Shown here one piece after another: positions 1-41,174 of a stretch of DNA of 41,174 nt. Location of the stretch: the IMG/VR virus record IMGVR_UViG_3300033153_005729, positions 1 through 41,174 of that record. One strand, 5' to 3'. This DNA comes from a virus. Made by a program: the position numbers and the translations under genes. The notes below the pieces were generated by a model that saw nothing but the letters and a program-made list of their open reading frames with translations, ran no database searches and was not told where the DNA came from. Position 1 is the stretch's first letter, and every line of letters starts with the position of its first letter.

Positions 1-330
1 CGCGCCGGCATCAAGAACTCCGGCGACCGCCTCATCGACGGAGAGCATCACCTGGTTGCACGCATCCGAGCCGGCGACCAGGCCGGCCTTGATCGAGTCG
101 CGCGCTCCGATCTGGTCGAGCTTCCACGAGGCCGAGCACACGCCGCACGCCACGATGTCAACGCGCGCCTGGACGTGCCGAGCCTTCGCCTTGCACTTGG
201 GACAGGTGAGCTCGGCCGTTGTTGCGAGCCAGACATGGCGCGCTTCGCACACGACGCGATCACCCGAGAGCGTGGCAGGCTTGCCACACTCCCGGGCGGG
301 GCAGACGTAAGAAACGACCGAGGAGCTCAC
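1..330 (-). CDS. Zinc-ribbon protein, C-terminus cut by window edge
   Basis: The frame is open from a GTG at 330 to the window edge (110 codons). Cysteines come in pairs typical of zinc ribbons: C10 and C15, C28, C43-x2-C46 and C62-x2-C65, with nearby His32 and His52. The part after the last knuckle is unremarkable. The start is chosen because the upstream gene ends in another frame at 342, leaving 11 bases; no clear ribosome binding site is visible, so coupling to that gene is likely. Function is unknown: metal binding and perhaps nucleic-acid binding are inferred from the cysteine pattern. It belongs to a set of small zinc-ribbon proteins scattered along this phage. Confidence 0.6.
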   Translation of the reverse strand, partial: MSSSVVSYVCPARECGKPATLSGDRVVCEARHVWLATTAELTCPKCKAKARHVQARVDIVACGVCSASWKLDQIGARDSIKAGLVAGSDACNQVMLSVDEAVAGVLDAGA

Positions 331-341
331 GGCCGCGAACG

Positions 342-846
342 CTAGGTGATGCGTGCGCGGTAGGTGATCTTCAGCTTGTCGTTCTCGGTCTTGTTGACCG
401 AGGTGAACACGGTGCGCATCAGAGCCGAGCCGCCGGGGCTCGTGTTCTGATTCGGAGCCGGCGCCCGAGGGGTAGGACCACACCCACTGGTGCGTTCGCG
501 TGCCGCTCTCGAGGCTGCGCGAGTCCACGGTCGAGAGGGAGCCGCCGCCGTCGGCCGTCGTGAGCGGGGTGAGGATGTTGGTCTGCGCCGAGGTCGCCGC
601 CGCGCCGCTCGTGCCGGCTCGCCCCTGGTCGAACACGGACGTGTTCAGGCCGGACGCGATGCGCCAGAGTTGCTTCTTGCCGGTGTTCACGATGAGGTTG
701 TGACTGATCCGGCGAGCGATGACCTCGGGGCCGTGCTTGCCGTCTCGGATGAGCTCGACCTCAAGGAAGCCACCGACGTCCTTGTTCTCGATGCAATCCA
801 CCAGGGTCATCGCCCCAGGTGCGTTCGGGGTCATCGTCGCTTCCAT
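342..846 (-). CDS. Putative virion/tail-associated protein, frameshifted near its C-terminus
   Basis: The ATG at 846 follows AAGGAG with a 7-base spacer, a good start. The frame reads well for about 126 residues, including a phage-like segment ending HNLIVNTGKKQLWR. After the residues RTHQWVWSYPSG the good reading moves to the +1 frame and ends in VNKTENDKLKITYRARIT and TAG at 344-342, a C-terminus style common in small phage structural proteins. The span is 505 bases, one more than a multiple of three; removing one base from the GGG or CCCC run (plus-strand 464-472) gives a continuous protein of 167 residues. If no base is removed, the first frame runs straight into the downstream zinc-ribbon gene without a stop. 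Exact role unknown; a tail or head decoration role is inferred from position. Confidence 0.6.
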
Positions 847-906
847 CTTCGTCTCCTTGCTGTGCCGCCGCCGCTGCCTTCGGCGGGGGTCATTGAAGCC
901 GACCTC

Positions 907-935
907 ACAATAGCAGGCGCGTTCCTCCGCGCCAA
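907..935 (-). promoter_or_regulatory. Possible sigma70-like promoter before the 846 gene
   Basis: On the minus strand TTGGCG (930-935) and TATTGT (907-912) are separated by exactly 17 bases. The spacer includes part of a GGCGCG/CGCGCC hairpin. It lies in the 100-base gap between the glycosyltransferase fusion gene and the gene starting at 846. The match to the consensus is partial, so this is a suggestion only; the hairpin could equally be a weak terminator for the upstream gene. Confidence 0.3.
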
Positions 936-946
936 CACTTCCAAGC

Positions 947-2959
947 CTAACCCGGCTCGGCCGCCGCCGCGACCTCCTCGGCTTCCTCGCCCTGGACCTC
1001 CTCGCCCTGGACGAGCTCGGCCGCGATGAGGGAGTCGGCCAGGCCGAGCTCGGCGCACGCCTCCTCCAGTTGCCGGAGGTTCCCGCGCGCCTCCTCGAAT
1101 GCCCAGGCCGGCGCGTTCTCGGGCAAGGTCTCCACGACCTTGCGCGCCCACTCGACGGCCTCGAGTCCTCGACCCAGGTGGCCGTAGACCATCGCGAGCC
1201 GTTGCGCAGGCAGGAAACTGTAGAGGTCCATGTCGATCCACCACGGGCCGAAGGGCGGAGCGCCGACCAGGGTGCCGGCGTAGCGGTAGAACATCAGGGC
1301 TTGCTCCAGTTGGTCGGAGCCGAACGCGAGGTCGCCGAGCCAAATCCAATGCTCGGTCCTGGTCCAGTCGTCGCGCGATGCGTCCATCAGGATGAGCCGC
1401 GTGCGTTCCTCGAGCTCGTCGGCTTCGGCCGCCAGCGCTTCGCGTTCCTCCTCGCCGAGCTCGGCCGCTTTGTCGGTCGCTCGAGCTCGCATCCTGCGGA
1501 ACGTGCCGGCGTGAATCTTGGCGACCATCAGCCGGGCCTGGTAGCGGGCGAGGCCGGTGCCTTCGTTCTGAGCCAGGAACGTCTCGAGGTATTCGGCCGC
1601 CTTCTCGGGGTCCTCGCGTCTGACCTCCTGGCCCAAATAAAACAAGCTGTTCGCGTTGCCCGATCGCTCCCAATCATCGAGGAGCGTTTCCCGGTTCTGC
1701 GCCTGGCGTTGCGTGGCGCGGGCCAGGGCGTTGTCGTGGTCGCGCTCGTGGAGCGTGACGATGCCGGGGAGGGCGACGACGATGGCATCCTTCGGGAAGT
1801 TCAGGGTGTTGTGGACGGGCCGCACGTAATGGATGCGCGCGGGGTCGTTCGCGCAGAGCCAGGGGAACGCCCACTGCTGCCGGTTGCCCTGGCGCGCGAC
1901 CGAGAAAACCTCCGGCTTGTCGCCGGCCGCCGTGATGATCCGGTCCAGGTGGAGGAGGAAGTGACGGCCGGCGATGAGCCGTTCGTGTCCCTCGGTCATG
2001 AAGATGTAGTCCGATGAACATCGCCGCATCGTTTGGTTGCGAACGTGCGAGAAGTGAACGCCATCCGGGGGGAGGGTCGTGTGGTCGTGATGCGGATCGA
2101 ACGCCGCGAGCTCGGCGCGGGTCGCCTCCTCCTGGGCCGCCGGGTCCTCGAGCTCGAACACGACATCGGCATAGCGTCGGACGATGGCCTCGGTCCCGTC
2201 GGCCGTGCGCGGGTCGATCCCCACCACGATCTCGTCGGCGACCTCGCGGAACGAAGCCAGGACCTTTTCGATGTCGGCCTCCTCGTCCCGGACGGGGAGA
2301 CACATCGACAGGGTGAACGCCTTGCGCGCCATCGCTCCGCAGAAGCCGAGGAGGAACGGGCCGAGGGCCGCGACTCGCACCGACCGATCGCCGAACGCCT
2401 CGCGGAGCTCGGCCGCGAACGTGATGGCGTCGAACGCGATGGTGTGCTGGTCCTCCTCCTCGGGGTCGAGGCGAGCATTCGGGACCGAGACGAACGCACC
2501 GAGCTCGCCGGCGAGCTCCGCCACCCGACCGAGGATGTCGGCGCGGGCCTCCCGGCTCAGGTGCTCGAGGACCTCAGTCGAGACGATGACCAGGCCGGCC
2601 GGGTCGAGGGAGTCGAATGCCTCCCGCCGCTCGCGGGAGTCCTCCAGGTCGAGGCGCCGGGTCGTGACGATGCCGGCTTCGGCCGCCTTCTCGAGAGCTC
2701 GGGGGCTCGAGTCCCAGACCTCGAGCTCGAGGCCGGCGCCCTGGAGGATGACGGCCAGGTCGCCCTGGCCGCCGCCGAGGTCCACGACGCGGGCCGCGCC
2801 TTCGGGCATCTCGCGTTCGATGCGTGTGTAGACCTGGGAGAGCGCCGCCCGTCGCCAGTCGGCCGTCTCGCCCTTGTCCCAGAGCCGGTCCCACAGGTCC
2901 GGCTCGTTCGCCTCGCGGGCCTTCGCCTCGGTCTCCGCCTGTTGCTTGCTTGCCGCCAT
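947..2959 (-). CDS. Methyltransferase-glycosyltransferase (GT2)-TPR-like fusion protein
   Basis: 670 residues, ATG after AAAGGAG. Residues about 30-205 form a class I SAM-dependent methyltransferase: VVDLGGGQGD (58-67) is motif I and STEVLEHL (127-134) is the typical post-II/IV region of small-molecule and sugar methyltransferases. Residues 216-400 look like a family 2 glycosyltransferase: FTLSMCLPVRDEEADIEKVL, then DEIVVGIDPRTADGT, and an HVRNQ segment. Where a DxD metal motif is expected there is FMTEGHE, so the acidic pair is altered. Residues about 430-640 are helical and tetratricopeptide-like, with a Glu-rich tail. It sits at the end of the tail module, so the inference is that it glycosylates and/or methylates a virion protein or a host surface glycan. 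Substrate unknown. Confidence 0.8.
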   Translation of the reverse strand: MAASKQQAETEAKAREANEPDLWDRLWDKGETADWRRAALSQVYTRIEREMPEGAARVVDLGGGQGDLAVILQGAGLELEVWDSSPRALEKAAEAGIVTTRRLDLEDSRERREAFDSLDPAGLVIVSTEVLEHLSREARADILGRVAELAGELGAFVSVPNARLDPEEEDQHTIAFDAITFAAELREAFGDRSVRVAALGPFLLGFCGAMARKAFTLSMCLPVRDEEADIEKVLASFREVADEIVVGIDPRTADGTEAIVRRYADVVFELEDPAAQEEATRAELAAFDPHHDHTTLPPDGVHFSHVRNQTMRRCSSDYIFMTEGHERLIAGRHFLLHLDRIITAAGDKPEVFSVARQGNRQQWAFPWLCANDPARIHYVRPVHNTLNFPKDAIVVALPGIVTLHERDHDNALARATQRQAQNRETLLDDWERSGNANSLFYLGQEVRREDPEKAAEYLETFLAQNEGTGLARYQARLMVAKIHAGTFRRMRARATDKAAELGEEEREALAAEADELEERTRLILMDASRDDWTRTEHWIWLGDLAFGSDQLEQALMFYRYAGTLVGAPPFGPWWIDMDLYSFLPAQRLAMVYGHLGRGLEAVEWARKVVETLPENAPAWAFEEARGNLRQLEEACAELGLADSLIAAELVQGEEVQGEEAEEVAAAAEPG

Positions 2960-3027
2960 GCTTCGCTCCTTTGTTGAGGAACGAGCCTACCACGGCGGGG
3001 TGTCGTGAGAGGAGGAGGATGCCGCCG

Positions 3028-3504
3028 CTAGTAGGGCCAGGCTCGGATGGCCGTAGCTCCCGAGCTCGGCGCCTTGCGCCGGATCTCGTAGAGGGTCGCC
3101 CCTCGCACGTTGAAGTCGAGCGGGTCGGCGTGGTAGTGGCCGTCCTCGATCGAGTCCTTCGCCGTCGCCGTCTGTTCCTCGGCGAACAGGACCTCGAGGT
3201 CGCCGGCATAGCTCTGGATGTAGGCGACGAACACGACCACTTGAGTCGCGCCCGGAGCGGTGAAGCGAACGGACGCCGCGACCTTGGTGCGGTTGTGCGT
3301 CGGCTTCGGCGTGTGGACCTCATCGCCGAGGTCGAGGCCGTCGGTCGCTTGCTGTCCTCCGATCTGGACGTCGATGTTCGGGCCGATGAGCTCGACGGTG
3401 ATGGAGTCATAGACGGCGATCTCCTCGCCGCCGAGCTCGCGCAGGTTGGCCGAGCCTTCGCGTCGGGCTTGCTTCTCGTCGCCGATTGTCAGGACCTCTT
3501 GCAT
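3028..3504 (-). CDS. Hypothetical protein in the tail-fibre region
   Basis: 158 residues. The ATG is preceded by GAGGAGG with a 5-base spacer. The protein is soluble, beta-rich by composition and has no recognisable domain; the second half contains a hydrophobic strand VVVFVAYIQSYAGDLEVLF. It lies between a fibre-like gene (3537-4433) and the glycosyltransferase fusion, so a small virion or fibre-associated role is the best contextual guess. I do not recognise the family. Confidence 0.75.
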   Translation of the reverse strand: MQEVLTIGDEKQARREGSANLRELGGEEIAVYDSITVELIGPNIDVQIGGQQATDGLDLGDEVHTPKPTHNRTKVAASVRFTAPGATQVVVFVAYIQSYAGDLEVLFAEEQTATAKDSIEDGHYHADPLDFNVRGATLYEIRRKAPSSGATAIRAWPY

Positions 3505-3536
3505 CGTGGCCTCCTCGGGCAGTCTACCGCGCAGGT

Positions 3537-4433
3537 CTACTCAAAGTAAGCGGAGAGCCGGCCGAGCTCGAACGATGGGGTGTCGGCGCCGTAGCCGAAG
3601 ATGCCCGAGAGCACGATGCGGAGATGCAACATCTCCCCAGCCGCGAGCGGGTTGGTCACGCCATTCAGGGCCGCGCCTGTTAGCTGCAGGTCCTGGTAGA
3701 CGGTGTCATCCACTTCGTTCGCCGCTCGCGCTCGGTTCACGGTTGCCGCGACGGTATCGCTCCCGGTCGTCGGATCGAAAACCGAGATGGTGATCTTCCC
3801 GTAGTCGCCTACTTTGCCGGCGCCGCCTGCGCCCATCCCGATCTTGTGCCGGAGGATGAGGCCGTCGGTTCCCCAGGTCGTGAACGCCTGGGGGACGGCG
3901 ATGCGCATGTCGAACAGGACGCTCCGGCTTTCCTCCGTGTTCAGGTTGTTCACCTGGTAGTAGGTCGTCCGGCGCGATGGGCTTCGCCCGTCTAGCTCCT
4001 CGCCGACGCGGACGGTCAGGGTCGAATTGTCGATGCTCCCTCGGTCCTCCGTGACGGTCCATCCGTTTGACCACTGGACGAACGTCTGGCGATCGTAGAA
4101 CGCTGCGGTGTTCTCCAGGCCGACGGCCGTTTTGTCTCGCCGCATCGCCCACGGGTAGGCGTGATTCGTGAGGTCGGCTCCGCCGATGCTGTCGAGCAGG
4201 TTGACGCCGGCCGAGTCGAGGATGCGGACGGCCCGGTTCAGAATCGAGAGCCGCCCCCATCCGGTCGGTGGGTTCGCCGGCGCCGATGTGAGAAGCCGCA
4301 CATCAAGGAGGCCGGTCGGGAGGAGGAACGCCGCGAGCGGGCCGCACACTTGAGCGATCCAGGTGCGGACGCCGAGCCGCATCTCGAAGAAGTCGGTGGT
4401 GGTGTCGCGTGGCTCGCCTCCGACGTGAGACAT
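3537..4433 (-). CDS. Hypothetical tail-fibre-region protein
   Basis: 298 residues, ATG with GGAG eight bases upstream that overlaps the TAG of the previous gene (4443). No known domain is evident. The sequence is rich in Thr, Asn and Gly in strand-like segments, as in phage adsorption and decoration proteins, and has no signal peptide. Its neighbours on both sides are probable virion proteins. A minor tail or fibre component is inferred from location only. Confidence 0.75.
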   Translation of the reverse strand: MSHVGGEPRDTTTDFFEMRLGVRTWIAQVCGPLAAFLLPTGLLDVRLLTSAPANPPTGWGRLSILNRAVRILDSAGVNLLDSIGGADLTNHAYPWAMRRDKTAVGLENTAAFYDRQTFVQWSNGWTVTEDRGSIDNSTLTVRVGEELDGRSPSRRTTYYQVNNLNTEESRSVLFDMRIAVPQAFTTWGTDGLILRHKIGMGAGGAGKVGDYGKITISVFDPTTGSDTVAATVNRARAANEVDDTVYQDLQLTGAALNGVTNPLAAGEMLHLRIVLSGIFGYGADTPSFELGRLSAYFE

Positions 4434-4442
4434 CCAGGGCTC

Positions 4443-5384
4443 CTACGTGCCGGCGCGGAACACAGCCAGGGGGAACGCCGTGGCGAGGTCGGCCGTCGGG
4501 GTCGAGGGGAACGGGTCGGGGAGGGCGACGGCCTCATCGTTCCCGCCGAGGGAGCCGCGCCAGACCGTGCGCAGGCTCGCCGCCTGGAAGTCGGCCGCGC
4601 CGCCGGGCCATCCGTTGTTGGCGCAGTCGGCCGCCGGGTAGGCTCGGAACGCGATGACCACCGAGCTCGCGATCAAGGCGACGAAGTAGCGCCCGGGGCC
4701 GAGCCGCCTGGTCGGCGAGACGGCGATGGCCTTGATGCCGGTGGCCGTGCTCGCGATTGTCCCCAGGTCCTCGAGCAATTCGCCGGGCTCGCCGCGCTGG
4801 CTCGTGCTCTCGGCGTAGAGGCCGATGCGGATCTGGCTCCCGGCGTCGAGGGTCGTGACCTCGACGGCGATGCGATCGATGGGCGCATCGCCGTAGATGG
4901 CAAACGGGATGCCGTAGAGCGTGTCGGCCGCGAGCGTGACGGTCGTGGTCGGCGCGTGCCAGTGCCCGGAGTAGAACCGGCCGGCTCGCCACAAGCGCGG
5001 ATCAACCGAACCGGCCATCTCGATTCGGCCGCGCCAGTTGACGATGGCCGTGATGCCCGAGCCGTCGCTGGTCACGACGGCGAGCGGAACGCAGGAGGCG
5101 GGGAACGCCGAGAGGGTGTCCGACTTCGTGAGAACGCCATCCTGGTCCAGGTAGACGTAGGTGGTCGCCGTCGCGTTGACCGATTGGTCCGAGGCCGCGC
5201 CGGCATAGGCGAACAGGACGGGGGCGCCCGGTCCCTTGAGCCAGACCTTCGCCGCAGACACGCGGAAGTTGAGGCCGGCGTTCGGCGAGATGTAGATGTT
5301 GCCGCCGTCGTCCAGGTCGTTCAGGTTCGCCGCGTCCAGGTCGGTCGCGTTGTCAACGATGCGCGCTGCCGCTCCGATCGCCAT
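4443..5384 (-). CDS. Putative tail fibre/tip-associated protein
   Basis: 313 residues, ATG after AGGAGGACCGG. The stretch YVYLDQDGVLTKSDTLSAFP, followed by VPLAVV and an ITAIVNWRGRI ending, resembles the exposed strand region seen in many phage fibre and baseplate-attached proteins (a TYVYLD... VPLA.V...G.I..I...R layout). The N-terminus is acidic (DLDAANLNDLDDG). The C-terminal half has a jelly-roll-like alternation of strands, but no family can be named. It lies directly downstream of the large hub gene. Confidence 0.7.
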   Translation of the reverse strand: MAIGAAARIVDNATDLDAANLNDLDDGGNIYISPNAGLNFRVSAAKVWLKGPGAPVLFAYAGAASDQSVNATATTYVYLDQDGVLTKSDTLSAFPASCVPLAVVTSDGSGITAIVNWRGRIEMAGSVDPRLWRAGRFYSGHWHAPTTTVTLAADTLYGIPFAIYGDAPIDRIAVEVTTLDAGSQIRIGLYAESTSQRGEPGELLEDLGTIASTATGIKAIAVSPTRRLGPGRYFVALIASSVVIAFRAYPAADCANNGWPGGAADFQAASLRTVWRGSLGGNDEAVALPDPFPSTPTADLATAFPLAVFRAGT

Positions 5385-5393
5385 CCGGTCCTC

Positions 5394-8300
5394 CTACTTC
5401 TGCCAGACGATGAGCCGCATCCGGATCATCGTGAATGGTCCTGCCTCGAGCTCGGCCGTCTCGATCGACACATCCAGAACTTCGCCGAACGCGAATGAGA
5501 AGTCCAGGTGCGACAGGCTCACGAGGTCGCCGAGCTTGAGCTCCAGGGCGAACAGAGGCAGGGCCATCTCGACAAGCCATCGGGGTGAGCTCCGCCGGAG
5601 GAGGTCGCGGGTCACCACGAGCTCGGCCGTCGCCGCGTCTCGGATGAGGCCGAGCTCGCGCGCTTCTTCCTTCCGACCGAACGTGACCTCGGCCGTATCC
5701 ACGATGACCTCGACGGCGCCGCCGGAGTCGCCGGTGGTGGGGAGCGGTTTGAACTTGGCCTGGATGCGCGTGCGCGCGTCGGCCAGGGCCGTCCTCGAGA
5801 AGCCGAGGGTGTCGCGCAACACGTCGCCGTCGGCGAGGTTGCGGAACGCCTCGAACGTGTCGCCGGCGATGATCTTGTAGGTTCCGTTCGCGCGAACGAT
5901 CCCACCCACGGCCGGCTTGCGAACGATCCGATGCCGGCCTCGGTCCCATGCCTGGCGGAAGTCGCACTCGTCGGCCAGTTGCGAGAGGAGGACCAGGGCG
6001 TTCACTTGCTTCGTGATGGTGAAGTCGGCGCGCACGCCGTCGGCCGCGAAGCCGGCGCGGGCCGGGTTGTAGTCCTCGCGTGCGATCTTCGCGAACGCCA
6101 GCCCCATCCCCTGGGGGGGCGCCGTCGTGACGATGCTCTCGCAGATGTCGGCCGGGTTGCCGTCGGTGACCTTGCCGGTCACGTCGGCGTAGACCTCGGG
6201 GACGCTCGAGCTCACATCGAAGAAGGGCTGATACTCGACGACCCAAAACGCCTCGAGCACTCGGAGCTCGCCGGCCGAGCTCTCGACCGTGATGCTCCCG
6301 CCGCGCGTCGGGTCATCGAAGAACTCCCAATCGCCGGCGACGAACTCGGTGACCTCGAAGTGATTTGTGATGCCCTTCCGATCTTCGATGAGGGGCGGGG
6401 GCTCGGGTTCCTTCTCGAGCTCGCAAATCAAGGTGACTGGCTGCCCGACCGATGGCCCGGTCGGGCCGCTCGGCTCGAGGACCAGGCGGAGGTCCTTCAG
6501 GTTCTCGAGCTTCGAGCCGAGGATGCCAGGGCCGATGCTCGCGCCGCTCCCGTGCGGGATCGTGTCGGAGCGGGCCTCCTGGGGAGCGAGGATGCATCCG
6601 GTTGCGATCCACCCGTGGATGGTGTCATTGAAGAACCGGACGTTTACCTCGGTTCCCTTGATCTTCCCGCCGCGCCCCGAGAGGTAGGCAAGGAGGGGCG
6701 CGTAGATGTAGCCGAGGACCGTGACCGTATCGACGAACACCCGGATGTAAGCGTGCTTGAGAGTGAAGCCAGAATCCGCCGGCTCCTCTTGGTTGTCCTT
6801 GAACTTGACGCGCGCCGCCAGGCCGGGGCCGTCGGCGATGGTGACCTCGCCGGGGACGTTGAACTGAGCATCGCCGGTGTTGTCGTCGTCGAGGTCGAAG
6901 ATGCTCTCCGCGTTCTCGCGTGTCGTGTAGAGGAGCTGGTGGTCCTGCACCTTGGGCGCGTTGCTCCAGATGCCGGCCGCCTCGATCTCGACCTCGGCGA
7001 TGATGGTTTTCTTCTCGGCCTTCGGCGTCTCGATCTGGACCTCGACATCGTAGAGCCGGTCATTTGTCCGATCGTCGAACCGCGCGATGCTGATGGGGGT
7101 CAGGTCCTCGGCGACCAGTTGGAACGCCGCCGGCGCCTTGCCGGGGAACGTGACCGTGGCGCCGGCCGCCGTCGCCGATGCATTCGATGCCAGGACGGCC
7201 GCGTTCGCTGCCGCGACGGCCGCCGCGTTCGCGTCCCTCGCCGCGAGCTCGGCGATGGTCGCGTTGCTCACCATCGTCGCCACGCCGGCCGAGAACACCA
7301 TCCCGTAGCCGTTCGGGATGCCGTGGACCGATCGCAGCATCTCATCGTAGGTCGCCTGGACGGGCTCGACGGCATCGTCCTTGATCGAGTCCCGGACGCG
7401 CTCGGCCGTCAGGGTCGCGTTCGTGAAGCCGCCATCGGGGAGAGGCACCCAATCGAATATCTGCCGGAACACGACGTCCTTGGCGACATCCCAGAGCTCG
7501 GTTTTGTGGAAGCCGGTCGGGTTCTCGACCTGCTCGGCGACCTCGGGCGGGGTCGTGTCGTGAACGACCGCAATCCACACGCGCTTGATGTCGCCAGGCC
7601 GGCCGAGGTCGTTCGTGTTCGTCTCGATCTTGAGCGGGGTAGACGCCGAGACCTTGGCATACTCGAACGTGTCGTATCCCGGATTCTCTCGCGCCGCGAA
7701 CTGTGCATCGGTCGCGAGGTTGCCGGCCGCCTGGGCGTTGAAGTGAACGCGCTGGAACAGGGCATCGACGCCGGACGAACGGATGCGGGGGAGCTCGCCC
7801 CAGGTCGCCGTCGCCTCCTGGTAGTCGATCGAGTCCGGCCCGGGGACGGGCTCGCCCAGGTTGCCCTGGGGGTCGCGGATGCGGATGTCCTCGAGCCGAA
7901 CGATGGGGTGGTCGGCGAACTTGACCACGAACGGGCCGAGCTCCCGGACCTCCGAGTCCTTCCCGTGCTCGGCCGCGATGGTTCCGTTCGCGCCCCTGGT
8001 CGCGCCGGTGAGCTCGCGGGCCGTCTCGCTTCGGCCGGTGTAGGCGACCTGCTCATCGCCGACCTGGATGGTCCCGGCGTCTGGGAACGCGCCCACGTCG
8101 AGGAGCTTGATGGTCGTGTCGGCGATGAAGTGATTGAAGAACAGACGGCCGATGGCGTTCGTGTTGATGACCAGGCCGCGCGAGAGCTCGACCTGCCCGA
8201 ACACGATGGGGACGACCAGGCCGAGCACTTCGGATGGCGCGTCGGGGAAGTCGGTCAGGGTGATAAGCCGACCCATGAGCCGGTCATCGACGACCTCGTT

Positions 8301-8924
8301 CCGGAGAACGTCCAGAGAGACATCGACGCGCGAGAAGCCGGGGACGCGCTCGACCTTTCCCTCGAACAGATGGACGCGGTTGCCTACGACGTCCGGGTCG
8401 TCGATGAGGCCGAGCCAGATGGAAACGCCGCGCGCCTCGGGAGGGTTGGCCGCGAACAGGTCGCGGAAGCGGGCGCCCCTGGTCGTCGTGTCGTCCAGGC
8501 TCAGTTGGACCTCATCGGTCCCATCGGTGATGGTTCGCAGAATCGCGCCTGCATTGACAAGCCGGCCGGAGTAGGGAACGCCGCCCACTAGCAGGTCGCG
8601 GTTGGCGACTCGCACGGTCCCGCCGGCCAGGCGGAGCTCGACCAGGATGACGGGGTGCGTCTCTTGCCGCCGGTAGAGGTCGGTGCCGAGCCGGAGGTTG
8701 TAGGCGTCAACCGAGAACGCCGCATCCTCGATCGCCCGGACGTTCGAGTCCACGAGGAAGATGCCATCCTGGTCGCTCCGCCCGATGAGCGAATCGACCG
8801 AGAAGCCGACCTCCGGAACGGTGCGCACCGACGAGTCCACGGAGAACTGTTTGACGACGCGCGGGATGACCTCGCCGAACGTGTAGCCGCCCCACACGCT
8901 TCGTGTCGGATGTCCGTAGGTCAT
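5394..8924 (-). CDS. Large tail-tip/hub-like protein (putative host-specificity region)
   Basis: 1176 residues from the ATG at 8924, whose ATGA overlaps the stop of the upstream gene (8923-8921). The same frame is open further upstream, but that part is arginine-rich shadow sequence, so the ATGA start is preferred. Residues 27-73 hold four short repeats starting FSVD, FSVD, FLVD and FSVD at positions 27, 41, 56 and 70. An Ala-rich helical segment lies near residues 540-570 (ARDANAAAVAAANAAVLASN). The C-terminal 250 residues, with an LADECDFRQAWDR segment, resemble the distal hub part of siphovirus tip proteins. Size and position after the tape measure and small tip genes suit a gpJ-like central tip or hub; similarity by eye is weak. 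Confidence 0.7.
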   Translation of the reverse strand: MTYGHPTRSVWGGYTFGEVIPRVVKQFSVDSSVRTVPEVGFSVDSLIGRSDQDGIFLVDSNVRAIEDAAFSVDAYNLRLGTDLYRRQETHPVILVELRLAGGTVRVANRDLLVGGVPYSGRLVNAGAILRTITDGTDEVQLSLDDTTTRGARFRDLFAANPPEARGVSIWLGLIDDPDVVGNRVHLFEGKVERVPGFSRVDVSLDVLRNEVVDDRLMGRLITLTDFPDAPSEVLGLVVPIVFGQVELSRGLVINTNAIGRLFFNHFIADTTIKLLDVGAFPDAGTIQVGDEQVAYTGRSETARELTGATRGANGTIAAEHGKDSEVRELGPFVVKFADHPIVRLEDIRIRDPQGNLGEPVPGPDSIDYQEATATWGELPRIRSSGVDALFQRVHFNAQAAGNLATDAQFAARENPGYDTFEYAKVSASTPLKIETNTNDLGRPGDIKRVWIAVVHDTTPPEVAEQVENPTGFHKTELWDVAKDVVFRQIFDWVPLPDGGFTNATLTAERVRDSIKDDAVEPVQATYDEMLRSVHGIPNGYGMVFSAGVATMVSNATIAELAARDANAAAVAAANAAVLASNASATAAGATVTFPGKAPAAFQLVAEDLTPISIARFDDRTNDRLYDVEVQIETPKAEKKTIIAEVEIEAAGIWSNAPKVQDHQLLYTTRENAESIFDLDDDNTGDAQFNVPGEVTIADGPGLAARVKFKDNQEEPADSGFTLKHAYIRVFVDTVTVLGYIYAPLLAYLSGRGGKIKGTEVNVRFFNDTIHGWIATGCILAPQEARSDTIPHGSGASIGPGILGSKLENLKDLRLVLEPSGPTGPSVGQPVTLICELEKEPEPPPLIEDRKGITNHFEVTEFVAGDWEFFDDPTRGGSITVESSAGELRVLEAFWVVEYQPFFDVSSSVPEVYADVTGKVTDGNPADICESIVTTAPPQGMGLAFAKIAREDYNPARAGFAADGVRADFTITKQVNALVLLSQLADECDFRQAWDRGRHRIVRKPAVGGIVRANGTYKIIAGDTFEAFRNLADGDVLRDTLGFSRTALADARTRIQAKFKPLPTTGDSGGAVEVIVDTAEVTFGRKEEARELGLIRDAATAELVVTRDLLRRSSPRWLVEMALPLFALELKLGDLVSLSHLDFSFAFGEVLDVSIETAELEAGPFTMIRMRLIVWQK

Positions 8925-10150
8925 GTGGTCATCATCCTCGCCGCGCCGAGGCAGTCCATGTCGCCGTAGGTTCCCGTCTTTGTGATCTCGACCTGGAGGC
9001 GATCTCCCACCGAGATGGGCACCGACAGGTTGCCTTTGAACGCTCGGCCGCGATGCCCGACAAGGAGGCCGGTCCCGCTGTCGTATTTGCTCACGCCGTT
9101 GATGAGAATCCGAATCCGGTCGAGACGGTCGGTGCTCATCAGGTTGCTCTGCTGGTAGACGTAGACCGCATCGATGATCCCGGCCGCCGGCGCCACCCAT
9201 TCGTCGGCCTGGCCGGCCGTCGTCGTGGTGTTGTTCCCGTTGGCGATCATCAGGACGGCCGTGGTCGTCGCCCCTGGAATGCGCCGGCCGTAGGGGAAGT
9301 CCATATCGGCCGCGTGACCCCAGCGCATCCCCTGGTCCTGCGTCGAGTCGGCGACAAGCCGCTGGCCGCCGTCCTCGCCGCTCGCGTCGAGGAGGGTCAG
9401 GCCGGCCGCGTCCCTGGCGAAGATGTCGCCGGCGCCTTGGAGCGTGTCGCGCAGGAGGAAGTCCACCATCGTTGCCATGCGCTCCCAATCGCGCGCCTCG
9501 GCCTTCGTCGGGTCGGAGAGGATGGTGCCGTCGCCGTCCGGGTCGAGGTAGCTGGTCGCGTCCTCCTCGGCGCCTGGCTCCTGGTCGGGGAGTCGGTCGG
9601 CCTCGATCGTGGCGATGGGCGCCTTGATCCAGTAGGGAACTTCGGTCACTCGGTTGTTGTCGTAGTTGTTGACCTGGAGGACCGCGAAGCCGCGCGTGAC
9701 GTTGAACGTCGCGGGCTGCGTGATGACGATGCGGGTCGTGCTCTCCGAGACGATGGAACAGGACGTGCCATCAAGCCGGATGCTGTTGTTGTTGCTCGAG
9801 AATCCCTGGCCGTCGATGGTGATGGTCTCGCCCGATCGGCCGCGCTTCGGGTTGTAGTCCGTGACCAGGTGGACCATGCCATCGGTGAGGATCGCCTGGA
9901 GCGTGTCGGCCGCTTCGATCGTGTCGGCGAGCTCGCGGACGATCTCGCCCGGGTTCTGCGAGAGCTCGGCCGCGATCGAGTCCGAGACGGCGATGGCGTC
10001 GGCGAGCTTGACGTGCCAGGACGCCTCGAGCTCCAGGGCGTCGGCGACGGCGATGGCGTCGGCGAGCCGAGGGAAGAAGGATGAGAGCTCGGTGGCAAGC
10101 GAGTCGGTCGCCGCGACCTCATCCACGAACTGCAGGTCGAACAGGGCCAT
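8921..10150 (-). CDS. IPT/TIG-domain virion protein, copy C
   Basis: 409 residues; the ATG at 10150 shares its A with the previous stop (TGATG). Residues 13-88 carry about four repeats of the type LADAIAVSDSIAAEL. Residues 94-176 form an IPT/TIG immunoglobulin-like fold: VTDYNPKRGRSGETITIDGQ, then GF and strand pairs. The rest matches the two genes upstream: MATMVDFLLRDTLQGAGDIF, then RLDRIRILINGVSKYDSGTG, then a C-terminal DCLG. Known TIG domains in phage tails are displayed on tubes, tips or fibres and often bind carbohydrate. It is the last of three tandem paralogues before the hub gene. Confidence 0.75.
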   Translation of the reverse strand: MALFDLQFVDEVAATDSLATELSSFFPRLADAIAVADALELEASWHVKLADAIAVSDSIAAELSQNPGEIVRELADTIEAADTLQAILTDGMVHLVTDYNPKRGRSGETITIDGQGFSSNNNSIRLDGTSCSIVSESTTRIVITQPATFNVTRGFAVLQVNNYDNNRVTEVPYWIKAPIATIEADRLPDQEPGAEEDATSYLDPDGDGTILSDPTKAEARDWERMATMVDFLLRDTLQGAGDIFARDAAGLTLLDASGEDGGQRLVADSTQDQGMRWGHAADMDFPYGRRIPGATTTAVLMIANGNNTTTTAGQADEWVAPAAGIIDAVYVYQQSNLMSTDRLDRIRILINGVSKYDSGTGLLVGHRGRAFKGNLSVPISVGDRLQVEITKTGTYGDMDCLGAARMMTT

Positions 10151-11082
10151 CAGTAGACCACCAGGCCGGCGAGGCAATCGACGGTGGATGTCCCGCCATC
10201 GCCGGTGAGCTCGACGGACCACCGATCGCTCGCCGCGACGGCGCCGGCGTCGGCGAACACGGATGCCGCGTGATACTCCTGCGCGTCGAGCTTGAGGCCG
10301 GTCCCGGAGTCGTAGACCTCGACGCCGTTGCGGAGGAGGCGCACCTGGTCGATGTCTCGCGTCCCGCCCTGGCGATCGATGTAGACGAAGAAGGTGGTGA
10401 GCCGGCCGCCGTTCTGCGCGCGTTGCTCGGCGCCGTATGAGAGGCCGGCGTTCGCCGTCCCGTTCGCCGCCATCAGGGTCGGGGTCGCCGTTGAGATTTG
10501 CCGCCCCCAGGTCAGGAACGTCGGCGCGCGAGCTCGGAACGTGACGCCGCCGTCCTCGCCCTGGTCGAGCATCAGGGTCGCGCCAGGGGAGCCGGCCGCG
10601 ACCTTCGAGACGCCGCCGGCCGCCGTGAAGCCGGCCATCTCTCCGACGGCCTCGAGCACGTCGGTCGGGAGGAATTGCAGGAACTCGTGGAGCGCTTCGA
10701 TGTCCTTCGCCTCGATGTGCTCGGGGTGCTCCTCGGAGGAGGCCGCCCCCCAGTCCTCGAACGCGCCGGGGGGTTGCCAGGGGAGCTCGAACGCCATGAG
10801 CTCGGCCGTCGTCGGCTTGCTCCACCACTGGCGTGTGCTGTCGGTTCCGTCGGTCGGATGCGTGACCTTGACGGGGATGAATCGGTCGCGCCGGATGCCG
10901 GCCGGAACGGTCGCCGTGATGCTGGTCGTGCTCTCGAGGGTGACGGCCGCCGCTTGGCCGTCGATCGCCACCACGTTGCCCGAGCTCCCGAAGCCGATGC
11001 CCGAGATGACCAGGGCATCGCCGGCCCGGCCGCGCGGGGGGGCGAGCTCTTGGACGGCGACGGTCTCGACCTGGTAGGCCAT
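10150..11082 (-). CDS. IPT/TIG-domain virion protein, copy B
   Basis: 310 residues from the ATG at 11082, with a weak GGCGGAG upstream. A GTG at 11187 in the same frame would add 35 Pro-rich residues but has no ribosome site, so it is not preferred. Residues 1-88 form the IPT/TIG domain: LAPPRGRAGDALVISGIGFG and the ITATVP strand. The conserved C-terminal region includes DIDQVRLLRNGVEVYDSGTG and ends STVDCLAGLVVY, aligning with copies A and C. It lacks the LADxIxVxDSL repeats of the other two copies. A surface-exposed tail protein is inferred. Confidence 0.75.
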   Translation of the reverse strand: MAYQVETVAVQELAPPRGRAGDALVISGIGFGSSGNVVAIDGQAAAVTLESTTSITATVPAGIRRDRFIPVKVTHPTDGTDSTRQWWSKPTTAELMAFELPWQPPGAFEDWGAASSEEHPEHIEAKDIEALHEFLQFLPTDVLEAVGEMAGFTAAGGVSKVAAGSPGATLMLDQGEDGGVTFRARAPTFLTWGRQISTATPTLMAANGTANAGLSYGAEQRAQNGGRLTTFFVYIDRQGGTRDIDQVRLLRNGVEVYDSGTGLKLDAQEYHAASVFADAGAVAASDRWSVELTGDGGTSTVDCLAGLVVY

Positions 11083-11248
11083 CAGGCGCGCTCCGCCAGG
11101 AACGGGGTCCTGGGCTGCGTTTCCCGCCGCCCCTGGGCCGTTCTCGTCCGGCTCGGGTCGTGGCGGGGGGTTCGGCTCGAGGACCACACGCGGGCTCTGT
11201 GTGCGCCGCTAAGTCCCATGATTGCGTCCCGTTTGTCGTAAACCCCTG
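11083..11248 (-). other. 166-base gap between IPT/TIG copies A and B
   Basis: No gene is supported here. The frame of copy B stays open through it from a GTG at 11187, giving a Pro/Arg-rich extension that looks like shadow sequence. No convincing promoter or terminator was seen. It is the longest untranslated stretch in the tail module and could be a remnant of the duplication that produced the three paralogues. Confidence 0.4.
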
Positions 11249-12405
11249 TCACAGCAGGACCGCCTCGATGGAGTCGTGAACGTCGATGAGGTCGGGGCCG
11301 AGCTCGCGGTGCGTGTGCCGCTCGAGCTCGAGGGAGTCGGAGACCTCCAGGGTGTCGGCGAGCTCGCGGTGACTCTGGACCTCGACGGCCAGGGCGTCGG
11401 CGACGGCGATGGCGTCGGTCGCCTCCCGCCCCTGGATGAGCTCGGCCGTGATGGCGTCGGAGACCACGGCCGCGTCTTGCAGGTTGGCCGTGTCCTCCTC
11501 GCTCGTCATCACGACGTAGGGCCGGAGCTCCTCCTCGAGCGTGAGGGTCGCCGTTAGCTGCATCGTCCCGCTCGTGCCGGCCTTGTAGACGCGGACCTCC
11601 AGGTCGCGCGTGAACCGCCAGGCGTCGATGTTCACCTGATAGGAACCATCCGCCCCGATCGCCAGGCCGCCGCCTGAATCGTGGAGGGTCACGGCCAGGT
11701 TGAACAAGACGACTACCTGGTCGAGGGTGTCGCCGCCGCTCGCGCTCTCGACGTTGACGGTCAGGCGCCGGATGATTCCTGGCCTTGGCATCCCGTGCGT
11801 GCCGGCCTGGACGCCTGTCGTGATGTCGTCGGCGCCGCCGTTCGCGCGCATTGCTCCGTTGCGTGCGTTCGCCGCGTCGATGAGGCGCCCCCAATGGAGG
11901 GTCCAGATGCGCGCCGGCTTGCTCCACTTGATGCCGGACGGGATGCCCGAACCGCCCGAGACGCGGATGAGCTCGGCGCCGTTCGGGCCGACGGGGATGC
12001 GAAGGATGCCGGCCTCGCCTCGACCGAACAGGTCGCCCTTCGCCGAGAGGACCTCATGGGCTAGGAACTCGACGAACGTGGCAAGCCGGTTCCAGGTCGC
12101 CGCCGTCAGGCATTCGTTCGTCGGGTTGTCCAGGTCCTCCCAGGTCGGGATCTTCTCGGAGAGCTTCGCGTCCGTTTGGAGCTCCGACAGGTCGGCCTTG
12201 AGCCACCATCGGATGCGCCGTAGGAACACCCGGGAACGTCCGTGGTGATCTCGCTCTCGCTCTGCGCGCTTGGGTAGGCCGCCGCTCCGTAGAACTCGAC
12301 GGAATTGCCAAACGGCGAGCTCGCCGCGAAGCCGCCGCCGGCGATGACCAGGGCCGCGTGTCCGGCCCGGCCTCTACCCGGAGTGACCGAGAAGATTTCC
12401 GGCAT
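11249..12405 (-). CDS. IPT/TIG-domain virion protein, copy A, frame broken within the TIG domain
   Basis: It starts at ATG 12405 after AGGAGGACCG and reads MPEIFSVTPGRGRAGHAALV, a clear IPT/TIG beginning, down to EITTDVPG. At about 12229-12234 (CCCGGGTG) the good reading jumps to the -1 frame, continues VFLRRIRWWLKADL and runs to TGA at 11249. The 1157-base span is one base short of a multiple of three; one extra G would give 385 residues. Compared with copies B and C, about 25 residues of the last TIG strands are also missing, so a small out-of-frame deletion is likely. The C-terminal 75 residues hold four repeats like ELADTLEVSDSLELE. Whether a full product is made is unclear. Confidence 0.6.
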
Positions 12406-12769
12406 CGGTCCTCCTCATCCTGCAGGCCGTCTCGATCGCCTGGACGGCCGCGCCGACCTCCTCCTGGGTCCGGCCGATTCCCATCACGGATCCAGAGCTC
12501 CACACGAACAGGCGCCGGCCTTCGCCGAGCAGGTCGCCGAACGACCACACCCGCCGCTTCGCTCCTGGCGTTGCCAGGTCGATGTCGGCCGCGCACGAGA
12601 CCAGGGCCGAGCCGGAGACGAACAAGCGGGGGAGCTCGGGGAAGCACCACATCGCCGCGACGGCCTCGCGCATGAGGCCGCACACGTTCCCGTTCGGGCC
12701 GTCGCCGGCGCCGAGGACCACCTGGCCGTCCGGCATGAGGAGCGCCCACTGCGTAGGGGGTAGGCTCAT
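12374..12769 (-). CDS. Hypothetical small protein in the tail-tip region
   Basis: 131 residues, ATG after AGGGG, immediately following the stop of the 12773-13297 gene and overlapping the next start by 32 bases. It opens MSLPPTQWALLMPDGQVVLG and has a beta-rich body with three internal cysteines and the segment FPELPRLFVSGSALVSCA. No domain is recognised. Position between minor tail genes and the IPT/TIG proteins suggests a small tail or assembly protein. Confidence 0.65.
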   Translation of the reverse strand: MSLPPTQWALLMPDGQVVLGAGDGPNGNVCGLMREAVAAMWCFPELPRLFVSGSALVSCAADIDLATPGAKRRVWSFGDLLGEGRRLFVWSSGSVMGIGRTQEEVGAAVQAIETACRMRRTDAGNLLGHSG

Positions 12770-12772
12770 CCC

Positions 12773-13297
12773 CTAGCTTTCATCGTAGCGGTAGGTGAGT
12801 GTCTTGCTTCCGCCGTCGCCGCCGATGGCGTTGCTCGCCACTTCCAACTGGAGCATGACGTGGGCCTGGAGGCCGCCGCCGGCGTAGGGCACCACGTCGT
12901 TCGCCGCGTCGATCCAGTTGCCGGCCTGGATGACCTCGGGGTTGTTCTGCGTTTTCACGTCCACATCCACGGCCGAGATGGGCGCCGTTTCGTCGGCCGC
13001 GCTCGCTTGGACGTAGGCCGCCGAGCTCGCGAACAGGACGCGCTGCCCGGTCCCGATGTCGCCGCCGTCGGAGTAGAGCCGCAGGTTGGTCAGGTAGTTG
13101 TCTGGCAAGACTGTGCAGACCAGGAGGAACGACTTCCGCCAGGAGTGAACGACGCCCGACGCCGGCCGGTCTACGGGGTCGGCCGCATCTTGTGCATCGT
13201 TGTCCGCGTTCTTGAAGCGGGCCGTTGCTCCCGTGATGTCGGAGCCGAGAGACGGCGAGCCGCCGTGTAGGACCCTAGCCTCGACCGTTGCCGCCAT
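12773..13297 (-). CDS. Hypothetical minor tail protein
   Basis: 174 residues; ATG preceded by AGGAGA that overlaps the upstream TAG. The protein is beta-rich: ATVEARVLHGGSPSLG at the start, then FLLVCTVLPDNYLTNLRLY and a C-terminal KTLTYRYDES. No charge clusters, signal peptide or membrane segment are present. It lies two genes downstream of the tape measure, where siphoviruses encode distal-tail and tip components; a structural role is inferred from that. Confidence 0.7.
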   Translation of the reverse strand: MAATVEARVLHGGSPSLGSDITGATARFKNADNDAQDAADPVDRPASGVVHSWRKSFLLVCTVLPDNYLTNLRLYSDGGDIGTGQRVLFASSAAYVQASAADETAPISAVDVDVKTQNNPEVIQAGNWIDAANDVVPYAGGGLQAHVMLQLEVASNAIGGDGGSKTLTYRYDES

Positions 13298-13306
13298 GCT
13301 CGTCTC

Positions 13307-13798
13307 CTATGCTGCCGGTCGGTGGATTCTAAACCGCAGGTCCAGGCTGAATCGCTCATCCCGTTCTTGCTCGAACGCGAGCTCGGCCTGGTCGAGATAG
13401 ACATCCCGCAGGTTCGTCGTGTCCGGCTTCACGGTGTCGCCGGCCTTGTAGGTTGAGCCGGCCTGGATGACCGAGCCGGCGACGACCATCGCCGCCTTGA
13501 TCTTCTGGGGGAAACTCGAGCCGGTGATGTCGATCGAGAACGAACGCGCCATCCGAAGCGTGCCGCCTCGGCCGAAGAAGTCCTCGAGGTCGGCGCGCTC
13601 TTGCGTCGTGAGGAATCCCCAGGAGGCTTCGATGACCTGTTCGGCGCCGTCGTGGTCTTGCACGTAGACCAGGCCGCCATCGGTCTGGCCGCGCCCTTGC
13701 CAGAACACCCGCCGGTCCACGTCGGAGAACTCGGCGTTCCTGATGCTCGCCGCTTTGATGAATCCCTCGGGGGTCTCGACCGTGAACGTCCACGCCAT
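13307..13798 (-). CDS. Minor tail protein, possible distal-tail component
   Basis: 163 residues; its ATG overlaps the tape-measure stop as TGATG, indicating translational coupling. It reads MAWTFTVETPEGFIKAASIR and ends FSLDLRFRIHRP, with a central loop VIEASWGFLTTQERADLEDF. The length and place directly after the tape measure are those of small distal-tail-like proteins, but no family motif can be named with certainty. Confidence 0.65.
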   Translation of the reverse strand: MAWTFTVETPEGFIKAASIRNAEFSDVDRRVFWQGRGQTDGGLVYVQDHDGAEQVIEASWGFLTTQERADLEDFFGRGGTLRMARSFSIDITGSSFPQKIKAAMVVAGSVIQAGSTYKAGDTVKPDTTNLRDVYLDQAELAFEQERDERFSLDLRFRIHRPAA

Positions 13799-16700
13799 CA
13801 GAACGGGCCTCCCTGCCGGACGCCCAGCTTCGTTTGGCGCCGGAGCTCGGGGAGCATCGCGCGGATCTGCGAACGACTCCCCATCGTGCTCCGATCGCTC
13901 GCGTTGATGGTGTTGTTCACGGTCGTCCCTCGGCCGAGCCGGCGAAGGGCCGCCGGCCCGATCGCCTGGGCGATCCGTCGGCGGATGACGAACTCGCCGC
14001 GCTGGCCGATGAACGGCCCGGTCCTCTTGAGGAAGCCGCCGGCGTGATGGTTCGCGACCTGGCCGGAGTTGGAGATGGCCCGGCCGGTGATGCTCCGCCG
14101 CCCCTGGCTGTAGCGCCCGCCGCGTTGGCCGCCCATGCTCGAGGCCGCCGAGCTCATCCCGGCCGCCGCGTTCTCGGCCGATGCCTTGAGCGCATCCATC
14201 GCCTTGCTCGCCTTGCCGAGCTCGCCAGCCAGGCCGGCCTCGCCTGCCTTCTTCGCTGCCTGCTCCATGCCTTGTGCGAGCTTGGTGAATTTCTCCTTGA
14301 GGGGGTCCTCTGCCTTCGCTGCCAGGGCCGTCATCTGCTCGGCGAGCCTTTGGAACTTCGCCTGTGCTTCGGCGCCGGTCGCGTTGCCCAGGTCCTCGAA
14401 CCGCTTTTGAATCTCGCCGAACTGCTCGGCCAGGGCGCCGTCCTTGATCGTGGCGCCGAGCCCTTCCATCTTGTTTTGCATCTCGACGATGAGCTTCGTG
14501 AACTTCTCCGGGTCCACGAGGCCGGCCATCTGCGCGTTGATCTTCTCCTTGAGCCGGAGGAACGCAGGCTCAAACGCATCGGTGCCCATCTTCCCGGCCA
14601 GGTCCTTCACCTTGTCGCCGAGCGCCTTGAACGCGCCGGACACTTCCGGGTCCTTGGCCGTCGCCTGGGCGAGCTCCTTGAACTTCTGGAACAGGGCGAC
14701 CAGTTGCGCCATCGCGTCTTGCTGGCCGCCGCCTCCTCCTCCTCCTCCTCCTCCTGGTCGTCGCCGACCGTCCGGCCCGGTCACCATCCCGCCGAACCGT
14801 CCCGAGCCGCCGCCTTGACCTGCTCGAGCTCCGACCGTTCCCATCTGCCCGGCCGCGCCGGTGAGGCCGGGGAAGCCGGCGCCCTTCTGGCCTCGGACGA
14901 TGCCTAGCTGGAGGAAGCCGCGCGGGCCTCCGCCCCTCCTCCTCCGGCTCCTCCTGCTCCGTGTCGGCTTCTTTTTCTCCAGTTGCTTACGAAGCCGAAC
15001 GCGCGTCCGCATCCGATCGTTGATGGTCTTTTCGGTCTCGGCCTGTTCCTTCGTCGCCTTGCTTATCTTCCCGAGCGCTTCGAGGATCTTGACGTAGCGA
15101 CCTTCGACATCGGCGAGCTCGGCCGCCGTCGCCTTCGTGTCGCGCTTCAGAATCTCGAACGTCTCCTGCGCAATCTGTCGCCATCGCTCGTGCAGGTCGC
15201 CGGCGTCCTCGATCCCATCGGCGACCTTGGCGAGAGAATCGAAGCCGCTACCGATGGCCGCTTCCATCTTCTCGAACGTCGCGTTTAGGCTCGCCGCATC
15301 TTTCTGGAGGTCGGAGAACAAGCCATCGCCCGTGTCTTTCAAAGCGTCCAGGGCGCGTTGGAGCGTAGCCGTCGGAGCTCCCAGGGCGCGGGCCGCGTCC
15401 ACTAGCTTCTGCATCCCGCGCTCGATGACCAGGACCCATCCAAGGACGGCCGTCTTGAGGCCGAGCTTGATGGTATCGCCGAACCGCGCGAAGTAGGTGG
15501 CGACTCCGGCCAGGACGCTCGCCATCTTCTTTCCGAACGCCGCGAACTTCCGAAGCACGGCCGCCAGGACCTTGATGGTGATGCTCCTCCACCACAGGGC
15601 CTTCTCGACGACGTAGGCCAGGGCCGCCGCGATGCCCTGGAACGAGACCTTGGCGCCGAGGTATAGCGACTCGAACACGACCGCCACTCCGGCGAACTTC
15701 TGGGAGATGGTCGAACGGAACGCGCCGGTGCTTTTCAGGAGCGCCTTGAACCCATCGATGGCCGGCTTGATGAACTCCCAGATGCGTTCGCCGAATCCCA
15801 CGAACGACCTCACGATGTAGGCCGCGACTCGCCCGATTTCCTTCCCGTAGCCGACGATGCGCTCCTTGTTGTCTCGGATCATCTTGAGGAAGCCATCGAA
15901 ACTGGAACCGGCATCCCCGAACGAGAAGCCGAGCGCATCAAGGAACTCCGTGAACGTCGCGCCGACCGCTCCGAGAATCGTCCCGATCGCCTCCTTGATT
16001 GCTGCGCCGCGCTTGCCCATCCAATCCGCGAACGCCTGCATCGCTCCTCGGGCTCGGCTGCCCATGTCGGTGAACGCCGAGACCACGGCCGTCGCGATCG
16101 GGGCGAGCGCTTGGCCGAACGAACGGAATGCATCTTTCACAGTTTGCCAGGCTGTCTGCCAAGCAAACGTCAGGGTGCTCGCGACCTTGCCGAACGCCTC
16201 GCCGGCCGCGCCGCTCGCGTTGCGTGTCGCCTCCAGGCTTTCGTTGAACTTGTCGAAGCCGGTCCCGGCCAGGGTCGAGACTCCGACCAGGGCGCGCACG
16301 TTCGGGAAGAAGTCCACCAGGGCGCCGTTGCCGGCATCGACCGCCTTCTTCACTCTGGCGATGGCATCGCCCAGGCCGCGTTCCTTATCGGCGAGGCTGT
16401 CGGTCGTGACGCCGATGCGATCCAGGGCGCGCTTCGCCGACTCGCTCGGCTTGAGGATGCCGACGATGGTGGCCTTGAGCGCCGTGGATGTTTCGGCCGT
16501 GTTCAGGCCGCTCGCGGTGAGCGTTGCCATCGCCGCGCTCATCGCCTCGAGCGTGACGCCGGCCGAGGCCGCGACGGGAGAGACCTGGCCGATGCTCGCC
16601 GCGAGCTCGGATGCCGTCGTCTTGCCTGCCTTGATCGTCGCGAACATCACGTCCGCGACCTTGTCTACTCCGCCGGCCGCATCGCCGAACGAGTTGAGGA

Positions 16701-17199
16701 CCGTGGTGAACAGGTCCACGGCTTCGTTCGCTGTCGCCGCGCCGGCCGCCGCTCCCTTGAAACTGGCCTCTAGGAACTTGATGACCTCGCCAGGCTTCTG
16801 CCCGGCGGAGATGGCCTGGTATGTCGCCTCGGTTGCTTCGAGGAGGTCCACGCCCATCCGCACCGAGAGGTCGCGGATGTCGCCCGACAGGCTGGAGATG
16901 TTGTGCTTCGATTCGTCGATGAGCGTTCGCACTTGCGCGAACTTGCTCTCGAACTTCGCGAACGACGCGACGGCCGCCACGCCGATGCCGGTGAGCGCCG
17001 CGCCGGCGAGGCCGGCGCCCTTGGCGAGCGTCTTGAGGCCGCCGGCGATGCCCTTGAACGCCTTGCCTAGTTTCTTGCCGACTCCCTCGCCCTTCTTCTC
17101 GAGGGTGCCCAGAGACTTCTGCGCCTTCTTCGAGGCGCCGACGAAGCCGCGCGCGTCTCCGGTGATGCGTCCTTCGAGCTCGGGGCCTTTACCTGCCAT
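13798..17199 (-). CDS. Tail tape measure protein (TP901 type)
   Basis: 1133 residues from the ATG at 17199, which overlaps the end of the frameshifted chaperone extension. A glycine-rich hydrophobic stretch lies at residues 50-80, and the TP901-type core (about 85-350) includes FESKFAQVRTLIDES, YQAISAGQKPGEVIKFLEAS and ASELAASIGQVSPVAASAGV. Long helical and hydrophobic segments follow. About residue 750 is an Arg-rich patch (RSRRSRRRRGGG) and about residue 820 a run of glycines, then amphipathic repeats and a basic C-terminus. At about 0.15 nm per residue this predicts a tail of roughly 170 nm, clearly a long-tailed siphovirus. It sets tail length and is expelled before DNA ejection. Confidence 0.95.
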   Translation of the reverse strand: MAGKGPELEGRITGDARGFVGASKKAQKSLGTLEKKGEGVGKKLGKAFKGIAGGLKTLAKGAGLAGAALTGIGVAAVASFAKFESKFAQVRTLIDESKHNISSLSGDIRDLSVRMGVDLLEATEATYQAISAGQKPGEVIKFLEASFKGAAAGAATANEAVDLFTTVLNSFGDAAGGVDKVADVMFATIKAGKTTASELAASIGQVSPVAASAGVTLEAMSAAMATLTASGLNTAETSTALKATIVGILKPSESAKRALDRIGVTTDSLADKERGLGDAIARVKKAVDAGNGALVDFFPNVRALVGVSTLAGTGFDKFNESLEATRNASGAAGEAFGKVASTLTFAWQTAWQTVKDAFRSFGQALAPIATAVVSAFTDMGSRARGAMQAFADWMGKRGAAIKEAIGTILGAVGATFTEFLDALGFSFGDAGSSFDGFLKMIRDNKERIVGYGKEIGRVAAYIVRSFVGFGERIWEFIKPAIDGFKALLKSTGAFRSTISQKFAGVAVVFESLYLGAKVSFQGIAAALAYVVEKALWWRSITIKVLAAVLRKFAAFGKKMASVLAGVATYFARFGDTIKLGLKTAVLGWVLVIERGMQKLVDAARALGAPTATLQRALDALKDTGDGLFSDLQKDAASLNATFEKMEAAIGSGFDSLAKVADGIEDAGDLHERWRQIAQETFEILKRDTKATAAELADVEGRYVKILEALGKISKATKEQAETEKTINDRMRTRVRLRKQLEKKKPTRSRRSRRRRGGGPRGFLQLGIVRGQKGAGFPGLTGAAGQMGTVGARAGQGGGSGRFGGMVTGPDGRRRPGGGGGGGGGGQQDAMAQLVALFQKFKELAQATAKDPEVSGAFKALGDKVKDLAGKMGTDAFEPAFLRLKEKINAQMAGLVDPEKFTKLIVEMQNKMEGLGATIKDGALAEQFGEIQKRFEDLGNATGAEAQAKFQRLAEQMTALAAKAEDPLKEKFTKLAQGMEQAAKKAGEAGLAGELGKASKAMDALKASAENAAAGMSSAASSMGGQRGGRYSQGRRSITGRAISNSGQVANHHAGGFLKRTGPFIGQRGEFVIRRRIAQAIGPAALRRLGRGTTVNNTINASDRSTMGSRSQIRAMLPELRRQTKLGVRQGGPF

Positions 17200-17967
17200 C
17201 GCCCACTCCGAAGTGCATCGCGTGCTCCTCCTGGTCTCTCAGGGCCGCGTAGCACAAGAGTAACACCTGCTCCTCGCGGGCGAGAGAGCAGAACGATGCA
17301 CGAGCGGGGAGGGGCCAGGGCGGGAGGTCGGGGAATAGCTCCCACACTCGGAGCTCCCAGTAAACCTGGGTCCGGTCCTGGCCCTCCTCTAGTTTCCCGA
17401 GCTCGCCCCCAGGGCGTCTCGCGCGTCCTCGACCTCCTCATCCCGAACGCCGGTGAGGCGAAGGGCTGCATCGGTGAGACGGCTCAGGCTCACGAGGTCG
17501 AGGCCGGCCTCCTCGAACTCCACCCACACCTGGTCGTAGAACTCCACCAGGGCGCCCTTCTCGCCAGGGCCGCCGGCGTCGTCGGTGTAGTCCTCGCGCT
17601 TCGCCTCGATCTCGACCTGCTCGCCCAAGCACTCGAGGAGCATCGCGACCGTCTTGGCTCGGTTGTGCTTCGTCTCGAGCTCGTCGTATTTCTCGAGCGC
17701 CTTGAGGTAGCCGGGGTCCTTTCGGTTGCGAGACACGACGGGCTGTCCGTCGTCGTCCTTGATGACCTCGCCGCGCGGAGTCCTCGAGACCTTGCCGGTC
17801 GCCGGAGGCTCGGGCGGGGGCGGAGGCTCGAGGAGCTTGTCCAGGGTCGTGATGCTGTTGAGGCGCGGGGCCTTGAGCTCGAGCGTGATGGGGGTGCCGT
17901 CCTCGGCTTCCCCGATTCGGACCTGCTCGGTCCTGGCCTTGAGCTTCGCGTGTCCAAGGATCTTCAT
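17189..17967 (-). CDS. Tail assembly chaperone, -1 frameshifted long form (gpGT-like)
   Basis: The upstream frame (192 residues) is extended by a -1 slip at 17392-17398 into a 67-residue tail reading LEEGQDRTQVYWELRVWELF and ending at TAA 17191-17189, 11 bases inside the tape-measure gene; total 259 residues. The extension shows typical T-domain features: aromatic/acidic start, LAREEQVLLLCYAALRDQEE and a short basic end. In lambda and relatives the short and long forms coat the tape measure and bring in major tail protein. The gene order, major tail protein then chaperone then tape measure, fits exactly. Confidence 0.85.
17389..17967 (-). CDS. Tail assembly chaperone, short form (gpG-like)
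   Basis: 192 residues; ATG after GGAGGGAGCGAAGCAAAC, stop TAG at 17391-17389. It begins MKILGHAKLKARTEQVRIGE and has a Pro/Glu loop (EPPPPPEPPATG) near residue 50, then charged helices and a C-terminal ARDALGASSGN. The last two sense codons (GGA AAC) are part of the slippery heptamer, so the stop comes immediately after the slip site, as in other phages. Unshifted ribosomes give this form, which is expected to be more abundant than the long form. Confidence 0.85.
   Translation of the reverse strand: MKILGHAKLKARTEQVRIGEAEDGTPITLELKAPRLNSITTLDKLLEPPPPPEPPATGKVSRTPRGEVIKDDDGQPVVSRNRKDPGYLKALEKYDELETKHNRAKTVAMLLECLGEQVEIEAKREDYTDDAGGPGEKGALVEFYDQVWVEFEEAGLDLVSLSRLTDAALRLTGVRDEEVEDARDALGASSGN
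17392..17398 (-). promoter_or_regulatory. Programmed -1 ribosomal frameshift site G GGA AAC
   Basis: On the minus strand the zero-frame codons are TCG GGA AAC TAG, so the bases form the heptamer GGGAAAC in exact X XXY YYZ phase. Slipping back one base re-pairs GGA AAC as GGG AAA and continues CTA GAG GAG in an open frame of 67 codons. The zero-frame stop directly follows. This is a textbook tail-chaperone slippery site. The GC-rich region downstream could form a stimulatory stem, but I did not resolve one. Confidence 0.88.
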
Positions 17968-18024
17968 GTTTGCTTCGCTCCCTCCGGCTGTTTCTGTTTC
18001 GGGGCCGCCGGCGCCCTGGTCGGC

Positions 18025-18882
18025 TTAGATGATTTGGATGCTGATCTCGTCGTCCACGAAGATGGCATCCTCGAGCTCGACGTCGATGACCTCCTCGCCC
18101 GGTCCCTCGGTGAGCTCGTTCACGGTCGCCTTCGTGACGTAGGCGATGCCCGTGAAACTCACGGTGTCGTATTCGTCGCCCTCCGCTTGCTCGACGTTCT
18201 CGACGCTCGCGTGATTGAGCTCGTAGACCTCATCCACGATCCACTCGCGCGCCGGGTCCATCTTCTCGAGGACCAGGAGGAACGTCCGGACGTCCGACTC
18301 CGCCCGGGGGTCGGCGAGGGTCGAGACGACATCGGGGCCGTCGAGGGTCGAGGCGCCCACGGCGTCGTAGACCACATCCATGTCCGTGTCGGCCAGGCCG
18401 GGCTGCGCCTTGTATTGGCCGGACGTGACCTCATCCTGTTCGGCTCCTCCACGAAGGGCGCCGGCGAGCTCGGCATACTCGCCATCGCCCGAGGGGGTGG
18501 CGCCGGCCGCGAGCTTCGTGGCGATGGCCTCGCCGCTCGCCGCGAGGAGCGAGTCCGACAGGTAGGCGTAGGGAACGGTGATGACGTTCACGGCCTGGGG
18601 GGTGAGACCGACGGCCGCGTATGCCTGGCCCTCGAACACGCCGAGCTCGAGGGTATCGCGCAGGGTCCGGTCTACGAACTTGGCGGAGAACGAGAACGTG
18701 ACCGCCTCCTGGTCGCCGCGCCGGAGATGCGAGAGCGCCCCCCGGTCCTTCACCTGGATGACGTTTCGAGCTCGCGCGAACGAGAAGTCGCCCTCCGTAA
18801 ACGCGCAGGTTTTCTCGAGTCGCACCGGGGTGTCGCCGCTCATCACTCGGATGCGGCCGTGTCGCAGGTTCTTCGTTGGCAT
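18025..18882 (-). CDS. Major tail protein, intact paralogue
   Basis: 285 residues; ATG after AGGAGG with a 9-base spacer. It shares long near-identical blocks with the gene just upstream: KTCAFTEGDFSFAR, HLRRGDQEAVTFSFSAKFVD and a C-terminal VENVEQAEGDEYDTVSFTG. It has an additional acidic C-terminal tail (VIDVELEDAIFVDDEISIQI). The position directly before the chaperone/tape-measure pair, the size, and a beta-rich body identify a tail-tube subunit. Two paralogues suggest either two tube proteins or a recent duplication with one copy decaying. Confidence 0.8.
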   Translation of the reverse strand: MPTKNLRHGRIRVMSGDTPVRLEKTCAFTEGDFSFARARNVIQVKDRGALSHLRRGDQEAVTFSFSAKFVDRTLRDTLELGVFEGQAYAAVGLTPQAVNVITVPYAYLSDSLLAASGEAIATKLAAGATPSGDGEYAELAGALRGGAEQDEVTSGQYKAQPGLADTDMDVVYDAVGASTLDGPDVVSTLADPRAESDVRTFLLVLEKMDPAREWIVDEVYELNHASVENVEQAEGDEYDTVSFTGIAYVTKATVNELTEGPGEEVIDVELEDAIFVDDEISIQII

Positions 18883-18927
18883 CGCTTTGACCTCCTGGCC
18901 GTCGGCCGCCGAGCTCGGCGCGGGGGG

Positions 18928-19736
18928 TTAGCTGATCGCTGCCTTCGTGATGTAGGCGAAGCCGGTGAAACTCACGGTGTCGTATTCGTCGCCTTCGGCT
19001 TGCTCGACGTTCTCGACGACGGCATCGGCGAGCGTGTAGGTCTCGTCGATCGTGCCCTGGTCGGCGAGCGCCACATCCAACTTCTCGAGGATGAGGTCGA
19101 ACGTCTTGACATCCGAGATGCCCGGGTCGAGGGTCGAGCGCCCGATGGCGTCGTAGACCACGTCCATGTCGGTGTCGGCCGTGTCGGGGTAGATGTCGCA
19201 GGTCCCGACCACAGCCACGACGGCCTCGGCGTCTCCGACCATCTCCACGCCTTCGAGGTCGTCGCGGGTCTTGGCCGCCTCGGCGTATTCGTTCGGGCTC
19301 GAGGGGGTCGCTCCGTTCCCGATCTTCGTGGAGATGACCTCGCCGCTTGCTGCCGCGAGGCTGCCCTGTTCGTAGGCGTAGCCCAGGGCCTCGTCCGGGT
19401 TGTTCGCGCTCGGGGTGAGGCCGGTGACCTGCTCGGTCTGCGCGTCCCACACGAACTCCTCGAGACAACGGCGCAGGGTCTTGTCCACGAACTTGGCCGA
19501 GAACGAGAACGTGACCGCCTCCTCGTCGCCCCTGCGCAGATGGTCCAGCTTCCCCCGACCGCCTCCTCGTCGCCCCTGCGCAGATGGTCCAGCTTCCCCC
19601 GGTTCTTCACCTGGATGACGTTCTTCGCGCGTGCGAACGAGAAGTCGCCCTCCGTGAACGCGCACGTTTTGACCAGGGGGATGGCGTCTCCGCTGCTGAC
19701 CTTGATGACCCCTTGGCGCAGGTTGTGAGTAGGCAT
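18928..19736 (-). pseudogene. Major tail protein paralogue disrupted by a 44-bp tandem duplication
   Basis: It starts at ATG 19736 after AGGAGG and reads MPTHNLRQGVIKVSSGDAIP and so on, like the downstream paralogue, until the segment LDHLRRGDEEAV. There a perfect 44-bp tandem repeat (19514-19601) shifts the frame; the proper sequence resumes as TFSFSAKFVDKTLR and continues to TAG at 18928. The 809-base span minus 44 is 765, exactly 255 codons, so one repeat copy fewer restores a 254-residue protein. As it stands the first frame ends early in arginine-rich nonsense. This is either a real mutation of one of two paralogues or an assembly error. Confidence 0.8.
19514..19601. repeat. Perfect 44-bp tandem direct repeat (two copies)
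   Basis: Copies occupy 19514-19557 and 19558-19601 and are identical base for base, abutting with no spacer. On the minus strand the unit encodes part of GKLDHLRRGDEEAV. Because 44 is not a multiple of three, the duplication breaks the host gene. No inverted ends or target-site pattern suggest a mobile element; slippage or assembly duplication is more likely. Confidence 0.95.
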
Positions 19737-19754
19737 CTCGTTCGTCCTCCTGTG

Positions 19755-20243
19755 TTACGGGTCTCCGGTGACCAGCGTGGTTACTGCGATCGTAGCAACG
19801 TCTAGCCCGAGGATCGAGACGCCGCCGATGACTGCCGTCGTTCCATAGGCTCGCGATTGGCTCGAGGCTTGGAACTGGAGGCGCCCGACGTCGGTCTTGT
19901 CCTCCTGGCGAATGATGCCGGCGTTCACGCCGCGCTCGCCGCCGATGACGGCCAGGACCTTATCGACAAGGACCGAGAGCTCCAGGCGCCGCTTGCCCTT
20001 CTGCTCCACCTTGATGAAGCATCGGACCTCGAGCTCGAGCGTTCCGAACTCCTCAGCCGGCCGGCTCGTGTTGTCGAACTCGAGGGTGGCGATGCGGGGC
20101 TCGATCCACTCCTTCGTCCGTTCGGGGGAGAACGTCATCCCGGGTTCGTGGATGCTCACGCCGTCGGTGATGTTCGCCGCGATGTGATCGAGCAGGCTGC
20201 GCTCGATCTCCTCGTTCGTGATGGCGTGGTCTCCGATCGCCAT
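19755..20243 (-). CDS. Putative tail terminator protein
   Basis: 162 residues; the ATG at 20243 shares its A with the stop of the upstream gene (TGATG). The frame is open further upstream, but that part is shadow of the previous gene. It begins MAIGDHAITNEEIERSLLDH and has the strand-rich layout of gpU-like proteins, with a central RIATLEFDNTSRPAEEFGTL segment and a KGKRRLELSVLVDKVLAVI segment. Position between the HK97-gp10-like protein and the major tail proteins is that of a tail terminator, which caps the tube at the head end. The assignment rests mainly on order and size. Confidence 0.6.
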   Translation of the reverse strand: MAIGDHAITNEEIERSLLDHIAANITDGVSIHEPGMTFSPERTKEWIEPRIATLEFDNTSRPAEEFGTLELEVRCFIKVEQKGKRRLELSVLVDKVLAVIGGERGVNAGIIRQEDKTDVGRLQFQASSQSRAYGTTAVIGGVSILGLDVATIAVTTLVTGDP

Positions 20244-20788
20244 CAGGCCGCCCACGATGGAAGGGTGGTGATGGCCCACTCCAGGTCGGCCATGAAGCGG
20301 GGCTGAATTTCTCGGAGCGTGTCGCGCACCATGCCCTTCGGTGCTTGCTTGCTGACGTTGTTCCTCATCTTCGGCTCGCCGCCTGGGGCCTTCTGCGTTC
20401 GCGCCGTGCCGGTGAACCGGCCGCCGGCGTCTCGCTTGTCGGGGGGCGGAGCTCCACCCAGGATGGCCTTGCCTCGACGGAAGCCACCCGTCCGGCTTGC
20501 GTGGCTCGCCGGCGTGACGGGGTATCCGCCGAGCTCGAGCACGTTGATGTATTCCACGTTGTTGTAGATGCGCCCGTTCCGGCCGCGCGCTTCGCGCTTC
20601 CATCCGCGCCGCGCATCGCCTCGGTCCACTGGGGTTTTGTTGATGGCCTTGCGGTATGCCCGGTCGGTCGTGTCGGACACGACGCGAGCAACGGCCGCCT
20701 CGGCTTCGGGGGGGAGGTTTTCCATCGCCGTGATGAGGGACGTGTCAGACCACGAGAACGAAAGCAGGTCCTTGCTTTTCCTCGCCAC
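20243..20788 (-). CDS. HK97 gp10-like head-tail/tail completion protein
   Basis: 181 residues, GTG start at 20788 one base after the upstream TGA. The core NKTPVDRGDARRGWKREA, followed by IYNNVEYINVLELGGY, matches the HK97 gp10 family pattern (TPVDTG...W...N..YA..LE.G). The N-terminus holds a helical segment (ENLPPEAEAAVARVVSDTTD). These proteins form the neck between connector and tail tube. The basic middle (RTGGFRRGK) is usual for the family. Confidence 0.75.
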   Translation of the reverse strand: MARKSKDLLSFSWSDTSLITAMENLPPEAEAAVARVVSDTTDRAYRKAINKTPVDRGDARRGWKREARGRNGRIYNNVEYINVLELGGYPVTPASHASRTGGFRRGKAILGGAPPPDKRDAGGRFTGTARTQKAPGGEPKMRNNVSKQAPKGMVRDTLREIQPRFMADLEWAITTLPSWAA

Positions 20789-20789
20789 G

Positions 20790-21602
20790 TCATCCCCTCT
20801 CGAGGGTCATCGTCCGAATCTGCAGGATGCGTTCTGGAACCGCATTCCGGTCGGTGTCCACCATCACGGGGACGCGCTCCCAGGCGCGCTCGGCTTCCTC
20901 CTGGTAGCGCGCCGCGCGCTCGAGGAGGCCGTCATCTCCGCTCCTGGCCTTCCGTTCCCAGATGACCTGGAGGCAGTAGAGGATGGCCCACGTTCGCCAG
21001 TCGGTCGGGTTCTCGAGTCCCTTGAGCTCCCAGGTCCCTTCGGCCGTGAGATGCCAGAGCGCCACGGACGTCGCCTCGGGGAGACCGAGCCGGCCCGGCG
21101 TTTGAGTCTGACCTGTCCCGGGGAACCGAAGCGGATCGGACACGAACGCCGGCGGGGGGTAGAGGCTCTGGATGCGGATGTAGAACTCCCGCATCGCCTC
21201 CACCCACACGTCGCGGAAGTCCTCCTCCGCCGGGTCCTCGAGCTTGAGGCCGGAGATGCGATCGTCGCGCCGCTCCAGGTCCTGGTCGGTCGCCAGGGCG
21301 AGGAACACGGTGAACGTCTGCGCGCGGGCCGCAAGGACCCACACCGTTCCCGAGATGCCAGAGTCGCCGACCTCGGCGAGCGTGGCCTCGGCGCCTGGGG
21401 CCGCCGCGCCCTGGCAGACCATCGCGCCCCTGGCCCGGTCGCTGTAGCAGTCGAACCGAAGGGTGCCGCCGACGATGACCGTCGTGATGTGTAGGCGCCC
21501 GTGGTCGGTGTTCTCATCCGAGAAGCCGACGAGCCGCCACGACTCGGCGACGGGCTGGCCGTCGCCTGTCGTGACCACTGGGAAGTCTACGGGGAGACTC
21601 AC
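20790..21602 (-). CDS. Putative head-tail connector protein with an N-terminal beta domain
   Basis: 270 residues, GTG start directly after the upstream TAG (TAGGTG). The N-terminal 120 residues are beta-rich (VGGTLRFDCYSDRARGAMV, ISGTVWVLAARAQTFTVFLA). The C-terminal 80 are helical, with LLERAARYQEEAERAWERVP and VMVDTDRNAVPERIL, resembling connector proteins whose last helices end in an acidic, metal-like loop. It lies between the capsid-region gene at 21603 and the gp10-like gene, so an adaptor role is inferred. Confidence 0.6.
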   Translation of the reverse strand: MSLPVDFPVVTTGDGQPVAESWRLVGFSDENTDHGRLHITTVIVGGTLRFDCYSDRARGAMVCQGAAAPGAEATLAEVGDSGISGTVWVLAARAQTFTVFLALATDQDLERRDDRISGLKLEDPAEEDFRDVWVEAMREFYIRIQSLYPPPAFVSDPLRFPGTGQTQTPGRLGLPEATSVALWHLTAEGTWELKGLENPTDWRTWAILYCLQVIWERKARSGDDGLLERAARYQEEAERAWERVPVMVDTDRNAVPERILQIRTMTLERG

Positions 21603-22217
21603 CTACGCCTCGACCTCCTCCGGCTTCTCGGCCTCGGCCGGCTTCTCGGGGGGCTTGATGTTGCCGGCGACGGCCTCGCGCGCGAGCTCCATCACGGCCG
21701 CCCTGGTCTTGGGGACGGGGAGGCCGAACGTCTCGAGAACGCCGGCGAGCTCGGCATCGGTCATCCCGTCGAGGTCGCCCTGGGTGATGCCGGTCCCGGC
21801 CTCCTCCTCCTCCTCGGGGTCCTCGTCGAACAGGTCGGCCTCCTTGTCGGGGCCGGCGAGCTCGGCCGCCCGAGCTCGGGCGAGCCCGGCGCGCTCCTCG
21901 GCCGCCGCTGCCGCCGTTGCCGCGCGGGCCGCATCGTGCTCGGCCTCCTCGCGCATCACGGCCAGGTCGCCCTCGCCGACGGCCGCGCGCTCGCGTAGCT
22001 GGCCGGCTTTCTTGTGGAGCTCGAGGACCTTGATGGCCGCCTTGTATTCCTCCATCTCCGCCGGGGTGAGCTCGCGCGTTCCCTTCGCCTTCCGGACGGC
22101 CGTCGCCAGGGCGAGGTTGTCCGTCTCGAAGTAGGGCTTGGTGATGCGACTCGTGAAGCCGCCAGGCGTGAAGTTGAAACCCACGAGGAAGCCGTGGATG
22201 CGTCTCGGTTTTGCCAT
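21603..22217 (-). CDS. Hypothetical head-completion-region protein with Ala/Glu helices
   Basis: 204 residues, ATG with GGAG nine bases upstream. After a short N-terminal part (MAKPRRIHGFLVGFNFTPGG) come charged, alanine-rich helices (EEAEHDAARAATAAAAAEER), an acidic patch DEDPEEEEEAGTG, and a small helical unit LDGMTDAELAGVLETFGLPV that looks like a helix-loop-helix HeH/LEM-type motif, then a Pro/Glu tail. It is the first gene after the capsid terminator. Function unknown; a head-completion or DNA-contacting role is possible. Confidence 0.65.
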   Translation of the reverse strand: MAKPRRIHGFLVGFNFTPGGFTSRITKPYFETDNLALATAVRKAKGTRELTPAEMEEYKAAIKVLELHKKAGQLRERAAVGEGDLAVMREEAEHDAARAATAAAAAEERAGLARARAAELAGPDKEADLFDEDPEEEEEAGTGITQGDLDGMTDAELAGVLETFGLPVPKTRAAVMELAREAVAGNIKPPEKPAEAEKPEEVEA

Positions 22218-22261
22218 CGGTGTTCGCTCCGTTCCTGTTTGTCTTGTCGCTCCTGGGAGAG

Positions 22262-22270
22262 ATTATCACA
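22262..22270 (-). promoter_or_regulatory. Possible extended -10 promoter element downstream of the capsid gene
   Basis: The minus strand reads TGTGATAAT, an extended -10 form (TGn then GATAAT), in an otherwise GC-rich gap and 45 bases upstream of the 22217 start. No good -35 is present at 17 bases. It lies at the foot of the terminator hairpin, so a terminator-then-promoter arrangement separating capsid and tail transcription is possible but weakly supported. Confidence 0.25.
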
Positions 22271-22318
22271 AGGGGACGGCCGAGGTCGAACCATCGCCGA
22301 CCTCGGCCGTCCCTTGTT
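22268..22318 (-). terminator. Strong hairpin after the major capsid gene
   Basis: Arms at about 22268-22288 and 22298-22318 pair over about 20 bp with a single bulged G (ACAAGGGGACGGCCGAGGT against ACCTCGGCCGTCCCTTGT), around a nine-base loop. It lies in the 139-base gap between the capsid stop (22357) and the next start (22217). On the minus strand the hairpin is followed by CTTGTGATAAT, a short weak U tract. It probably dampens transcription after the capsid gene, giving more capsid than downstream message. Confidence 0.75.
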
Positions 22319-22356
22319 TCCGCCCTGGAGCTTCGAGGTCGGAGCTCTCCGCCGGC

Positions 22357-23526
22357 CTATGCCGCCGCCAGGTTGTGGATCATGGCGTGGCCGCCGTCGC
22401 CGGTGTTCTTCGCCTCGAGCGTGAGCTCGATCGACACCATCCGGTCATCGACGTGGCCGGTCTTTGCCAGGTCCTCCGACTCGAACGGGTCGCCGCCGGC
22501 GCCGAGCTTCTTGAGAGAGAGCCGGCCGCGATCGAGGATGAGCAGGGCGTCCTTCGGGATGTAGCGATCGGGTTCCATCACGTCCACGATGCCGAAGTCC
22601 GAGACGAAGCGATCGATGACGATGCCCAGGGTCGAGTCCTCGACCTGCAGCCGCACCCGCCCCTCGGCGAGCTTGGACAGGGCGCGCTTCTGCTTCGGCG
22701 AGGCCGCGAGGAGGGTGGGGGTTCCGCCCCTGGTCCACGAGTCCTCGAGCGCCTGATTCAGCAGGTCCTCGGTGAGCGCTCCGCCGGCCGCGTCCACCAC
22801 GACGGAATCGCTCCCGCCGATGAGCATCTGCACGAGACCATCCATCGTCGAGGCTTCCGACAGGGTGCCTTCCTCGTTCGACGCCTGGCGCTTGCCGTTC
22901 AGAACCGTCCGGGCGACTCGCCGCACCAGGTCCTGCTGGACACGAAGCACCTGGTGGTCGAGCTGGTCGCCCACGTTTCCGATGTTCGTGACCTTGCGCA
23001 TCTTGCCGGTGACGCTCGCCGTGTCGTCGAACATCTCCGTCCAGTTGTCGCCCTGGGTGAGCGTGGTGGGCCGCGCCGTCTTGGCGTTGCCCGCCTCGGT
23101 GTTCGGGTTGTTCACGACCTGGAGCACGTCGCCCTGGACCTGGGCCTCGCCCGTCGTGCTCCGGTAGGAACGAACGACGGTGAGCGCATCGGTCGAGACG
23201 GACGTGAGGTCGATGAGCTCACGCGAGCCATCGAACTGGAGCACGTCGCCGGCGCGGAACCGGACGCCCTGTCCGGCCGTGACGTTGATGGTCGTCGCGA
23301 CATCCGTGAGGGTCGCATCGTCCAGCGTTCCGGAGTCCGGGTTGAGCTTGTCCTCCGCCCACTTGTGATGGTTCTCGGTGATGGTCTCGAGACTCCCGGG
23401 GAAGCCGAGCATCGTGAGGAACGCCGACTCGAACCGGGTGATGAAAGCGACGGGATCTTCGAGCCCGCGACTCTCGAGGAGCTCGGGGAGGGTCGATCCA
23501 GCCGAGAAGGTAGTGAGGTCCGCCAT
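22357..23526 (-). CDS. Major capsid protein (SU10-like family)
   Basis: 389 residues; ATG after AGGAGAGACAG. It opens MADLTTFSAG and carries the family layout: TENHHKWAEDKLNP near residue 50, PTTLTQGDNWTEMFDDTASV and VGDQLDHQVLRVQQDLVRRV in the middle with LNGKRQ, and a long C-terminal domain with SPKQKRALSKLAEGRVR. This matches the SU10/DUF5309 group of HK97-fold capsid proteins rather than classical HK97 gp5. It follows the protease-scaffold gene and precedes a terminator-like hairpin, the usual site for the most highly expressed gene. Confidence 0.88.
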   Translation of the reverse strand: MADLTTFSAGSTLPELLESRGLEDPVAFITRFESAFLTMLGFPGSLETITENHHKWAEDKLNPDSGTLDDATLTDVATTINVTAGQGVRFRAGDVLQFDGSRELIDLTSVSTDALTVVRSYRSTTGEAQVQGDVLQVVNNPNTEAGNAKTARPTTLTQGDNWTEMFDDTASVTGKMRKVTNIGNVGDQLDHQVLRVQQDLVRRVARTVLNGKRQASNEEGTLSEASTMDGLVQMLIGGSDSVVVDAAGGALTEDLLNQALEDSWTRGGTPTLLAASPKQKRALSKLAEGRVRLQVEDSTLGIVIDRFVSDFGIVDVMEPDRYIPKDALLILDRGRLSLKKLGAGGDPFESEDLAKTGHVDDRMVSIELTLEAKNTGDGGHAMIHNLAAA

Positions 23527-23570
23527 CTGTCTCTCCTGTTAGCCTGGGGCCTTGTCTGCTGGTCCGACGG

Positions 23571-25496
23571 CTACGCGCCGGCGCCCATGAGTGACGCGCG
23601 CATGCGCTTGTATTGCAGGGCCGCCTTGAGGTCGCCGCCGCGAGCGATCCGCACCTGGAGGTCCTTGAGGGTGGCGCGCTGGCCGTCGGTGAGCGCACCG
23701 ATGCCGCCGGCCGTGACCGACTCGCGGATGGTCGCCGCGCTCAGGGCCGCGAGCTCATTGGCCTTCGTCGCAGCCGCCTCGGCCGCCACCTTGGCCTTCT
23801 CCGCCTCGGCGTCGGCCTCGGCCTTGGCCGCCTCGAGCTCGGCCTTCGCCTTGGCCGGGTCGTCGCCGGTGGCGCCGCCCTTGCCGATGGTGCCCGGGTC
23901 GCCGTCGCCGGTGGCGCCGGTGGCGCCGTCGCCGGTGGCGCCGTCGCCCTTCGGGTCCTCGGCCTTGACCTTGCCAGCCACCCACGGGTTGTCCTTCACC
24001 ACGAGCTCGATGGCCTCCTTCAATCCCTCGACGGCCGTGCCCTTGACGGTCACGCCGGAGAGGTCGGCCATCACCATCACGGCCGCCGGGTTGTGCAGGC
24101 CGAGCTCGGGGCCGAGCTTGTCGAGCTCGAACGCCAGGGCCTGGTCGCGCATCTCCTCGCGGAGCTTCGTGAGCTCGGCGAGCTCGGGGGAGACCTCGGC
24201 CGGAGTCACGATCGACTCGACGACCTTGGTGAGCCGGGCGCGCATCGCCTTGCTGTCCTTCTCCTCGGTGACGCCCTGGAGCTCGGCCGTCAGAGCCGCG
24301 AACTCGTCCTGGGTCATCCCGGCGCCGGCGCCTTCCTCGATCGCCGCGCCGAGCGCCGCGAGCATTGCCTGCACCTGCTGGAGAGCGGACATCCGCTCCT
24401 CGCCCTGGAGGCTTTCCAGCCACGTCTGGAGGGTCGAGATGGGATCGGCCGCGCGTGCCGCGTTTGCCTCTGCGTCGGCGTCGGCCTTCGCCTTGTCCAG
24501 CCCGGCCTTGACCTGCTCGGCGACGAGCTTGGTGATGGTCGCTGCGTCCATGTCGCTCTCCTGTTCGATGGCTTCTCGTGCTTCTTCAAGCCGTTGACTG
24601 ACTGCCGCCGCAATGGGATCGCCGGCCGCGCCGCCGTCTCCCATCGTGCCGATGATCTCTTGGGCGAGCGCTGCGAGCGCCGCCTTCTTCTGGTCGATGG
24701 TCGTCTCGTCGTCGTAGTCGTAGACGATGCGATCGACTCGCCGGCTCACTTCCTCGAGCACGATGCGAAGGATCGCCTGTTCCTCGAGGCTGGTCTCCGC
24801 TCGGAGCGTGGTGACGAAGGGGACGGCCATCGGTGCCTCCGCTACGATGTCCTCGAACGCGCCGCCGGCCGCCGGCCGCGTCACTAGGTCGAGGCTGTTG
24901 CCCTTGACGAACTTTGCCACTCGGCTCTCTTGCTTGAGCACTTCGGCGAAGATCGAGAAACCGAACACGGGCGCCTCGACGCCTTCGCCGATGGCGCCGC
25001 GAGCGTGCGCGTTCTTCAAACGGTCGCGCACCTTTGTGTCGTCGATCGCTGCGAACGCCTGGATGGATTGTTCCTCCTCGTTCCACCAGACCTCATCGGT
25101 TACCTGCCCGATCATGTTCCCGGTGGGCTGACCGCGCGGGTCGCCGGTCGCGTCCTCGGGGAGATGATGGAAGCCGGCATCGGGGTCGGTGTCGGCCGCG
25201 TCGTCGCCGAACCGGAACGAGTAGATGGGAAGTCCCTTGAAGATGTCGAGGGACGCGCGCAGGACCTCTGGCGGATACTCATCGCCGGTGAGCGCACGCC
25301 CGGCCTTGATGACTGTGATGCGCCAGAGCTTCCCGACCTTCTCGGTCGTCGCCGGCGTTGCGCCGGCAGGGGCCTCCTTGGGGGCGAGAATCGCCGCGAG
25401 CAGGTTCAGTTTCGCGAGGTTGGAGCTCGAGGGGGCGATGGTCATCGCGCTCGCCTCGCTCTCCTGTGTAGGTGGCCTCCGGGCGCGGAGGAACAT
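23571..25496 (-). CDS. Prohead protease fused to scaffold-like C-terminus
   Basis: 641 residues from the ATG at 25496 (GGAG six bases upstream); a second ATG at 25445 gives MTIAPSSSNLAKLN and could be the true start. Residues about 58-190 are the protease: LWRITVIKAGRALTGDEYPP, then the HH pair (110-111), GQVTDEVWW and GFSIFAEVL with Ser181, consistent with the His/Ser site of U35/U9-type prohead proteases. The remainder is long, charged and helical, with a Gly/Asp/Thr-rich linker (about 543-572), a coiled AKAKAELEAAKAEADAEAE segment and a basic C-terminus, as in internal scaffolds. Protease and scaffold in one chain means self-cleavage would release the scaffold. Confidence 0.85.
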   Translation of the reverse strand: MFLRARRPPTQESEASAMTIAPSSSNLAKLNLLAAILAPKEAPAGATPATTEKVGKLWRITVIKAGRALTGDEYPPEVLRASLDIFKGLPIYSFRFGDDAADTDPDAGFHHLPEDATGDPRGQPTGNMIGQVTDEVWWNEEEQSIQAFAAIDDTKVRDRLKNAHARGAIGEGVEAPVFGFSIFAEVLKQESRVAKFVKGNSLDLVTRPAAGGAFEDIVAEAPMAVPFVTTLRAETSLEEQAILRIVLEEVSRRVDRIVYDYDDETTIDQKKAALAALAQEIIGTMGDGGAAGDPIAAAVSQRLEEAREAIEQESDMDAATITKLVAEQVKAGLDKAKADADAEANAARAADPISTLQTWLESLQGEERMSALQQVQAMLAALGAAIEEGAGAGMTQDEFAALTAELQGVTEEKDSKAMRARLTKVVESIVTPAEVSPELAELTKLREEMRDQALAFELDKLGPELGLHNPAAVMVMADLSGVTVKGTAVEGLKEAIELVVKDNPWVAGKVKAEDPKGDGATGDGATGATGDGDPGTIGKGGATGDDPAKAKAELEAAKAEADAEAEKAKVAAEAAATKANELAALSAATIRESVTAGGIGALTDGQRATLKDLQVRIARGGDLKAALQYKRMRASLMGAGA

Positions 25497-25500
25497 CCGC

Positions 25501-25520
25501 CGCTCCCTTCGGCCGGAGCG
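25501..25520 (-). promoter_or_regulatory. Hairpin occluding the protease ribosome site
   Basis: On the minus strand CGCTCC and GGAGCG form a 6-bp stem around an 8-base loop, and GGAG is the Shine-Dalgarno sequence of the ATG at 25496. Sequestering the site could limit initiation at that ATG. A short GC stem like this can arise by chance in such DNA, so function is inferred only. Confidence 0.35.
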
Positions 25521-25534
25521 AAGCCGGATGAAGT

Positions 25535-25594
25535 GTTGGCAGCACCCAGCATCATTTCCTGTGTTCTGGCCTTCCGTGCCTTCGTGCTGCCAAC
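25535..25594 (-). repeat. Inverted repeat in the 5' leader of the protease-capsid genes
   Basis: GTTGGCAGCAC (25535-25545) and GTGCTGCCAAC (25584-25594) are exact 11-base reverse complements, 38 bases apart, inside the 151-base gap before the protease gene. In RNA the arms would close a loop of 38 bases that has its own potential pairing. Nothing else of this arm length was seen in gene-free parts of the head module. It could be a leader RNA, a protein-binding site or a relic of an element. Confidence 0.6.
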
Positions 25595-25600
25595 GTCCGC

Positions 25601-25629
25601 AGCCTAAATGCCTCGGTCGCGAAGATCAA
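25601..25629 (-). promoter_or_regulatory. Possible promoter for the protease-capsid genes
   Basis: TTGATC (25624-25629) and TAGGCT (25601-25606) lie 17 bases apart on the minus strand, in the gap upstream of the protease gene and directly upstream of the long inverted repeat. TAGGCT resembles the TAGRRT -10 boxes of actinobacterial housekeeping promoters. The match is partial. Confidence 0.35.
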
Positions 25630-25647
25630 GGGCCTTCGGCTCGACCA

Positions 25648-27048
25648 TCAGGTTTCGGTCGGGTTGGAGAAGGAGCCGGACGATTGATGCTGGAGGCGCC
25701 AGGACCACACGCCGCCGGGTGCATCTAGCTCCTCGACGGTCCAGAACTTCCCGAGGAACGCGCCCCACTCCGCCCTGGTCCACCCGCATTGGTAGCCCTT
25801 GGACGTGACGATGGTCTCGCCGTCGTCGCCTCGAGACCAGACCGAGACCAGGGCCTGGCCGTCGGCCGCGACCAGGGCGCGAAGGGCGAGCATCACGTTT
25901 GCCCGGAGTCCTTCGAGGGGTAGGACGTTCAGGACGTAGTTACAGGTAACCGTGTCCCAGGTCCTCTGGAGGGGGGTCGGGTCTGGCGCGTGCGCCGGAT
26001 CGTAGCGGGCGAAGTCGTGCGGGTCGTGACCGCATCCGAAGTCGAGAACGTCGCCGACCAGGAGGCCGGCCTCCTGGTAGAAACGCATCGGCGCGCTCGG
26101 CGCCGGCCGCGCCTTCGCCGTCGAGGCGCCCGAAAGCAGGCGGAGCTCGCGCGCCTGGTCCTCCGTGATGGGGGCGACCTCCTCGCGGGCCTCGCTCGCG
26201 TGCTCGAGCTCGAGCGGGATCCAGAACAGGTGCCGCGCGTTCTCGAGCCGCTTGAGCTCGGAGACTGGCATGAGCTCGAGCACTCCGACGGGGACGGCCG
26301 TGATGGTTGGGAACGGGCCGACGGGTTCGCCGGTTTTGATGGCGAGCGCCAGGCCGTCGGCCGCCTCCGGGTCCTCGTTCGTGAGGAAGCCGGGGAGGCC
26401 GAGCCGGAGCGCCATCACGAGCTCGGCGCGCACGCCTTGCCGCGCGTTGACGGCGCGGGCCTGGGCGTCGGCTTCGGCCTTCGAGCCGTGCCCTCCGCCG
26501 TCGAGCGGGGTGCCGGCCTCGTTCGTCTCCGGCTCATCCGTGTCGGCGTTGACCACTCGCCACTTGCCATCGACCTCGGCCGCCTTGACTGGCATCCTCG
26601 CCCTCCTCGCCTCGAGCCGAACCGCGACGTGCTCATCCCACCAGGACCGCTTCCCGATGCGCGATCGGTCCACGTCCGGAAGGGCCTCCCATTTCTCCGA
26701 CCTCGCGCGCGACTCGGCGACATCGAAGCCGGCGTAGTCCTCGGCGACCATCATCCACTTGTGATGGTAGATCCACGGGTCGGCCGCCGCCGGTTGCTCC
26801 TCGAGCTCGCCGGCCGCCGTGACTCGGATGGCATCGCCCACGGCCGGCTCGTCGGCCGTGTCGAAGTCCGGCGAGCTCGTGAACGTGACGGCGCCCGTTT
26901 TCGTGTTGACCTTGGCGACGTGCCAGGCGAAGCCGTCCGGGAGGAGGCTACCTGCTCGAGCGATTGCCTCGGCGTGTTCGCTTGCGCCGGCCGCGCTTCG
27001 GTGCAGGTAGACGCTTCCGCCGATGCTCTTGCCTAGTGCCCTGGTCAT
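25648..27048 (-). CDS. SAM-dependent methyltransferase resembling the DNA-phosphorothioation-associated family
   Basis: 466 residues from ATG 27048 (no clear ribosome site; the frame is open from a start at 27120). The N-terminus reads GKSIGGSVYLHRSA (6-19), then SSPDFDTADEPAVG (58-71) and IYHHKWMM (93-100), like the N-terminal part of phosphorothioation-associated putative methyltransferases. Residues about 156-203 are a short module (WRVVNADTDEPE, then SKAEADAQARAVNA) seen elsewhere in phage proteins. The C-terminal half is a class I methyltransferase: VLDFGCGHDPHDFARYDPAH (334-353), then TCNYVLNVLP (368-377). It lies between head genes. DNA modification is possible; the target is unknown. 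Confidence 0.65.
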   Translation of the reverse strand: MTRALGKSIGGSVYLHRSAAGASEHAEAIARAGSLLPDGFAWHVAKVNTKTGAVTFTSSPDFDTADEPAVGDAIRVTAAGELEEQPAAADPWIYHHKWMMVAEDYAGFDVAESRARSEKWEALPDVDRSRIGKRSWWDEHVAVRLEARRARMPVKAAEVDGKWRVVNADTDEPETNEAGTPLDGGGHGSKAEADAQARAVNARQGVRAELVMALRLGLPGFLTNEDPEAADGLALAIKTGEPVGPFPTITAVPVGVLELMPVSELKRLENARHLFWIPLELEHASEAREEVAPITEDQARELRLLSGASTAKARPAPSAPMRFYQEAGLLVGDVLDFGCGHDPHDFARYDPAHAPDPTPLQRTWDTVTCNYVLNVLPLEGLRANVMLALRALVAADGQALVSVWSRGDDGETIVTSKGYQCGWTRAEWGAFLGKFWTVEELDAPGGVWSWRLQHQSSGSFSNPTET

Positions 27049-27235
27049 CGGTGCCAGAGTAACCGACGGGTCGTGAGGATGGCGAGGCAGTAGCGGATGA
27101 GAGCCAGAGGACCTGACCATCCCAGGTGAGCTCGCGCGGGTTCTGCTCTGCCATCCGCTCGAGCATGTCGGCCGTGTAGACGTTGCCGCCGGCGTCTCGC
27201 GTGTCGGCTTCGAGGAGGGGGACGCGGATGGTCAT
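26948..27235 (-). CDS. Small protein with a prohead-protease-like N-terminus, probably truncated
   Basis: The ATG at 27235 overlaps the upstream stop as ATGA, supporting a real start. The first 40 residues, MTIRVPLLEADTRDAGGNVY then TADMLERMAEQ, resemble the beginning of core proteases and related phage proteins (an RNxNGRVYxxxxL pattern). After about residue 60 the sequence turns into an Arg-rich shadow of the methyltransferase gene, which starts inside it in another frame. Either the gene is a short peptide of 95 residues, or it was once longer and has lost its body by an indel. Confidence 0.4.
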   Translation of the reverse strand: MTIRVPLLEADTRDAGGNVYTADMLERMAEQNPRELTWDGQVLWLSSATASPSSRPVGYSGTDDQGTRQEHRRKRLPAPKRGRRKRTRRGNRSSR

Positions 27236-28230
27236 GGGGTCCTCGTGGCTAGGAACTCCGCGCGCCGCTCGCGCATGAGCTCGCGCACTTCGTCGAGGTT
27301 TTCGGGGGGGACGGGAACGTAGAACTCGCGCGTGCCTGGTCCGTCGCCGAGCGTTCGGAATCCGGAGCCGGCGCCCTGGACGGCCGCCGCGTTCGTCGCC
27401 GCTCGCGCTGCTAGTTGCTCGAGGCTCATCGTCCTCCAGGCGAGCTCGGCCGTCCGGCCGCCCGGGTTGAGAAGCACGGCCTGGGGGCCGGCGGGGCAGA
27501 CGCCGGCGACCATAAACGCGCGCTTCGGGAACTCCTTGGATGTCCGCTTCACGACGCGCGCCGCCATCCGTTCTGCGCTGTTCGCCAAGATGGCGCGCGA
27601 GACGGCCGGGGGGTGCTCGAGTAGGGACAGGTTGAACAGGTTGCGGTTGAGGTCGTAGGTCTGGATGCTCGCGCCGGCCGCCGTGCGGGTCGTCCTTCCG
27701 AGCGCCGCACGCCGCAAGGTCTCATCCATCTTCGTCCAGCTTTTGAGCTCGAGCTTGATGAGGTCGTTCTTCGCGTCGTCGATCTGCCCGATGGTCGCAT
27801 TCACTTCTTCCTGCAGGTCGGGCTCGAGCTCGGCGATTTCGTTCAGGAAGTCCTTCGCGTTCTTCGCGAGCCGGTTGGAATGGCGATGGAACTCGGCGCG
27901 CTCGGCCGCCGTGAAGCCGGCCGACACTCGCTCGGCAAGTTGGTCCTTGTTTAGCCATTGCAGGCGGAACTTGGAAAACCGTTCCTCCGTGCGTTGCGCC
28001 GTGATGCCGATCTGCTTGATGGTGTCGGCCGAGGGGACCAGGATGCGTTGCCCTCCGACCTGGAGCGTTCCCATCTTGCCGAGGCCGTCGGCGCCGATGC
28101 CTCGGATGTCGTTCACGAGGCCGCCCCGGATGCCCTCCATCTCCAGGGCCGAGATGCCCAGGTCGCGTTCCATGCCGCAGAGCATCTTGTCCATCGCGCT
28201 CACGAACGCCGCGCCGTCCTTTGCTGGCAT
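27232..28230 (-). CDS. Putative minor head protein
   Basis: 332 residues, ATG after GAGGAGGGCGAG. Mostly helical: AFVSAMDKMLCGMERDLGIS at the start, QWLNKDQLAERVSAGFTAAE in the middle, and a charged C-terminus RELMRERRAEFLATRTP. The region RTMSLEQLAARAATNAAAVQ is amphipathic. It follows portal-region genes and precedes the capsid genes, where minor head or head-morphogenesis proteins usually sit, but no MuF or gp7 motif is evident. Confidence 0.65.
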   Translation of the reverse strand: MPAKDGAAFVSAMDKMLCGMERDLGISALEMEGIRGGLVNDIRGIGADGLGKMGTLQVGGQRILVPSADTIKQIGITAQRTEERFSKFRLQWLNKDQLAERVSAGFTAAERAEFHRHSNRLAKNAKDFLNEIAELEPDLQEEVNATIGQIDDAKNDLIKLELKSWTKMDETLRRAALGRTTRTAAGASIQTYDLNRNLFNLSLLEHPPAVSRAILANSAERMAARVVKRTSKEFPKRAFMVAGVCPAGPQAVLLNPGGRTAELAWRTMSLEQLAARAATNAAAVQGAGSGFRTLGDGPGTREFYVPVPPENLDEVRELMRERRAEFLATRTP

Positions 28231-28251
28231 CTCGCCCTCCTCTTTCTGAGC

Positions 28252-28789
28252 CTACCCGAACGAAGGGCCGGACCTCGCCGCCTCGAGCTCGGCCGCCGTC
28301 GCCGGCTCATCCCGGAACGCCAGGACGAGCTCGCGCAGGTCTCCCTGCAAGGTCCCGAGCCGCGCCCGGGTTCCGACCGTCCCGGCCTCGAGCTCGCGCC
28401 GCAGGTCCTCGACCCATCGGGCCGGGTCACGGATGACGGTCCACGGGTTGAGCTCGATGGGGCCGGCCGGCGCCTCGAGCTCGCCGCCCTGGATGCGCTC
28501 GACCAGGGGGAGGAGGTCGAATCCAGGCGGGGCAGGGCTCGTCCTCCTCCTCCTCCTGGGGGAGCTCGGCCGGCGCCTCGGCCTTCGGCTTCCGCTTCCG
28601 CTTCCGGCGCCTGGTCGCCTGGTCGTTCGGGGGCTCGGCCTGGGAGTCGGCGCCGGCGCGAGCGATGACCGCCTCGAGCCGGGCCTCGGCCTCCTCCTCG
28701 GTCTCGAGCTCGGGGGCGGGGGCGATCGTCGCGCGAGCTCGCCGGCGCCGGCCGGCGATCCGCTCAAGGAAGCCGCTCACGATGCCCAT
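28252..28789 (-). CDS. Hypothetical acidic/basic protein with a frame break
   Basis: It starts at ATG 28789, inside the last codons of the upstream zinc-ribbon gene. The first frame reads MGIVSGFLERIAGRRRRARA then ETEEEAEARLEAVIARAGAD, a basic RRRKRKRKPKAE stretch and EEEEDEPCPA. At 28524-28550 the sensible reading moves to the +1 frame: PPGFDLLPLVERIQGGELEA and onward to TAG at 28252. The span of 538 bases is one over a multiple of three; removing one base gives 178 residues. No function recognised. The GAG repeat and C runs near the break are places where indel errors occur. Confidence 0.6.
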
Positions 28790-29073
28790 CCCTCGAGCTC
28801 GAGCCAGGCCGCCCATCCACATCCGTCCTCGGGGCATCCGGCTCGAGGCGAGACCAGGCCGGCGCCATCGACCTCGTGCGACGACAGGGCGATGCGGTGT
28901 CCGCTCGGACACTTGACCAAGGGGATGGGCCGGCGACCTCCGAGCGTGCCGGCCGCCCGAACGTGGATGCGCATCCACCACGGGCCGTCCTCCTCGGTGC
29001 TCGTCGCCTGGCGGAGCCGGAGTCGATCGCCGGGCCGGGCCAGCGCACGCCGGATGGTGTCTCTGATGCTCAT
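28777..29073 (-). CDS. Zinc-ribbon protein, paralogue 2
   Basis: 98 residues, ATG six bases after GGAG. The last half carries VKCPSGHRIALSSHEVDGAG, then LVSPRAGCPEDGCGW, a pair of knuckles (C...C..H and C....CGW) aligning with the zinc-ribbon protein encoded just upstream at 29111. The N-terminal 40 residues are basic. Function unknown; such ribbons bind metal and often nucleic acid. Its stop overlaps the next start by 13 bases. Confidence 0.7.
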   Translation of the reverse strand: MSIRDTIRRALARPGDRLRLRQATSTEEDGPWWMRIHVRAAGTLGGRRPIPLVKCPSGHRIALSSHEVDGAGLVSPRAGCPEDGCGWAAWLELEGWAS

Positions 29074-29110
29074 GCTTCACTCCAGAGCATCACGATACCT
29101 CAACCGACCG

Positions 29111-29359
29111 TCAGGGGCGCCAGTCCTCGAGCACGATGTGAACGTGCCACCCGCATCCACCGATCGGGCACACGACCGATGGGGAGACGAAGCCGGCCGC
29201 GTTGATGTCGTGGTCACTGATGGCGAACGACTCGCCGCATCCGCCGCACTTGAGGAACGCCGTCCGGCCGGCCGGCCTGGTCGCCGGTTTCCACACTGGA
29301 CGGGGGGCCTCGGGGTCGGGGTCGTGCGGGTCGCCCTGGGGGACGCGGATGAGCGCCAC
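29111..29359 (-). CDS. Zinc-ribbon protein, paralogue 1
   Basis: 82 residues; GTG start one base after the portal stop. The second half reads LKCGGCGESFAISDHDINAA then GFVSPSVVCPIGGCGW, matching the neighbouring 28777-29073 protein over its last 45 residues (same spacing, GFVSP against GLVSP, C-x4-CGW). It is followed at once by the paralogue, so the pair arose by tandem duplication. A small metal-binding virion or regulatory protein is inferred. Confidence 0.7.
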   Translation of the reverse strand: MALIRVPQGDPHDPDPEAPRPVWKPATRPAGRTAFLKCGGCGESFAISDHDINAAGFVSPSVVCPIGGCGWHVHIVLEDWRP

Positions 29360-29360
29360 G

Positions 29361-31109
29361 CTAGAAGCGGCCGAGGAGCGCCTGAGCCAGGGCCGACTCT
29401 CCGACCTTCGCCGAGCCGTTGCCGCCGACCAGGACGCGCTCGGCCTCGAGCTCGGCCGCGAGGTCGCCGAGGTCGCCGATGGGGTCCTCCGCTCGAGGCG
29501 GGGGGACCAGGCCGGCGTCGGGGCCTTCGGGGTCCTCGATCATCCCGGGCGCCTGGAAGCCGGCCGCGCGGAGCTCGGCGATGTTCTTCTTCCAGTCGGT
29601 GACGGCATCCTCGTGCGTCTTGTAGCGCACGGGGTCATCGCGCCGCATGATCGCCGCCGGCGTCGTGATGGCCTGTGCCACGTCGAACTCGTCGCGAGCG
29701 ATCTGGTCCCGGACGTCGGTCGGGAAGTCCACGGGCTGGTAGTGGATGATGAACGATGGCCGGTCGGTCTCGGGGTTGTAGGCGAACGCCTCATCGTGCT
29801 TCGCGCGGATGCGAAGCATGAGGTCGGCCAGGTCGTTCTCGTATGGCGAGAACAAGGTGCCGCGCTCGCGGTTGTCCTCGACGATGGGCATCATCGCCTG
29901 GCGGATCGCCACTCCCGACAGGCTCCGCTTCCCGATCTCGGCGCCGAGCGCCGCATCGGGGATCTGCTCCTGGCGGAGCACGTTCCGGATGTCGGCCTCG
30001 ATCCCTTGGCGGAGGTCGGCGAGCGGTGCCTCCGGGCTCTTGAACTCGAGGCCGTAGGGCTCATCGTTGCTGTCCGGCTTGAACACGACGACTCGACGCG
30101 GGCCGATGGTCAGCTTCGTGTTCTCGTCCGGGTTCGTCGCAACGGGAACCGAGAATCCTTGGAACTGCTCGACCTCGTTAATGTCGGTGAGCTTGCCGTT
30201 GATGGTCGCGTTCTGGTCGCACAAGCCGCGACCTCGCCCCTCGACGAAGAACGACGTGTAGCATTTGTCATCGCGAAAGAACGCGATGGGGATGCGCCCG
30301 AGGTTGTGAGGCATCCCCTTGGCGATGCCCTTCTCGTCGATGAGCAGGAACGTCTTGGCCGTCCAGACGACGATGCGCGAGACGTTCGCGAAGGGCTCGT
30401 GTCGTTCGATGACGGCGCGCGGTTTCCAGGGCGCCGACGGGTCGGGGATGATCCGTAGCTGGTGAGAGAGGAACGCCCACAGGCGCACCTTGCCCGGCGA
30501 CTCTGCATCGAAGAACGGCCGGACACCGACGGTCCCAAGCAGGCGCGTGTAGCGATCGATGGCGAGCAGGTCGAGGTTGAGCTGGTCGGACCAGAGCTCG
30601 CCCAGGGCCTCCTTGATGTGCTCGGGGGTCTCGCCCTTCGGCTCCCGCTTCGGAGGCTTCCGGTATAGCTGGGAGAGAACACGGATGACCAGGCGGGTCA
30701 GGTTGATGGTGCTCTTGCGCGCCCGGTTCAGGAAGTCCTCCGGCGTCTCGCCGGGATGCCTGTCGAGGAATCGCTGCTGGTATCCCTGATACATGAGGTA
30801 ACAGAACGCCGCGTGTTCCTCGCGGAACGTGTCGGACGGTCCACGGAACGCGAGCTCCCGCGCGTTCTGCGTTGCCTCGGCGACGGCCATCGCGTGCGCG
30901 TCCCGATGCTCTCCGCCTCGCGAGGTCGAGGTCAGCATCGAACGCTGGAAGCGGTAGACCACCTGCGTGTCTACGTTCAGGCCGATCGTCGCGGGCCGGA
31001 TCGTCGCCAGGGTCATCGCCTGGCGCAACAGCTTCGCCTCCTCAACGTCGCCCTGGGCGAGCTCGAGGAGGCGAGCGTTGATGCGTTCGTGCGGGTTGAA
31101 GTCTCCCAT
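29361..31109 (-). CDS. Portal protein
   Basis: 582 residues from ATG 31109; a longer open frame is shadow of the upstream gene. It opens MGDFNPHERINARLLELAQG. Portal-like features: a clip/wing region with IAFFRDDKCYTSFFVEGRG, then LTDINEVEQFQGFSVPV, ADLRQGIEADIRNVLRQEQI and KRSLSGVAIRQAMMPIVEDN, a pattern typical of portal proteins, followed by a charged C-terminus ending ALAQALLGRF. It is placed after the terminase and before minor head genes. It forms the dodecameric DNA channel of the head. Confidence 0.85.
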   Translation of the reverse strand: MGDFNPHERINARLLELAQGDVEEAKLLRQAMTLATIRPATIGLNVDTQVVYRFQRSMLTSTSRGGEHRDAHAMAVAEATQNARELAFRGPSDTFREEHAAFCYLMYQGYQQRFLDRHPGETPEDFLNRARKSTINLTRLVIRVLSQLYRKPPKREPKGETPEHIKEALGELWSDQLNLDLLAIDRYTRLLGTVGVRPFFDAESPGKVRLWAFLSHQLRIIPDPSAPWKPRAVIERHEPFANVSRIVVWTAKTFLLIDEKGIAKGMPHNLGRIPIAFFRDDKCYTSFFVEGRGRGLCDQNATINGKLTDINEVEQFQGFSVPVATNPDENTKLTIGPRRVVVFKPDSNDEPYGLEFKSPEAPLADLRQGIEADIRNVLRQEQIPDAALGAEIGKRSLSGVAIRQAMMPIVEDNRERGTLFSPYENDLADLMLRIRAKHDEAFAYNPETDRPSFIIHYQPVDFPTDVRDQIARDEFDVAQAITTPAAIMRRDDPVRYKTHEDAVTDWKKNIAELRAAGFQAPGMIEDPEGPDAGLVPPPRAEDPIGDLGDLAAELEAERVLVGGNGSAKVGESALAQALLGRF

Positions 31110-31812
31110 CGAGCGCCGACAGGTCGGTGCCCTGGTAGACCTCGCCATCCAAGCCGAAGTAGGTGACGGTGAGATGCGCCGCGTCGAGGTCGTCGGTCGT
31201 CGCGTTGAACGGAACGGCGCCGGCCGCCACGACGATGCGGACCAGACCATACGGCGCCGCGTTCGCCGGGTTGGCGGGAGGGACGGCCGCGCCCTCGGCC
31301 GCGATCGTGCCGGGGGTGACCACGACGGTCGCGCCGTCCACCGAGGAGTAGGAATACCATCGCTCCTGGGGGGTGTCGGCGTCGGCCGCGATGTCGTCGG
31401 TCGTCGCCGTGAAAGCGTGCTCCGCCTCGGCGTCCTCGACTGGGGTGGCGCCGTTGCCCATGAACAGGGCCAGGGCGACCTTGACCTCCTTCTTCGAGCC
31501 GGTGCCCTCGGAGAGCAGGGGCGCGTTCATCAGGAAGTCTTGCGACGGCGGGATGGTCTCGCGCACCACCAGGTGCTTCACCTGGTCGCGAGATGCGCGC
31601 GAGCTCAGGGCCGGCTCGTCGGCCGAGACGACCTCATACTTGCCGAACCGCCCGAACACGCGGAACAGTTGCGCGCCGACTCGGAAGCCGAGCTCCTTGG
31701 CCGTGACGGGCTCGCCCCCCCTGGCGTAGACCGAATCGAAAGTGACGTCCGCGATGATCCGCTCGGCATTGCCGATGTCTTGCCGGTCCACAATTTCGAC
31801 GGCGACCGTCAT
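31042..31812 (-). CDS. Hypothetical virion-region protein between terminase and portal
   Basis: 256 residues, ATG after AGGAGGAACCC. Beta-rich, starting MTVAVEIVDRQDIGNAERII, with VKVALALFMGNGATPVEDAE and a Thr/Ala-rich middle. Its last 22 residues are an Arg/Pro-rich shadow overlapping the portal start by 68 bases, longer than the usual coupling overlaps here, so the natural stop may lie nearer YFGLDGEVYQGTDLSAL. No domain recognised; a head-decoration or connector role is only a guess. Confidence 0.65.
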   Translation of the reverse strand: MTVAVEIVDRQDIGNAERIIADVTFDSVYARGGEPVTAKELGFRVGAQLFRVFGRFGKYEVVSADEPALSSRASRDQVKHLVVRETIPPSQDFLMNAPLLSEGTGSKKEVKVALALFMGNGATPVEDAEAEHAFTATTDDIAADADTPQERWYSYSSVDGATVVVTPGTIAAEGAAVPPANPANAAPYGLVRIVVAAGAVPFNATTDDLDAAHLTVTYFGLDGEVYQGTDLSALDGRLQPARTHQRSPPRARPGRR

Positions 31813-31878
31813 GGGTTCCTCCTGCTTCGCATGAGCTTAGGCGTTCGAGGGGATCGTAGACGCGGGGGCGGGGGCGCG

Positions 31879-33510
31879 TCAAGCCGGATCGCCCGAGCTC
31901 GGCGCCGGCGCCTCTGGCGGGGGGAGCTCCCGAGGAGGAGGCGCCCGGCGCGTCGGCCGCGCCGGTGGCTCGCGCAGGCTCTTGCGTTTCGTGTCGGCCC
32001 GGTAGTCGCCGGCGCCTCCGTAGCCCGCATCGGTCGGCCGGCGCATCTTGCGGATCTTCCTCGCGACGATGACCGCGTAGGCGAGGCAGTCCACCTGGTC
32101 GTCGTGCTTCACCTTGGGGAATCCAAGGAGCTCGGTCTCGAACTTGTCGAACCATCGCGCGCCGCCCTGGGGGAACAAGATCAGGCCGCCTTCCATCTTC
32201 GCCGTCGCCGGAAGGGCGCGCGTTACCTTGTCGGCCTTGGGGTGAACGGCGCGAACTGGCAAGCCCTTCCGCCTGGCGTCTTGGATAATGGAGAGCTCGA
32301 AGTTGACCTGCTCGACCCACATCGACGACAGGTCCCACTTGCGGTAGGCGTTCCACATCAACGGCACGAGGTCGGGGCCTTCGGCGCGCTCGCGGGTCTG
32401 GTCGAGGAAGAACAGGCGCCCCTGTTTGTCGGCGCCCCACACCTGGATGACGGTGTAATCCGCCTTCGTTTTCTTGGAGCTCGCGAGGTCCACGGTCGCG
32501 AACAGGGCGAGGTCGGAGAGGAGGATGCGGTGTGCGATCGTCCCGACTCGGAACATGATGACCGTCGGCCGATCGCCGGAACGGATCGCCGTGTAGAACT
32601 CGAACCAGTCGCGGTTGAACATGCCGCCGGTCAGGGGCGTCGGCGTTCCCTGGTAGAGAGCCGACCACACATAGCTCCCGCGATTCTTGCGGATCTTAGC
32701 CATCCGCGCGTGGTCCCATGCCTCGGGCCAGAGGGGTTCATCCGGCTTGCGGCCGAGGAGGTCGGGGATGCCGTGCTCGGCCATCGCCGGCAGGTTGATG
32801 ACCTTCCATCCCTCGCCTTCGCCTTGCTCGTCTTTCTCGAGGAGCCGACCCACGAGGTCGTCGTGGTGCCAGCGGGTCATCACGACGATGACCGCGCCGT
32901 CCGGTTGAAGCCGAGGCATCAGGACGGCATCGAACCAGTGCCACACGTTGTCGCGCGTGATGGCGGAGCTCGCCTCGCGGTAGTCCTTCACGGGGTCATC
33001 GACGATGGCGACCTCGGCGCCGTAGCCGGTGAGGCCGGCGCCGATGCCCACACTCAGCATGTAGCCGCCGGTCGGCTTCCAGCCGCGCCCCTCCTCGTTC
33101 GTCGAGACCTCCCAATACTTCGCCGACGCCTTCGGGTTGCAGGTCGTCCCGAACAGGGGGGATGCTTCGTAGAACGCATCGCGCGCCGCCGCGCCCCACT
33201 GGCGCGCGAAGCCGTCGGCGTAGGACGCGAACACGACGCGATGGCGAGGGTGCAGGCTCAGATACCAGGCCGCGAAGTATTGGGAGATGAGGGAGCTCTT
33301 GCCGTGCCTCGGGGGGGTGTTGACGATGAGCCGTTGCGTCTCGCCGGTCGCGACCTTGACGAGCTCGTCGGCCAGGAGGCGCAGGTGCTTCGCCGGCATC
33401 CACTTCTTCTGGCTCAGGTAGTAGGCGAACCATCCGGGGTGGAGCTTCGCGAGCTCCGCCGGGTCGAGCTCGAACACGGGGGCCGCGCCGGCGATCGGGG
33501 CGCCGCTCAT
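31879..33510 (-). CDS. terL: Terminase large subunit
   Basis: 543 residues from ATG 33510 (ATGA overlap with the methyltransferase stop). The ATPase half has Walker A NTPPRHGKSS (64-73), Walker B AEVAIVDDP (165-173) and VIVVMTRWHHDDL as the coupling region. The nuclease half has ATVDLASSKKTKADYTVIQV and HDDQVDCLAYAV with the acidic residues of an RNase H-like fold. The arrangement is that of the archaeal psiM2-type/Terminase_6 group, common in GC-rich siphoviruses. It packages DNA through the portal. A Pro/Arg-rich tail follows the nuclease domain. No small terminase gene was confidently found nearby. Confidence 0.95.
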   Translation of the reverse strand: MSGAPIAGAAPVFELDPAELAKLHPGWFAYYLSQKKWMPAKHLRLLADELVKVATGETQRLIVNTPPRHGKSSLISQYFAAWYLSLHPRHRVVFASYADGFARQWGAAARDAFYEASPLFGTTCNPKASAKYWEVSTNEEGRGWKPTGGYMLSVGIGAGLTGYGAEVAIVDDPVKDYREASSAITRDNVWHWFDAVLMPRLQPDGAVIVVMTRWHHDDLVGRLLEKDEQGEGEGWKVINLPAMAEHGIPDLLGRKPDEPLWPEAWDHARMAKIRKNRGSYVWSALYQGTPTPLTGGMFNRDWFEFYTAIRSGDRPTVIMFRVGTIAHRILLSDLALFATVDLASSKKTKADYTVIQVWGADKQGRLFFLDQTRERAEGPDLVPLMWNAYRKWDLSSMWVEQVNFELSIIQDARRKGLPVRAVHPKADKVTRALPATAKMEGGLILFPQGGARWFDKFETELLGFPKVKHDDQVDCLAYAVIVARKIRKMRRPTDAGYGGAGDYRADTKRKSLREPPARPTRRAPPPRELPPPEAPAPSSGDPA

Positions 33511-34859
33511 TGCCGCGTGGGGTGCGGTGCGCCGAGCTCGGCCAGGGCGTCGGCGCCGGCCGGGATGCCGTTCGCCCTGGCGAACTCTCCCCAGCGCCAG
33601 CGGATGATGTCGCAGTAGCCGGGCTCGAGCTCGGCCATCAGGGTCGGGCGCTTGCCGGCCGCGATGCACGTCGAGCCGGCGCCGGCGAACGGGTCGTAGA
33701 TGGGGACGGTCCCATCGGCCGCGACTCCGATGATGGTCTCGAGAACGTCGATGGGCTTCTGCGTCGTGTGCAGGTCGTTCCTCGTTCTCGGGCAGGTGAT
33801 GACGTTGCCCTGGGCGCGCTTGAGGTCGGCGAACACGTCGGTGTCTCGACAGGAACACATCACGAGCTCGTGCTGATTCCGCCAGCCGCGACCCATGCCC
33901 GGGTTGCCCTTGTTCCACACGACCATCGCGCGCACGCCGTAGCCGAGCGATTCCATCACGTCGAACAGGTTGACCCACATCCTCCAGTCCGTGAACACGT
34001 AGGCGAGCTTCGCATCGACGTGCCCGAGCACTCGGCGAAGCAGGGCCTGGTAGCCTCGGGTGCTTAGGGTGTCGTTCGCCACGGCCTTGTGCTTCGCGTC
34101 GGTCCCGACCGAGCCGCGCCGCCTCGAGCTCTCTTGGAAGCCGCCCGAACAGTAGGGGGGGTCGGTCACGATCATCCCGAGCTCGCGCCCTTCCACGCCT
34201 CCGGCGTCGAGGAGGCGCCGCACCAGGTATTCCTTCCCGGCGTCTCCGCAGAGGAGGCGATGCGGGCCGAGCTCGTAGATGGCATCGAGCTCCGACACCG
34301 GATGCTCTGGAACGGGGACGGCCTTGATGGTCTTGCGCTCCGGCTTCGGCGGGGGGTCCAGGTCGGCGTAGAGGCCGGCGAGCTCGTCCTCATCCCACCC
34401 GACGCCGGTGAGCTCGTCGGCGCCCTCGAGCTCCCGGACTAGCTCGAGGAGGCGATCCCCATCCCACTCGGCGAGCTCGGCCGTCCGGTTGTCGGCCAGG
34501 CCGAAGCCGGTGGCCGTCGCCGGGTCGTCGTCCACGAGGACCTGGGCGAGCCAGGACCATCGGCCGTCCTCCTCGGCCATCGCGCGGGCCGCCTCGAGCG
34601 TTCCGTTTCCGGCCTCGACCACCATCCCGTTCCGGTTGACCACGATGGGCTTGCGCTGGCCGAACGTCTCGAGGCTTTCGGCCGTCGCCGCGATGTTCCG
34701 CTCGGGGTGCTTCCGCGCGTTGCGCGGGTCGAGGACCAGGCCGGCGATGGGCCGGGCCAGGCCGCGCAGGTCCTCGGCGATGTGCGAGAGGTCGGGGCCG
34801 TCCTCCTCCTCGGCGAACAGGTCGGCCTCCTCCTCCTCGAGCTCGGTTGCTTCCGTCAT
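33507..34859 (-). CDS. ParB-like nuclease domain fused to a DNA (adenine/cytosine-N4) methyltransferase
   Basis: 450 residues. An acidic leader (residues 1-25) precedes a ParB-like region (about 40-135): LDPRNARKHPERNIAATAES and GQRKPIVVNRNGMVVEAGNG. The methyltransferase (about 190-430) has LLCGDA, the catalytic DPPY (233-236), HTTQKP (364-369) and the AdoMet-binding FAGAGST (391-397). DPPY before FxGxG is the order of beta-type N6/N4 methyltransferases. ParB-methylase fusions are common in tailed phages just upstream of TerL. Likely roles are self-protection from restriction or marking DNA during packaging. Target sequence unknown. Confidence 0.88.
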   Translation of the reverse strand: MTEATELEEEEADLFAEEEDGPDLSHIAEDLRGLARPIAGLVLDPRNARKHPERNIAATAESLETFGQRKPIVVNRNGMVVEAGNGTLEAARAMAEEDGRWSWLAQVLVDDDPATATGFGLADNRTAELAEWDGDRLLELVRELEGADELTGVGWDEDELAGLYADLDPPPKPERKTIKAVPVPEHPVSELDAIYELGPHRLLCGDAGKEYLVRRLLDAGGVEGRELGMIVTDPPYCSGGFQESSRRRGSVGTDAKHKAVANDTLSTRGYQALLRRVLGHVDAKLAYVFTDWRMWVNLFDVMESLGYGVRAMVVWNKGNPGMGRGWRNQHELVMCSCRDTDVFADLKRAQGNVITCPRTRNDLHTTQKPIDVLETIIGVAADGTVPIYDPFAGAGSTCIAAGKRPTLMAELEPGYCDIIRWRWGEFARANGIPAGADALAELGAPHPTRQ

Positions 34860-34912
34860 CGGCTTCGCTCTCCTCCCGACAGGGTATCAGGAGGAGGGGG
34901 AGAGGACCTACC

Positions 34913-35152
34913 TCAAGCCGGCGCCGTCCTCGACCAGCGCCCGTCCTTCTTCCTCATCGTGCGGTGCCGAACGCGAACCGCGCCGGCGATCGAGAGGAAG
35001 CCGAGGGTGGCCGCCGTCGATCGCTTCGAGAAGCCGGCGCGCTTCGCGAGCTCGTCGGAGGTCGCGCCGTCGCCGAGCTCGGCCAGGGCGTCGAGGATGC
35101 GCCGCTGGCGCGTTGCCTTGTCGGCCGCGAGGCGCCGGGCTGCGCTCATCAT
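34913..35152 (-). CDS. Small winged-helix-like DNA-binding protein
   Basis: 79 residues from the first of two adjacent ATGs (35152); the coding runs overlap as TGATGA with the upstream gene. ATRQRRILDALAELGDGATS then DELAKRAGFSKRSTAATLGF is a helix-turn-helix of the winged type, followed by VRVRHRTMRKKDGRWSRT as a basic wing. Possible roles are transcription regulation of the head genes or recognition of DNA by the packaging machinery (a small-terminase candidate), both inferred. Confidence 0.6.
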   Translation of the reverse strand: MMSAARRLAADKATRQRRILDALAELGDGATSDELAKRAGFSKRSTAATLGFLSIAGAVRVRHRTMRKKDGRWSRTAPA

Positions 35153-35415
35153 GCGACGGGCTTCGCGCCCATCATCTTCGCCCTTCTCGTCAAGCCGATG
35201 ACCTTGCCGCCCGGATGCGAGTCGTCGAGGAACACGTAGCCCTCGGCGACCATCCACGCGAGAACGCGCCTGGGGATGTAGCCCGCGCGCCGACACACGA
35301 TGTCGAACGCGACATCCACGACGCGCTGGCGTGGCGCCTGTTTCATGGTGACGATGAGCCGCGAGACGAGCTCGATGGGGGTAAGGGCTGGCGTTCGTCC
35401 GTTGCTCGGTCTCAT
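35149..35415 (-). CDS. Small protein with possible winged-helix fold
   Basis: 88 residues, ATG after GGAGG and overlapping the upstream stop (ATGA). SRLIVTMKQAPRQRVVDVAF then DIVCRRAGYIPRRVLAWMVA and GYVFLDDSHPGGKVIGLT have the length and charge layout of a small winged helix with a wing loop. It is immediately followed by another helix-turn-helix gene. Not assigned to a family. Confidence 0.55.
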   Translation of the reverse strand: MRPSNGRTPALTPIELVSRLIVTMKQAPRQRVVDVAFDIVCRRAGYIPRRVLAWMVAEGYVFLDDSHPGGKVIGLTRRAKMMGAKPVA

Positions 35416-36035
35416 CTGATTCCTCCAGGTGCGTTGCTCCACATCTCGGGGGTGAGGAGCGGGGGCAGGTTCTCGGTCGGGTTCCCGTTCGTCGAGGCGA
35501 CGGCGGAGCGATACCAGGCGTGATGCGCCGAGCACACGCGAGGCTGGACCATCCCATCGTCGCCGGTCCCGAACGTCTGCGCCTTGAGCTCGATGCCGAG
35601 CTCGGGGTGGGTGTCTACGTCGAACGTGATGACGTTCCCGTAGCGCTCGAGGATCGAGACAAGGACGCGAGCTCGGGCCGGCCGCGCGAGCTCGCCGGAG
35701 GTCCGGCTCATCCGCGCGACCAGGATGGCCGGTTGCACTTCGTCGGGGAGGTCGAAGATGATGCCGAGCTCGTCGGGCCGGTCGGAGCTCCCGCCGAATC
35801 CCATCAGCCAGAGGCATCGGTATCGGCTGCACTCCTTGGGCCGGTCGTCGTAGCTCGTGCATCCGGTCTCGCCGAAGCGGGGGCAGGGCTCGCGCTTCGG
35901 CTTGTCGATCGGTGGGATGGGGTAGCGCCAGCAGCACTCCCGACAGGGGCCGCATCGTCGGCGAGGCCGCGAGCGGATGGGGACCAGGGCGAAGCCGTCG
36001 GTGGTCCGTAGGACGGCGAGGTTCTTGAGGCTCAT
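35412..36035 (-). CDS. CxxCxxCC metal-cluster protein (YkgJ-like)
   Basis: 207 residues from ATG 36035. The cluster CGPCRECC (residues 28-35), followed by Cys51, Cys59, Cys69 and Cys74 with an YDDRPKEC segment, matches the zinc/iron-chelating YkgJ-type family (PF03692). The C-terminal part is beta-rich and shorter than typical bacterial homologues. The family is poorly understood; phage copies are of unknown function. The start follows the stop of the 36277 gene as TGATG. Confidence 0.75.
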   Translation of the reverse strand: MSLKNLAVLRTTDGFALVPIRSRPRRRCGPCRECCWRYPIPPIDKPKREPCPRFGETGCTSYDDRPKECSRYRCLWLMGFGGSSDRPDELGIIFDLPDEVQPAILVARMSRTSGELARPARARVLVSILERYGNVITFDVDTHPELGIELKAQTFGTGDDGMVQPRVCSAHHAWYRSAVASTNGNPTENLPPLLTPEMWSNAPGGIR

Positions 36036-36277
36036 CAGTCCTGCCGCTCGAGCTCGCACGCCTGGCACATCTCAGCGTAGAGGAGGCCGCCGCGCCCGCA
36101 CACGACGCAAGCCGTCCCGCGAGGCGCCGAGCTCGTCGCCGGCGCCGGCGAGGCCGCCGGGATGTTCTCCGGCTTGATGTCCCGATGGGAGCTCGCGACG
36201 ACCAGGGCCGCGCCGGCGACGACCAGGGCGACGACGGCGAGGAGCATCGCCGCCGTGCTCATCTCGTGATCGGTCAT
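36035..36277 (-). CDS. Small membrane protein with a C-terminal zinc ribbon
   Basis: 80 residues, ATG overlapping the upstream stop (ATGA). Residues about 8-28 are a hydrophobic Ala/Val/Leu-rich membrane segment (AAMLLAVVALVVAGAALVVA), then a Pro/Ala linker, and the C-terminus has CVVCGRGG and CQAC, a four-cysteine knuckle. A single-pass protein with the knuckle on one side of the membrane is predicted. Function unknown; it is not a convincing holin. Confidence 0.6.
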   Translation of the reverse strand: MTDHEMSTAAMLLAVVALVVAGAALVVASSHRDIKPENIPAASPAPATSSAPRGTACVVCGRGGLLYAEMCQACELERQD

Positions 36278-36543
36278 CGCGCCTTGACCTCGACGCCGTG
36301 CTCCACGAGGCCGCCGCGCCAGAGCTCGTGGAGCTCGTCGGAGACGTGAGCCAGGGCGTCATCCCAGGTCGGCTCGCGCCCGTGGTCCATCTTGAACTTG
36401 ACCGCGTAGAACAGGGTCAGGTTGTGGGGCTCCTCCGGCGCGTGCTCGTGCGCGCACTCTTGGCAGAGCGAAGGGTGCGGGGGGAGAAGCATCATCGGCT
36501 TGGCCTCGACGTAACGGGCCGCCTCCTCCTCGGCGCCGCTCAC
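36274..36543 (-). CDS. Conserved phage small protein (PHN...GR.PTW.DA.AH type)
   Basis: 89 residues from GTG 36543, overlapping the MazG-like stop (GTGA). The core CQECAHEHAPEEPHNLTLFY, then KFKMDHGREPTWDDALAHV, matches the small protein found in many tailed phages that reads PHN...YxxkFxxxhGRxPTWxDAxAH. Its function is unknown; the CxxC and His residues suggest metal binding. The start is preferred over the longer open frame, which is Arg-rich shadow. Confidence 0.7.
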   Translation of the reverse strand: MSGAEEEAARYVEAKPMMLLPPHPSLCQECAHEHAPEEPHNLTLFYAVKFKMDHGREPTWDDALAHVSDELHELWRGGLVEHGVEVKAR

Positions 36544-37196
36544 GGCCGCGCCGATCTGCGCTCGAGCTCGTCGGCGAGCTTGCGGAGCTTGTCGGCCGCC
36601 GCGTGTCGCTGGCCGTGACGCCGGCCAGTCTGGACCGTCCGCAGGTCGCCAGGTCCCATCGCGACCTGGATGGCGAGGCTGTCCGGGTCGCCGGCGTTGA
36701 CGACCTGCGCGACGGCGCCCAGGTCCTCGAACGATCCGCCGCCGCGCAGGTGCAGGTCCTCGGCGATGGCGACCGCGACGGCCGCGACCTGGATGAGCTC
36801 GTCGCGGAGCGTGCCGGCCGCCGGGCCGCCGACTCGATCGTGGAGCGCCGCCTGGTGCGCCTCGCCGACCTCCTCGCCGAGAATCGAGAGCCAGAAGAAC
36901 GCATCGTGGTCGAGGCGGGGGAGGCGCCCCCACTTCCGGTCCTGGCCCTCCCGCTCGCGTGCAACGTCGAGGAGCACACGCCGGAGGCTCCGGCCGAGGA
37001 GGAGGAACGACAAGGAGCCGCACGCCTCGCAGGGCGCGTGGTCCTGGTCCTCCTCCTGGTCGTCGTCCTCCTCCTGGTCGGGCTCGAGCTTGGCGACCGC
37101 CCATCCGACGGCCGCCTGGTCGTCGTCGTCGAACTCGTGGCAGGTCGAGCGCTCCGCCATCTCGCGGAGCTTCGAGAGCATCCCCTCTGCGCTCAT
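36540..37196 (-). CDS. MazG-like nucleotide pyrophosphohydrolase
   Basis: 218 residues. After an acidic N-terminus with CEAC, residues about 75-150 contain AREREGQDRKWGRL, HDAFFWLSILGEEVGEAHQA and TLRDELIQVAAVAVAIAEDL, the EExxE...ExxD/Q helical pattern of phage MazG-like enzymes. Such enzymes hydrolyse (d)NTPs or ppGpp analogues and may favour phage replication. Residues about 160-218 form a separate helical C-terminus (VAMGPGDLRTVQTGRR). Only the first glutamate pair is clearly seen, so activity is inferred. Confidence 0.75.
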   Translation of the reverse strand: MSAEGMLSKLREMAERSTCHEFDDDDQAAVGWAVAKLEPDQEEDDDQEEDQDHAPCEACGSLSFLLLGRSLRRVLLDVAREREGQDRKWGRLPRLDHDAFFWLSILGEEVGEAHQAALHDRVGGPAAGTLRDELIQVAAVAVAIAEDLHLRGGGSFEDLGAVAQVVNAGDPDSLAIQVAMGPGDLRTVQTGRRHGQRHAAADKLRKLADELERRSARP

Positions 37197-38746
37197 TGCT
37201 CGCCGCCTTCCATGTCTCGGACCTCGGTCTCGAGGTCGTCGGCCTCGAGCGTGAAGCCGTCGCCGAACGCCTCGCCCTCCCCGGGGGGGCCGGCTTCGAT
37301 CGCCGCGATGCTCCCGTCGTCGGCCAGGGTCACGCGGAGCTCGTCGCCCTGGAGGATGACGGCCTCGGCGTCGGCCGCCTTCCTCGCCGCGACGTGCGCC
37401 GGCGAGTCGTCGATGGTGTCGGCCTCGACCTCGAGCCGCATCCGGTCGGCGACCTCCACGGAATCGGAGAGCTCGACCTCATAGAACCGGCCGTGGTCTC
37501 CGACGCCTTCCGCCTCGACGGGGGTGAGCTCGGCGCCGACCTCGAGGACCTTCCCTTCGGCGATGTTCCTGGCCGCCGCCATCCGGCCGCCGGCGTGAAC
37601 GGCGAAGGGGGGGCCGCCCTGGTAGGTCGTCTTGTGCAGGTCCTCGGCCTCCTCCTCGACGGGGGGCGCGGGGAGCTCGACGGTCGCCGCCTCGTTCGCG
37701 CGGATGGCGTCGGCCGCGACCTGCGCGAACACGGTGATGTTCTCGGCCTCCTCCTCGGTCACGCCCGGCCGGCGCCGGAACGCCTCGGCCTCGATCTCGA
37801 CGATGAGCGCCGCCGCCTCGCGGATCATCTCGGGGTCGGCCGCGTCTCCGATCTCGATCTCCTCGAGCGGTTGCAGGACGCCGCGCGGGGGAACCGTGTC
37901 GCCGTAGGTCGCCTCGCCGTCGAGGAACCGCCGGGCCTGGTCATCGTTGTGGATCGCGCGATGGTCGAGCTCGAGCAGGTAGGCCGCGCCCTTCGCGCGG
38001 TGCTTCGCATTCGCCGGCGCGTAGACCTGCCGGATGAGGTCGTGCGTCGGCGCCGCCTGCATCGCGTGCTTCTCGTCGTCGGCCGCGCGCTTGAGGATGA
38101 ACACTCGAGCTCGGAGGTCGCCGGCCGCGCCCAGGTCCTCGAGCTTCGCCAGGACGCGCGCGACCAGCTTGGGGTCCTCGCCCTGGGCCGCCCATCGGAT
38201 GAGGTCGGCCGTCGTCGTGCCGGCGGGGTAGGCAATGGCCGTGAGCTCGCCGCCTTCGTCGTGCCTGGAGAAGATGCCCTGGCCGGACAGGCCGGGGTTC
38301 AATGCCTCGAGCGCTCGGGAGAGCTCGGCCGCGTCTCCGATGGTGCCTTGCTCGAACTTCTCGCGCGCCTCGGCCGCGCCCATGAGCTCGGCCGCGTCGG
38401 GTCGGTCGCCGGCCGCGAGCTCGTAGGCGAAGATGAGCAGGTCGGCCTCCTCATCCGTGTTCGCCGCCTCGGCCGCTTCCAGGGCGCCGGCGATGGCCTC
38501 GAGGTCCTGTCGGATGGTTCCCTGGTAGAGCTGGGGCACCAGGTGCTCCTCGAGCTCGGCGAGGGTGCCGCCGCGCGTGAAGCTACCGAGCCAGGCGATG
38601 TCCTTTCCGATCGTCCGGATGTCGGGCTGGCCTGGCGACTCCTCGACGCCGTAGGTCTCCTCGTGGGTCGCCTCGACGTAGAACGCGCGGGCCTCCTCCT
38701 CGGCCATCCCGTCGAACATCGTGGGCCGGATGGGCGAGCTCCACAT
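37193..38746 (-). CDS. Large acidic hypothetical protein
   Basis: 517 residues from ATG 38746, 11 bases after the stop of the small zinc-ribbon gene; no strong ribosome site is visible. Strongly acidic and alanine-rich, with many helices: TLAELEEHLVPQLYQGTI, ARVLAKLEDLGAAGDLRARV and EAEAFRRRPGVTEEEAENIT. The last 120 residues turn into beta-rich segments (GRFYEVELSDSVEVADRMRL, DELRVTLADDGSIAAIEAG) with a Glu-rich end. I do not recognise a family. Position before the accessory genes gives no further clue. Confidence 0.7.
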   Translation of the reverse strand: MWSSPIRPTMFDGMAEEEARAFYVEATHEETYGVEESPGQPDIRTIGKDIAWLGSFTRGGTLAELEEHLVPQLYQGTIRQDLEAIAGALEAAEAANTDEEADLLIFAYELAAGDRPDAAELMGAAEAREKFEQGTIGDAAELSRALEALNPGLSGQGIFSRHDEGGELTAIAYPAGTTTADLIRWAAQGEDPKLVARVLAKLEDLGAAGDLRARVFILKRAADDEKHAMQAAPTHDLIRQVYAPANAKHRAKGAAYLLELDHRAIHNDDQARRFLDGEATYGDTVPPRGVLQPLEEIEIGDAADPEMIREAAALIVEIEAEAFRRRPGVTEEEAENITVFAQVAADAIRANEAATVELPAPPVEEEAEDLHKTTYQGGPPFAVHAGGRMAAARNIAEGKVLEVGAELTPVEAEGVGDHGRFYEVELSDSVEVADRMRLEVEADTIDDSPAHVAARKAADAEAVILQGDELRVTLADDGSIAAIEAGPPGEGEAFGDGFTLEADDLETEVRDMEGGEQ

Positions 38747-38757
38747 CTTCGCGAACG

Positions 38758-38973
38758 TTAGACGGGGCGATGGCAGGGCTCGCGCTTGTCCTCCTGCCAG
38801 GGGGGCAGGTGGCTCATCATGCCGGGGCACTTGAGGCATCCGACCATGAAGGGCGTCACGCCGTCGCGCGTGTTCCAGAGGACCTCGACGCCGGCGCACT
38901 CCTCGCAGCCGTAGCGCATCAGGGCGAACGCCTCGGGATGGCTGTCGCCGGTCTCACTCTTGCGCTTGCTCAT
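38758..38973 (-). CDS. Small zinc-ribbon protein
   Basis: 71 residues, ATG overlapping the upstream stop (ATGA). CEECAG and CLKCPG form a four-cysteine ribbon (MRYGCEECAGVEVLW, FMVGCLKCPGMM), followed by REPCHRPV, a possible fifth ligand. The N-terminus is charged (MSKRKSETGDSH). Function unknown; it belongs to the set of small ribbon proteins in this phage. Confidence 0.7.
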   Translation of the reverse strand: MSKRKSETGDSHPEAFALMRYGCEECAGVEVLWNTRDGVTPFMVGCLKCPGMMSHLPPWQEDKREPCHRPV

Positions 38974-39407
38974 CGCATCCCTCGCTTCGCACGCTGGCGC
39001 CGCGTGAATCGTCGCCGCTCGGGGGCGAGCTCCCAGGCTCGCCGCTCCTGGTAGCGCTCGCGCCGCTCCGCCTCCCGCTTCGTGAGGTCGCGCCGGTGGA
39101 GCTCGGCGTCAACGGCCGCGCGAATCTCGAGCGCCTTGAGAAGCCGCCCGGCCGCCGGCGCGTGCAGGTGCTTCGGCTCGCGTGCGAACGCCTCGAGCCG
39201 GCCGCGTAGCGCCGCCCTCGCGAGCTTGCAGGGCTCGCCGGCGAGCGCCGCGCCGTCGATGCCGAGGCTCGCCGCGCAGTCGATCGCGCCCTGGTCGCCG
39301 GGGAGCATCCGCCCGACGGCCGAGAAGATCCCGGGCCAGGCGTCGGCGAACATCGCCGCCTCCAGGTCCTCGGGGTGGGGGGGCTTGCTGGTCGTGTTCT
39401 TCATCAT
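38970..39407 (-). CDS. Hypothetical protein, first gene of the leftward block
   Basis: 145 residues from the first of two adjacent ATGs (39407), with GGAG eight bases upstream. Helical and basic at the C-terminus (RERYQERRAWELAPERRRFT then RRQRAKRG), acidic earlier (HPEDLEAAMFADAW). Four genes away from the winged-helix pair and at the head of the leftward operon, it could be a DNA-contacting protein such as a small terminase, but nothing in the sequence proves this. Confidence 0.6.
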   Translation of the reverse strand: MMKNTTSKPPHPEDLEAAMFADAWPGIFSAVGRMLPGDQGAIDCAASLGIDGAALAGEPCKLARAALRGRLEAFAREPKHLHAPAAGRLLKALEIRAAVDAELHRRDLTKREAERRERYQERRAWELAPERRRFTRRQRAKRGMR

Positions 39408-39454
39408 GCTTCGCTCCTGCGGGGGTGTTGTGGTGGTGTCTTTCCCGCGCGTGC

Positions 39455-39483
39455 ATCCTACATCATCCCGCCGTCGCTCTCGC
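39455..39483 (-). promoter_or_regulatory. Possible promoter of the leftward operon
   Basis: TAGGAT (39455-39460) and GCGAGA (39478-39483) lie 17 bases apart on the minus strand, in the 92-base region between the divergent genes. TAGGAT fits the TAGRRT-type -10 of actinobacterial promoters; the -35 is poor (3 of 6). No better candidate was seen for the start of the long leftward gene block or for the rightward gene. Confidence 0.3.
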
Positions 39484-39499
39484 CTGGTAGGCTGCGCCC

Positions 39500-40261
39500 A
39501 TGACGAACGCACCCGCCTTCTCTCCGCTCCGCCTCGCCATCGTCGCGTGTCCTCGCTCGGGGACGCGCTACACGGCATCCCTCCTGCAAGCGCTCCACGT
39601 CGGTTGTGGTCACGAGCTCGTCGCCGTCGCTGAAACGGGGCTGGTCGTCCCGCCTCGGATGCCGCCGCTGGTCGCCGACGCTTCCTGGCTGCTCGTGCCG
39701 TTCCTCGGCCGCGTCGAGGATGCCGGCGTGTCGATCGCGATGCAGGTCCGGCATCCTCTCCGGGCCATCCCGTCGATCGCTCGCCGTGGTCTCCTCGAGC
39801 TCGAGGGGAACCGCCTGGATCGCTCGACGCTCGCCGGCGCCTTCGGGTCGTTCGCTCGCCGCTACTGTCCGCGAGCTCTCGAGGGTCGGACGCCGCTCGA
39901 GCGGGCCGCCCTGTTCTGGGTCTACTGGAACCGCTCCATCCTCGCCGCCGCTCCGGCGATCCGCATCCAGGTCGAGGACCTGAAGCCGGGGGAGCTCATC
40001 CGCCTGGCCGAGCTCGCCGGCGCCCAGGTCTCGCTCGAGGAGGCCGGCGCCGCCCTGGCGTTCGCGCCGCGCGACCTGAACCGCTCCCGGGCCGCGCCGC
40101 CTTCCCTCGCCTGGTCGGACCTCGGCGCCGCCGAAGGGGAGGTCCGGGGCCTCGCCGACCTCCTGGGCTACGGCGCCGCGTCGGCCGCTCCCGCCCGGGG
40201 GGGGATGGTCTGCCGCCTCGGGGACGCCGCCGGCTCGATTTCTGGGGGTCCTGCCGCGTAG
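39500..40261 (+). CDS. Sulfotransferase-like protein
   Basis: 253 residues, ATG at 39500 with a weak AGG site upstream. LAIVACPRSGTRYTASLLQA (12-31) is a P-loop-like 5' phosphosulfate-binding motif of PAPS-dependent sulfotransferases. IAMQVRHPLRAIPSIARRG (79-97), with R84, S92 and RR, is the expected 3' phosphate-binding region. WVYWNRSILAA (140-150) and IQVEDL (156-161) fit the remaining fold. The C-terminus is Ala/Pro-rich and diverges. Phage sulfotransferases are rare; a plausible role is sulfation of a glycan or phage component, but the acceptor is not indicated. It is the only confident gene on the plus strand. Confidence 0.75.
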   Translation: MTNAPAFSPLRLAIVACPRSGTRYTASLLQALHVGCGHELVAVAETGLVVPPRMPPLVADASWLLVPFLGRVEDAGVSIAMQVRHPLRAIPSIARRGLLELEGNRLDRSTLAGAFGSFARRYCPRALEGRTPLERAALFWVYWNRSILAAAPAIRIQVEDLKPGELIRLAELAGAQVSLEEAGAALAFAPRDLNRSRAAPPSLAWSDLGAAEGEVRGLADLLGYGAASAAPARGGMVCRLGDAAGSISGGPAA

Positions 40262-40690
40262 CAGGTGGCCTAAGGGTGGCCGCCGGTCGGGGCCTGGGGG
40301 TAGCCTGGCCGGCTCGTGCCTCCCGGCGAGGTCGTCCGGCCTGGTCTCCCTCCCAGGTCGGGGGTTGTGGTGGGTCGCCGCGCCGGGGGGCGCGCTCCGT
40401 CTCCTTGACAATCCCGGCCGCCGGGCCGGAACGTGCCTGGCCGGTGGGCGATCGTAGGCGCGAGCCGGTGGCGAGGGGGACGCCGGGCCGCCAGGCGTCG
40501 GGCCGCGTGCTGGCGTGGGGCGCCGTCCGGGCCGGGGTCGGCCTGGAAGCCGCGCGGGGCGCGGGCCTGGCTCGAGGGGGGTGGGGCCGTGCCCTACTGC
40601 CGACGCCGCGCACCGGCCATAACCCCTTTGTGCGGAGCAGTTTATATCCCGCTCCCTACCACGATGCGCGCACTTCCGGGGCCGCTCGGG

Positions 40691-40705
40691 CGTTTTCCGA
40701 AAACG
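40691..40705. repeat. 15-base inverted repeat CGTTTTC-C-GAAAACG
   Basis: Two 7-base arms (40691-40697, 40699-40705) around a single central base. It is one of a series of small inverted repeats in the AT-richer intergenic stretch. Symmetry of this type fits a protein-binding site (operator, integrase or replication protein). Arms this AT-rich are unusual in this GC-rich DNA. Confidence 0.6.
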
Positions 40706-40712
40706 AATCGAC

Positions 40713-40730
40713 GTAACCCCTTGCGGTTAC
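40713..40730. repeat. Hairpin GTAACC-CCTTGC-GGTTAC
   Basis: Arms 40713-40718 and 40725-40730 with a six-base loop. The left arm and loop repeat TAACCCCTT, also present at 40619-40628 as ATAACCCCTT, so this doubles as an iteron-like direct repeat. It lies 7 bases after the CGTTTTC inverted repeat. Confidence 0.55.
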
Positions 40731-40735
40731 ACGAC

Positions 40736-41174
40736 TTACGGCTCCCTCCGCCAGCCCCTCAACCGGGCGCTCTCCAGCCTGCCGGCCGCAAAGCCCTCTA
40801 CTATGCGGGCTGCGGGCCGGCCTACAGGCCAGCAAACAAGCGGCCTCCAGCCGGTCGAGGGGCCAAACAGGCTATCGCCCTGTGAAGGCTCTACCGTGCG
40901 GGTTCCAGGGCACCCGCACAGGGCTCTACCCTCTGCTCTGGCGCCGGCCGACTCAGCGCCCTTTCGCCGCTTGGCTCTCCGCCTCGCGCCTTGCTTCGGC
41001 GCCGCCTCCTCGACGGGGGCGCCGGCCGCCAGGCCAGGCGCCGGGCCGGATGCGCGCTTTTGCTCGAGGCTCTCTGGTCGCCCTGGGGGGCGCCGGGCCT
41101 CGGCGCCCTGGCCGGCCGGCTCGAGCTCGAGGCGCCGGCGTCGATCGCCGGGCCGGTGGACCTCGACGACCAGG
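40736..41174 (-). CDS. Possible C-terminal end of an unidentified protein, cut by window edge
   Basis: The minus strand is open from the right window edge to TAA at 40738-40736, about 146 codons. The first 70 codons favour G/C at third positions like the other genes (LVVEVHRPGD, LELEPAGQGAEARRP), and a basic patch QGARRRAKRRKGAESA follows. The remaining codons lose this bias and include ATA and TCA, so the true gene may end elsewhere or the whole frame may be chance. No homology is apparent. Confidence 0.25.
   Translation of the reverse strand, partial: LVVEVHRPGDRRRRLELEPAGQGAEARRPPGRPESLEQKRASGPAPGLAAGAPVEEAAPKQGARRRAKRRKGAESAGARAEGRALCGCPGTRTVEPSQGDSLFGPSTGWRPLVCWPVGRPAARIVEGFAAGRLESARLRGWRREP
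40896..40919. repeat. Perfect 8-bp hairpin GTGCGGGT/ACCCGCAC
   Basis: Arms 40896-40903 and 40912-40919 around TCCAGGGC. It is flanked on both sides by GGCTCTACC (at 40887-40895 and 40922-40930), and a related CCTCTACTATGCGGG lies at 40795-40809. The nested repeat layout suggests a protein-binding or structured-RNA site. No U tract follows. Confidence 0.6.

Follow-up and report, generated by a model that had tools for sequence, protein, structure and literature searches.

Genomic setting of the enzyme gene

The window analyzed here, a viral record of 41,174 bases taken at its full length, encodes on its minus strand a tape-measure-like gene (13798-17199), an SU10-type major capsid gene (22357-23526), and a terminase gene (31879-33978), which lie on the same strand as the enzyme described below and therefore mark the window as that of a tailed phage. 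The enzyme, a 670-amino-acid protein combining a methyltransferase, a GT2 glycosyltransferase, and a TPR region (P0001; 947..2959, minus strand), is encoded where the tail region ends, past a gene for a tail hub- or tip-like protein (5394..8927, minus strand, start approximate; weak Phage-tail_3 and tail PHROG matches) and three smaller genes (3028..5384, minus strand; 158, 298, and 313 amino acids), the last of whose products matches phrog_25864 as well as a tail-protein PHROG. The earlier note had left the strand of this gene unstated. Its ATG is preceded by a Shine-Dalgarno sequence, its reading frame is intact in the window, and its GC content by codon position (0.74/0.45/0.89) is what is expected of a real gene. 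Close pairs of relatives give dN/dS values of 0.06 to 0.18 for the enzyme, which is thus under purifying selection.

The earlier note listed three IPT/TIG proteins in the vicinity, and Pfam supports IPT/TIG in two nearby minus-strand frames, 8921-10828 and 10150-11187 (overall, 8921..11187). Because the two frames overlap, the boundaries of these genes are uncertain, and the overlap suggests that a frame or a gene boundary is wrong here, perhaps through another sequence error in the record.

Domain architecture and relatives of the enzyme

A first scan of IMG/VR with the window enzyme returned four loci with 43 to 45% identity, and a profile scan extended these to 33 loci, from which, after removal of duplicates, we assembled a family of 29 proteins including that of the window. 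The three-domain architecture is complete in every member except L003, which is cut by the end of its contig. When the window enzyme is searched alone, Pfam returns the methyltransferase family PF13489 above its curated cutoff (2.7e-7) and a weak TPR signal and does not detect GT2. Across the family, however, GT2 (PF00535) is detected in 25 of the 29 members (best value, 1.3e-10), and the families of the other two domains reach as many as 27 members for methyltransferase and 23 for TPR. An AlphaFold2 model built on the 29-protein alignment (pLDDT of 89.6 and pTM of 0.85) was compared by Foldseek with the PDB, where ThuS and SunS rank at the top (5.7e-12 over ~435 columns), followed by SAM methyltransferases; we read the ~435 aligned columns as the likely GT2-TPR portion of the modeled enzyme. 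The union of the three parts in a single protein, which the earlier note had proposed, was therefore borne out by Pfam across the family, by the model, and by the fold search, and the strings cited in its favor (VVDLGGGQGD, EVLEHL, FTLSMCLPVRDEE, DEIVVGIDPRTADGT, and TEGHE) are each present in the protein.

The N-terminal domain (residues 1-205; 2345..2959, minus strand) has the Rossmann fold and motif I loop of a class I SAM methyltransferase, being matched by PF13489 and by the folds of 9fcy, 9fce, and others. Its SAM-binding motif I, D-x-G-G-G-x-G, occupies residues 60-66 (2762..2782, minus strand), with D60, G62, and G66 invariant in all 29 proteins. The methyltransferase family profile matches the CysG N-methyltransferase (7e-10) and UbiG, and the nearest solved structures, all of low identity, are the CysG/BelI N-methyltransferases and the UbiG O-methyltransferase; neither profile nor fold searches returned a substrate-specific relative.

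The second domain (residues ~212-407; 1739..2326, minus strand) combines a GT-A fold with a GT2 profile, its best profile match being GmaR (2.9e-13), with SunS at 6.7e-4. Residues 216-400, which the earlier note had assigned to a GT-A domain, take no other fold in the model or in the fold and profile searches. The C-terminal domain (residues 408-652; 1004..1738, minus strand) is all-helical in the model, matches consensus TPR proteins, and contains two near-invariant blocks, YLGQE and DDWSRTEHWIWLGD.

By fold alignment and model, the order of the last two domains, GT2 and then TPR, is that of SunS, ThuS, and GmaR. GmaR of Listeria (PDB accession number 22ao) is the O-GlcNAc transferase of flagellin and acts on the filament protein of its own system, as we propose for the phage enzyme; unlike the latter, it has DADE in place of EGHE, an antirepressor C terminus, and no methyltransferase. 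For the GT2-TPR portion of the phage enzyme, GmaR serves as a close model; the authors of the GmaR study propose that flagellin is recognized by the TPR region (PMC9638930). The glycocin S-glycosyltransferases SunS and ThuS (PDB accession numbers 7msn, 7msp, and 7msk), of which SunS originates from phage SPbeta, are clustered with a small acceptor, an arrangement that resembles that of the phage enzyme and the small partner protein described below; they differ in lacking a methyltransferase and in having a bacteriocin peptide as acceptor, and SunS retains DxD.

A conserved E-x-H motif at the DxD position

A DxD motif is usual in GT-A folds. In the enzyme, as the earlier note recognized, the expected motif is replaced by TEGHE (residues 322-326; 1982..1996, minus strand), and alignment shows that this substitution is an ExH motif conserved throughout the family and not a loss: T322, E323, H325, and E326 are invariant in 29 of 29 proteins, and the third residue of the motif is G in 24 and A in 5. 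The usual DxD is thus absent in all 29 members, each of which has E-[G/A]-H at a position where GmaR has DADE and SunS has DAD. Also invariant throughout are D225, E226, D249, D254, R307, N308, H383, N384, and H404, the last of which (1748..1750, minus strand) aligns with the C-terminal histidine of the GmaR catalytic domain and is a candidate third metal ligand. Since variants such as DxH exist, DxD is typical of GT-A folds and not strictly defining, and the invariance of TE[G/A]HE together with the downstream H404 argues that the missing DxD does not reflect decay. By analogy with GalNAc-transferases, which bind Mn through DxH and an additional histidine (PMC9996832), E323, H325, and H404 may serve as the metal ligands. 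The GalNAc-transferases (GT27) share the GT-A fold and offer the nearest analogy to ExH plus H404 (PMC9996832), but they are eukaryotic, carry a lectin domain, and have Asp rather than Glu, such that the likeness is one of motif and no homology is claimed.

The presence of ExH where DxD is expected, along with the capacity of TPR proteins to act as chaperones, could also be taken to mean that the GT2 domain is catalytically dead and that the protein serves the partner as a scaffold or as a chaperone of assembly, with only the methyltransferase possibly active. We regard this as very improbable, given that E323, H325, E326, H404, R307, N308, D225, D249, and D254, all invariant in the 29 proteins, form the pattern of an active site and that the DxH-plus-His site of the GalNAc-transferases is a working precedent (PMC9996832).

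Distribution of the family

Among the sources searched, the enzyme family is known solely from uncultivated viral contigs. Searches by tblastn of 50,697 phage records with the window and L004 enzymes returned no relatives, and no cultured-phage relatives were found by tblastn with these two enzymes and two small-protein queries. For the most divergent enzyme, that of L034, matches are confined to portions of the GT2 region in SPbeta yolJ (SunS) and in a small number of further records. Three short, unannotated INPHARED records labeled as "Listeria phage" (OR848573, OR848533, and OR847070) also give matches to the GT2 domain, but these could be fragments of host gmaR rather than phage sequences. 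A pattern-based scan of GTDB genome contigs, which distant relatives could escape, detected none. In a library of predicted viral structures, there are low-identity GT2 matches from phages and giant viruses, and the best match extends over 621 columns of a 790-amino-acid protein from an uncultured phage, so that a similar fusion possibly exists elsewhere. The literature searched yielded no description of a methyltransferase-GT2-TPR fusion.

A small partner protein accompanies the enzyme

In an all-against-all comparison of open reading frames, a gene for a small protein of ~162 amino acids lies directly downstream of the enzyme gene in 28 of 28 testable loci, i.e., those continuing beyond the end of the enzyme (L003 stops inside it). 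The two genes usually overlap or are separated by a few bases, with a spacing of 100 in the window. All 21 of the 21 members compared match phrog_5417 (best value, 1.8e-18), which is labeled "unknown function," and 9 of them also match phrog_4176, "tail fiber protein"; from PHROG membership and names, together with gene position, we infer that the partner is a virion protein. It is present in a single copy in each of 16 whole records searched, and its structure model (pLDDT of 79) has no match in the PDB by fold search.

The genes surrounding the pair are far less uniform. In L004, the pair stands beside a phrog_1623 virion protein and a head-tail adaptor, in L032 beside a tail sheath, and in the window beside the tail genes of a phage whose capsid is of the SU10 type, and because it remains constant amid such unlike virion genes, it has the appearance of a cassette. 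The next most common neighbor is a large fiber-like protein, found in 21 loci, and genes for capsid and terminase occur close by in 11 to 13. The fiber-like proteins after the pair are very large in L011, L009, L013, L027, L017, L025, and others, many with "SDT..VSD" repeats.

The earlier note had suggested the IPT/TIG proteins as possible targets. These are not the conserved neighbors, a position held in every testable relative by the phrog_5417 partner, which the note had not named, and as main target candidates they were set aside: at the blastp setting applied, the IPT/TIG frames of the window have no homolog in the 28 relatives. The partner is the only constant candidate substrate and, as such, the best candidate target.

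A separate scan begun from the partner recovered almost solely the enzyme contigs, plus five others. Three of the five (L050, L056, and L060) have the partner and no enzyme detected in the recovered record, and the partner can therefore probably work unmodified; the remaining two are L061, cut at the contig end, and L069, a weak match. By our reading of the sequences, the partner in these three enzyme-free loci comes after a beta-helix-like or collagen-like tail fiber.

No residue of the partner clearly distinguishes enzyme-linked from enzyme-free copies. T131 was considered as an acceptor residue and rejected, as it is invariant and yet present in enzyme-free copies too. N147, in an N-K-T context, is a possible acceptor lead: it is N in 18 of 20 enzyme-linked copies and T, T, and S in three enzyme-free copies, a contrast whose significance (Fisher P = 0.006) is lost upon correction for ~60 columns and for shared ancestry. 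The mirror-tree correlation between enzyme and partner (r = 0.84) was likewise discarded as evidence of interaction, since shared descent predicts the same.

In the window itself, the partner gene (342..846, minus strand, start at 846) is frameshifted at ~452-460: the frame is lost after SYPSGAGS, some 12 residues are absent, and the remainder continues in another frame from 452 to 342. The break may be a genuine deletion or may have arisen in assembly. The broken frame runs on into zinc-ribbon-like sequence up to the end of the window.

Candidate targets of the modification

The enzyme might instead glycosylate and methylate a fiber, specifically a collagen-like or Ser/Thr-rich repeat protein near the pair, with the partner being only a co-inherited fiber accessory. 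We judge this scenario unlikely but a serious rival, which several loci bring to mind: in L033, the enzyme gene is immediately preceded by a collagen-like open reading frame (L033:2-9838) of at least 3278 amino acids that contains ~968 G-x-y triplets, large repeat fiber-like proteins come after the pair in 21 loci, and in the enzyme-free L056 and L060, the partner comes after a collagen-like fiber. The fiber genes vary, however, and are missing or unrelated in several loci in which the partner is constant.

Phages commonly encode glycosyltransferases that change the O-antigen or capsule. Jumbo phages, for instance, carry clusters of them (PMC7824862), and the enzyme might in the same manner change a host surface glycan or a host protein, leading to a superinfection block or a change of serotype. 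We hold this to be very unlikely: no flippase-, GtrB-, or sugar synthesis-like gene was seen beside the enzyme, the TPR architecture is soluble and the gene sits in a late structural operon, the nearest solved relatives act on proteins, and the fixed virion-type neighbor would be left unexplained. Thus, of the earlier proposal that the target is a virion or host surface glycan, the virion portion is retained, with a protein as the likelier target, and the host surface glycan becomes less likely because GmaR, SunS, and ThuS all act on proteins.

Hypermodification of phage DNA, with the glycosyltransferase and methyltransferase acting on bases, seems the least probable of all. Virus-encoded glycosyltransferases that glycosylate DNA do exist, according to work cited in PMC12619734, but the TPR domain, the position among tail genes, the structural-type neighbor, and the action of the nearest relatives on proteins all speak against such a role here.

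Proposed function of the enzyme-partner pair

To judge from sequence and structural models, the enzyme appears to be a protein glycosyltransferase of the GmaR/SunS GT2-TPR type to which a methyltransferase is fused and in which an ExH motif is conserved, encoded in a two-gene phage cassette. That its gene always directly precedes that of one virion-type protein suggests that these phages decorate their own particles, and we consider it probable that the protein is an enzyme complete in itself and acts on virion proteins through TPR binding, GT2 sugar transfer, and methylation, with the phrog_5417 protein as the likeliest acceptor. Coupled glycosylation and methylation, as put forward in the earlier note, is accordingly retained as the leading idea for the predicted activity.

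Under this model, the TPR domain would hold a phage structural protein while the GT2 domain moves a sugar from a host nucleotide-sugar onto it, relying not on DxD but on a putative metal site formed by ExH (E323 and H325) and H404. The N-terminal methyltransferase would then methylate, and so cap, the sugar, or else methylate the protein; the methyl group would most simply be placed on the sugar, as by the third domain of PBCV-1 A064R (PMC9614988). The small phrog_5417 protein would be the likeliest acceptor, with a fiber assembled together with it as the next choice. Enzymatic activity, the metal role of ExH, the sugar, the acceptor, the order of the reactions, and the benefit to the phage are all predicted features of this model, and the last of these could lie in protection against host proteins, in particle stability, or in adsorption.

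A precedent for such a combination is A064R of the chlorovirus PBCV-1, a GT-GT-methyltransferase protein that finishes and caps a glycan carried by the capsid of the virus itself (PMC9614988). Like the phage enzyme, A064R unites glycosyl- and methyltransferase domains on one viral protein, but its two glycosyltransferases belong to other families, its methyltransferase is C terminal, it has no TPR region, and its work, in a eukaryotic host, is to lengthen an N-glycan already in place. Mycobacteriophage glycosyltransferases modify the capsid and tail tube of virions, again per work cited in PMC12619734. Unlike the arrangement described here, the glycosyltransferase genes are separate there, modification falls on capsid or tail tube, and no fusion of a glycosyltransferase, a methyltransferase, and a TPR region is known to us among these phages.

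The partner and enzyme travel together in 28 diverse uncultured phage loci, and the phages that have the partner without a detected enzyme provide natural comparisons. A bolder version of the model, which we advance tentatively as somewhat doubtful, holds that the pair is a mobile two-gene cassette, consisting of an ExH-site enzyme and its own small substrate, that crosses unrelated tailed phages and furnishes them with a methyl-capped sugar coat. To our knowledge, few examples of glycosylated phage particles have been described, and for most of them no rule for the choice of acceptor is known. If the proposed function is correct, the pair would constitute a simple two-gene system for glycosylating the phage coat and would stand as the prokaryotic equivalent of PBCV-1 A064R, and its ExH motif would add a new variant of the metal site to GT2.

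The PF00535 model misses some members of the family, but where it detects the enzyme, the enzyme is its sole match in nearly all records, including one of 452 kb, as a one-enzyme system that uses host sugars would predict. The records of L033 and L034 carry further GT2 genes, with three further GT2 matches in the 242-kb record of L033.
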